A stretch of DNA of 64,000 bases from Pomacea canaliculata (Eukaryota; Mollusca; Gastropoda; Architaenioglossa; Ampullariidae), in NCBI RefSeq assembly GCF_003073045.1, contig NC_037600.1, positions 14,651,188-14,715,187 on the forward strand, written 5' to 3'. Positions 1-64,000 of this stretch are shown piece by piece (position 1 is the first letter of the stretch; the number at the start of each line of letters is the position of its first letter). A model generated the notes under the pieces. That model did not search any database. It saw nothing but the letters and a program-made list of their open reading frames with translations, and was not told where the DNA came from. Made by a program: the position numbers and the translations under genes.

Positions 1-822
1 GTTGTTCCGCCTTATATATATATACTATTCATTACCGCGCGGGAAGCGAGCAGTAAGACTGTTAAACACATCTCCACACCTTTCAGAATATTGAGCTCGG
101 TCCATGAAATCAGTCTGAACGAGCGATATTGTTGTGGAAGGCACGTGCTTTGTAAGATAACATGAGATCTTGTTACAGTCATGCAAGCTTAACTGGAAAA
201 TGGTTGGTGGGGAGAGGGGATAGCTTGGTTTTCTTCTTTGCCATGACTGTAGCAGACAGATATTAATATATTTTTCAATCTTCGAAAATACTGATAAATA
301 TTTTCCCACCGGTACATCCGCAATTTTAAGCCGCAGCTTTGTTTGTTGTTGTTTTAGCAGAAAGAAATGTGATGAAAAATCCAAACAGTGGTATGTGCTG
401 ATCCCAAAACATTATTTCTGTATCGCTTGCTGGCTGGTTTTATGGGAAACCAGATCGTGCCTTAATGATTTTTTCAAAATCAATAGCTCTAGTATAAAAC
501 ATTGGCGCTTAGCGAAACTGGATACAAAGAAACAATATTTTAATATGTATGGAACGGATACAGTGTATGTATTTAGTTTAGGTTAAATATTGTATGTTGA
601 AACTGGTTCAGAAATCCTCAGATGTGAAACTAAGCCCTTGCAGCGGTTGTGAAAATATATAACAAGCATATCATAATCACATAAATGTAAATAAATAACA
701 GTATTTCACAGACTGATTGCGAGGGTGGTGATGATGATGTACCAATGCTGGCAGTGACAGGTGATCTTGAATTTCAAACTCTAGGCTGGTGAGCTGATTT
801 AGGATGTAAGCAACAGCTGCAC
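1..822 (-). repeat. Upstream region of a third, left-hand copy of the VWA/chitin-binding gene array
   Basis: This stretch matches 8335-9209, the region upstream of copy A, almost base for base over long runs. Examples are the blocks around 310-385 and 8700-8785, and around 785-820 and 9165-9207. It starts with the same TATA-type promoter on the minus strand. The first exon and body of this third gene therefore lie to the left of the window. Similarity stops near 822/9209. The homologous part upstream of copy B (17380-17540) is much shorter, so the left copy and copy A look like the more recent duplicates. That last point is inference. Confidence 0.8.
11..130 (-). promoter_or_regulatory. Promoter of the truncated third array gene: TATA box plus conserved 50-bp block
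   Basis: A TATA run (11-24, read on the minus strand) is followed upstream by a block at 81-130. That block recurs with the same 50-bp length at 8414-8463 and 17445-17494. Common bases include TTTCAGAATA at one end, GTCTGAAC in the middle and CGATATT at the other end. The TATA-to-block distance is about 57-62 bp in all three promoters. Which factor binds is unknown. Confidence 0.6.
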
Positions 823-2573
823 GGAAATGGACCCATGGCTACAGTACGACTTGCCTGCTGATTTGCACTGGCATTATCATTAAAGACAAAGCAGACTTTC
901 ATTAATAAGATGAAAAATAGATAACTTTTTGGCTGTGGCTTCAAGAAGTGAAGATCGACAAAGCCAGGTAAAAATGTCTTTGCGTAAGGAAGGGACACTT
1001 TCGAATAAGGGTATAAATGTCATGAGTAGTGACACGGAAAACAGCAGACACAAGAGACTTCTGTTACAACAATTATCGACGACCACGATAGGTTTTTGTT
1101 GGGTTTTGTTGTTTTTGGTTTTTTTTTTAATTCTACTACTTTCTGTGGTTTTCCATAGTAAGTGGATAATTTCCTTATTATTCCTTGTCGGCCCCAGTGG
1201 ATCATAAGGCCGCAACTACACCACGCGATCGAATCCGGTTCTCGGCGTCCCTTCCCACTTGGGTCCATGTAAAATTAAATAATTTTGGGACAGATTAAAA
1301 TATGTTTTCATTTCTCCTAAATGTCTCGAAACATGTTTGTGGTGTCGGTGCGTGGGCTGGATTAATGGGTTCAGATCCCGTCTCGGGACATTCTGTACGT
1401 GACACCTGTTTGTAGGGCTTGTTTTCTCCGGGTACTCTGCTTTCCTTTCCCCCGTAGTGGGAAATCACCTCAAGGTGGAAGCACATTCCTACCTACTCAA
1501 TCGGAAATAAGTTTAGAGTGCGACATATACATAAACAACCAGCGCTGATCTGGCATGTCACTGCACTAACTGTTTAGGAGCAATTACTCCTGCGAACTTT
1601 TTCAACTGTGATTTCTTCATCAACTTTGAGTGGATTGGTTGATTTGAGCAAAACGTATTCAGTTCAGTATGTATGATGCGTGGTATCAGGATAGTAAGCC
1701 AGTATAAGTCTTTCCCCAAAAACATTCCTATGTGAGAAGTACTGCTCTGCTGTTAATTTAACACATTGTGTCAGTGAGTCAAATTCTTTAACAAAATGTG
1801 TTCTGTGTATTTTTTTTTTTTTTAATTTGGATCAATGGACAACAAGTGACAGAGTTATAGATGAATTAATAGGAAACCTATGAACGCTAGGGACATTGCA
1901 ACTTGGGTCATTAAGCTCAGTCAAGAGATGTTTGCGATACATTTGTGGATCTGAACTCCGAGCTTTAATATCTGCATGTGTGAAAAGATCATCTGTGGAG
2001 GCCGACGAACAGTTAAACACATTGACATTGTTGTATCGGTGGATTTGCGTTGCTTATCTTCCGTTATGTTGTTGCCTTCGTCCTTATCTGTCTGTCTGCG
2101 TCCTTTTTTTTATCAATCAACTTTATTAATATCGGTTTCAGACGGCGGCAGAAAACACAGCCACACGATGATAGGCCTGATTATTTTTCCTTTTTTCTGT
2201 GCCTTTTGTTTGAGATGACTGTCTAAAGAACAGCGCCTGTAAGTATGGGTGTGCGTGTGGTTAGTATTTGTCGATTAAATCGCGATCGTCATCAAGTCCA
2301 ATTCCTAGTACAATGTCACTCTGCTAATAAACCAATTTTTATCTTACCTATTGTAAGGGGACTTTGGGGCTCTCTGGAGGTTTCATGCCTAGGAGGAAGT
2401 GATGTAATCGTTAGTCCTCAACTTTCTGCTGTGCCCACTGTGTATTTGCCTCCCAATGCCACTCAGTGCAATCGACTCTTCGGAAGCCTGACATCTCAGC
2501 TTAATTACATAGTCCGTTGAACGGTTGAGTAAACATACAGACCCAAAGAACAACCCATTGCTGCTTCAAAGAT
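823..2573. other. Intergenic spacer between the third copy and copy A
   Basis: No supported gene. Short reading frames here are not coding-like and resemble nothing I know. Around 1335-1490 there is a tRNA-derived SINE-like stretch: a B-box-like GGGTTCAGATCCC near 1369-1381, followed by a tail containing CTCCGGGTACTCTGC. It has no target-site duplication I could find, so it is only a weak call. Confidence 0.5.
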
Positions 2574-2579
2574 TTTATT
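2574..2579 (-). terminator. Polyadenylation signal of copy A
   Basis: AATAAA on the minus strand, about 180 bp past the stop codon of copy A. It is the first canonical hexamer after the stop, so it is the likely 3' end of the transcript. Confidence 0.55.
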
Positions 2580-2760
2580 ATAAACCCAGCAGAGCGTTTA
2601 CCCTTTCGGGTCTACACACAAAGGCAAGTGGTGATTTATTTGGGAAAATAACAGTGTCACCAATTCTGCAGCACGATCATGATGAACCGTCCAAATTGTT
2701 GCCCAGTATTGAATAGCCCTTTCTGAGTTGAACTTTGTCGAGATCATGTGTTCATATGCT

Positions 2761-5700
2761 TTAAGGACGGATGCAGGTGAGGACAGACTGGCTCCACACC
2801 AGCCCTTTCGGGCAGTTCTGGAGGAAAGCTTGTCCAAACTCGTCGCACTGGATGAACTTGGCTGGGTCCTTCGGGTACGGGTGGTAGAACAGGTCACCGT
2901 CCTTCAGCCCATACTTGCAGGTGGCGTTCGTCTCTGGTGCAAACGTAGAAGTCGGGGGAGCCTGAAACAGTCGAATGATCATCATTGTCGTCGTTGTTGC
3001 TGTTGTTGTTAAGCTGCTATTTGTATGAGAGGGACTTATTTAAACAAGCTTACTAACATGTAAAATACATGCATAAATTCCGTTTTTCTTTGAAAATGTG
3101 TGTGTGTGTGTGTGTGCTAATTACACCCGTTAGTTACTCTCACGGTAACAGTAGAAATATCGGCAGGAGATGCTGTTGTGAGTGTGGGTACCTGGATGGT
3201 CAGTGTATACGTGTTGTTTGCGTGGCAGATGGCGGGGTCGTTTCCACTGGCATCAACGTTGATGTACAACGTCTGGTTGACGTAGATGATGGCCTCCTGG
3301 GATGCGCTGGCTCTGGAGATCGACGATTGCTGGGAGTTGAAGAAAGAGCCGTAGATGTTGACAAAGCCCTGAGTCGGCTGGACCTGGCACGAAACATATT
3401 GTTCGTGAGAGTGAGATGCGTGTCGTCTCCTTTTTCGAATTTTATTTGATAAGAAGCCAGAAAATATATTTCGGTAGGCATTAAAAAAACAACGTGTTCT
3501 TGTGTTGATAATTTCTGCAGGGAGCATTTCTTTGTGCATGCATTTGTTGCATGATTTATGTTATATTTGATGGGCACCTGTCCCGTTTTTCTTAGAGAAA
3601 GTACCAGAAAATGAATTTCATTATCTAGGTTCAGTCTGCAACTGGCCAGACAGGTGGCATGATTCCGATAACAAGATGGTGCTTGTGTTGATAACGATTA
3701 TGACTTACACGTTCCTAGTGCAATCAAGAGGAAGGGGTAGAAAAGAGAGGAGGATTTGTCGACTATGATGAGGAGAAAGAGGAGCACAACTCACTGTAAC
3801 TGTGGCAGGACCGCTAAATGAGATCATAAAGTTGATGGAGGTGCCGCAAGGAAACTTCTGCGGGAGATCTTTTTCATGAATCACTACTGGAGCTGCACGT
3901 TCATAGTCAACAATTCAGTTAATTCCTCTCTTTCTCTCTCTTTTACTTATTCTTAGACACACCAAAACACCTTAAGTCTCTATATTCGCGCAAAAAGATT
4001 TGTTTGTATACACTTCATTAACACATGAATAGACTCAAACATGACAAAAAGTAATGTGTATAAACTCTCATGACAATTGCACATTGACTGTCAAACCCTG
4101 TCACAACGAAAGTCCAGTTTGGATCATGACGGAAGGAAAGTGTTATTCCGGGAGTCACATGACTATAAAGTGTATAGTCGTGACATTAGTGCAATATGTC
4201 ATTGCGACATCTGGTGGCATTCACGCAACTACGTGGTGACAAAAGTGCTTTGCGCAGGACCATCACTCACCTTCACAAGACATCTGACGAATTTCGGACA
4301 GGATCAGGTTAAGAACCGTGTAGTTGGCCAAGTGTTCAACGTGGGTGCACACAGGGTTAGAGGCCAAGCTCTCCAACTTGCTACGGTCCACCTCGTCACC
4401 CACACCTGGGACGTAAAAATGCCGTAGAGACTTAGTTGCCTCATGCACGTGTCAAACGTACAAAAAAGTGGTCTCGAAAATATTATTTATATGTTTGGAA
4501 ATGATGACAAGTCCTACAGACAAATGTCACCTTCCTCTGGTTTATGTAACGCTTTAACGCACTATGAAAACAAAATACGTGACAGACAGACAGACGGGCA
4601 GGCAGGCAGGAAGACAGGCTGGCAGACAGACAACCAGACGGACAGACAGACGAGAACAAGGCCAATCCAGTGACTCACCGATGACAAAGATAGTAACGCC
4701 TAAGTCCTTGAGCTTCTGAGCGCTAGCGACGGCATTGGACTGTCTGTCCGCGTTACCGTCCGTCAGCAACACTGCCACCTGGCGAACATGGATTTCAAAA
4801 CAATTATTTAAATTCAAAAACAAAACCTCCTTGCAGTTTATTCGTACACACCAGTCAGTGCACGACAATTCTAAGTACTGTAGATGTTCAACTATGTGTT
4901 GTCTCACCTGCAGCAGCATTGGCTTCCTCTTCATCAAGGACCTCTCTATTTACCAGTTTTCTGTCATGGGCAGAACCCGTGAAGAACACATGTTTCTTTT
5001 GTTACGCACTGTTTTTAGGCCCTTGGTCACCCAAGGTTTGTTAGGATAACATAAGCTGCTTTGATGGACTGGTGCAATCTACACTTTTTTGTGTCAAATG
5101 TCTGTATGAGTATGTGAGCGAAGACAAATTTCTGTCCTGGGTCTCCTGGACAGACATCCGCTACGATTCACACCTACGATCAACGAGCGCTGATAACAGT
5201 GTACTACGTCACGTTGGTACACCATTCACAACATTTTCTGCAGTCAACACCAATCAGAGAGATTATTTTTCAGACTGACAGTCTGCATTTCTCGTGGTTC
5301 TGAAAAACTGCTATTGTAGCACGAAAAATGAAGACTTTCAACGTCCGAATAACCCGACCTGTCGCTCTGATTGGTGTTGACAGCTGGTAATGTTGTGAAT
5401 GGTTAATTAACGAATCAGTTTTGGAAGGTGAAATTTACAGGTTAGGTTTATATCGCCTATATCTACCGATATCTGCAAAAAACGCAAACCATTTAGGTTG
5501 GTCTTTGATGTTGTAATTTTACTATTTAAATATCTCTTTGTTTTAGTAATTGTATATTTGATTACTATGAAGGTGGAATTTTTTTCTCATAAATGTGTAT
5601 ATAAATGTACGACCACTCGACTTCAAGTGCCATATCTATCACTCTATCTGCCACTATATTTCCGCACAAATACCTGTACAATGTCATTCTTCATTCTTCA

Positions 5701-7709
5701 ATAGAAATCTAGGTTCTTTTTTCGCTCACCTTTGCCGAGTTGGGGCGAACGCCACCTGCGGCGGTGAAGAGTTCCGAGGCAGCAAAGTCGAGGGCCTTGT
5801 CGGTGGCTGTTTCGCCCGCTTCCTTCTCCACGCGACTGATGGCGTTCTTGACGGCCTCCTTGGAGCTGTAGTTGTTGAAATTAAACTGCAGCTTAAAACA
5901 CAAAGAAGAGCAAACGAGTCACACCTCGTCGCCGTGTATGGGTCATTAGGACTAGCATGATGCATTTTTTTCTAATTAAAACCGTGAATGTACTGTTTCC
6001 TCACATCTGGGTGAGTACCCACCGACTTTCTGTACTCCAAATATCCTACAAACATGAATACACAGAGAATGAAATAAAAATTGTTTGTGCGCAAATAAAC
6101 TTTCCAACCTCAGATATCAGACATATTCATTCACACCTTGAAGGGTGTGGAAAAATTAAATTATACTCAATTAGCAGTTCACACATACAATTACCTAATA
6201 TAAACCTTGAATAAGTGTACTCCCCCATCGGCTGAGACCTTTACATTTTAAAGGGTTGTATCCATGTACAGCCCTGAGGTCTGTTTTGTTGACCTCTTTA
6301 GTGCACATACCTGGACATCTGAGCTGAAGGTCGTGAATGCGATCTGGACCGAGTCCGGGGCGATGTTGAAAGTATCCAGGACATTGGAGGCGAATGTCTT
6401 GGCACTCTTAAAATCCTCTACACTCAAACTTGATGATGAGTCGACCAAAAAAGCAAGGTCGATGTTGTTAGATCTGCATTCTGGAAAAAAACATGTAGAC
6501 ATGTGTTCTTAACTGTGGACTACTAAGGTGTAAAAGCATAGACATTAGTTCATCCGTAATTGCTGAATGTGGAACTGAAATATCAAGACGTGAATAGCTA
6601 CGCATCGTGCAGTAAGGTAAGGACAGGTGGTAACCCGTTGTTATACGCACTGCATTAGCAAAAATATGGACAACTCCAGACATCTCGAGGAAATGTTCGC
6701 CATCTAAAAGAGTTCTTTTATCCTTCTAATGCCAAGTTCCCTGGCACAAACACATCCCTGTAGCGACAAGAAGAAAGACTATGCCAGTGTATGCGAGAAT
6801 TGGCGAGAGTATATATATATATGTTAAGACACTTTGATTACTCAGTCCAATCAGCCTCAATTTGCATTGCACATGACAATCTACAACACATCGAATCGTG
6901 AATAAAAAATAAAAGAAACAACAATCAGCAACACGTACCGACAAAACTTTGAAAGACAATAAATTCAGGAGATAAACAGTACTCACTAGTGTCCAGGCGA
7001 CCGGACAGCTTAGTGTAGTTGTAGTCGGCGTTGCTGTTCTGGGGATGGATGCTTTTCTGATACCAAGCACCCTGCTTCTCCTTGGAAATGGGGATATCTT
7101 TCCCCCTGAACGTCTTGGCGATGTACAGAGCGGTGGCCAGTCCAGAGTAGATCGGCTTGCGGAGCTGATCAAAGGTCAGGCTGTTCCAGTCGATGCCAAA
7201 CCTCTCGGTGATGTCAGCGTAGAATGTAGAAAGATTCCAGTCATTCTGCGTGCTCCGGAAGTCAGTCTCGCTGACCTGGTGGAAGAGGAAACCATGCCAA
7301 GACACCATACCATAGGCTAAATATTTTGTATCATTAGAGTGGGATATGAAAACTCTGGACTAATAATAGCTAAATTAAACGCATTAAACGGGATCATCAA
7401 GCTTACACGTTAAAAAAAAGTTCTCTTCTGGCAAACAACTTGCAACGGTGAACTTACCGCCCAGATGCCCCCGTTCAAACCAGCCCTGTAGGTGTCAGGG
7501 TTAAGACCGTCGTTAGTCTCGACGAATGCTAATCGTCTGAGCAGCAGGTGGTCGTTAGGGAAGACGCACGACTGACGGATGAGGCGCACCACGGCCTCCA
7601 CAACTGCTGGACCTTTTCCTCCCTCTTGTTTTGTCAGGTCTTCCCCCTGAGCCATCGTGAGCGCCGCCCACGTGACGACTATCGCGACACTGAGATGGAG
7701 GCGACACAT
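2761..7709 (-). CDS. Array copy A: secreted lysozyme-like head + VWA + single chitin-binding domain protein
   Basis: Coding exons on the minus strand: 7458-7709, 6987-7275, 6311-6480, 5730-5891, 4679-4778, 4271-4405, 3795-3892, 3138-3383 and 2761-2961. All have GT-AG borders and fitting phases, giving 550 aa. Residues 1-20 are a signal peptide. Residues 45-180 carry L-A-F-V-E64-T...G-G-I-W-A-V and then F-G-I-D-W and Y-S-G-L-A, which resembles a lysozyme/transglycosylase fold with E64 in the catalytic place (inference). Residues 182-370 are a VWA domain with the metal site D194-x-S-x-S and the later L-L-T-D-G. A beta-rich stretch follows. The last exon is one peritrophin-type chitin-binding domain with four cysteines. 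The start was chosen because it gives the signal peptide and matches copy B. The protein is probably extracellular, in a chitinous or mucous matrix. Relative to copy B, two chitin-binding domains are missing. Exon 8 could instead end at 3192, in the same phase. Confidence 0.85.
4579..4653. repeat. Imperfect GACA/GGCA tetranucleotide repeat
   Basis: Runs of GACA, GGCA and GACG units in the intron of copy A just downstream of the exon at 4679-4778. The matching intron of copy B has a shorter run at about 14862-14896, so the repeat predates the duplication and has changed length since. Confidence 0.75.
5221..5403. mobile_element. Foldback/MITE-like insertion in a copy A intron
   Basis: Inverted arms of roughly 38 bp lie at 5221-5259 and 5365-5403. 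They begin with ACCATTCACAACATT on the left and its reverse complement on the right, with a few mismatches, around a centre of about 105 bp. The homologous intron of copy B (15023-15470) is about 500 bp shorter and lacks it. That fits a non-autonomous DNA transposon inserted after the duplication. The flanks allow a TA target duplication but do not prove one. Confidence 0.6.
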
Positions 7710-8267
7710 GTTGTCTGTCTTCTCCGACTTTCTGTCAATACAAGAAAGTAAGTTCTAGTTACTTACACTACCTGGCCCAAGGAAGGAGGTAAACGCATTC
7801 TTCCTTTGATGGTAAATCATAAGTTGAAAACATTCCTGTTAAATCTTGGTATAATCAAATTAACGGCAATAGATCATCCATGTAACAAAGTATTTCAAAA
7901 TTTAATTCAAAATAAGGTGTTGGGCGCATAAACAGGCTTTGTAAGATGTTAATACTATTAGGTCGGAATATGCCCAGATGGCCTGTTCTCTCCATGTCAC
8001 TAGTGGTTATGTCGAGATCCCACTTCGCTGACCAGACATCCGGGTCATCATCTCCTCAACTTGTCTCACGAGGAAACACTTTACATCCTTTTCATCAAAT
8101 CACTTTAAAATCTGGCATCATTTAAAACATTATCATATGTAGACAATGCCATGACATCGCTTAAATTAAATTATCATTTGGAGAAAAGTGGTTGTAATGC
8201 ATTTGACACATTCACATTTTCTTTCTCACAAACACAAGTAGACGATTCTGTCTCACACGATACTTAC

Positions 8268-8463
8268 CTGTTGTAAGCAGTTGGATTTTAGAGCTGGACC
8301 GACGAACTGAGAAGCTGTGTTCTCTATCACGGAGTTGTTCCACCTTATATATACTTTTCTTTACCGGATGGGGAGCGAACAAGAATAACAACCGTTAAAC
8401 AAAACCCCACACTTTTCAGAATACTGAGCTCGGCCTGTGAAATCAGTCTGAACAAGCGATATT
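8268..8463 (-). promoter_or_regulatory. Copy A promoter and non-coding first exon
   Basis: A TATA box lies at 8344-8352 on the minus strand and the shared 50-bp block at 8414-8463. A non-coding first exon runs from about 8315 to 8268, where AACAG meets a strong donor, GTAAGTATC. The 5' UTR resumes at 7731 after a CAG acceptor and runs 22 bases to the ATG at 7709. Copy B has the same arrangement. The exact transcription start is inferred from the TATA distance. Confidence 0.65.
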
Positions 8464-9209
8464 TTGAGGAGGACACGTGTTTTATAAAATAACAATGAGA
8501 TCTTGTTACATCCATGAAGATTGTTTGGAGAGGGGCGCAAGATGTCGGTTTTTTTGTAACCAAGCCTCTACGTGTCTGTAACATAAGAGGAGGATGTACT
8601 TAAGTTACTAAGAACTATAAGTCCAAAATAATTTTTCTTTTTACTATTGAGAAAGAGAAAACAGCTATTAATATATTTTTAATCCTAATATATATTTCTC
8701 CACCGATGAATTCGCAATTTTAAGCCGCAGCTTTGTTTGTTGTGGTTTTAGCAGAAAGAAATGTGATGAAAAATCCGAACAATGATATGTGTTGGTGCAA
8801 AAAACTTTATTTCTGAATCTCTTGCTGGCTGGTTTTAGGAGAAACAAAAACTATGAAACAGGTTTTGGTGACGTTAGCGAAACTGAATAAAAGAAACAAT
8901 ATTTTTAAAATGTATGGAACGGATAGAGTGTGTCGTGTTTAGGTGAAATATTAAATGTTGAAACTGGTGCAGAAATCCTCGACTTTGAAACTAAGCTCTT
9001 GCAATGGTTGTGAAAGTATTAAACAAGCTTATCGTAATGACATAAATACAAAAAACAATATTCCGCAAACTCATGCCAATGGTGGTTGTGATGGTGGTGG
9101 TAGTGGTGGTGGTGACGACGATGGTGTGTCGTTGCTGTTAGTAGAGGTACTTGGAATTCAAAGTCTAAACTGGTGAGCTGATATAGTATGTAAACAACAG
9201 CTGCACGAT
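8335..9209. repeat. Duplicated upstream segment, second copy
   Basis: Partner of 1-822. It contains the copy A promoter and about 750 bp of further upstream DNA. Small insertions and deletions separate the two copies. Similarity ends near 9209, just past a GGTGGT-type run at 9083-9115. Confidence 0.8.
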
Positions 9210-9369
9210 CGTTCATTGTTGCATCACGATCAAGAAAATACAAAGTTTACAAAAAGTTTCAGTATATCAAGAAAAACAAATTTGTTAAAAAATAGATATT
9301 TCACACAAACAACTTCTGGTTGCATCGGAAAAGATCTGTTAATTTTCCCGCTACAAATGAGTATGTGCG

Positions 9370-9400
<31 letters not shown>

Positions 9401-11142
9401 CTGTTTGAAATTTCGAGGAAGTAAGCAGTGATCACCATCATGATCGTTAGCGACAACATTGCGATTATCGACTATGTCTTTAGTTGCACTACATTATCTT
9501 CCTACAGATGTTTCTGATTTGTTTTCTTTTTGTTGTTGTTCATGTTGTTGTTTGTTTGTTTTCAATATTTGGAGGAGAGAACAACTTTCATTTTTCTATG
9601 GTTTGGTTGCGTTCGAATGATGACACAAACAAAATAATTTTGTTGTTTCCTCTTCAAAGTAACATCGCACAACATGCATTCAAAGTCTTCTGTCTGCGTG
9701 TACTGTTTACTTTGAATCGTGGCCAGAACCTATCACCTGAGAACATGCAGGCTTTGTACGCATCATTAACTTCTGTTGACCTTTCGCAGGTCTGCTGACG
9801 TGTGTAAGGGCCACAGATGGAGACAACTTCCTCTTTTCATCATGTCTATCCTATCCCTCTATGAGCCTTGTTTGTCGGTTGACATTGATTTTTCCCAAAC
9901 ACTTTGAATGTTTGCTTTGAATCACTTTACCTTTTGTTGTCATGATGATGATGAGGAGGAGGAAGAGGAGGATGACGACGATGATGATGACACTTCAGTT
10001 TATTCAATGCAGTTCAAGGTCGCTGCTAATATGAGTGATGCACGGCGGAGTGGATTGCAGCCAATAGAGCCAAAGAGTTCAAAATAACATTATATACATC
10101 ATCATCATCCTCGTTCGGTCCTGCGTCGTGTAGTCAGCACAACAGTTCGGACGGTGGACCAGCAGAAAGTCCCGGTGTCATGATCTCCAGCTTTGCCTGA
10201 GAAGCCCCTTTGCCTTCTCACAGTGCGCAGGCGCAAGGGTCATTTCCTCCAACATAACACTGAGGTGGCTGTTTATCAGGCACATCAACAGCCCTGGCTG
10301 AGTCGATCCTGTTCACATCGAGGCAGGTTGGGGTTTGATCTTCGCGAATTGCGATACTGATCTAAGCATCTTTGTCTTTGCTAACCATCGTTAAATTCGA
10401 TACTGTACATCAAGGTTTCCTTTTTTCATACCTTCTGCGCATGCGTCACCTGTTGACCCCCGCACCTACCCTTGCGCCTGCGCACTGTGAGAAGGCGAAG
10501 GGCTTCTCGGGCAAAGCTGGAGATCGTGACACCGGAAGACATCTGACAGACAGTGAAGTGATGGTCAGCGCGAGAGCGTCGTGTAAGGCCACAGAAAGTG
10601 AAGGAAACAGTGTCAACAGAGTTCACAGTGCTTTACAGTCTACATCTAACTTTAGGCATGAAGGTATCAGGGGCAACAACTCTAACAGTACTGTGCCGCT
10701 GTGTGTGCGGGTTTTTTTTTTTCCCTTACCAACATCCCTCGTTCCCTTTTCTTTTTTCTGAATGGGGTAGTCCCCGGTTCTCTTGCGTGTGCGTGTGCGT
10801 GTACGTGCAAGTGTAATATTTAATTTTTTCTCTCTCATGTTTATCTACATTTTTTTAATTAAACTTATTGTTTGTACCGTTCATTTCGTCTTTGTTGTGG
10901 TCTACGTTAATCAAAGGTTCGACAGGTACGTCGTATCCCACCTGTGACTGAGCGATTGGGTGTGTGGTCGTGCCGGCTGTGTGAGCGGTTGTGAGAGCGT
11001 CCGCGACGCAGGGGGCGATACTCGACAGTCACCAATCATGATGCATTATTAATCGTATTGGAATCACAGTTTGATTTATTACCTACAAGCATTCTTTATA
11101 AACCAGAAAATATACTTACATCAATATCCAGTTTTAAGAATT
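9210..11142. other. Spacer between copy A and copy B
   Basis: No gene supported. It holds a GT microsatellite near 9366-9402, an A/G-rich GAGGAGGA...GATGATGA run near 9944-9985, and the large inverted repeat listed separately at 10172-10535. The reading frames at 10372-10838 lie over that inverted repeat and low-complexity DNA, and do not look coding. Confidence 0.55.
10172..10535. repeat. GC-rich inverted repeat with 68-69 bp arms
   Basis: The left arm 10172-10240 and right arm 10468-10535 are reverse complements with only a few mismatches. The shared core includes TCACAGTGCGCAGGCGCAAG on the left. The spacer is 227 bp. The arms are clearly richer in GC and CpG than their surroundings. No target duplication was found, so it may be a foldback element or a local inverted duplication. 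Confidence 0.7.
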
Positions 11143-11148
11143 TTTATT
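11143..11148 (-). terminator. Candidate polyadenylation signal of copy B
   Basis: AATAAA on the minus strand, about 340 bp past the copy B stop. The surrounding 3' UTR is homologous to that of copy A but has diverged, so the assignment is moderate. Confidence 0.4.
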
Positions 11149-11487
11149 TGCAAATAAATGTTTTATCCTTTTTTTGATGGCTGGACACGAAGGCAGTTGC
11201 CAGTTTATTTGGACAAAAATATTGTCACCATTTATGTAGCTTAACCCTTTGACCTCTTTTTGAGATGACGCATGCAATTATTCGTTCGCTCTCGCGGTGT
11301 CTGGTATAACTATCAACCACTGTTCTCTGCAAGTTCTAGTTGACTACCCCGATCTATTTCTTTCTGCCTGCTGCATAAACACCTTCGCGTGTCTGCAACG
11401 TTAGTTTTCAAAATGCTGCTTTTAAAAAAAATACCAAAAAAAAGCACCAATCTCATCTAAACCGTTGCATCAAAAACTTTGTCGAGA

Positions 11488-12012
11488 TCATTTTCCCACG
11501 GGAACCCCTGACCCAGAGAAGACGCCGCTGGGAATGCAGGTCAGAAGATACTGGTTCCAGATCCTTCCGCTCTGGCAGCTCTTGACGAAGGCGTTGCCGA
11601 ACTGGTCGCACTGGATGTACTTGGTGTGGTCGTTGGGGTACGGGTGGTAGAACAGGTCACCCGTCTGCAGCCCATACGTGCAGTTGAAGTCCAGGGGGCT
11701 CGGTGACGTCAAGTACTGGTCATGGGTGGGGTCCACCACCGTCATGTTGTAGATGCAGTTGAGTACTCGCTGCTCCCACCTGGAGATGCAAAGGTGCACA
11801 GGTGAGAGGTTGTCTGTGACTGTGACGACACACTAAGCCAACTTTCTCTAGGCCAATACAGTTAAGAAATGTTAAGATTTAAAAAAAAAAAACGTTAAAA
11901 AATCGTCTTTTTTCGGAAACAACAGATTGGCTTTCTTGCTTGTGCATGCATGATTGTGTGTGTGTGAGAGAGAGTGAGAGATTAGTTTTTAGCTAGAACC
12001 TGTCGTTATAAC

Positions 12013-12079
<67 letters not shown>

Positions 12080-14860
12080 TAAAAAGCGACCATTTTTGGA
12101 CACTGCCTGTCCTCGTCGTCAGGCCGACTGACTCACTTGTGATAGGGGGCGCAATCCTTGACGACGGCAAAGTTCGGCCACTCTGTGCACTGGATGTACT
12201 TGCTGTCGTCCCCGGGGTACGGGAAGAAGAAGTTTCCGCGGCTGATCTGTTCAGCGGTGCAGGGGTTGTAGTAAGTGCCAGGAGTCACTGGTGGCAACGT
12301 AAAAGCCGGCGGAGTCTGAAACAGTCGAATGATCCTCATCATCGTCGTCGTTGTTGTGTTGTTAAGCTGCTATTTGTATCCGAGGGGTTGTCTAAATAAA
12401 CAAGCTAACTTGTAAAATACATGCCTCGATTCCCTGTCTTTCTTTGACCATATGTGTGTGCTAATTATTCTTTGATTTCTGGAAGAGAAATGGTCAAAAT
12501 CATGAACGCTGCCTCTCATGCGTGCGCGGGGGTCAGAGGTCGCTCACCACATGAGAGATGATAGGTGATATGGTGGTGACCGTTGGCGGGATACCGGGTA
12601 CACACTGGCGGAAGGCGTTGTTGTACCAGCTGTTGTAGGGGCACTCGACGAGATATAAGATGCCTTCAGCTGAGCAGTAGATGAAGTAGTTGTACGACAC
12701 CACACGACTTGTGGAATCGGCGTATGCGAAGTACCCGGGGTGGCCCGGGGTGCATGGGTTGGGTATACCCAAATCTGCAAAGCAAGCCACAGCCTGTGCA
12801 CTATCCACATGGCGATTCAGAAACAATAACATCGAAAAATGTTTAAAAAAAAACCCGAGGGAATGTGCCAACCTTTAAAGTTGTTAGGTCATGTCATTAT
12901 TGTGCCAGTGACATTTATTATTATTTTTAATAGAATTCGTAAAGTGTATTTCCCTTTGAAGTCGAGTTCAATGGAGTAAACGAATCATACACTTTAAATC
13001 ATTATTTTTAGTTACAGTTGTGGAAGACTATACAGCAAATGTACTTACTAGACGGTTGGGACACGTTATACTGTGACGTCAGAATGTCCAACACACTGCA
13101 CTCGCCAATCATTCCATTCTTGACACAAGTAAGAACGGATCCTAGAACAAAATCATCAACAACAACATCGTCGTTATCAACGTAATCATAGTCATCATCA
13201 TCATAGTCACCATCGTTGTCAGTATCACAGCATCAACAACAACAACAATAATATAAACAACAAGCCGTTAGTTACTTTCACGGTAACAGTAGAAATATCG
13301 GAAGCAGAGGTTGTTGTGAATGTGGGGTCCCGCTGGTAAATAACACCAGTAAGACAAGCATCACTTTCTACGTCTTACTCTTGACACCGTGAACCACTCA
13401 CCAGTCGCTTGACACAGTGAACCACTTACAGCTCTCTCGACACAACGAAGCACTGATCCCCCACTTGACACAGTGAACCACCAACTACTCCCTCCCCCCT
13501 TAAGTGCAGAAACTAGAATATGTTGATTTATATATCTTCTTTCACAGTTACTTAAAGAACACGTTCCCTTTCAAAAAAAAATAAATAAATAAAAATTCTG
13601 AATTATAGTCACGACTTTGGACCCCCGGGGTACAGACTAGTATCTAGCGGCATTACCGAACTGCAGCTTGCTTCCTCGCTGGATGGTCAGTGTAAACGAG
13701 CTGCCTCTGTGGCAGATGGCGGGGTCGTTGCCAGTGGTATCAACGTTGATGTACAACGGCTGCAACGTGCTCATCTGGTTGACGTAGATGATGGCCGCCT
13801 GGGAGGCGTTGGCGATGGTAGCGAACTGTTTGGAGACCGGCGATGGATGGGGGTTGAAGAAAGAGCCGTAGATGTTGACAAAGCCCTGGGTCGGCTGGAC
13901 CTGGCACGAAACATGTTGTTCGTGAGAGTGAGATGCGTGTAGTCTCTTTTTCTCGAATTTTATTTGATAAGAAGCCAGAAAATTATTTCGGTAGGCATGA
14001 AAAAAAAAACCCAACGTGTTGTTGTGCTGATAATTTCTGCAGGGAGCATTTTTTTCTTTGTGCGTGCATTCATTGCATGATTTGTGTTATCTTTGATGGA
14101 CACCTGTCCCGTTTTTCTTAGAGAAAGTGCCAAAAAGAGGAGTTTCATTATCTAGATTCAGTCTGCAAGCTGGTCAGACAGACAGGTGACTCGGCTGGAT
14201 AGACGGATTGTGACACGATTCCGATAACAAGATGGTGTTTGTGTTGATAACGATGATGACTTACACGTTCCTAGTGCAATCAAAAGAAAGGGGTAGACAA
14301 GAGAGGAGGATTTGTCGACGATGATGACGAGAAAGAGGAGGGGCACCACTCACTGTAACTGTGGCAGGGCCACTAAATGAGATCATAAAGTTGCTGGAGG
14401 TGCCGCAAGGAAACTGCTGGGGATGGCCTTCTTGAACCACTACTGGAGCTGCACGTTCATATTCAACAATTCAGTTAATTCTTCTCTCTCTCTCTCTCTT
14501 GCTTAAGCTTAGACACACCAAACACATTCAGTCTCTACATGCGCGCACGACCATCACTCACCTTCACAAGACATCTGACGAATGTCGGACAGGATCAGGT
14601 CAAGATCCTGGTAGTCCGTCAACTGTTGAACGTGGGTGCACACAGGGTTAGAGGCCAAGCTCTCCAGTTCGTTACGGTCCACGTCACCCACACCTGGGAC
14701 GTAAAAATGCCGTAGAGACTTAGTTGTCTCATGCACGTGTCAAACATACAAAAAAGTGATCTCGAAACTATTATTTATATGATTGGAAATGATGTGAAGT
14801 CCTACAGACAAATGTCACCTTCCTCTGATTCATGTAACGCACTATGAAAATAAAATACGT

Positions 14861-14891
<31 letters not shown>

Positions 14892-17089
14892 AGACAAGAA
14901 CAAGGCCAATCCAGTGACTCACCGATGACAAAGATAGTAACGCCTAAGTCCTTGAGTCTTTGAGCGCTAGCGACGGCGCTGGAGTGTCTGTCCGCTTTAC
15001 CGTCCGTCAGCAGCACTGCCACCTGGCGAATATGGATTTCAAACAATTCTTTAAATTAAAAAAACAAAATCTCCTTGCAGTTTATTCGCACACACCAATC
15101 AGTGCACGACAATTCTAAGTAGATGCTCAACTAAGTGTTGTCTCACCTGCAGCAACATCGGCATCTCTTATGGTCTTCCTCGTCGTCATTGTTTTTATCA
15201 TCGTTTTTTATCGTCGTCGTTGTCTCTCTATGCTTACTGTCGTAGTCCTTGCGAATATTGTCGTTATTGATGCTGGTGTTATCATTATCGGTGGAATTTT
15301 TTTCTCATAAATGTGTATATAAATGTATGACCACTCGACTTCAGGTGAAACATCTATCTTTCTATCTGCCACTATATTCCCGCACAAATGTCTACACAAT
15401 GTTATTATTCCTAAGGTTTTAGTACACGTCATCAAAACAGGAATCTATCTAGTTTTTTCTTTCCGCTCACCTTTGCCGAATTGGGGCGAACGCCATCTGC
15501 GGCGGTGAAGAGTTGCGAGGCAGCAAAGTCGAGGGCCTTGTCGGTGGCTGTGTTTCCCAGTTTCATCTGCACGCGACTGATGGCGTTCTTGACGGCCTCC
15601 TTGGAGCTGAAGTCGTTGAAATCAAACTGCAGCTTAAAACACAAAGAAGAGCAAACGAGTCACACCTCATCGCCGAGCATGGGGCATTTGGACTTGCACG
15701 ATCCATTTTTTTCTAACGATTGTCTAAAACCGTGTAATGTACTGTTTCCTCACGTCTGGATGAGTACCCACCCACTTCTGCACTTTGTGTGCAAATAAAC
15801 TTTCCAACCTCAGATATCAGACATTTATATCCATACACACCTTGAAAGGTGTGGAAGAATTAAATTATACACAATTAGCTGTTCACCCATACAATTTCCT
15901 AATATAAAGCTTGAATAAGTGTACTCCCCCATTGGCTGAGACCTTTACAGCATAAAGGGTTGTATCCATGTACAGCCCTGACGTGTATTTTGTTTACCTT
16001 TTTAGTGCACATACCTGGACATCTGAGCTGAAGGTCATGAATGCGATCTGGACCGAGTCCGGGGCGATGTTGAAAGTATCCACGACATTGGAAGCGAATG
16101 TCTTGGCACTCTCAAAATTCTCTGGACTCAAACTTGATGATGTGTCGACCACAAAGGCAAGGTCAATGTTGCTCGATCCGCATATTGTACCTGGGGAAAA
16201 CATGTAGACATGTCTTCTTAACTGTAGTCTACTAAGGTGAAAAGCATAGACATTAGTTCATTCTTAACTGTTTGAGGTGCGCATGAAAAACAATGTTAGA
16301 TTAACTGTAACTTGGAACTGTGTGGCTGCTAGAAGCAGACACGATACACCACCGACAAACTTTGAAAGACAGCAAATGCAGGAGATGAACAGTACTCACC
16401 ACTCTCCAGGCGATCGGACTGCTTAGTGTAGTTGTAGGCGGCGATGAGGTTCTGAGGATGGATGTTGCTCTGATACCACGCAGCCTGCTCCTCTTTGGAG
16501 ACGGGGATCGCTTGCCCGTTGAACTTCTGAGCGATGTACAGAGCGGTGGCCAGTCCAGAGTAGATCGGCTTGCGAAGCTGATCCCAGGTCAGTCTGTTCC
16601 AGTCGATGCCAAACCTCTGGGTGATGTCTTCGTAGAATCGAGACAGACGAGGGTCATTCTGCGTGTTCCGGAAGTCAGTCTCGCTGACCTGGTGAAAAAC
16701 GTGCCAAGAGGTTAAATATTTTGTATCATTAGAGTGGGATATGAAAACTCTGGGATCATTAAGCTTACACGTTAAAAAAAAAAAAAAAAAGAAAAAAAAT
16801 TCCCCTGCTGGCAAATAACTTGCAGAGGTGAACTTACCGCCCAGATGCCTCCGTTAAAACCAGCCCTGTAGGTGTTAGGGTCAAGACCGTCGTCAGTCTC
16901 GACGAATGCAAATCGTCTGAGCAGCAGGTGGTCGTTAGGGAAGACGCACGACTGACGGATGAGGCGCACCACGGCCTCCACAACCGCTGGACCTTTTCCT
17001 CCCTCTTGTTTTGTCAGGTCTTCCACCTGAGCCATCGTGAGCGCCGCCCACGTGACGACTATCGCTACACCGAGGTGGAGGCGACACAT
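11488..17089 (-). CDS. Array copy B: secreted lysozyme-like head + VWA + three chitin-binding domains
   Basis: Exons: 16838-17089, 16400-16688, 16015-16190, 15471-15632, 14923-15022, 14562-14693, 14354-14448, 13657-13900, 13049-13141, 12548-12774, 12137-12315 and 11488-11779. All have GT-AG borders and matching phases, giving 746 aa. A signal peptide is followed by the same lysozyme-like head as copy A, with F-A-F-V-E and G-G-I-W-A-V. The VWA metal site is D196-T-S-S-S, followed by L-L-T-D-G. After a beta-rich exon (P-T-Q-G-F-V-N-I-Y-G), a short cysteine-bearing exon leads to three peritrophin-type domains: N-P-C-T-P-G-H-P..., Y-N-P-C-T-A-E..., and N-C-T-Y-G-L.... The last two share the Y-I-Q-C core. 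The second domain is split by an intron in phase 2. The probable role is in an extracellular matrix that binds chitin, for example shell, operculum, radula or mucus. This is inferred from the domain set. Copy B appears to keep the ancestral layout from which copy A lost parts. Confidence 0.87.
12014..12079. repeat. ATT trinucleotide microsatellite
   Basis: About 20 near-perfect TTA/ATT units in an intron of copy B, between the exons at 11488-11779 and 12137-12315. Confidence 0.9.
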
Positions 17090-17321
17090 GTTGTCTGTCT
17101 TCTCCGACTTTCTGTCAATACCAGAAAGTAAGATATAGTTACTTACACTGCCCAAGGAAGGAGGTAAATGCATTCTTTGACGGAAAATCACAAGCTGAAA
17201 ACATTTAAATCTTGGAATAATCAAATCACACAAAAGAAATAATTGTTAAAGCTTGTGTGAAAGAGTGCACACATACACTCACAGTCAGGTACACATGTAG
17301 ACTTCTACATACAACACTTAC

Positions 17322-17494
17322 TCTTTGAAGCTTGTCGGTCGCCGAACAGAGCTGGTGGTCTGATCCCAGTCTGTGGCGCCTTATATACCAATGTTGGATT
17401 TAGGACAAGGCGGGTCAAAAACGGTGGGAAAAGCAACTCCCACGTTTCAGAATATCGCAGTCGGACGAATAGATCCGTCTGAACTGTCGATATT
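17322..17494 (-). promoter_or_regulatory. Copy B promoter and non-coding first exon
   Basis: TATATAA lies at 17381-17387 on the minus strand and the shared 50-bp block at 17445-17494. A non-coding exon ends at 17322, before a GTAAGTG donor. The 5' UTR resumes at 17111 after the same CAG acceptor as in copy A, 22 bases before the ATG at 17089. The layout is therefore conserved across the array, although the surrounding DNA has diverged more here. Confidence 0.65.
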
Positions 17495-17958
17495 TTTCTT
17501 TATTTCTTTTTGAAGGCAGAGCTTGACGATATATGCAATGAGATGTAGGCAAACAGCCTCCTTTGACATCACCTGTAAGAGATACGGGGGGAGGAGAAAA
17601 TGTCACGAGAGCCAGGGATGCTGCTCAACCTGGGCAGCCGGGTGTAGTCGTTGTAGCTGTGCTTATGTACCGGAAATGTACTGGCTGTCAGGGTACAAGA
17701 CTACACTTCTGTCCAAGTACATCAGGAGTTGGGTGAGGTTTTTTTTTAAATGTTTTTCCAGGCTCTTGCTAAATCAGTTTGAGGTTTGAGGTATCTGCCC
17801 TGACTCATCTTCTGGTATAACCACCCGCACGCACACATACAAAAACACATCATTACCAATAAAAAAGACAGTATGTCATAATTAGAATGTTTTGTAGTGC
17901 TTGATGTTCAAATGCACCTTATTTCCTAAAATCCTTAAATTTTCTTTCTTTATTTATT

Positions 17959-17992
<34 letters not shown>

Positions 17993-20900
17993 TAAAGGAT
18001 CCATCCCAAATCCCAACGATCGTTGATAAGGACATATGCTCATGTTCCCAAGCACAGAAGACACAAAAGCACGCACACGCTGAGGGACAAAGACATGTGC
18101 TTGTTTTGTTTTTATTTTTTTTAACTTTAACTTACTTTTCTGATGCCACTTCCCCTTTCTGAGCTCCCACTGTAATCTTCCTCCAGTAAAAAAAAAAAAT
18201 TGTCACAAATAATTTGTCACGAAAGAATATCCCCTGAATGAGTGTCACGGTTTGGAAGTCAGTTGGTGCGGCGCAGCCGAGGGATTCTGGCGTCGCTAGG
18301 ACGATGCTACCACAGCAAGGAGTTGGCTCCTGACCGTCCGCCTAGGACACGTGGAATGCCACACAGGGCGGCGACAGGGAGGTTGACAAGACGCTCGACT
18401 GTATGCAGACGACAGGAAGTTAGTCTCATGCTTCCCCACAAAAGTTTGTTTACTGAAAGATTCTTCTGACCGGTTCATTTTTGTTAACTATATCTTTCAG
18501 TTAAAGTTCTGGGCGTCTTTGAACCCGTTATTTGTATTTAAAAAAAAGATTAAAGGCAAACCCGAGTGCACACTTATTTTCAAATGAGTGGTTATAACTC
18601 ATTATAAGATGCTCATTCCCAAAATATGAAGTGAAAATAGCTTTGGAAAGAAGTTAAAATCTCACTTTTAATGACTAGACAAAGGTAGATTCTCATTGGA
18701 CAACAGTTCATTAGTTTATGATAGAAAAAAGCATTTTTTGCTTACTTTAGCTCTCGTTAATAAAAAAAAAAACAACTGTTATTGACCAACCCTGGGTTAA
18801 TCTCTTAAAACTTAAGACTTTTGAAAGACATAGATGCCATAATATAAAAGCTTCAGCTCTAACCCGCCGAGTGTTTGATGAAGGGGCTTGGCTGAGAAGG
18901 GCGGGTCTGAAAAGGACAGCATTTCCATTTTATTTTGCTGTTATATTTTATCTAATCTGGAATATATTGTCAACAACATGGCCATGAACTCTTAGAAAAA
19001 AGAAGATTCTAAAATGCGTGTTTGTGAGAGAGAGAGAGGATACTGTACTTGCCAACTGACGACCTATGTGTACACAAACTCCCAGCTACCTCCTCCTCCC
19101 CTCTACCCGTTCCCCTAAAGTGCGCTCGTTCTTCGTCCTTTTTCCCAGCTGCTCTTCGCACACATAGGGCCCACACTTTGATTTAGTCGCCCACACTTCT
19201 CACTCGAATTACTTTTTTAATAAGAGTCATCGGAAAACAGCAACAATGCATTTTTTAAGTTCATTGTTCTCCAATTTTTCAGTGATGCCCCTTGTAAAGA
19301 AACAATCTTCGTCGAATCAAAGTGTAAATTGTATTTTTAAAAACCAAGATCAAACAAACCAACCAATACACAGACACTATACTAAGTATGGCATGTCTCT
19401 CCACTGTCCCTGCTGTACGTCACCAGTCCTTCTTGGTGGCTCTTCACTTTATTTGCACCTAGTCCTCGTAACGGTTCATACTCTCGTTTTTCTTTTCTTT
19501 CTCTTGGATGCCGTACCATTTACTTGATCAGCTCCACTGGCTATGATTTTGTTCTAGCCTGAGGGGACCTAAGGTCACCAACTGTATCTACAGTTGCTAG
19601 GAATGTGTATATATATATATAGTGTGTGAGAGAAACTATGCGTTCATATATCTCTATATATTGCTAGTGTGAGCACTATCTGGAACTCCCCTAGTGAATT
19701 AATAAAGTTGTATTGTGTATTATTGTGATACTGTAATAAATTTTATTATAGAAGGAATGTCATTATAATTGTTTTGATCTGCCAGAATTATCTGTTAAAT
19801 TAGCCTACACCTGTTGAAATTTACATTTATTTTGCTTTGAAATTAGACAAAAAATGGGGCAGTAGATCATGGAAAGGTGAGTGGGGGACATTCTTCACAT
19901 GACAAAGTCATCTTTTTACCTCCGACTGGTTAAAGTCATTTTTTTGTCTGTAGTTTAAGTTCAATATGATTGGCGATTGGATCTGTGGAATACATCTGGA
20001 GTGTGTCAATCTGTATGGATAACTACAAATACACAAGCACAAATCCCACATTGATTCTTTATGGACCTTATTCCCACAAGTGCCATCTTGAAACCAGAAT
20101 GAGACCTCACGTGCTAGTGTAGTGGCTACCAAGACTAATCTATGTATCAAACGGTCCATGATACAGGATTTGGAATCCACTCACGTTCATTTACAATTAA
20201 TGAAGAACAAACAGTTGACAAAAAAAAAAAACACTAGACTGACACTGCATTTTTGTTTCACTTGCAATCTATTAAAATTAATTTTGTGCCACTGCTTTGG
20301 AATTGGTAGCATGATGCCAATGAAATTTTATTTTTTTGGTAATATGCTCATTTCTTAACATTTTGAAAGAATGAAACAAAAGATGATCACATGTTAGAAC
20401 TATTTTTCATTTTCGTCAAGACCTTTTAACACAGGGTACTTAGATTCTGTCACCAATAACTTACCTTACCCTGCATACTTGTGTATTTATTATTATTTAT
20501 TATTGTGTGTACATTCATATCTCAAGCATTTCTGTAGCACCAACCTGTTATGTTTGCTATATATGATGTTATTATTTTGCACATTGTGTAACATCTCTTA
20601 CTACTTACTACTGTCTTGACAACATTTGAAATGCATAGCAATCTTCCTACATACTACTTAGAAATTAATTCATTCAACACAAATACACTATTCACTCTCA
20701 TTAAGACCTTTAAAGTTTCCACTTGATCAACTTTTAGAGTCCAACCCAAATCAATTATAGTTATGTCAATATTCAAATGATCAAGTGTCTACATATTGAC
20801 ATTCTGTAGAAAAAAGATCTGTGAAAGGCAGTGTTGATGCTGATAGAACATCGCGTTTCTCTACAATGACAAGAGGTATGGATATGTCATATGTCATATG

Positions 20901-23198
20901 ACCACGCACATGACAAACACACAAACAGATAAATGGGAGAAGCATGAAATCTGGGAGCAGTCAGCTTTGACCGGCTGTAGCGAGATGCGATGCTACCCAA
21001 AGTAAAAATGTGTGGCTTTGTCTTCTCAATGCTTGCAGCACCATCTAGCATTTGCCTCCACCTCAGTTACAATTAAAAATTTATAAAAAAAAGAAATTGA
21101 AATCAAAACATTTAGAGTACCATCTTAGACAGCTTTTTTCAAACATCAATGGTACTCATTTTACAATAAAACAAACTTAGCAAAGGCCACCATTGACCAC
21201 TTTACAATGTGGATGTCAATGTTCAAGATTTACAAGACAGTATAGTTGGCAAACTCCATTAAAACCTTTGAAATACATCACATTACAAAATATATGTACA
21301 AAGTTTGCAATTTACCCCAAAACAGCATATGTAAAATTCAGTTGGCAGTAGTAAAACATGGCCAACCACACTGATCACCAAAATATGTTCCTCGCAATTA
21401 ACCAAGAACACTAATGTGGCAAATAACACAGTGCCCAAGTTACAAAAATATATGAGAGGCAAAAGGTACAAGTCAAAATATTATATGGTAAAAAGTATTG
21501 TAAACATTCTGTAAAACAAAAACTGAGGATAAAAATTTAATATAATGGTCCATATACAACAATAATTGCAGACTTTAATTTCATAACATGGATACAAAGT
21601 TCATGACAGAACCTATGAGCGCAAAAAAAAAACCTCGTTTTGCTATTTATGATTAATAAAATTGGCAAGTGCCACCATTTTTTTGATCAATTTACAATGC
21701 AGATGTACCTTGAAATGTACTTTGATAGTCTTGGCTGTATATAACTTCCCTCCGCAATCTCTTACAGAACTAATACTTGTTCTTTTTTTTTTCTATTAAA
21801 AAAAGGTCTTCTGTCACTCATTAGAATTTATTAAAGTGACTGCTTTATTCCTATTGTGTCATAGTTAAGCTGCTACATTTTCAACCACAGTTGTTGTCAC
21901 CTTAATAAAAGGTTTAAAATGTAGTTCTACTTTCTTATGATTTTGTATTTTGCCACATATTAAATAAAGTAATTTAAAACACACACACAAACATGGTCTG
22001 TTTCAGTTGATAGTTGATTGCCATCATTGAGCTCACTTCACATCATAATTATAATTGAAGGTGACGAGAATAAAGAATCAACGTTAATTCCACTACACTT
22101 CTATGCTCAAATGAAAATATTGAGCCAAATCTTGGGAAATGTTTCCTTTACAGATACTTAAAGATTGTCAACAGGCTGCCAAATAATTTATTTTGGCTCT
22201 TTTTGTACACAATGTTATCGTGGTGCTTTAGAATAGTAAGAAACACTACCCTGACTCTCCTCACAATCATGTCAACAGTATTGTGTGCTCTTGATGTTGC
22301 ATTGTATAATCATTCCCATGATATAACAAACAAAAAAACAAGATGATGAGTACCTAAGATGATTATACCTAAACACAAAATGCAAAAAAAATTATTTTTT
22401 TACTCAGTCAGAAAAAAATTCTTTTTGGAATGTTATAAATAGATACAAGTATATCTTCCAAAAATATTCACCTTTTCATAAAAAGGTTTCTGACATCAGA
22501 TCTAACTACATTACTAACAAAAACTTAAACATTTATTCTTTGATCAAACATAGCCTTATGTGGTTGCCATGCTCTTCACTTCACAGAAACTGACAAGGTT
22601 ACAAATTTGTGATGGCAAAATAAAAAAAATAATTTGCAGTTGACAAGAAAGAAAGCATCATCTTAAGTCAAAACATTGTAACAAACATTACAAAATGTTG
22701 ATACTGAGAATTACCCATTTTTCAACAACAGATGTTGAAATGGCATTTAAATGTTAAAGTCCTTTATAATGTTTAAAAAGTAAAGTTAACAGAAAGCAAA
22801 AACTTTCCATTTTACAACAAAGTCAATTCCCAATATAATCCCTGATTCTTACCATGCTACAGACAGAGATAATGATTTTTAAAAATTGCTCTCATTTTGG
22901 ACAGCAAAGGACTCTTCTTAATGATGGTACAAGACTCGCTGTTTATACTTGAGGGTTATTTTAGTTAAGTTGGTAAACCAAAGGATTGTTTCGACATACT
23001 TTCTGTTGAGCATTGCTGAACTGAAATTTACCAACATATATAAATGCTTCCTCTGCAATTAATAACAATATAACAGATTCAATAAGCTCTTTACAACACT
23101 GTCTTAAATTGTTTTAGTCATGAATGAAATGAGAAACAGGAACGAACATTCTTGCAGAAATATTTTTCTTCATTAAATGTTCTTAGCTTTCCTATATT
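17495..23198. other. Intergenic region and probable PPT2 3' UTR
   Basis: No gene recognised from 17.5 to about 20.4 kb. A T run sits at 17961-17991. A GC-richer patch at 18240-18430 has an open frame of 75 codons on the plus strand that I cannot assign. An AT dinucleotide run lies near 19609-19621. From about 20.5 to 23.2 kb the DNA is very AT-rich with many minus-strand AATAAA-like motifs, for instance near 20480-20500. This would fit a long 3' UTR of PPT2, but its end cannot be fixed from sequence alone. Confidence 0.45.
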
Positions 23199-26100
23199 TC
23201 AGTCCAGCCATGGTTTGATGCATTTCTCGTAAACTGTCATATTCCTGTGCCAATGTGTGTGTTTTACTCCAGGTACGGTACAGAAGTGTAAGCTGCCTCT
23301 TTTGTTCAAAGTGTGTAGTCCAAAACTATCATCCTTGTACCACTGACAACAGAAATCATTTTAGTTTACGGAACTATTCTGCGAATGACGCACAGTTAAC
23401 CTTACATAGATTGTCTCTACTTCCTTACATTCCATTTACTTAAATATATTTATTTTACCGTTTAATTTTGCTTATGCTGCACATGAAGTTTCCAACCACC
23501 AAATGATCTAGTTTCCATCACACTCCCTTAAAATATTGCAGCATACATTTCTCAAAATGTGAATATACACTGCATTTCCAATGATTTAGTTTATATTCTA
23601 TTCCAACTGATCTTTGCTTTCCTATATATTTTAGTATCTGACTATTATTTTACTTCTGAAGTCTCTCTAATTTTTCAGATGTTATAAAATTCATCTAAAA
23701 TGATGCTTCACTCTGGTCTTTTGTTTTGGATGTCAGAGATATCAGTCATGCCTGGTGTCTGACAATCATGCAGCTATGTCTTCCACAAAAGATCAAAAAG
23801 CACTCTTCACAGCAAAGATTGCTCATGCTTAAACTCACCGTCTGTTGCGTCATGTCCAAAACGGCCTCGTTCTGGTCATAGAACCCAAAGTGGCTGCAAA
23901 CAAATTGATCAGTACATACTAGATTCTTTTAATGTGTCATTTCATCAACAAGAAGGAGAAAAGGCATTCACATCTATTGATTTACAATTATGAAATTTAT
24001 AATACATAATTATTATAGATTACAGGATATTTTAAGCTTTGACAACAACTACTAACAAATTCTTTTCTGATTTTTTTTTTTTTTTATTGTTTTGTGCAAA
24101 GCATCCAATGTATGCCCATTCAAAAATTATTCCCAGAGTTTGCTTCAACTGACTAGACTCACACTTCTGACCTATTGAGAGTGCTCATTCTGGGTACAGA
24201 ATTGACAGGTTCCTCAGCTGATCATATTCAAGTTCTCTGCACCTTGTTATACACTGATAGCTTACAGGTCTTTGCTTCAAGGGACATGGCAATATAGTCC
24301 TCCTTGAAACATTTCTTTGGTCAGATCAGTCCTTTGTCCCTTGAATGGTCCCCTTCACTCGGGTTGGGGGTGGGAGGCAAATATATGGATAGATGCAGCA
24401 GTTAACAAGGCTTGCCACTCATGCCTGTCTTGGGCTATAACCAATGAGTTCTATCCAGAATGACCAGTAGCACCTTGATGCTTCCAGAGAGGGTATCTAC
24501 ATTACCATTCACCAAATTTAGGGAGGTGAATTTACCTCCAATTTTGGCCTTGAACATTTCCGCAATGTTTAGGTCTTGCAGCTTCTCCAAATCCAAGCAA
24601 ACTTAAGTTGATTTGGATATGGAACAATCCATCTGGTAAGTTTCAAGTTGCTGTCTTTTGATTTCTTGTGAAGCTGTAGGGTACTGGCTAATGTAAGCAA
24701 AGTCTTTACTGAACTTTAAAAATAACAGTATGCAAGGACAATGATCAACACTGACCTGGACTGCCATGGAGTAATGACACCATCATCAGGACCTCCAATG
24801 AGGACTAACCTCTTTAGGCGAAGAAAGTTCTCCTTGAAGTCTTCAGACAAAATCAAACAAAAATTTAAAATGATGTAGAATCAAGAATGAAGAATCAAGG
24901 ATGATGCCAAACAAACAACTCTGGTATACAACAAATAAATCTTATATACAACAAAGGAAAATAGTTGCCACTACTGGCATCACAAAAAAATGTGCAGAGT
25001 AAGGATAAGTAAGAGGAAACAAAGTGATTATCCCTTGTGAAAATTGATTGTTGTGTAACCAAAATTAAAACTGAGATAATGATTTCCTGTTCATCCTTTA
25101 TTAATTTGTGCCAAAGCAGGAAGTCGAAACAAATCTGTTTCCCTACCTCCACTTTTTGGATTGGCAGTTTCATTGTTCAGAACAGCAAGGTAGTCTGAGT
25201 AGTTCATATACCGCTCATGATGATGAGGATCTGAAAATAAATCAAACAAAATGCACCTGATATCTTGTGTATCAAGAAAGAGCATTGCAAATCTCAGCAT
25301 TTTATTTTCTTTGTGAATAACCTTGCAAAACAAATATCTGGAGAAAATTATTACAAAATATCTTTATCTATTATTGTAATACATTGAGAAGACAGAGCGA
25401 TTATTGGATTTTGGGTTTTTGCCTCTAAGGATTGTTAATACTCTTGAATGGTAAGCTGCTTTTAAATATTTGACTTGCAATTGAATTCAAGTAGGATTTT
25501 CCTAAAAGTGACCAGTAAACAACAAAGAAATGATAACCAGAAACTGTGGGTTACATTTATACTTAAAAAATAAATCGATGATATTTGTGATTGCTCACAT
25601 GCTCATCCTAAAAAAAAGTCTAGTTTGAAAATTACCATAAGAAACTGAGAAAGGTATTTCATAATAGCATTACAAAGGTCAGTATCTTGTACACAGAAGT
25701 TTACACTTCCAAAGCACTGCAGTTGTAATAGCACACAATATACTTACCATTCCAGTAATTCCCAAAAGACCAGGTTTGTCCTTTATAAGTGTAAAAAAAC
25801 CTGAAAGAATTGAAATCTTCCATTTACAACAATTTATGGTGGACACATAAAGGAATTCATTAATACATGCACAAGCATAATTACACCCAGACACACATTA
25901 TGTTAGGAGAAGAAGGTAAGTTTTAAGAGACATTTTAAAGGAAGAGAGAGTAAGTTTACAGTGAATGAAGTGGCAGTTCATTTCAGGTAAGAGAACCAAA
26001 AACAGAAAATGAAAGGGAGCTAAATCAATAGGGATTTGGTAAAAAAGCTTCAAGGCTTGTTAGGTGTAACTTTTTTTTTTCAAATGACTACTGTGCATGA

Positions 26101-27793
26101 TATTCCTGTGATATTCCAAAATATTTGTAGACGTGTATTTTGAGAACAGAAATATTTATCCAGGTAGTCCTATAAAGTTTTTTTTTAAGTGTTTATGTAC
26201 CCACCCACTTGTTCATAAGGACAAAATATCCCTGACCGCAAAGGATAAAGATCTGACTTACAGAGAAGCTGAACACCAAAATCCCCTCAAAAAAAGTGAA
26301 AGGTGCTCACTTGTAAAGGTCGTGCTTTAATAGTTGGGGGAAGAAATACTTCAGGTAGTTAGTATCTGAAAGACAGGCATAAGATTATTAATTCAAAATG
26401 CCATCAGTCACCAAACGTTAACAGTGGTGCATTCAGAAGTTCTTCTATTCTATGACCACAAAAACCAATTAAACCATTTTTTAAATGCTGTAAGGGTGTT
26501 ATTAACCATTTCCAAGTTTTCAACTGATGCCAATAAAGCTCACCTCCATACTGTCCAGCCAGTGGGCAGCTGAGTGCGATGAAAGTTTCAACATTATGAG
26601 GTAAAACTGAGAGAACACCACGACAAATCAAACCACCTGTATAAAGAAGAGGAAAAAAAAAATCTTAGTGATTCTTTCTTGATAATAAAAGACAATGAGG
26701 ATGACATTTCAGTTGCCAGTGTTATCTTGATGGAAATTCAATTTACCCTAAATATAAAAAATGTAAGGCAATATAAAGATGCATGACTTAAGCATCCTAA
26801 ATTCACAATTATTGAATTGAGGTTGAAAGCCAAGACCTAATTTTTCAGGGCATCCATTTTTTGCCCTGTTGCAGACAATTCTTCATGGTAGGATCTTCAA
26901 AGATGCTGTGACACATCAGAAAAAAAAGAAGACACTGCACCATGATGATGATGAAATTGATGATTATGGAAAAAAACAAAAGACAGAAGGAGAACTGTAA
27001 AACAGCAATTTTCCTCCCCATTTTTTGTCGCAACTGATTGAATGAGCATTTTTATACATAGTGTTGTACTTTTCAAAATCTAACGTACCTTGTGAAAAAC
27101 AGAGAAGAATAATACTGTCTGATGTCTGGTTCATTATACTTTCCAGCATTTTGCTGAAATAGTCTACCTGTTCCCACAATGGGAAGACACTGTTTGCATA
27201 ATTAAAGCCATCCAAAGCAGTTGCATTCATCAATGGAAAGTCCTTAACAAACAAAAGCAACAGCAACCATGTAAGCATGAATGTTAAATTGCAATTTTTA
27301 ATTACTTAAAATATAGCTGTATACAAAAAGTTATTTTGTCCATCTCCCAAAGCAACTCTTTCGGAAACATGAAAAATGTTGCTGATCGTAATGGATGTAC
27401 TTGAACAGCAATCCTTGGAAATTAAATACTTTAAAAATCTGTATTTTTTAGCTTTAATATTTATATGGCCCACAAAGAATTAATTATTGTACCATTTCAT
27501 TGAGCTCTATAGTTACTCTACGATCTAGAAATTAAAGTTATGAACGTCCAACATACTTCTTTGGTTTATAATTTATGATGCTAGAAAAAGAAGTAACAAG
27601 CACTGACCTGTTTGATGAAGTCAAGAAGATGGTTAAATTCCTTTGGTCCATTCAAAATCCCATGAATGAGAACCAGGCGCTTTGGTCTTTGAAAATCATG
27701 TGCTTGAGCATTACACAGAAAAAAGGCTGCACCTCCCAAAATGAGCACAGACTGCAGTAGTTGTGATGCTGGTCGTAATGGCTTTTCCTCCAT
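23199..27793 (-). CDS. PPT2: Lysosomal thioesterase PPT2 (palmitoyl-protein thioesterase 2)
   Basis: Exons on the minus strand: 27608-27793, 27089-27242, 26544-26636, 26311-26365, 25748-25800, 25147-25230, 24756-24840, 23839-23893 and 23199-23342. The joined frame is 302 aa, the same length as vertebrate PPT2. It is an alpha/beta hydrolase that cleaves thioesters, with acyl-CoA the known preferred substrate of the family, in the lysosome. The N-terminus has a hydrophobic segment (about 12-28) acting as a signal peptide, then V-L-I-H-G. The nucleophile S112 lies in C-F-S-Q-G-G. D228 lies in [14 protein letters not shown], a PPT2 hallmark. H283 lies in V-K-H-T-H-W-H. The protein ends K-P-W-L-D. 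Intron 7 contains a LINE fragment. I know of no other family that fits these motifs. Confidence 0.95.
24446..24600 (-). mobile_element. RTE-type LINE fragment in PPT2 intron 7
   Basis: Read on the minus strand, the DNA encodes a stretch with [14 protein letters not shown] followed by I-G-G-K-F. This resembles the linker after the endonuclease domain in RTE-clade LINE proteins (from memory of that family). It is cut short and ends in a stop, so it is an old, dead fragment. There is no reverse transcriptase part nearby. Confidence 0.5.
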
Positions 27794-27989
27794 CAGCTAA
27801 AAGACAACAAACGTTGAAAACAACATAAAAATATGAAGGTCGAGCTGGGGCGCAATTTTTTTTTACAGTGACTGGGTGAAATTCAATTCATAAGACACCA
27901 TCGGATCTCTGCAAATATAAGTACCTCTCTTCTACCCATCTACAAATATCACCCCAATCCAAACATCATAGGACAGAATGTTAATCCTT

Positions 27990-28530
27990 AAACAGGGGTG
28001 GGCTAGTCATACAAGAACACAACATAGATGGAATTGCCGCACAACTGTAGATTTTATTCAGAGTTCCACTCGGCGGGTGGCCTGCTGTCTCTCCACTCTC
28101 ACTTCCAAATCCAAAAAGCCTCTCTCCACTGTAAAGCTACGCTACTTATTTTCTCTACCGTCGAACGTTCCAGGACCATCCACCCTCTTTCCCAGCCCAA
28201 GTGGCACCACTGGACACACCCACACTGCCCTGTCTGGTCACTGTTTCCCTAAGTGGCTCAGGCAACTGCGTAACTTCTGATGTTAGACAATGACCCAGTA
28301 CCCGCGGGTGGCAGCTCAGCAACTTTGTAACTTCTGATGTAACAATGACCCAGCAGCTACGGGTGTAAGCTTAAGGCCAGCTATTACGCACGCAGCCGAC
28401 ATGAGAAAGACAGTCCTGGTGCCATTCGACGCCGACTTACAAAGACATAACTTTAGTACACAAGGAACAGTCCTGGTGCCGTTCCACGCCCACTCTCTAC
28501 AAACAAAAACATAACTCAGTACACTACTAG
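27990..28530 (-). mobile_element. Possible solo LTR (fossil)
   Basis: A block of about 540 bp with higher GC content than its flanks. Read on the minus strand it starts near a TGTAGC end, contains internal imperfect tandem duplications, and has AATAAA near its far end followed by a T/G-rich stretch, as in an LTR with its R region. No internal coding part and no certain target duplication were seen, and its family is unclear. It could instead be another kind of dispersed repeat. Confidence 0.3.
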
Positions 28531-28690
28531 AGTGCTACAAATAATTCAGCCATAAAGATAATTTGTTAGGCTATTGTTAAAGAAGATGTCTACTAGCTCA
28601 TAAATGGTGCTGCTGATTACTTCAGTGCTAAATGATAGCAAGCAAGTCAAGCTAATAACTGTAGAGTTAGTGTTAATATATATTTATTCA

Positions 28691-29000
28691 GTTGCATGAG
28701 GAAATGAAAACTCATGCATTTACCAAAATATCATCTTATCAGGATACTAAGTAAAAACCTTCCTCATTGTTGAAGATGATGCTTGATCATAACTCTCCTA
28801 TTTCCCAGACTTCCATAATTTCAACTATTATCCAGCTGCATGCGGAAATGATCATTTTCCCACCAAAAAAAAAAAAAATCCTCTTACGAAGACAATATGG
28901 GAAAAACCTTTCGTTTCTTTAAGACAATATGTACTTCATGACTCCTACTTCCCTGGTTTCCGTATTTTAACTATTATATTCATTGCTTTATATAGCTCAT
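28691..29000. repeat. Diverged direct duplication, unit about 145-160 bp
   Basis: The segment starting near 28690 (TTGCATGAGGAAATGA) and the one starting near 28837 (CTGCATGCGGAAATGA) share scattered matching blocks in the same order. Each ends in a TTTCAACTATTAT or TTTTAACTATTAT motif. Confidence 0.5.
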
Positions 29001-30023
29001 CATGAACTTGCAGACTGACTTTGACCAGTGTTAGTAGCATTGCACAAATATAACAATAGCAAGTTTGCTATAAGTCTATTTCCTGCGCTGGTCATGCCAA
29101 AATAATAGCAAGCAATACAATTTCGCCAAAAAAAATTTTACCTTTAAAAAAAGTTCACCACTATAGTTCATCGGTATGTGTATCCATTTCAGACTGGAAG
29201 CTGATAGTAACAGTCATTTCAATAAGCTCTTGAAGTTTGGGGTTTTCAGTCCCACAATCATGCCATTCATGGTAAAATCTATATTTCTCATTTATTTAGA
29301 ATACTGTTAGCAGACACAATCATGTGTCATGTAAAAACTTAATGAGCAATTAATATTTCACAGCGCGATACTGCGTTTTTTAAATGAATCATAAATCATT
29401 AATGGAAGAACATATATATTATATGCTTAAATTTAAAATACCTGGTGTGCTGACTATGGTTACTGTCAAGGCTGGTTATTACCACAGGAGTTCATGTGTG
29501 TGTTCTTCCTGTTTCATTGCTTGTTCTAATCTAACAATTCCCACTTAACATCCATTATACCACGAACTAATATCCGTCAGTGATTACACGTGTTAAGTGT
29601 TTCCATATTTAGATAATGCCTTTCCATTTACACTGTGTTTGAGGGGAAGTACAATACTGTCCGTCCCTTGCCTACATTTTCCATGATTTCTAAATTCTGC
29701 TGTAAACAAACACAGTTGAAAAAAATGTAAAAAAATGTTTTAAAAGTCAACAAACAAACAGTAAAAGTATGATCGCTACAATATTTATAGTTCCTTGAAA
29801 GCTCGAGATTCAAAAGTTCAATTAAGTTCTTCCTGGCAAAGGCGACTGTCTATACATAATAGAATGAAACCTAGTCCAGTAAAAGTCGTTCTCCCGTTGT
29901 TATTACACTTTTCACAAAGATATAATATGCAAACCGATCATATTCAAACTGAAACATAAAATATACAAATTTAACTGGCTGCTAGCTTGTCATATATATT
30001 AAATTGGACATCAGCTCGCAACT

Positions 30024-30095
30024 AGCAGAGTGGCGCAGTGGAAGCGTGCTGGGCCCATAACCCAGAGGTCCGTGGATCGAAACCACGCTCTGCTA
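30024..30095 (+). tRNA. Initiator tRNA-Met (CAU)
   Basis: 72 nt without intron, and it folds into a full cloverleaf. Initiator marks are an A1:U72 pair in the acceptor stem (AGCAGAG with CTCTGCT), three G:C pairs closing the anticodon stem (CUGGG-CCCAUAA-CCCAG), and a T-loop starting AUCGAAA in place of UUC. Compared with the vertebrate gene, the T-stem is CGUGG/CCACG instead of GAUGG/CCAUC, a compensated change. A T5 Pol III terminator follows at about 30099-30103. Confidence 0.97.
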
Positions 30096-30690
30096 ACATT
30101 TTTCTTGTTTTCCCCACGATTTTAATTCTAGTTTTGGAAACAAGTGCACATGACTCTATGAGCCTTATCTGCGTGGTACAATGGACATGATTTTTAAAAT
30201 TCAAACAAATAAACAAAATATTCCTGCCTAGATCATTAAAAGCGCATTTTGTTATCGAAACTCGTCCACGCCCAGCTCCCATCTGCGAAGCTCAATTTCC
30301 TGCTTTCAATGACATCGTACTCGATACCACTTCTGTAGCACTTAACTAGTCCCTTATTTTGTGAAAGCAAGAAAAAAAAATAAAACAATCAATGCTGAAT
30401 AACAATTCGAACAGGAAATTAAGGTCCTTGCAGCTATATACGAGCAACCACATTTCGCCTAGAAAACCACCCCTGTAGTTAAGAGAAACTACTTTTAAGA
30501 GAAAATTAGAGATTTAAAAAAGAAACCAATTAAGAAAGGAAAAGAAGAAGAAGAGAAGCAAGAGCAAATATCACGAAAGGTTAAATAAATGACGTAAGCG
30601 GCAGGTCATCACGGGTGATAAGGTGATAAGCGGCAGTCGTCTGCTCGTCAAACGAACACTGCAATCTTTCTGTGTCCAGCGCAAAACACG

Positions 30691-33600
30691 ATGGCAAGTC
30701 CGACAGACTGTTCTATGAAAGCAAGAATTTCTTTCGCAGTACTTGGCATTTTAATTGGGGTTTCAATACTAGCAACGTTCGGTTACCATTACAGAAACTG
30801 GAGTGCTGCTTCGTGGGGCTTGTGTTCAGGTAAGAAAATGAACCTTTGTACTTTAATTAATCGTCGGGGTACCTGTTGAATCTGTGTAGAGCTTTCTATA
30901 ACTACTATACTGTGGTTGATATTCATTTCCAGATTCTTTAATTATTTTAATGTCGAACACTTCCTTTTAAGATCTATTGTCCAACTGTCAATATCCTTTC
31001 GTAGCTGTTTATAGTTTGATCTGAAACATAACCAGTTTTTCCACGTGTTGTGAAATTGTGAAAGTTGTAAATTGTAAGGCAGGTAGTTTTACAAGGCACG
31101 TGAAAGATTTTAGATTTCAAACATGAAAGAAGTGTAATCAAACTTTGTTAATTAGCCATTAATATAGTTTTGTGAATAAAATCCCCCCACACACACACAA
31201 CTTAAAAAGGCATATGTCATACCGTTGCTTAACAATTGTACGTATAAGTTCGTGGTTTGTGTTTGCGCAGTGCTCGTCGTCTGCCATTGAGTAAAAGAGT
31301 TGATTCTTACTTCTTCGGATGTCATTTTTTTATTTTCTGTTTGCACCACTCAACAAAGAATGTCAGGATCCTGTGTATTTCAAGACTTACAAGAGCTACG
31401 TACTGGGTGTCCGAACATATGCTCACAACGAATATTTTACGCTTGTATGCAACAACAATGTGTGTTGGTGATTTGCCTAAAGCGTAAAATATTCGTTGTG
31501 AGCATATCCAATGGATCTTGCTGAACCTTAATTCTTAAATATTTTTTTTTTTTCAGAAGTGACACAGGCAAAACTTGCAGAATGTTATTACAACTTACAA
31601 GGCCTTAAAAGTCTTGATATATTCGCCATGCATGTATTGACAAAATGTTACATTAAATCAAGTTTTTCAGACTCCTGCAAGTCTGGCCACTGAACAGATA
31701 TAATAAGAGCTGTAGCCCCATGTAGCCACTATGGGGGAAAAATTCCTCAGGGAAACCAAAAAAAATATGGACAAAACAGCCCTTTCCCATAATCACAGAA
31801 AAACTTTAAATCATGCAGGCATCATCACTGGAGTGTAAATTGTATAATACGACTCGAGATTTTCTTTAAACAGAACCCCATTCTTCGTACCTCAGTGATC
31901 AGAAAAAAAAGGCAGACTGACAGAAATACCATGCAATAAAAAAATTATGGAGGGCTAAGTCAGCCGGTGTGAGGACATGACAAAAATATACAGAAACTAT
32001 TGTAGTAGTGTTGGCTTTTGACTTGGTTTGTGTGAAGGATTAGCACCTGCAACTGTTACCTAAAAATATGGTCAAGGGACCTGGGTAGAGAATTGTTTTG
32101 AAGTTTTACCACTGAGCAGGAATTTGGGGTATTTTTGGAGGTAGGTTTTGAACAGTAAGGTGAGATCAAAGATGAACTGCAAGAGGGCCAAGCTGAAGTG
32201 CAGGAAAGGATGGATGGAAAATGCACAGAGTGCTGCAGTTAGAGGCAGCTCGGCAATAAGTTCATCTCATAGTACAGTGTCAGATAACCATTTTGACAAA
32301 TTCACGCTGCTTTTATGTTTTCTCCAGCCAGTTATGACCAGTGTTAAAAAAAAAGTTGGAAGCTGTGTCTAATACATGTATTTCTCTTTCACCAGTGGCA
32401 TAGCAATGTGGGATCAGGGAGCATAGTCAGTGGCACCTGTACAGGTCTTTGTCATTAGTTTTGATTATCAAGCTTCAACACAGGCAAATCACCAGCACAC
32501 AATTATAAAAACAGAAGTTCTTAAAAGTTTTGGAAACCCCAATGTGTGTGTGTTTACAATATGGCGATGGTTGCTCGGCATAGAGCTATAGATAAAAAAA
32601 CTATCCTTCCAGGGAAAAAAACTTCTTTTCCAGAAAAGCACATCAGCATCTGTTCCTGCATAGGCAGTTGAGGAATTCTGGTGTTAGAAGCCCTCTCCTT
32701 GAATCACTGTATGGTAGCATGATCGAAAGCATTTTAATGCTTAATCTTGCTGTGTGGTTCGTCGTTTTTTCCATCAAAGATAAAGGTTTTTTGATGAGGG
32801 TGGTCAAGATTGCCAGCAAGATCATTAGCTTTCCACAAAGATAATCAGGTGATTAAGGCTGTGAGGTTAAAAGTTGTCAGTATCATCACAGACCCCTGTC
32901 ATGCACAACATTACCATGTCTAAATGCTATACTCTCTGGTCATAGACAGAAACAACTGGTCTCCAAGAAAGTGTTTTTGCCAAATCCTTTTTAGCAACTG
33001 TGACAAAAAAGGTGTATATATAGCTGCATGCTCACATGCAGCACACACCCAAGTATAAATATTTTATGTCTCGTGTACATGCACATAGATATAATAACTG
33101 ACTAATAAATATAATGTTCTCATCTTCAGCAATAGGAGCCTTTGTTTTAGACACTGAGAGACTTTATTGTCTTAAATTTATAAAGCTATTATTTAGCCCT
33201 TGTTAACTTCCAGGCTAAAATATAACATGACACAATGAAGCTGTAATTTTTAATGTAACATTGTGCTTAGCAAATTTACATGACATCTGTGAATCCATGT
33301 CTACCATAAATAAGTCTGACGCAGTAAAAATGCATTTGTTTATATCAGCTGTATTTACATACATTTGCAAAAGTGCCGACAGACAAATGTTAAGATTTTT
33401 TTCTTTCTCTCTTTCTGACACAAAAAAATCAATCCAACCCCTCCTTCCTGCTGCTTGTTTTCCGTGCCCCTTGTATCCTCTCAAATTAAGACATTATCCA
33501 AGTTTACTTTTCACTTTAAATGTATATGATAATGTATTTTTTTTTTCCATTCATTTTGAACCTCCAATGGCTGCTTAGAACGAACAAAACAGAAAGAGTG

Positions 33601-35749
33601 TTTCAGGGCAACATTTACTAACCAAACAAAATCTGTGACCGAAAATAGACGAATTAAATATTTCTGTCAAATTTGGTGAGGATCAAACAGAGGATGTAAA
33701 TTTAATTAGGTTTCCTTGACTACCTGACCCCTCCATTCCTACACACACTCTCTCTCCCCCTTTCTCAGCTTTATTTTTGTATTTTTGTATTTTTTTTTTA
33801 TCTAATGCTTACTATGTATGAAAATTGTGTCAGATTCTTAGATTGTACTTATAAGAGCATCATCCTACATGCCTGAGCAATTACTTTATGCAAGGCTGTA
33901 TTAAAAATTAGAAGTGGAAATATATATCACACATAACTGCTAAACATTACAGACATTATTTGCAGTTTTTATTTTATGCTATGTCACTGTCCTTAACCTC
34001 AGTTTATTTGTGTCTATATATATATACTTTGTGTGTGTGTGTGCAGGTATTGCAGCAGCAGCAACATTGTATGTTCATGTTGGATATATGAAGGAATGGT
34101 GGAGTAGAAACCCTCCACCATTAAGAAATTACATGCTGTTGGGATGTTTTGTGCAGCTTGCTGGGGTCTGTGGATTTGTTACATATATTGTTCTTGCCAT
34201 AACAGAACATCAAGGTAAAACAGCAATACATTTACTTCACTGCTAGGAATAGAGGTGTGCATCATTTGTATAAATTTCCTGGGCTAAGAATTTTCCTTAG
34301 TACAGGTGTATAATCTGATCTAGCCGATAAAGTGGGTCATGAGGTTCTTAATTCAGCACTCCAGCTCATCAGGTTATCTATTCTGTTAATTCTTGTGACA
34401 AATTTGCTTGAAGCCTCTTGACCTTTGCACTGTATACACTTTACAAAGCTGTAAGTTGTGGACCTACGATTAATACAAGACCTGACTACTTAATAACAAT
34501 AATGCCTAAGAAGGCTTCTTAGAAATATGGTGAAAATTAAACCAGACAAAAAGACTAGCTTACTGAGAAGATCTCAATAGATCACATAGTTGCTTTTGTT
34601 TTGCTAGATCATTTTAAAATTGTCTTTGTAAAGAGTTCGTGTGTGTTGATTATTGTATGACACAATTCAGAGAAAAGACATTTGATTTTAGTGTACTTGG
34701 CTTAAACAAGGACAAATGTTTGCAAAAGGTTCTTACACCAGTAGGCTACGTGGTCAAAGTATCTAGTATAATAGTGTTGATGAAACCATGTGCTCACATG
34801 ATATCTTCGGGTAAAAAATTTTACCTCAGATCTATTTTATAATTTGCAATTTTTACTTTTACATACAATTTGTTCAGTGTATCAGCATTGCTTAGTAATT
34901 AGATATACTTATAGAGAAAGGTGGGGGTGTGGGCAGGGCCACCAAGAGCCAGCATGGGCCCCAGGGCAGATGACCTCTACAGGCCCTTGTAATTGTAATC
35001 GTAAATTATTTTCCCAGTGTTTATCCACATTTCATTCAGTAATGTAATATAGACTGCACACATGAGGACAAGTGCACTAGAATCTACACCACTACTTCAA
35101 CATAGTGTAGTTTACACAGGAGTGGTTAGTAAATGAGCAAAAATGACATTAAAGGATCAAACAAATAGGACCCCTCTCCATAGAAAAAAATCACCAGAGT
35201 GAGGAATGTTACGTCAACCTTTCTTTAAAGGAAAAAGAAAAGAAGTGAAAAATCCAGTGGCCAAGATACAGCATCTCCCCACTGTTACCCCCAGGCTTCA
35301 GGCCTGGGCGTGGGTAATATAGATGATGTAGATATCAGTGGGAAAGATAGGTAATTACAGTTTGAAGTGTGGTTATCTCGCATATGTCACAAGGACTGTG
35401 AGTGCCATTTGTGGTCAGTTTGTAATATATCTGGCATATAATTTTTGGATGAACTGACTAAATGTGCTAATTTTAAAAATAAAGGCTCTGATACATCTTA
35501 TATAACTCAGGTGGTTACAAACATGAAAGAATTATAATCTTTTTTGTATGTTGACTTTTGACAGGTTTGGTTATCTTTGGTGAAGGCTACTATGTGGCAA
35601 GTGTCTGGTGTTTCATGACGTGGAAATGGGGCTTTCAGTTGTTCTTCTTTTCACGCAGCTACTGGAGATTGTTGTCAGCAGGTAGCTATGAGAAGCTCCA
35701 CATCTCACAAGCAGAAGAGGCAGGAACTTATGGCAGTGCCAACCACTGA
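30691..35749 (+). CDS. SLC48A1: HRG1-type heme transporter (SLC48A1 homologue)
   Basis: Exons 30691-30829, 34047-34214 and 35565-35749 have clean GT-AG borders, both introns are in phase 1, and the product is 163 aa. The family moves heme out of endosomes and lysosomes into the cytosol. Four membrane segments can be placed at about 12-31, 44-62, 74-98 and 113-131. H57 in L-Y-V-H-V-G-Y-M-K-E-W-W matches the conserved histidine of the second segment. The block V-L-A-I-T-E-H-Q and then Y-Y-V-A-S-V-W-C-F-M-T-W-K-W is typical of HRG1. The protein is somewhat longer than the vertebrate one (about 146 aa), with a polar C-tail. The usual aromatic-basic motif after the last segment reads F-F-F-S-R-S-Y-W. 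The first intron is 3.2 kb and contains a perfect stem-loop. Confidence 0.92.
31417..31507. repeat. Perfect 27-bp inverted repeat (stem-loop) in HRG1 intron 1
   Basis: The arms 31417-31443 and 31481-31507 are exact reverse complements, starting ATATGCTCACAACG on the left. The loop is 37 nt. The match ends abruptly at both outer ends. It could be the core of a young foldback insertion or a transcribed hairpin such as a miRNA precursor; the sequence alone does not decide. Confidence 0.85.
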
Positions 35750-35808
35750 TTTAAAAAAATTGACATAGCTTTACAAGAATCCTAATTATGAAGTTTAAGC
35801 AGTTTGTA

Positions 35809-35814
35809 AATAAA
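35809..35814 (+). terminator. Polyadenylation signal of the HRG1 gene
   Basis: AATAAA 60 bp past the stop codon, the first canonical signal. Further AATAAA motifs near 40044-40105 could serve a longer 3' UTR. Confidence 0.5.
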
Positions 35815-38800
35815 TCACTGTATTTTGTACATTATCAATAACATTTCAATTATTTTTGAACTGTTAAAATATCAAGAATCTGTGTGCAGCATCAGGATTC
35901 ATGTTGGCCTTTTGAGGACTGTTTAGCAACAAAAGTTATATGGACTGTTATGTGAATATCATGCCTAGCTTGTGGTAAGGGTGTGATATTTTTCTTTAAT
36001 TTAATATTTATTAATTTTATAAAACTTTAATTATTTAATTTTGATCCATGGATTGGTTGTTACTTGTTTTCAGTTTTTCATAAGTTGTGATCAGCTTAAT
36101 TTCCAGAGTAATTATTTTTTGATGCCTGGATAATGGATATCATATCATTTCCACTTAAATCCACATCATTGGTTTTTTTTCTCAGTATCACTCTGTTCAC
36201 CTGTTTAAAAGACCATCAAGCAATCAAAGCATAACAATGCCTGTTTCCTTCACAAAAAAATGTGCCTTTCAGGAGAGAGTACAAAAATCAAAATGTGACA
36301 AGAATGGTTGATGATTTTGTCCTTCACTGTCAAATATAAGCACTAGTCAAAATGGGCAAAGTAAATTATTACTATTCAAACAGTCAATTTCATATTATGC
36401 TAATTTGAAATACTTGTAAATATAAAACATATGTACTTCCTCAGTCAAAACTTTCAAAACCCATGCAGAATGACGATGTCTAATGTTTCCTGAGATATAT
36501 ATACATCTTTATCATTTGACTACTATGCATTATGTGCAAAAATCTGTCTAGTTTTTTTTTAAGCGTGAAATATATTAATGTTAACCACATGAATCCAATC
36601 CTTTGTTTACCAGAAGTGGAAGTTTGGAAGGTAGACTTTTTATTGTATGTGCTTCTTTCGACTTGCTGTTTTTATACTTTTACAAAAACACTGAAAAAAG
36701 AACAAGCAATCAAATCAATATTTGCAAAAATTGTCTATTCTGCCAACAGTTGCAGCCATTTTGTGCTGGAACTTAAAGGTCAGCAAGTAACAAGTTTTTT
36801 GTTTTTGTTTTCATTTTTTTGGGGGGTGGGAGGGGTGTACGGAGTTTGGACTGTTTGAAGCTCTGTCTAAACTGTCATCATCAGTACATGTCCTGCAGAG
36901 CAACATCTGTCTGTCCTTAAGGCATGGGATTACGACACACAACGCATGTCTGTCATAACTGTAGATGAAATTAGACTTAATCAAAAGTATCTTTGGTTGC
37001 TTTATGTTTAAAATGCAATACTTGTTTTACAAAATTACAAAATACTTTTTTAGTTAATTACATGTGCATTTGGTTGCTAATTGATTACACCCAAACTACG
37101 TTATTTAAATCGATATAATCTAAGAACATTACTTCTGCACTTTCACATTTGTTTTCCAACCAGACACCCGCAGTGCTATCATTCTGGTCACACAACTCAA
37201 ATTGATGAATGAAGTTACACAGGAAAACTTTATAATTAGGTCACTTGACCTTATATTAGAGGTAATGTACTATTCTTGTACCAATGGTGGTATGGCATAT
37301 TTTTACTTTTTATTTATCTGCCTTGGGAATGAGCTATCTGGTGCTAGGAAAGGGAGATAATTTCCGAGATGATGAAAGCATAAGGTGGTTGCAATATCAG
37401 CTGCTGATTAGTTCAGATCAAAGGATGACAATATTTCACTGGCGGCACATGCCAGTCAAAAGAAGTGGTCATTGTCTGTAGCAACTTTATGCCAGAGTAG
37501 TGTAATGCAAGTTAAGCTGCAAGGTTTGTTTCTGCTGTTGTTTTGGTGCTGCTACAGTTATCATTCAAGTGGTTACTAAATTTTGGATAGGAGATTTTGT
37601 TACTCTGTTTTTATCCTTACATTATCACAGCAGTGTGTTATGAATATAACATGGGAGTTGTTTTCATTTAAACCTTTTTCACAAATGGGAGACAGGTAGA
37701 CAAGATGGACATCTAGATAGGCACCCTCTGAGACTAAATGCACACTCAGTTGGGTTGGATATGCATGGGGTGCAGCATACTTCCCATAGTTGACCTGGCT
37801 CTGCAAGGGTTTGGGAAGGTAAAGCAGCAAGGGAGAGATGGGCACTGCCCTCACGATAAAGCTGCCAACAAGATTCCTCACACCCCAGCAACTATATGGT
37901 TTAAGGACTAACTTCGCCTTTTTTTTTTCACCTTTCGGAAGCCTGAAAATGGATGGATTTTCTTAGACAGAGCTCTTTGCTCCTGAAACAAGTTAAGTTA
38001 AAATAACCTGACTGAGTCTAAGTTTTGCTGCTGAAGTATGAATTTTATATACCCTGTTAAAGTTTTAATATGGATGCATTTTTGCATACTGCTTTTTATT
38101 TTTTTTTTACAAATCTTTTTTTAGTAGTGGTTCCTTAACAGTCTCGGGCTGTGCAATGTGTTCTAATTTGAAGAGAGATTAACTTCATGGATGCCTCAGA
38201 AACAAATCTCTTGCACAGAAGATATTTCATGAGAACATTTAAGCTCATAATGTGTTAACTCTGTTACCCAGTTCATAATAGGTGTTGCTGTTTACACTAT
38301 AATAAATTTATGAAACGGTTGTTTGCCACATTTAGTAAGGCAATTATTTATACTGATATGCTATATATTCTGATATTCTGGTACTTAAGAGGTATAATGT
38401 TATATAACTTTTAAAAGAATGAACATGTGATGGCACTTGAAAGTCGCTTTGAAGTTTTTGGAACTATATATGTGATTCCTTTGCTTATCCAAGCGACTTG
38501 TTTTGAATTATGGTGGTTGTTACATTTGTTGTTCTTTGAACTTAGTAATGTATAAATTTTAATGATGTACATGTATACAAATCAATATGTTAAAGGTTTT
38601 CAGTTGCATCTAGTCTTTCAGGATTCTTGTAAAATCACATCATAAAGTTTTCAGCCAGTCTTCTGGATGTGACTATTTCTTGTGCCTCTGACTTCCATAA
38701 GAAGCATGATTACTGAAAATAGAGCTTTCTAGTGCAAGTTGTACCCAAAGGTCTAGTTGTAGTGATTGCTGCTGCTAGGTCAGTCCAGTGGAGCAACAGT

Positions 38801-41800
38801 GCCTGTCACCAATACATCGAGGGTTGGCTGTCTTGGGTTCAGCTCTTGTCTTGGGCATGCTATTCTTTATCTGCATGTGGCATCTATTTACAGGGCTGGC
38901 TACCTTGCCATGAGATAGCCTTAGTTTCTGGCTCAGCGCAAAACACCAATTGCTGCTGCTATTTTACATCTTCAGCAGCAGAGGCATGAAAACTAGTCCA
39001 TAGACCCGTAAACGGGTGCCCCATCCAAAAAGAAATCATATGTGCATGACCCACAATCTTGGTAACAAGGACTAGGCTTTAATACCATCAGATCTGCCCC
39101 AGTTCTGAAAAGACACAGTCTGACATTCTACCCATGTGATATCTTAGGAACCTCTGAGAAGATAAGTCCCTCACAGCTTATCGGACTGTAAGTCTAAAAC
39201 GTCACAGCATACAGTTGTTATGGACGCCACCAGGGGCTGAGGTAAATCTCTGCCCTGGGGCAACATGGAGAATTCGAGGATATGCATCTTATTTCCAAAG
39301 CTATGATGTGGTGTCAAAACCTCACTGATGCTATTTTACCCCTGGAGCAGTGATTATAAAGGGGGGAGGGGGCAAAGATACCCTGGGGTAAGGAAACAGG
39401 AAGTAGTGTTTGCGGGGTATCAGCATTGCATTGTAACAACAAAAACAAGATGCTATTCCTTTAGTTTGGGGAAATAACTTGTGCTTCATAACTATGGCCA
39501 CATGTCAAGCCACATATCTGTCTTGTCAGAATTCATACTTGAATAAATTATTTTTATCCCTTACCACACACAAAAAAACTGCAAGTATGGGTTTTTTGCC
39601 ATCTTCAAGGAGTATTTTTACACGAAGTAATAGAAGATGATTTTTATATGTTTTAGTTAGTTTTTTTATTTCTTCAGTTTGGTTGAAGGTTGAAAAGATG
39701 GGTATTGTCATATAATTGTCTAATTGTAGATGACTTGTGACTCTGGGACAGCTGCAACTATTGTTGTTATTGCAAGATTTTTTCAAGTCACACATTTGTG
39801 ATTATATTTTAGTTAGGAAACAAAAATACCAATTTTAATTGAGAAAGATTTTCTTTGAAATAAAATTTGGGGTGCATACACCACCTTTGTATAGCTACTG
39901 TGTGTTGACGTATGTAATTACTTTATCAAGAATCCATCTACAACAGAACATCAAACTTTTGTCTTATGTGATGTAATTTGGATACATTCATTTTCATGTA
40001 CTTATATGAACCTTCATGTACTGAATTATTTTCAGTATCAGTAAATAAAATTATTTTTCTTGTATATTTTGATCATTTGCATGACTGGGAAATAAACTGA
40101 ATAAAGAATGGAGAGACAACCTAGCACATGGTTAAATGCTAGCTCACATAATTATTTAGAACTGCTAACTGGGCATACTACCTAGAGGCAAGCTGAGCAT
40201 AGACCTGTAAAGGTAAATTATTTTTGCACTTCCACTTAGAGCGCTCTCATGTCTGCTTTTTTTTTCAACTTGTTGATAGTCTGCTACTTGACAGAACTAG
40301 CACAATCGCCTCATTTATAAATAAAGCAGAGTGTGGTCACGTGTGTATATGTTACCAAGATGCTTATACAAACCTACACCGTTTTCTAAAATAGGCAGAG
40401 CACTCCTTTCTTTCACATGAAGGTAGAAGACAATTGTTTGACAATGTAATTTGCTGGGGCATTTTTATTTTAACTGTTATGCTGCTATGAAGATCTAACT
40501 TTGACGGTGTAGCTACAAAGTGTACTCTATCAGATAATTGAATTTTATTGCTTAGGATATAAGCATATCATAGGTTGGTTGCAGACAATTGTAAATTGTA
40601 GGCAGTTAAAGTGGGTCGATCACTATAATCACTGACGTATGAATCGACTTTTAAAATAAATTGTGGCTTTTTTTTTTTTTTTTTTTTGTTCGCAGTCTAT
40701 ATCAGATTATCTCCTTATCCCGTGCTGCTTGGGCGAAGAACAAAAGTTGGGAGACTGGAAAGAAAGAATGACCTGCCGGCTATAATGACGCACGTTATTG
40801 CACGGCGATGCTATAGTTTATCGCTGATGGACCGTGGTCATTTGATCGTCCCTCTTAGTGTTACGAAAAGCAGCTAGACTCTATATATTTTATAAGTGTT
40901 CCCCTGATTTTAGTATTTTATTATTATTATTAATTATTCACCTATAGAAACTACACGTGCTGTACGCCTATAACAACTTGAGTTTTTATTTTCCGACGTA
41001 GACCAGAGACGATCGATATATATATATGGTGTCTACACCCTACTGTCAGCGCTAAACAGTTCATATGTTTTCTAAACTATGAAGATTGACTAGAAGCAAC
41101 TCAACAAACAAACAAAAAAGCATTTATCATAATTTTCTAGTGTATCAATGAACGTCGCGAGGGAGGGGAGTTGTCAAGGCCACCAAAGAGAGATCACTCT
41201 GGTAGACTACGCTGCGGGTTTAAAGGTCAGCTCGTAATCACACGCATACACAATTTTCCACAAGGTTTGTTGCATTTTGTTAAGATGCTATTATAGTGAT
41301 TTTCTTATTTTATAAATTAATTTATTTTATTACTGTTAATAACATTTATTGGATTTCTGTTTTGCCATTACATCTTGAAAAAAAAAAACCTTTCTCTTGC
41401 GAATAATGTTTACACATTCCACGAACTGACATCTCTATACGTCCATGCACATTCTCCTGTATCCGCTTTACTGCATATCCCTTAAAATATATTATTGCAA
41501 CACCACCTACCCTCACGCCCGCAGATTTTGGTGTACTACATGTACTAACAATGGCTACTGGTGCAATGATTTGGGGGGAACGTTCTTTTTTACCGTTAAC
41601 GATCGAGGACACACGTACCTGTACAGATGCAGTATATCATGTAAACAGACTAAGAGTTCTGCAGAGCAACAGTGAATCAGCGTTTTAGCATAGGTCATTG
41701 CCTATATAGAGCGAACACGTGTATCCAAGGCCAGTTTACCGTGTGCGCTTTTGCATCAAGTATTAAGATACCTTGTTTCATAATCGACTTAGCTGTTATC

Positions 41801-42024
41801 ACAGGTAGATATAAAACTATCCAGGCTGTGTAAGAGTTTACAGCTTTGCTTTTCCTATGATATCCGGATTTCTAATACAAATTAATTTGCAGATAAAAGA
41901 AATCTTAGACATTACGTAGAAGCCGGATATAAAGATGATGCATCTATTATAATGTAAATGTCAAGTATGACTATGCTTTATAGTGTGCATATCCGGAATG
42001 TTTTTTCTTGAATAATCCTTTCAG
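35815..42024. other. Spacer between HRG1 and CRYZ
   Basis: AT-rich, with no gene supported. It contains a SINE at 38778-38948, listed separately. A T run lies at 40671-40687. A less AT-rich patch at 40690-40880 and 41150-41230 has no recognisable product and may include the CRYZ promoter and a non-coding first exon. A CAG acceptor at 42022-42024, just before the first CRYZ coding exon, supports an upstream non-coding exon somewhere here. Confidence 0.45.
38778..38948 (+). mobile_element. tRNA-derived SINE, copy b, with 13-bp target duplication
   Basis: The body contains TGCCTGTCACCAATACA and CATGTGGCATCTATTTACAG, shared with the SINEs at 46716-47043 and 63040-63213. The flanks carry an exact 13-bp direct repeat, ATTGCTGCTGCTA, at 38765-38777 and 38949-38961. 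Its 3' part (ATGAGATAGCCTTAG...) matches copy c but not copy a, so b and c form one subfamily. Confidence 0.85.
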
Positions 42025-42070
42025 ACCATTTACTTTCATGCGCTTTAGTCACCACTTGAAAAACGGCATT

Positions 42071-45000
42071 ATGAAAGCAATACGGGTGCATGAGTGGGGT
42101 GGCCCAGAGGTTCTCAAGCTAGAAAATGTACCAATTCCGATTCCGAAGGACACCGAGGTAAGTGAAATCTCTGGGGAGTGTAGGATACAGGTAGGATATA
42201 TGGGTATGCAGTATGCTCCTTCAAACCAACAGTTTCCATTATATTGACTCTCTATGGTTCATTTTGAAACATATAATCAGAAACCCTAATTTGACTTGGA
42301 GGATGCACAAGAAACTTTTAACTTTAAATAGTTAATGATAAACATTGATATAAATTGCTGCCTATAATTAATTTTGATTTAATCTTTATTTTAAGCAAAA
42401 TTGTGTCTTTACTGTAGGTTTTGTCATTACTTAGGCCCCTTCAATTATAGAAAAAAAAAATTTCTTATCTTTTAAAGTTGGTAGGTAGTGTTTTTGATCT
42501 CTGACCTGAAGATGACTAGCAGGGAAAATAACAGGCAGATCATATAAGGTCTTTGCCTGTCATGCCCAGGGCATGATGAATCACACTTCACTCTCTTACG
42601 GCAGTTAGTGTGTAATATATATTAAATATTACCTAGTGAATTAATGCAATGCACAATGCCTGTACATTTCCAGGTCTTGATCAAAGTAAAAGCATCAGGG
42701 GTGAACCCAGTTGACACCTACATCCGCAATGGAACATATGCACGTAAACCTAATCTTCCTTATATTCCTGGTTCTGATGCAGCCGGAATAGTTGAAGCAG
42801 TTGGCGAGAAAGTCACAAAATTCAAGGTACAGTGAAAAACCACAAACTTAGCAAAGCAAAAATTTATTTATGTCTCTGTTTATGTCTGGAATTAATTGCT
42901 AACATGCCACAATGTACACAGCTCAAAAATGATGTCATTAAAATTTCACAGTTGGTGCCACATCATCAGGACATATTGGACACATTAAAAGTTCCTGCCT
43001 CACAAAGAGAGAAACACACACTACATATTCATGCACTTTACATGTACCCCACTCCTATCAGTTCTTATATGTTTTTTTTTTGTTTGCTTTGTAACCAGAA
43101 AGGGGATAGAGCTTACTCTGTTCGTAGTGTATCAGGAGCTTACAGTGAATATGCAGTCTCAGATGCTCTTTTCACTGGTCATCTTGGAGACAAACTGACT
43201 TTCTCGCAAGGGGCAGCAGTTGGGGTGCCTTACTACACAGCTTATCGCTCATTGGTGCACACGTGAGCAAACTGTTGCATGAATATGTTTGGTCATACTG
43301 CTAAAAACTTGAATAAATATAAAAATTGTATTAGTTTCCTCTTGATCAGAATGACAAATGCAAAGTACAATGCTATAAAAGTAAAGTACCATATAAAACG
43401 CAAGTGAAAGATAACCTAGCAATGTTCATGAACAAGACTTATTTGTTATTGGTAGTATATTGGTTTATTCAATTAATAACGAAAGTGAACAGAGAATATG
43501 TTGAGGAAATGGGGCATTTTCCTTTTCAGAGCAAAAGTAAAGCCAGCAGAGACAGTGCTCATTCATGGAGCAAGTGGAGCAGTAAGATTCTTTTTATTGT
43601 TTCCTTATCTACCCTATGGTAACCATCTCTTTATTTAATTTTTTCTGCCTTTTTCTAGTCACACATGCAGATGTATAGATCTTCACAAAATGTTTAAGTT
43701 TTTCATAGTTCTTGCATCTTTTTCTGTATGCAGGATAATTTTCTTTTCCACATGTGCTTAATACCAAAAGACTTAAAAATGATACCAAAAAATATCTATT
43801 GCCAGGTAGGACTTGCTAGTGTTCAGATTGCAAAAGCCATGGGACTGCGTGTTCTTGGAACCGCTGGAACTCCAGAAGGACTGCAGCTGGTCAAAGACAA
43901 TGGAGCAGTGGAAGCCTTCAACCACCGAGAAGAAGGATATACTGAGAAGATTCTGGTAATGTTGTTCTTATTCTTTCAACTTTACAGTCTTTCACAAACC
44001 TTTTTTTTTATTGGGGGGTGATGTTGGTTGGTATGATGCTTGCTAGAAATGCATTTCTGATATTATATAAATATAGATAAATGTGTATTTAACTTAATGT
44101 TATAGTATAATATTCCTTTTTTTTCTAATTGAGTGATTAATCTTTTTTGCTGCACAGGAAGCAACAGAAGGTCAGGGTCCAGATGTCATCCTGGAGATGT
44201 TGTCTAACGTGAATCTCCAGCGTGACCTTGAAATAATCAAGCAAAAAGGACGCGTAGTGGTCAGTGCTGAAAGTTGGAGTTGTAAAAGGAATTTACAAAA
44301 TGACAGAGCAATTACTCTTTTTCTCATAATTCTACATCTTGCTAACTGAAAACAAGATGTTTTATTTCCCTATGGAGAAAACATCAAAATAAGAATCTCC
44401 TTAAAAAAAAATGGCTTTATACTGCCTTTTTCCCCAATGTGTACACACATGTTTACATTACAGTGAAAAATAATCATTATTGTCATTATTCTCTAATGCA
44501 TGCATGTTCCAGTATTTGAATAAAAGAGGAGATAAAACTGAATAAGTTTTCACTGGCAGGTGATTGGGTGCCGTGGTACCATTGAAATCAATCCTCGTCT
44601 CACGATGGCCAAGGAGAGTCAGATTCTTGGCATGATGTTGCCAGGTGCAACTGAAGTGAGTTTCAGATTTTCTCATAATTTTCACTTCAGTGTTGAGTGG
44701 TTTGTCTATTTTGATGATAAGGAAATGATTTACAGGTTTTCATACATTAAGAGAAAATGAAACAGACTAGATGTTTTCAGGAATACCTGTAAATGGATCT
44801 TCCAGTTTTGTTGTGACAGCAGAAGGGTGTGTGCATGTGTGTGTGCGCCTGCATAAAATTTCTTCTTTTCTGTCAAAATGCGCAAATTGATGTGAATGTG
44901 CCATGGCATAAAAATATTTTTCTTCTTAGCCTGAATGGCAGGAGATGCATGCCTATGTAGAGGCAGGCATGGAAATTGGATGGTTGCAGCCTCATGTGGG

Positions 45001-45091
45001 AAAGGAATATCCGCTGGAGCAAGCAGCACAAGCGCAAATTGATGTCATCAACAACTCTGGAACCCTTGGTAAACTGGTGCTAACTTTTTAA
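42071..45091 (+). CDS. CRYZ: Zeta-crystallin-type NADPH:quinone oxidoreductase
   Basis: Exons 42071-42157, 42674-42826, 43099-43262, 43530-43581, 43806-43955, 44158-44259, 44560-44655 and 44930-45091 give 321 aa with all phases consistent. It is a zinc-free medium-chain dehydrogenase/reductase that reduces quinones by one electron using NADPH, in the cytosol; vertebrate homologues also bind AU-rich mRNA. Seen here are [15 protein letters not shown] at the start, Y-I-R-N-G-T-Y near residue 45, the nucleotide-binding H-G-A-S-G-A-V-G-L-A-S at about 146-156, F-N-H-R-E, and G-T-I-E-I-N-P-R. An in-frame ATG at 42038 would add 11 residues. I chose 42071 because the family begins there and it has A at -3. 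Confidence 0.94.
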
Positions 45092-46245
45092 AGTTGAGGC
45101 TTATGAAGCTTTGTAATTGCCAGCATGACTCCAGGGCTGGTGCAAAAATTACCATTGTTCCAATCAGGTTGGACCATCAAGATTTTCTTTTTCTGGTTAT
45201 CTTTGTGCATGATTTAAAAAATCACCATCACATAGTATAGACTAATAAAATCAGCACTCCATTTGTTTCCTATCTGGCTGGATGGAGCTTTCTAAATATT
45301 GTTGTAATATTCTAACAGTGGAATAAGACTGCAATTGATGATAATATTTCTAAAGACAAAATTTATGTTACATATAAATCTTGCTTAGTTACCCAAGAAA
45401 AAGTGTTATCCATTTGAGTAGATTGTGTACTTGGCTGTACCAGATTATGTATGAATACAGAATTGTGTATTTGTTTGTTTTACTGTGTATAATGGGCCTT
45501 CATTATGGGCAACAATTTTTTGTTGTTGTTTTTTTTTGGTTTTTTTTTTGGGGGGGAACAGGGTTATGATGGTGATGATGTGTGGTTTGAATGACAAATT
45601 TTAGTTAATTCTGTGCAGTTCTGCTGTGTAGACATTGAGAGCAACAATGCAGTAAGACTTTTTTTTAATGGACTAGAGGCATTCTTATTAGATGAAAGAA
45701 TGATTTCCTCAATTATGTTTTGATATTACCAAGTTATATATATGATGGTACTTTATTTCATTTAATATAGATATTAGTTAAGGGTTATTCTGTGATTGAT
45801 CAGGATTATATGTCTGCATGGGGTGGGGTCTACATAAACAGATGTTATTGTGCTAGAGTTTCAGCTTTTAATCAATGTGAAAAAAAATTATTTAGTTTCT
45901 TAAAATAGAATTGTTAATAAAATGCATTACTAGCAGATACGTGATAGTCCTTATGTAAATTCCTGCAAGCATAATAAGCAGTTTTGTAAACCACAGTATC
46001 AAAGGATGACAAGATATTTTTTCAAGCATCTAAATATTTCTTATCTTTGATTCACTTGCTGCATTGCAGCTTCGCTTCACAGTCATGTAGAAGATTTATC
46101 TTCCTGAAGAAATCTAGTCGAAACATACGACAAATTTATGTAATGTGACTAATTTGCAAGTGTTTAATGGGTGACATTGTGAGAAATCTAGTGCTAAAGA
46201 GTTGTGAGAGAATAATGATTTATATGATTAAACAACTGTTTGGAT

Positions 46246-46251
46246 AATAAA
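46246..46251 (+). terminator. Candidate polyadenylation signal of CRYZ
   Basis: AATAAA about 1.15 kb past the stop, followed by a T/G-rich stretch. The 3' UTR between is AT-rich with no open frame of note. Confidence 0.45.
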
Positions 46252-46715
46252 ATATTGTAAAAGAAATTCTTGTAACTCTCTTTGCCTCTTATTCACCACC
46301 CTGCAAGCTTGAAAATGTCAGATTGCATTGCCCACACCATATCTAGAAAACTTTCTTCAGAATTTTATCAGTTGTGCTTAAAGTGTAATGTAGGAGTCTA
46401 GACAACCTTAATATCCAGCACAAACAGCAGTAAGCACACCCTGAATTTATTGATCATATATTGGGGTGATCTTGCCCAGGGGTATATGAGCTTATGACCA
46501 AGGCCATGAGAATCATAGACTGTCAGACTAGTCTCTATGGGAGTTGCAAACTCAAAATACAATACATGATAAGAATTCTCTGGGATAAATTTATAAAAAG
46601 TTCAAAATGGATGAAAGCTTACTATAAAATTTAGTTTAATAAAAACTGCATAGAAATAAACTCTAAAATACAGTTACCGAACTTCGCTGCTCACTCATCT
46701 GGTTTATATGTATAT

Positions 46716-47043
46716 TTTTTTTTTTTTATTATTTTTTTTTTTTTTAGGCCCTTTCACCCCTCCTGGGGCATAGGCCATCGACTACAGTCTTAACTGTTGT
46801 CGATGTTTCGGTAGCAAGGATTTGTTTTACGGGGTGGGGGTGCTGGCCCCACGCCCAACCCTCCTCCTTTTTCAGCCGGGCTTGGGACCGTCCTTGGCGG
46901 AGGGCGGCCAGCCCTGTAAACAGATGCCACGTGCAGAGAAAGAACAGCGTGCCCGAGACGAGAAATGAACTCAGGGCAGCCAACCTTCACTGTATTGGTG
47001 ACAGGCGCTAACAGCGTTAACCGTTGCGCCACCGGGCCGCTTT
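46716..47043 (-). mobile_element. Full-length tRNA-derived SINE, copy a, with 13-bp target duplication
   Basis: Read on the minus strand from 47040 it starts GCGGCCCGGTGGCGCAACGG, which holds an A-box, followed by a B-box-like GAGTTCATTTCTC. A body of about 290 bp follows and it ends in an A-rich tail at 46716-46745. The flanking repeats TTTATATGTATAT are exact at 46703-46715 and 47044-47056. The head is shared with the other two copies but the 3' half is different. The intact duplication suggests a fairly young insertion. Confidence 0.9.
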
Positions 47044-47139
47044 TTTATATGTATATAACTTCAGACAAATCATTCATGGTTGCCATGGTGACATCCATTT
47101 GATGACCCTTATATCTCCTGTATGTTGACCGTCGGTCTT

Positions 47140-47235
47140 TTGTAGTTTCTAATGTACAGCGCATTGAGCACGCCTCCACACCGGGAAATGCGCTCTTCAA
47201 ATTCAATTATTTTTGTTGTTATTGTTATATATATT
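47140..47235 (+). mobile_element. SINE/LINE 3' tail fragment
   Basis: The stretch TGTACAGCGCATTGAGCAC ... AAATGCGCTCTTCAAATTC followed by an ATT/GTT-rich run is the 3' tail type common to many invertebrate SINEs and their LINE partners. The same GCGCTC...AAAT...ATTATT ending occurs in the element at 55955-56165. Only the tail is visible. Confidence 0.5.
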
Positions 47236-47812
47236 TGATGGCAGAAAGAGGGTCGATAGAAACATTAAGTACACTACAGCTATTACTGTAGCGCTGCCTG
47301 GGTCTCTGAATGAACATCCAACGATAACAATTAATAATACATGCAACAACAAAAGTTCCAAAAGTTTCTGGGTGTGTTTAAATCTTCAACGGAAATGAAA
47401 TCCTGATTTAAACATCTTCTAACAACATCTGAGATGGCGCAATCTTTGTTTGTTTGGGCGCTTTTTTTTTTTTTTCTCCTTGAAAGCACGCACAATTGCT
47501 GAAGACAGTTACCTGAGAAAGACGGGAGAGAGGAGAATAAAATCAATGCAAACTAGTAATGTGGTAATACGTTAAGGAGGTCGGCCACCAGTGCAAGGTC
47601 TTCTGTTCAAATCTCGTTTGGCCACACACATCCGGATACTCCGAATTCCTCGCGCCCGCCTCCCCTACAAAGGTAACAATTACCACAAAGACACTTTTCT
47701 TGTGAAACAAGCCAAGTAACAGTAGGTAATACTTCAAGCATTACCTGGTTGTTGTTTTTGTATGTTTACCACAATCCACAATCCACGCCGATAACGCGTC
47801 TGTTGTGCAGAA

Positions 47813-48520
47813 TTAATCACGTTTTTGCTGAATGGGTGGAAGAGGGACGAACACTTTCGCCTTCAGGGGGCGCTTGAGTTCCTTCTGCGGTAGGAGGTAG
47901 ATCTGCGGCAATTTGGCGAACGCCGCTGTGCCCCTTTTGTCCTTCTTGAACCTTGAACGTTCACCCGGCTTGCCCTTTGGCCGCTTTTTGACCTCCAACG
48001 TTTGACCCCTTTCCACCTCGCAGTGCTTATCGTTGTCGTGACATTTGTTCCCGTCCTTGACCTTTATATCCACCTTCAGCTCGATCGTCGGTCCATCGTC
48101 AGTTTCTACCACCGTCGGGTCAGTCGTTGCATCCGACTGTTCTGCAGCGGCAGGGGAGTTCAAGGACGTGGCGGTGGGGCTCCTCCAGCGAACGACCTTG
48201 CGCTCGCGTCCTTGACCTAACCCCAACGACTCGATCTTCTGCTGGCAAGCAATGGGCCTCCGCAATCGCTCCACCAGCTCGCGGACTTTCTCTGCCGTGA
48301 ACCGGTCGAAAGCTGGAGCGCGCGGGAGGCCCACCTGGTAGGCCGGGTAGTAGTCGTAGAACCTGGGTGGATACCGCTCCTCCAGCGTCACGGGCACGAA
48401 CTGGGACGTCCTTCCATGCTGCCTGGGTGCAGGGATAAACGCCGGCCTCGGACGGACAGAGTAGATGTGCCGGATATTCCAGTTAGTCAGCCTGTTGAAC
48501 GAGATTCCCAGGTCCGCCAT
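47813..48520 (-). CDS. NIRH(I/V)Y-family protein C, with lysine-rich tail
   Basis: One exon, 235 aa. I do not recognise the family. The head (about 1-100) has N-W-N-I-R-H-I-Y-S near residue 14, then G-L-P-R-A-P-A-F and V-R-E-L-V-E-R-L-R-R-P. The paralogues at 52534 and 58422 share these in the same order. The tail is acidic around residues 135-150 and then strongly basic (E-V-K-K-R-P-K-G-K-P), so it may bind nucleic acid, tubulin or sit in the nucleus; that is speculation. An ATG 12 codons upstream (48556) is also open. I chose 48520 because the paralogues begin with M-A followed by the same motif and it lies in a good initiation context (GGACATGG). It is on the opposite strand to the other two copies. 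Confidence 0.7.
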   Translation of the reverse strand: MADLGISFNRLTNWNIRHIYSVRPRPAFIPAPRQHGRTSQFVPVTLEERYPPRFYDYYPAYQVGLPRAPAFDRFTAEKVRELVERLRRPIACQQKIESLGLGQGRERKVVRWRSPTATSLNSPAAAEQSDATTDPTVVETDDGPTIELKVDIKVKDGNKCHDNDKHCEVERGQTLEVKKRPKGKPGERSRFKKDKRGTAAFAKLPQIYLLPQKELKRPLKAKVFVPLPPIQQKRD

Positions 48521-51500
48521 GTCCTTTTGGCACCCAGGTGATTGAATAAAGTTCAAACTTGCCCAAACTTTCCGCTTTATTAACGGTTAATTTAACAAGT
48601 GCCAGCAACATTCGTTAGTCCCAGGTAGGTCTGCACGTAACACAACAAGTCATCATGGACAACACAGAGTCTGTTGAGGGTCGGGAAGGGAGGTAGAGGA
48701 GTGAACGAACAAGATATCTGACTCACTTGTGTGATATGTAAGATTCCTCGAACTTGGATAGCTAATTAGTTGTTGTTTTTTTGTTTTTTTTGTCTCAACT
48801 GGCGCACACTGAGTCAAAGTCTGTGAACACAGTCTGTTCTCCCTGTGTTGTAGTCAGGTGTCGTTGTTACCCGGACACAGAAAGGCTGTCCACGATCTTT
48901 TCATAACAAAATCCTGTCGGCGCCAGGAAGACAATGTTATGGTCGATACATGGTTACTTCACGGTGTCCAGTTTCCTGAACCAGGAATTTTGCATCGATC
49001 TTCCTCGCCATCCATCGAGGGGTGGGATGTCGGCATTGTCAGTGCCTAGCGAGTGTGCCTGCCGGCTGATGCGTTGCAGATGCGATGATCGAGAAATCGC
49101 CAAACGGTCCGCCGATCTGTGACGTCATTGTCATGCGCTGTCGTCGTCGTCGTCGTCGTCCCGGCTATGAGGACGCTGATGTCATCTTGGAGTTGACTGT
49201 CTTTTGTGCCCACATATTTCTGCGATGAAACGCTCTTCAAAAATAATTAAATAATAACTGTTGAGCAAGTGGACGACTTGACTTGTCATTCGAAGCTCAG
49301 GGTTGTTTCTCCTGAATAAATATGTAAATGTATTGAAAGCCAAACCATCGAAAGAAAATGAGCGAACGTTAGTGTGGCTTTCTTGTGTCTGTCGTCCTTT
49401 TAATCCCGCCCTTCGAGACGGACACTTCAAGTGAACGACGGCCTTGCGCGCGCAAAGCTGGCCGGGTGCCGTGCCGGTTATATCTCCCCCGGGTGGGACC
49501 TACGTCAACTTCTCAACTTTTTAATCACCTGTGGGGTTATCAAGAACCTGACGTGCCTTTCGCAGTATGCACATTGACCAAAAAAAAAAAAATGCACCGA
49601 GAGACAAAAAATAAATAAATAAATAAATAAATAGTGCTGTTGAGTGAGCTAACAATGCACTTCGGTTTGTTACAAATATTATATCAGTTGAGAATACTCC
49701 TTGCCTTGAACCAAGGTAAGCAGGTCTGTCTGTTTCATGGGGCTTTTGTCACATCTGTATACTTCGTAAACTTCTCTGCTATACAAAATATATACTCAAA
49801 ATAAACATGACATATAGACTAAAGCATAACAAATATGCAGGGGGCACCATAGCACAGCATCACCTCGTGGCCAGGTGGAAACGATTTTAAACACTTTGTG
49901 TGAAGCTGTGTTTTAATTGAATGGCTGTCAATTCTTTGCCTCAAAGAAACATTCATGAACACGATGGTAGTCTTAGAAAGTTCATGGAGCAAAATTAAAG
50001 ACAATCTCGTAAAGCGAAATGTCAGAAAACCAGAATAGACTACAAAAACATATTTTACAGTATAGAGAAGATCTTTAACATGATCAAATAAACTTCTGGA
50101 AGTGAAGAAAAGACAACTGTATGTCTCGTTTCGATATCTATGTATATATTGCTTTGGGAACAGGAATAGCTTTTTGTGTATTTTTATTCTGGTTTCTTAT
50201 TCATGAAGGAAATAAAGACATACTATAAAGTCATAGACTTCATATTAAGAAAACAAACTTTCTTACAACAACGAATCATTGTCCATTGGGGTTAGCATAG
50301 CCAATCCCTCTAAAAGAAAGTATTTCAATGGTGTGTTCAATATAAGTGTCAATCAGTCCGTTCGACAATCGTAAAGTGTGAAGTTGGCATCAATAATCAC
50401 CTTGTTATTAGGCGACGAGCAAAGTCAGCACGCATGCACAAAGACTTGGAAAACATTTTTTACAGAAGTGAACTCCTGAAAAGGTTTTGCTATTCATAAA
50501 TCAGTATGTTGAGAAGGAAACTCAGCGGTGATTAAGCCCACCTGAAAGTCGGCGAGACCGTTAATCACACCCACATTGAGCAAAGACCCGACAGGTAGCG
50601 TGGGCTGATAACTGCACTGTTTGAACTACCCCAGCAGACACCCGTCTACAGATTATTGTGTAAACACACAGGACAACACGGGGACTACGATTAGATTATC
50701 TTTTTCAGTGTTTACAGCCGACGAAGGGGGGCGGGCAGCACCGAACAGATCGAAGTAAATGAAGTGCTTTCACTGCTCAAAATCTTCACCTTTGCCCTTT
50801 ACCATTCGGAAAGTTTGACCCTGGAAAAATTTAACTTTTTTCCACAGGCGTTATCAAATTTCGTGGTGACGAAGGTATGGAGGACTAAAAGGAGCTGATA
50901 GAGGGAAAAGAAACAGCCTGTGACTAAGGTAGCACATGCTGGAGGCTTAAACTTTGCCAGGAGCTGTCAACATAACAAGCAGGTGACCTCCCAGCTGCTC
51001 AACTGAATCTTAGCAAGCGAGAACGGTGCTTTTTGGCGGACAAAGTAAGTACTATAATGCTTTCGAAAAATAATAAAGAAGGTTAGAAAGCATTTTTTAA
51101 ATCTTTTTTCTTCTAAGAACTTTACTTCTTAAAATAAAAATTGCTGTTATCGTTCATTTTAAGTTTTGTATGTGAAGCCTCCATTGTTCCGTCCAAAGCT
51201 GTTTGTTATAAAGTCGCTCGAAAGCTTGACTATTTCGCAAAAATAATTTGTTTTTTTAACTTATGCACAACTAAAGTTACTGAATGACCCAGAGGATGAG
51301 ACCAGAGCAATATCAGTTCCTTTATTTCTGCACGCTTGTTTTCACAAATGTAAAGTATATATAAAACTCGCGATTGGTACACAAATGTTGCACCCCGGCA
51401 ACTGGTAAGAGGAGTTAACAATTACAAGAGAAATATGTGAAGGGATCTGCGAGACGAAGTCGAATCAGCTCGAATGTGGGAGTCTCCTGGTTTTGGTAGG

Positions 51501-52533
51501 GCCTACGGGGACGCAGTGGACAGACCCTGACAGAAACGTGGGGAGTGGGGGTCCAAGGACAGTAACCTACCTGTCCATGGTAGGATCGAATCTCGCCACC
51601 ATCGCACGTCGTCGGGCGTGGCACCTGCTACACAGACTAGAGCTATGTGAAATAGCAATGACAATGATCAACTTTATTGATATTGATGATTGATATTGTG
51701 ATATTGCTTATGCCAGCATTGAATAAATTCTGTAAAAGACAAATACGAACGAGGAAAAAGATTGTTCCTTTAATCAAAGATATATTTATTACGTATTCTA
51801 ATATAATATATTTCTGCATCCTCTGTCTTGTCCAGGGGCAGGTCCGTTAACATTTTTCATCCCTCTTACCCATTCATACTTCTACTGACCCAGGTCATAT
51901 CAGCTTTTCAATGAGGTTTATTTCTTCTAAATCTTTTAAAAACTACCTTAAATCATCGACGACATTATGCTGTTCATTCTGTTTGTTAAGGCTCTAGATG
52001 CATGCAGGTTTGTTTTTTGTTGTTTTTTTGTTTTGTTTTAATAACTGGGTAAAGTTCAGCACAAGATATTTTTTCTCGGAATTTAGTCCTCATTTGATCC
52101 TTCTTGAGATACACATTTAATTGCTTTAAACATTATCATGCGGAAAGAGATCAAAGTCTTGACTTTGTACATAGTGAGCTGTCCATTGGCTGTAAAATTC
52201 GAAACATAAACATGATGTAGTAGTAGTAACAAGATTGACTTACATAGCTCCATATCTCGGTCCTATGGGCGACTCGTGGCGCTTTTTTAAAAAGTCTTTA
52301 TGTACAATGATAACGTCAGTGTTTGAAACCTCTGAATTCTGCTCATGGGAATGTTTCAAACGTGTATCGAGAACGGAAATAGAATAATTACCCCAATTTA
52401 GGGAAAGTATCTTTCATACCCAATCATCAGAAAAAAACGTTCAGTGATTATTATCAGTGATATGGTACTGAGTTACAGCAAACTCCAGATGTATAGAAGA
52501 ATTGTCTTCAGCGTAAGTTGTGTCTTCATATAG
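48521..52533. other. Spacer between family members C and D
   Basis: No gene supported. A GTC trinucleotide run lies at 49141-49160 and AAAT repeats at 49609-49633. A GC-richer stretch at 51430-51625 has a tRNA-like motif (GATTCGATCC on the minus strand near 51584-51593) and may be a degraded SINE. Nothing else stands out. Confidence 0.4.
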
Positions 52534-53892
52534 ATGGCCTTCAGCGTGTCGTATCACGATCTGCTCGACAAAAATATCCGCCACATCTACAGCAGCCTTC
52601 CCTCCAACATCCGGTTCCGGTCTGAGCCCATCCCAGGGGTGACTTTGAACCCTCATCATGGCTGCCTGTCTCTTCACAGCCATCAGAACCTTCAGCAGAG
52701 TCGAGTCCCGGCGCTCCTACGTCGTCGCCTCTGGGCCTACAGTCAGGACTACGGGGTCACCCTCCCCCGAGCACCTGCCTTTAGGCTCATGTCTACTAAT
52801 GAGGTCAAGGCTATCGTTGATAGGTCAGTCTCAACTAAAGACGCAAGAGAGAGAGAGAAAGAAAAACTCGGATGATATATAAGATGCAACCTAATCCAGA
52901 ACTTGTCATTGGTGGCAGGATATTTAAGTTTTCATTTTTGTCTGGAAAGTCAATTTACCCCCAAAAAGAACATAAAAAGCAAAAGAAACCCATTAAGAAC
53001 AAGCATTTTTTTAAAGTAAAAAAATATAAAGAAACAAATAATAACAGAATGTTATGAACAAAAAAAAAAAATAAAGAACGTAACAAATAAAGAGTGTAAA
53101 GAAAAAAATACACAAAATTATTTTTAAATGTAACAACCAGAAAACAGTAATACAAAAAAATATAAAAGAATGTAACGAGCAAAGAAAATGAAAGGCGCAA
53201 AAAGTAGAAAATTGTTAGTATTATTTCCAATTTTACAATATCTAAACGCATTTCACGCACTGTAGTGGAATTGCATATATAACTGCAAAGAATAATAAGC
53301 ATTTTATATGTGTAAGCCTGTGTGAAGTATGTGTGTGTCTGAATGTCTGGGGGAATGGTCAGTTAACTTCTTGGTATATGAAGCCACGTGTTCAGGTTTT
53401 GAATCTGTGCGTGTGGCGGATGTCGTCGAGTGCGCTCTCGAAAAGAAATTTATTGCTACTGCCTTTTGTTCCTTGGACTACTGGATAACTCGTACTTTCA
53501 CTTTCCCAGGATCGACGCCCTTGTCCTGTTACCTGACTGCTGACGACTTGCCAAAGAAAAGTTTATCAAAGGACTCGGCCCTGATGTTATGATTTATGTT
53601 TATTACCAGGGTCAGCAAGCCGACGAACAGCCAGCAACGCCCCCTGTGCGTGTGTCGTCGCGAGATGCTGCGGCAGCACTGGGAGAGGTGTCCGTCCTGC
53701 CACGCAGCCAGCCACGGACGCCGCTGCAGCAGCAAGCAGGAGATGTCGGACCTGACGGCCCGCGTGTCACGCCCCACACACTCCGCGCGCGTGCGCTATG
53801 AACTCAGGGAAGGTCACACCACTGACCCTGTCCAAGTCGTGCTCGCCCGGTGCACTTCCTGTCGAGAGGCTGCTGGTGCCGACAACTGGTAG
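52534..53892 (+). CDS. NIRH(I/V)Y-family protein D, two exons, cysteine-rich tail
   Basis: Exon 1 52534-52823 and exon 2 53610-53892 join in phase 2 (donor GATAG/GTCAGT, acceptor TTACCAG/GGTC) to give 190 aa. The join is supported by the paralogues: it produces V-K-A-I-V-D-R-V-S-K-P-T, in line with V-R-E-L-V-E-R-L-R-R-P in C and V-D-D-I-V-K-R-L-Y-E-P in E. The head carries K-N-I-R-H-I-Y-S-S near residue 14 and L-P-R-A-P-A-F near 82. The tail has C-x-C-x11-C-x2-C and a later C-T-S-C, which could bind zinc (inference). Neither paralogue has these cysteines, nor an intron at this point. I do not know its function. Confidence 0.7.
52940..53220. repeat. A-rich degenerate repeat in the intron of gene D
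   Basis: Irregular repetitions of an A-rich unit like AAAGAATGTAACGAGCAAAG fill much of the intron. The long minus-strand reading frame over it is a by-product of this composition. Confidence 0.6.
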
Positions 53893-54999
53893 CTCGCCCA
53901 AGAAAACTGTTGTTTTAGAGTTTTTTAATCATTTAAAAAAGGACAGTTATTTTTATAATTTATATTGTCATTAAACGATTCTGCTCAGCATTTTTCGGTA
54001 AAGATCATTGTTTTATATCTCAGATGTACACTACATTGCATCATCGCGACAATCGTCATTCGTTATCATCATGGCGGTCGTTGTCGAACGATTAATCACC
54101 TTCATTTAGAAATATGACCGTGATATGCAGCTATATGCAGGCTATTTCCGACCCTCGTTTGAGAGCGCGCGCGCACACACACACGCACAGAATTTCAGTT
54201 CCATGCATGCACGAAAGTTCTGCCGAATCGCATCGTCTTAGACGAGTATCGTGCGTGTAATGCAAGGATATGGATATGAACACAGTACATGACATGTGCC
54301 TCGTGCAGTCCATTGCTACATAAACGGTTGATTTGAAAGACAACTTTCCTACAGTGATTTCACACCACGAAGGTGCAAGAAGACTTAGGGGGCGGAATGG
54401 TAGGGTTACTGAACATGTGCTGCATGCAGAACAGAATACTATTCCAATACTATGGCAGACAAGTGTTCACCGCTGCAAAGTCGATCCCACTCACCTCTCA
54501 CCCCCTTTCTGTTCAAAGCCAAACCGCAAAGCACCTTTAACTCGCGCCAAAAGGCGTGAACAAGAACCGACAACCCCCACTGATTATTGCGAATAAGGAA
54601 TTGAACTTTGTGTAATCAGTATTAACCTGTCTGTCTGTGATTTCTAGTCGTTCGAAGAGCGTGTGGCTCTGTTCCTAAACAATGATTTATGACATACCCC
54701 CTTCCTTCACCGCCTCCATCCGCCACCGATAAGGTGCTGCCTGGCATTGGGTTCAACATGTGCTGACGATGCAGTTCACCCGTACTGCCAGGCCTCAGCA
54801 GGCACGTGATCACCTGGCTAGGGGTACAGTATGTAGCTTCCGTGTAAAATGTCGGCTAGAAAAATAATTGCGAGAAGTAAAATTTTTAGTTGTTCCTCTG
54901 TTAAGTATTTGTCTTATTTGGTTAGAATAATAAAACTGCTGGGACGAAAAAGAAAGTGTCATACTGTCATGTAGCTATGACTGTACTTTGTTGTAAGCA

Positions 55000-55150
55000 A
55001 ACACCCTGATCACTCTCAAAACAAGCAACACCCTGATCACTCTCAAAAAACACACACACACACACACTGATCACTATCTCAAAACACACACACACACCCT
55101 GATCACTCTCAACACACACACACAGTGATCACTGTCTCAAAACACAAATG
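55000..55150. repeat. CA-rich minisatellite
   Basis: Five or so units built from TGATCACT(C/A)TCTCAAAA plus a CA run of varying length, in direct orientation. Confidence 0.85.
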
Positions 55151-55954
55151 CAAAGAGAGACACACCTGCAAAGAAACAACATGCACCTCGTTTTATGATT
55201 CTTAAACCATTTTTTGAAGCTTGGTACCTTTGTGTCCTGCTTGGATTCGACCCAACTTGAAGAAGGAAGATATTATATTGCAAAGGCATGACTGGTACGA
55301 GGAACTAAGATATTATCAGTAGGTTAAAAAAAAAAAAGAGAGAGGGGGGGGGTTGTCTTGAAGGCGACACTTTTTTCTGTAGTTACTACCCGCACCACCT
55401 GGCCTGTCTTCTGCTTGTCGCTCCAGGTTGTCGCCAGTTTGTGAGCACTGTGACTGCTTGAGTGACTGCTTGAACACCTGCAGATGGCGAGTATATCATT
55501 TTGTAATCTCTCCTCTCTTCTGTCCACTGTTCACCGGTATGACTTCATTACAAGTTACTCTCTAAGTGTCAGTTACTTTTCTTTCCGCCTTTTTCCTCCC
55601 AGGCCTGTACATTGAAAAGTTACACTATTACAAGCACCGGGTTCATCGTACATCACTTGTATAAAAGAATTACTCTGATTAAATGATTGCTTAAGTCCTG
55701 ACATTGAAATTCCTGTGAGTTTCACTGAGTGGATGAGCCCAGTGATCATGTTTAATGTCGAAAAAACTAAGTATGAACATTCATACAACAAAAATCGTGT
55801 GGTTGATCCTGATCTTATGTCTGAGTGACATACCTGGACAGATCTCACCTGTGTGATGTACATTCTTTGGCAGGTCTCACCTTTAGGAAGTAACATGTTC
55901 AGGTATATCTCATCTACATTATTTACATCAGGTAAATTTCCTATACATTATTTT

Positions 55955-56165
55955 AATAATAATGTTTATTTATAGAGCGCCTTATCCAACCAACAATGGC
56001 TTACTCAAGGCGCTTACATACACGAAGTTGCATGAATGCACACTTACCAGTAGACATCAAATGTGTCTGACAAAATTCATATAACATCATTAAAATCACA
56101 ACTACTTACTCAATCCCTCTAGTTTTAACCACTGCGCCCTTAGGTACTCGGGTCGGTATCGAACA
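55955..56165 (-). mobile_element. SINE of the GCGCT-tail type
   Basis: On the minus strand it reads GGGCGCAGTGGTTAAAAC (A-box-like) near its start. It ends AAGGCGCTCTATAAATAAA followed by an ATT-rich tail. This tail type is common among invertebrate SINEs. No clear target duplication was found. Confidence 0.6.
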
Positions 56166-56235
56166 CCCTATTTACATGAACAGGTAATTATCATATTTAC
56201 ATGCTTCGAGTAGATCTCTAGCGTATATTTGCATG

Positions 56236-56492
56236 CAGGGCCGTGCTTAGGGGCAAGCGGACGAGGCATCTGCCTTGGGCCCCGCGCTTCAAGGGGCCCC
56301 GCGCTTTTGATTGATATGGTAACTAGGCATATGGAAGTGTAGTCAGCCGTATCACATTCTCGCTGGACGCGCTTGGAGACAGAAGGCTGCTGGACACCGA
56401 GGATTTATCGCGCATGAACGTTCGTGCATTGAGCGTGAGGGCCCCGCACATGCCCTTTGCCTCGGGCCCCGCGGGGGCTAAGAACGGGCCTG
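56236..56492. mobile_element. hAT-type MITE with 8-bp target duplication
   Basis: 257 bp, with no coding capacity. The terminal inverted repeats are CAGGGCCGTGCTTAGGGGC on the left and, reverse-complemented from the right end, CAGGCCCGTTCTTAGCCCC. It is flanked by an exact 8-bp repeat TTTGCATG at 56228-56235 and 56493-56500, the target size of hAT transposons. It is GC-rich with runs of GGGCCCCGCG inside both ends. It would need a transposase from elsewhere. Confidence 0.88.
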
Positions 56493-58421
56493 TTTGCATG
56501 CACAGGTAAACTTCATGCACGTTATTTACATGCTCAGGCAGATCTCGTATGTACTATTTAAATGCTCAGGTAGATATCATCATACTCACTGTTTATACAT
56601 GTATCTCATATACACTTCGTTTAGGTAGATTTTGTCTAAGCGATTTACATGCTCGGGTAGGTCTCATCTACATGATTTACATACTCAAGAAAAAGCACCC
56701 AGCGCTCAGACCTCTGTACACCTGTTTCTACACTCAAATAATAGTACAGTATCGTCATTGTCATTCACGGTCTGTTAGGTAGTGCAAGCAATCGTCACCT
56801 GTACATGTCTGTTACACGTCTTACTTAGTCCAGCATTCACACACCTGACATAAAAGACTGCCGTAGGTAAAGACTTCGCTCTACACTTTGCCGGGCGTCA
56901 GGTGATAAAAAAATAGAAGAAGAAAATCCTACTTGACATTATGGCAAGTTAGGAAGACTACTGGAAGCCTTACACACAAAGAAAATTAAAATACCGTGAC
57001 CTCCATTCTACCGTTTATTTCTGTGCCCATTCCAAGTTCTCAAAGGAAAGCGAGTTGCTGTGCCCTCTTGGTTTTCTTATTGTAAGGTGACATGGCACGA
57101 CTGCTGTAAAAGCAATGAAAAGTTAAGTGGCTCGCCGTTTCTAGAGCATGGCATACATGTGACAGATTCCAAACCCCGCCTCCGCTGTTTTCGTCGTCGT
57201 ATACCTTCCCAGACTGCTGCTGGGGGAACAAGTAGAGGAATATTTCTAGTCGCAGGACATGATAAGCCTCCAACTGCCGACTTTCTATTTCACAGTCGAG
57301 CACACCAATTGTTATTATTATTGTTGTTGGTAGTGGTATTGGTGGTGGTCTTTAGTGGAGGATAAAATAGAACTGTTGTCAAACCAATGCCCCCACCAAT
57401 AAATAAATGAAAGAATGAAAAAGTGGGAGGTAACGAGGGCGATAAATCAAACTCTCTATCGTCCTTGGACGTAACAGTCGCCGTTGTTTAACGTGACAGT
57501 TACTCTGATAAGGACGTCGTGTCATGCACCTTTCAAGTTTCCTCCCTTAGAGACGTAGCCACTGACCTACGGGGTGGCGGCGCCATTTAACCTCTCGTGA
57601 CGATAAAGCCGGCTTCACATGCTGAAACTCGGTGTGGTTACGAACTGCACGTCCGTCGCATAAATTTGCCTTAACTTCAGTCGAAACTGGACCACGTATT
57701 TGTACAGAGCAAGCTTTATTCTTCGAAATCTACCTCCCCAACACCTGGTCCCCGCGAGGAGAGTTATATGTGGGAGAAAAATCTTTCGATGCATACTGAA
57801 ACGGTCGTGTTGTTAGACTATGTTGTACAGTGTGAAGCAGGCTATTGTAAGGAACAACATTTACAACGCTGTAGCTGCTGTAGTCGCCAAGTCACAGCCA
57901 TTCTTACCTCAGCAATAGACACCAGGGTAAATTATATACCTTGGGTAAATATTCACACGAGACATCTCCACCCCTACCGATACACTGACTACTCACATTT
58001 TATTGACCGCATTTAATTGTAGTATGCTCTGTCTGAGGAGTTCTACAGGAAATCTTTCTGAAACTAACAGGAATATGAATGGGCAAAGATGAAATGGAAG
58101 CGAAATACCAGAATTTATTAACCGTTGCACGGATCGAGAGAAAACGAAAATGAACGAAATGAAAGTTAACCCAGCTTTTCCTTTTTTCCAGAATAAATCG
58201 CAGGAGATGGGCGTCAGCCGGTAGATGATGGTCTTGTTCTTGTGTCACGATATCCCTTGTCCCGGCGTCAAACCTGACAGTTGTTAGATCGCGAGCAGAC
58301 GACAAGTATCGCACCTTCAAACGTCACCACGCGTGAAGCTGGTGCCGCCCTCCCCTGCCTTCTACTACAACTCTTCTCAACTTTTACACCATCCTTCCAG
58401 ACTATTCGCTGGCCAGCAAAA

Positions 58422-58910
58422 ATGGCGTTCAATCTCACCTACCACAACATTCTGAACAACAACATCCGGCATGTCTACTACGGCAAGCCTCTTAATCTAC
58501 ACTACCGACAGTCCAGCGAGTATCCCAACATGGATCAGCTTCGCAAACGGCGCGAGGATCAGCTGCTGAAGAACTACGTCCTGCGCATGTCGGAGTTCTG
58601 GTCGGACTACCATTGCCTCATCCCACGCGCTTCCGCTTTCCGGGTCCTGTCGCGCCACCTGGTAGACGACATCGTCAAGCGCTTGTATGAGCCGCCGCCC
58701 ACGAACACCTCCAGAAGCATCGAGGCGAGGAAGAGCCGAGAGAAGGGGTCAGAGGTCAAAAGGAAGACCCTGTCGAGGGAGCAGAGGGACGAGGTCTTCA
58801 AGCGGGTATTGAGGCCTACGGCTATCAGCACGATACGAGAGCATCCGCCACAACGTCTGGTGGCAATGGGGCTGAACTTCGAGTATGTGAAGGATGACAC
58901 CGACGTCTGA
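58422..58910 (+). CDS. NIRH(I/V)Y-family protein E
   Basis: One exon, 162 aa, basic. The head has N-N-N-I-R-H-V-Y-Y near residue 12, I-P-R-A-S-A-F-R near 67 and V-D-D-I-V-K-R-L-Y-E-P-P-P-T near 80. The tail has a second, similar piece, R-D-E-V-F-K-R-V-L-R-P-T-A-I-S, then ends L-N-F-E-Y-V-K-D-D-T-D-V. The ATG at 58422 lies in a good context (CAAAATGGCG) and aligns with the starts of C and D. The frame stays open upstream to 58281, but that part has no matching sequence in the paralogues. I know of no named family with this motif set. A small structural or filament-associated protein would fit, but that is a guess. Confidence 0.72.
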   Translation: MAFNLTYHNILNNNIRHVYYGKPLNLHYRQSSEYPNMDQLRKRREDQLLKNYVLRMSEFWSDYHCLIPRASAFRVLSRHLVDDIVKRLYEPPPTNTSRSIEARKSREKGSEVKRKTLSREQRDEVFKRVLRPTAISTIREHPPQRLVAMGLNFEYVKDDTDV

Positions 58911-59093
58911 TGACAAGGGAAGCATTGACTGCTGACCTCTCAGTCAGTGATGTCAAAATAGTTGCCTTATCCCCCTCCACCTGCTTAATTGTGAGATCGT
59001 TCAGTGGCCAGCAGTTTCCCTCTGTCAATTAACTGATGTGTTTAAATATATATTAATGCTGTTTTTATGTTCTAGCTTTGTTGCTTGCATTTT

Positions 59094-59099
59094 AATAAA
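59094..59099 (+). terminator. Polyadenylation signal of gene E
   Basis: AATAAA 184 bp past the stop, followed by a G/T-rich stretch. This supports gene E being transcribed as a real unit. Confidence 0.6.
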
Positions 59100-62000
59100 T
59101 CTTTAAGAAGTTTTGGGGTAGGACTGTAATGGAATCTTCTGCATATGGCATTAAAGTGATGAATGGAAATTTTAGACACCGATGCACGATCTCAAGTTAT
59201 TCATATATATATATATATCTCCACTGTATGAAATAAGGTGCTCAGGCAGATCTCATCTTTGCCATTAACATCACAGTAGAAATCTGTATATAGACCTCCG
59301 ATCAGTGAACTAAACGAACAAGCCCACGAAGTTGTAAATGGTGTTTTCTCAAAATCACAATCTTACAGTGTGTGTGTCTTGCCTGTGATTGCACGCTCGT
59401 TTATGCACAACCCTGTGAACACTTAGTGGATCTCACTGCAATTTTTGTGGACATTCAAAAACCCTATGCTGAAAACAAAAGCACAAAAAAAATAAGGGGA
59501 ATGCACCTCTTCTGCTACTCTTTACTTTAACGATATTTCATTCTGCATATAAATATTCGAACAGCAATAACTGATCCAACAAGTCGTGTTTTCTTGACTG
59601 TGTCAATATGGTAAATACTTAATGTGCTGAGCTGGCACACGTAGTTACTGGCACAGACTTACAGTTCACATAACATTCTGTTTGTATGCTTTTTTTACAC
59701 ATGTAATGAGAAAATGAGCCAAAGAAAATTTGGTATATTTCTCTTCAAATTTAAATTACATTAACTCCTGCATCCTTGTTGCCCCTCTGTCGATTGCTGC
59801 TTCCAATAATTCCACCAACCCCAAACTTCCTGCTATAGTCTTAATAGAAGACATGTCAGCTTAAAAAAGCATGGTTGCTTCAAACAGGCACACATCATCT
59901 TCATCACCAACGATTGCACTTCAGAATAAGTATTTATTGAAAAATACATTTTTGGAAGTTAATAAACAGTGTCTATGAAGCTCAAACAGTGTCTAACATC
60001 ATCATCACCATGAAAAAGGAATGTATCTAAGTGGAAACATATGTACATCGAAGGTGTAAAGTCCAACAGTTCAGAATGTTGTATGCAAAGCATTCAAATG
60101 TAAATACATATAGTATTAAAACAACGTTTGTTAAGTTGTTGTGAACATCTGCTACTTAAAGATCCAGATTGCTGACCATGTTTTGTGAGCAAAAATTTGG
60201 TGTTTCCAATTGCAAGTTAAATAACTTTCAACACACTGAAGTATTCCAAAATGATAAAATTATGAATGACACAAATGTATGTTTTTACTGCAGCAAATAT
60301 CTTCCTCCACACAACCATGTTTAAGATTTAACCCTCTGTTTGAAGAGAAAATTCACTAACATGCATGCTCAAATATACAAAAAATGTCTGAATTTCACTC
60401 AAAAGTCTTCTAATTAAAGTGCACTTATATTTGAACACATTAACTTTTTCAAGGCATGGAAATGTCCAAAAGCAAACTGTTAATGCTTATATGGATGTTT
60501 GTACAAGCAGTATGGGTGAGGTGTACATGCACTGACTCTCTTCTGGGTCAGGCTTAAAACACTGATTTCCCTGTCAAAAAAGAAAAAAACCCCAAGCCTA
60601 GTTCCTGTGAGTTGCTATTGTTGAATAGAACACAAAATCATGGATTTCGCTTGTAATAAAAACTTTCAGTTGGTAATACTGGATCAGCTGACAAATTATT
60701 TGAATGCACCAAAACATCTAAATGTCATAGACTTTTGGTTGAATAAATGGAAAACTAGATCACATTTGTCAGACTGCTAATACTTTGCATACCTGACAAA
60801 ACATCTAGCTACAGAAGCTATAAGCTTTTTCTTATGCATCTAGATAATGTTTAAGCTAAAAATATCTACATCCAAATGAGATACATGTCTACAGCAGCAA
60901 AACCCTACCCTGCATTTAAACAACAAAGAGTGATTTTCATACAGCAGCTGAGCTACACTAATAAGTATGTGAACTATGGGGATGGGTGAATAGGAGTCAG
61001 GAAGAATGGCTGGAATATTGTACATCGGTAACAGTATCTTACTCTAATTTATTTATTAGCATTAACAACATGAACCAAAGAGTACACTGAACAATTTAAT
61101 ATCTGTTATGAACCTCAAATGCTCATTACAGAGTGATGACATGAAACAAAGTTTCTGAAAAAATGTTGAAGATGCAATGGTGTCTGTTGAAAAAAAAGAC
61201 AGGGGAAATGAAATATGTTTAATGCTGCAAGATGAACATAAATTTCTGGCTATCGTTTTTCTGCACAAGCTATGGTATTGCTAGAAATAACAATCAATCA
61301 GCAACAAAGGCATCCAGTGCATTCAATATTCAATACAAGACCAGCATTCTCTTTTTCTTTAATCTTAGGCATAATTTCAACAGAGTTTTGAAACTGTGGC
61401 AGCAACAGCTATACAGCTTTAACAACTTAAGAGCACCATTATACTCAAGTAAAGCAGTTTAAAATAATTTATGCCACTTAACTATTATCTTTACAAATTT
61501 GTTCTTATAAGGAATAAGAGATTAAAATGTATTTCAATAGCTTCATGTGCAGTGTGCTGATGCCAAACTTTCTGCACATAAGGGAAGAGAATATGGTAAA
61601 CTAGAAATACAGTTGTAAAGGAAGCTACAGCAAGACTATATTTAATATAAGGCCTTTGTTTTTATTTTTTTAAGAAGCTTGTGCACTAAAGATGGGGGAC
61701 TATATTATGACAGTAAGTTGTAATACTACTGACAACAGACATGGTCACTAAAACAAGGAGAGACACCCAGAAATTCAGTGTAATTTAATGCAGCCAAAAA
61801 TATTTTCAAAAGGACCTTCCAAGTGGCCAATATGGCTACAAAGTATTAATTTTCATTGAATCACATTTGAGTACAATGTTATGAGGGTGTCACCTACCTA
61901 CTAGCTTAAATTTCAAACAGCAACAACAGCATCAGATGTGAACTCCTGAGCAGTAGTGAAGGGGGAAACAAGTTGGATGCAATTGCATAATGTGTGGGCA

Positions 62001-64000
62001 TTGATAGGCACATTTACGACATTGATGAGTGTCCGAATTTTGTTCCAAAGATTCTGGACTGAAGTATGGCAAAAATGTGTGATGTACAATGCACCCTAGC
62101 TTACTTTAATGAGACTGACAATGGACACAACAGGATACAAATTCAAAAGGGTCAATAAGGCTTATAAGCTATTATCATGGAAGAACCAGTTTTTAAGGGC
62201 ATTTACATTGTTCCATTCTAATAGCCTGAAATAAAAATGTGCAAAAAGATGGGCAAATCACAAATGAAGAAGAAAAGAAAATCTCATCAGGCCTCTGAAT
62301 GGAAAACAAACAGTACAATGTTTGGAAACACAATATGGCGTTTTATCATCTGTTGTTGACAAATTATCACACATGGGGAAACACATCGAAATCAAAAGCT
62401 CCTTTTCGGTTAAAACATGATTAATGCAACAAAATTTAAGATTTATTACACCATGTGTTTTAACTACAAAATTCAAAAAACAAGAAATGTGGTTGAAAAT
62501 ATTACAACTACTCTCTTGTGTAAAAGGTCTTATGCTTCTGACAACTGGAGACATAAAACATATTTACTGTTTAAGGGTCATTACTTTCCCCTACAATCCT
62601 TCAGCCTTTGCGATATTCCATATCAAATGTACAAAGCAACATCTTTCAACAAACTGAAAAGCAAAGGAAAAAGAAAGAAAACAAATCCAATAAAGCTTGC
62701 TCTGACAACTTGTAATACAAGCAACTAGTATAGCAAGCTCTTTTGCTACATAAGCAGAGGCATATATGAAAAATGAAATTTTTTTCTCTCTGCATCTCTT
62801 GCTCTTTCTTCTTTTTTCCCCCAGTGTCAAAGTTGTGCCAAAACAGTAACCAACGATGGATTCTGACCACCAAAAGAAATACCCACATTCAAAATACTAC
62901 AAGCAGAAAAAATTGCCTCCTACAAAAAAAACCAAAACAATCAAGAACATAAGCCAGACATTTTAGTCTCAACTTCAACAACTGAAGACTTAAAAAGCAG
63001 TCAGGAACCTAAGGTGTTTCAGCTTCATATCAGACACCTAAAAAGCAGTCAGGAGGGGGAAGGGATTGATGTTTTATGCTGAGATAGCAACTAAGGCTAT
63101 ATCACGGCAAGGCAGCCAGGCCTGTAAACACATGCCACATAGAGAAAGAACAGCGTGCCCCAGACAAGAGCTGATCCCAGGACTGCCAACCTTCACTGTA
63201 TTGGTGATAGGCACAGCTTCACATCAGACACCTAAAGACCTGAAGAGTAGTCAGGAATGTCACCCATGATTCACTGGATTTTACCAGAGATACGAAGAAG
63301 ACCTAAGGGGGACATGTCGACAAGCTTCAGTTTACCAGCCAGTTTAACCCACAAGTCTGGATTTCCACCACCCAGGAAGTACATAAAAGAGGGGGACCTA
63401 TCATTAACAGGGAAACAGATCAAAACACATCTTATTCAATCTTCCATGGATCTCCCAGAAGTACATAACAAAGCTACCTCTGCTCGTGGCCCAAATGATG
63501 TTGTGTGACTATTTGGAGGAAAGAAGTCATCATCAAACAAACAGCCATGATTTATTGCAGACAACCTATTCGTAGAAACTTGCCCTGCTCAAGTGATATC
63601 TTTGCACAACAGTGTCATTTCTATACTGCGTATCTTGTTTCAAGAAGGTTCTCTGCATGTGACACCTGTGCACAGGCCTGGGTATTAGGTTTTTTTCATG
63701 GCACTTGATTTTTTTTTTTGTTGTAAACACCTCTTACCCCATAGTTAATTAATTAACTTCTTTCATTCTTCCTTTCCCCCCAGAAAATCATGATTCTGAA
63801 GTTTCACAAAATTGTAAAAGGTCTTAATATTTGCAATGGAGACGAAAAAAATTTATAAACAAGCCTTTTTGGTTATGAGTTGGTATCAAAAATAAGTTTC
63901 AATTTACTGGGCAAAAGACCTCTGGATCTTTTTCGTTCTTTACAGCTTTGCATTATATTCTCAAGTATGAAAATACACAATATTCATGGTTGTCTCATGG
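59100..64000. other. AT-rich region without recognisable coding sequence; possible 3' UTR of a gene to the right
   Basis: An AT run lies at 59203-59218. A minus-strand AATAAA at 59933-59938 could end a transcript coming from beyond the right edge, and the next 4 kb has the even, AT-rich texture of long 3' UTRs. No exon can be supported. The plus-strand frames at 63066-63708 have no recognisable domain, and the first overlaps a SINE. Confidence 0.35.
63040..63213 (-). mobile_element. tRNA-derived SINE, copy c, 5'-truncated, with 20-bp target duplication
   Basis: The head begins inside the SINE at TGCCTATCACCAATACAG (minus strand) and the tail matches copy b (GATATAGCCTTAGTTGC). The flanking repeats at 63020-63039 and 63214-63233 are 20 bp and differ at one base (on the plus strand CAGCTTCA, then T or C, then ATCAGACACCT). 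The missing 5' end is normal for target-primed insertion. Confidence 0.85.

What the first reader, a model, noticed from the sequence alone, without database searches (positions are those of the whole stretch)
47813..58910. Three paralogues of an unrecognised family with an N-I-R-H-(I/V)-Y head
Within 11 kb, genes C, D and E share a start of M-A-x-x-x-(S/T)-(F/Y), then N-I-R-H-(I/V)-Y at residues 12-20, P-R-A-(P/S)-A-F about 50-60 residues later, and (L/I)-V-x-R-(L/V)-x-x-P about 15 residues after that. The tails are unrelated: lysine-rich, cysteine-rich, and a repeat of the last motif. Order and spacing are kept although overall sequence is not. That points to selection on the head as a docking module with interchangeable tails. 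I cannot name the family.
Basis: partly seen in the sequence, partly recalled or inferred. Interest (0 to 1): 0.75.

Follow-up and report, generated by a model that had tools for sequence, protein, structure and literature searches.

The report
Three tandem snail genes, unnamed family
Three neighbouring genes in what is probably an apple snail genome are true relatives that make small, basic proteins matching no family in the libraries searched; they are real but look like an ordinary small local gene family of unproven job, perhaps in cilia or sperm tails.

Summary
C (minus strand), D (two exons) and E (both plus) are homologous: leave-one-out profiles score them 38.0, 61.4 and 41.4 bits, against at most 12.0 bits for 20,000 shuffles of each. 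NIRH(I/V)Y, PRA(P/S)AF and (I/L)VxR(L/V)xxP occur in order in all three, the last two exactly 16 residues apart. No fourth member was found in the 440-Mb assembly by searches that can miss distant or intron-split copies.

One part is wrong. The tails are not all unrelated: D and E each carry a second, significant copy of an (S/T)x9R(L/V)xxP unit. Only C has a tail of its own.

Pfam, NCBIfam and solved-structure sequences give only chance-level rows. Exons of two ciliary proteins from the same genome do find solved relatives, so an obvious orthologue of a known doublet-microtubule protein is unlikely. AlphaFold2 gave no usable fold (pLDDT 44.7 and 40.1).

Best guess: extended, basic, motif-bearing structural proteins, perhaps axonemal. 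Function is unproven and interest moderate to low.

The parts
47813..48520 (-). gene C coding sequence, 235 aa, one open frame, lysine/arginine-rich tail
   Evidence: pI 10.0
48461..48478 (-). NIRHIY motif of C (residues 15-20)
48254..48298 (-). single (S/T)x9R(L/V)xxP unit of C (residues 75-89)
   Evidence: AlphaFold2 helix 76-87 at low confidence
52534..52823 (+). gene D exon 1 (head: NIRHIY at 52573-52590, PRAPAF at 52765-52782, start of first unit at 52792)
   Evidence: the longer frame to 52875 reads into the intron
52824..53609 (+). intron of D, 786 bp, donor AG|GTCAGT, acceptor TTACCAG|GG
   Evidence: inferred from sequence, no RNA evidence
53610..53892 (+). gene D exon 2 (end of first unit, cysteine-rich link, second unit, stop)
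   Evidence: second unit
53731..53775 (+). second unit of D (residues 138-152, followed by T-H-S)
   Evidence: 0 of 5000 shuffles reach the match to the first unit
58422..58910 (+). gene E coding sequence, 162 aa, one open frame; a polypyrimidine-AG just upstream suggests a non-coding first exon (by eye)
   Evidence: AATAAA 184 bases past the stop
58650..58694 (+). first unit of E (residues 77-91)
   Evidence: low-confidence helix 78-89
58773..58817 (+). second unit of E (residues 118-132, followed by T)
   Evidence: 0 of 5000; low-confidence helix 119-129

Best explanation
C, D and E are old tandem duplicates (one inverted) encoding small, basic, probably soluble and intracellular proteins. 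They show no large globular domain and are built from conserved short segments on a perhaps mostly extended chain: an N-terminal stretch ending in NIRH(I/V)Y, a PRA(P/S)AF segment, then one (C) or two (D, E) units of (S/T)x9R(L/V)xxP, probably a capped helix followed by a proline turn. The mechanism I think most likely is a structural one: the chain lies along a repetitive polymer and each short segment contacts a subunit, as small microtubule-associated and microtubule-inner proteins of cilia and sperm flagella do (general picture recalled). Shown: homology, motif architecture, basic charge, lack of a membrane-like segment by hydropathy, no relative above chance in the libraries searched. Inferred: extended fold, polymer binding, cilium or sperm location.
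For: Homology: leave-one-out profiles and BLASTP. Repeated unit in D and E. pI 10.0, 10.0, 9.86; net charge +18, +13, +10 and no 19-residue window above 0.46 on the Kyte-Doolittle scale. Low-confidence models with only short helices at the motif places plus one longer helix (37-62) in E and two short strands in C. Silent sites are saturated while the residues are kept: among identical residues with degenerate codons the codon differs in 37 of 51 (D-E), 32 of 50 (C-D) and 19 of 33 (C-E), against 32.0, 31.3 and 19.8 expected from the genes' own codon use, which speaks for long purifying selection on the protein. Found only at this locus.
Against: Nothing here ties the genes to cilia. No match above chance to any solved chain, although exons of two ciliary proteins of this genome do match solved chains. 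No strict RFX X-box lies upstream of C, D or E; the one strict match in the window (47079-47092) is on the 3' side of C. Loose matches (up to 3 mismatches, spacer 0-2) number 11 in the window against 8 in the reversed control; two of them lie 1.1-1.4 kb upstream of C (49867) and D (51387), which is chance level. No shared promoter word beyond chance (2 eight-letter words, one word and its complement, against 1.24 expected; none of nine or ten letters). Low pLDDT from a three-row alignment says little about true disorder.
Confidence: 0.35

Rival explanations
1. One reading: the head (about residues 1-100) is a docking module and the tails are interchangeable effectors.
For: The C tail is unrelated to the others (tail E-tail C reached by 1293 of 5000 shuffles, tail D-tail C by 2401 of 5000), while the head is kept in all three.
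Against: The D and E tails are related (6 of 5000) and repeat a unit that begins in the head. The head itself shows no confident fold.
Confidence: 0.15
2. Nucleic-acid-binding or spermatid chromatin proteins: the basic chains bind DNA or RNA.
For: pI about 10 and 18-20% Lys+Arg in C and E, 15% in D. The weak, non-significant solved-structure rows include ribosomal proteins (L19e 0.35, eL14 0.5, bL28 0.76).
Against: Those E-values are chance level, and other rows of the same kind are a methylthiotransferase, PACSIN2 and a designed protein. The conserved residues are not only basic but a fixed order of aromatic, proline and helix motifs.
Confidence: 0.15
3. A widespread animal family already present in public proteomes as uncharacterized proteins, perhaps with a diverged vertebrate orthologue, that simply lacks a Pfam model and a solved structure. 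This does not exclude the best explanation.
For: No library here holds animal proteomes, so this was never tested; many short ciliary and testis proteins lack models (recalled).
Against: Pfam-A gives only Deltaretro_Tax 0.12 and zf_Tbcl 2.5, both chance level (HMMER's filters drop most matches above about 0.1).
Confidence: 0.3
4. Chance open frames or decayed copies, not genes.
For: No RNA evidence was available. D needs an inferred intron; no close polyadenylation signal was found for C (AATAAA only 1086 bases past the stop).
Against: Homology far beyond shuffles, silent-site saturation with kept residues, canonical splice sites, ATGG starts, and polyadenylation signals 78 and 184 bases past the stops of D and E.
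Confidence: 0.03

Closest known systems
THEG / SPMAP2 repeat proteins (Pfam PF14912), sperm microtubule-associated (role recalled)
   Same: Short repeated units ending in a basic-proline step (by eye). The genome has real THEG exons elsewhere (8 matches at E up to 1 on two contigs, 7 over the cut-off).
   Different: C, D and E give no PF14912 row in hmmscan (filters drop most matches above about 0.1), and the genome search with PF14912 lists none of them. The unit differs by eye.
Ciliary microtubule inner proteins in general, for example CIMIP1 / LLC1 (PF14945)
   Same: Small and basic, without a large globular domain (general picture of the class recalled).
   Different: No sequence match above chance to any solved chain, whereas an LLC1 exon of this genome matches solved CIMIP1 at 1.3e-6.

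Membership tests
THEG repeat family (PF14912) | profile match to the THEG repeat | tested here: not met
   no row for any of the three members; the family's 8 genome matches lie on other contigs
microtubule inner proteins of doublet microtubules | sequence relative among solved chains | tested here: not met
   single and profile searches of PDB sequences, nothing below E 0.35; 2 of 2 positive controls met it
microtubule inner proteins of doublet microtubules | location in the microtubule lumen of cilia or flagella | not testable with these tools
   needs cryo-EM or tagging
ciliary genes under RFX control (X-box consensus recalled) | X-box near the promoter | tested here: inconclusive
   the single strict match in 64 kb is 3' of C; loose matches (11 against 8 in the control) include 49867 upstream of C and 51387 upstream of D
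C-D-E family itself | NIRH(I/V)Y, PRA(P/S)AF and, 16 residues later, (I/L)VxR(L/V)xxP | tested here: met
   3 of 3; 3 of 29 NIRH-type sites in the genome have PRAxAF or PRAxxF in the same open frame
docking head with unrelated tails | tails without homology | tested here: not met
   D and E tails are related and repeated; the C tail is unrelated

The most novel reading that the evidence does not exclude
An unnamed, possibly mollusc-restricted family of axonemal or microtubule-lumen proteins that spread by local duplication, built of a NIRH(I/V)Y-PRAxAF anchor plus a variable number of (S/T)x9R(L/V)xxP units, each unit contacting one polymer subunit.
Probability: 0.25. Interest if true: 0.5.

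Novelty: new member of a known kind. Interest (0 to 1): 0.3.

Why it matters
If axonemal, it would add a family to the lineage-specific part of the ciliary parts list, and the motifs give a ready profile to look for it in other molluscs. If not, it is one more small local family without a name, which is common in animal genomes (recalled).

Tried and rejected
Prokaryote and virus collections: the head profile (A2) found no relative in viral contigs (80 stretches matched a pattern, none confirmed) or genome contigs (117 matched, none confirmed). This is expected for an animal family and says nothing about animals.

Structures: AlphaFold2 of E (mean pLDDT 44.7) and C (40.1) with three-row alignments; too poor for a fold search, so none was run. 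The D row of both alignments was the exon-1 frame 52534-52872, whose last 16 residues are intron read-through; the same frame was the D query. Spliced D was not handed to the structure tool because of its stated rule.

Papers: motif letters NIRHIY, NIRHVY, LPRAPAF, LPRASAF anywhere in the text: 0 papers. Searches on the snail genome and on mollusc or gastropod sperm and microtubule inner proteins were seen as listings with abstract starts only; none of what was seen mentions this family. Passages were seen of PMC6129957 and PMC8595878; the latter gave nothing of use.

A second, degenerate unit in the tail of C was suspected by eye; the shuffle test does not support it (2372 of 5000). A strict X-box or a word shared by the three promoters was not found. 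More copies in the window and 30 kb to its right were not found: with the family profile the best other frames have E 1.3, with the unit profile the best frame outside the three genes has E 0.15. With the C+E profile a window frame at about 37.8 kb reached E 0.023 (10.5 bits); it was not followed and does not stand out. Remembered human ciliary proteins were considered without result; no such memory is used as evidence.

Full report
Where it is. The window lies at 14651188-14715187 of contig 11 of a 440,159,624-base, 24-contig genome. The size fits the apple snail Pomacea canaliculata, whose published assembly is 440,071,717 bases with 14 chromosomes (passages of PMC6129957). The paper gives 27.2 Mb for the shortest of its 14 scaffolds while contig 11 is 24,344,826 bases, so the species is probable, not proven.

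The genes. C is one open frame on the minus strand (47813-48520, 235 aa). D has two exons, 52534-52823 and 53610-53892 (190 aa), split by a 786-bp GT-AG intron. E is one open frame (58422-58910, 162 aa). The starts read ATGG in all three, and polyadenylation signals lie 78 and 184 bases past the stops of D and E; for C the only AATAAA or ATTAAA in the 1116 bases checked is 1086 bases away. There is no RNA evidence. The D intron is inferred from splice signals and from the joined exons completing the third motif. With the C+E profile, whole D scores 61.4 bits and its exon-1 frame alone 52.7; the exon-2 frame alone is not among the five best window frames.

Are they relatives? Yes. With a profile of the other two, C, D and E score 38.0, 61.4 and 41.4 bits; the best of 20,000 shuffles of each scores 11.8, 10.8 and 12.0. 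Against 1309 reading frames of the window the left-out member's frame is found at 1.3e-10, 3.1e-15 and 1.2e-11; the best non-member frame in the three searches has E 0.023. In the whole genome, E finds D at 7.3e-6 and C at 0.59, exon 1 of D finds E at 5.0e-6 and C at 0.058, and C finds D at 0.076 and E at 0.56; so C is the distant member. The other rows at E up to 10 were one for E (6.73) and one for D (0.63); these two were not examined further. That tool scores only its best candidates, so distant or split copies could be missed. The degenerate DNA pattern for NIRH(I/V)Y (its letters also admit serine for arginine) has 29 matches in the genome, fewer than its backward control (53); 3 of 29 are followed in the same open frame by PRAxAF or PRAxxF, and these are C, D and E. 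A profile of the three finds nothing else significant in the window plus 30 kb to its right. The left flank was not read.

Selection. Where two members share a residue with more than one codon, the codon differs in 37 of 51 (D-E), 32 of 50 (C-D) and 19 of 33 (C-E) cases; unlinked codon choice from the genes' own usage would give 32.0, 31.3 and 19.8. The duplications are therefore old and the shared residues have been kept by selection on the protein.

Anatomy. The distance from PRA to (I/L)V is 16 in all three, while NIRH to PRA is 51, 64 and 54. The third motif belongs to a unit, (S/T)x9R(L/V)xxP, which occurs once in C and twice each in D and E with the same internal spacing. The match of the first unit to the protein's own tail is reached by 0 of 5000 shuffles in D and in E. 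The tails of D and E match each other (6 of 5000), but first unit against the other's tail is weak (E to D 115 of 2000, D to E 259 of 2000; C to D 216 and C to E 202 of 2000). C's long tail matches neither tail (1293 and 2401 of 5000) nor its own first unit (2372 of 5000). So the picture of one head with three unrelated tails holds for C only. All three are basic (pI 10.0, 10.0, 9.86) with no hydrophobic segment like a membrane helix.

Known families. Pfam-A gives two chance-level rows (0.12 and 2.5) and NCBIfam two (0.4 and 2.8). Solved-structure sequences give nothing below E 0.35 by single proteins or by profiles. As a control, a THEG exon of the same genome finds solved THEG-like chains at 5.1e-20 and 9.2e-13, and an LLC1 exon finds solved CIMIP1 at 1.3e-6. 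That these chains come from mammalian and sea-urchin doublet microtubules is recalled, not shown by the calls. The search would thus probably have shown an orthologue of a well-conserved doublet protein. Two controls are few, and a fast-evolving relative could still be missed.

Structure. AlphaFold2 with three rows gave mean pLDDT 44.7 for E and 40.1 for C (E helices 7-14, 37-62, 78-89, 119-129; C helices 8-18, 76-87 and strands 136-140, 143-147). The unit helices start just after the S/T of each unit. With so shallow an alignment this is weak evidence; no fold search was made.

Neighbours. A zeta-crystallin-like quinone oxidoreductase gene on the plus strand (ADH_N 5.7e-15; ADH_zinc_N 6.2e-10) ends, by eye, near 45.1 kb and is convergent with C. 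To the right of the window, frames look like DDAH (6.3e-4, below the cut-off). These give no functional hint.

Reading. The safe statement is a real, old, local three-gene family of small basic proteins with a motif architecture that no library used here names. The mechanistic guess, short contacts along an extended chain on a polymer such as the axonemal microtubule, rests on general resemblance and is marked as inference (0.35). The lack of a solved relative despite working controls counts against it, and the promoter scan is inconclusive.

Noticed in passing
42626-45100, + strand: Exons of a zeta-crystallin-like quinone oxidoreductase (ADH_N 5.7e-15 at 42626-42835, ADH_zinc_N 6.2e-10 at 43698-44021; extent by eye), convergent with gene C.
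   Followed up: partly
4554-4937 and 12533-12871, - strand: Frames with a VWA match (3e-5) and a sub-threshold chitin-binding CBM_14 match (0.0017). Frames 3117-3539 and 13637-14014, and 6925-7308 and 16329-16814, resemble each other in pairs by eye, suggesting a tandem duplication of a shell-matrix-like gene; Pfam gives nothing for three of these four and LCCL 0.044 for 3117-3539.
   Followed up: partly
47079-47092: RFX X-box-like palindrome GTTGCCATGGTGAC, the only strict match in the window, about 720 bases past the stop of C.
   Followed up: no
46790-47045 (-) and about 63060-63220 (+): Two copies, by eye, of what looks like one interspersed repeat, perhaps tRNA-derived.
   Followed up: no
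30023-30097, + strand: A tRNA-Met gene (CAT) called by ARAGORN; not checked against tRNA-derived repeats.
   Followed up: no
L053:6146-8380 (-) and L055:2269-3087 (+): Right of the window: DDAH-like exons (ADI 9.3e-4 and DDAH_eukar 6.3e-4, both below cut-off) and, by eye, the start of a kinesin-like gene (no Pfam match for that frame).
   Followed up: partly
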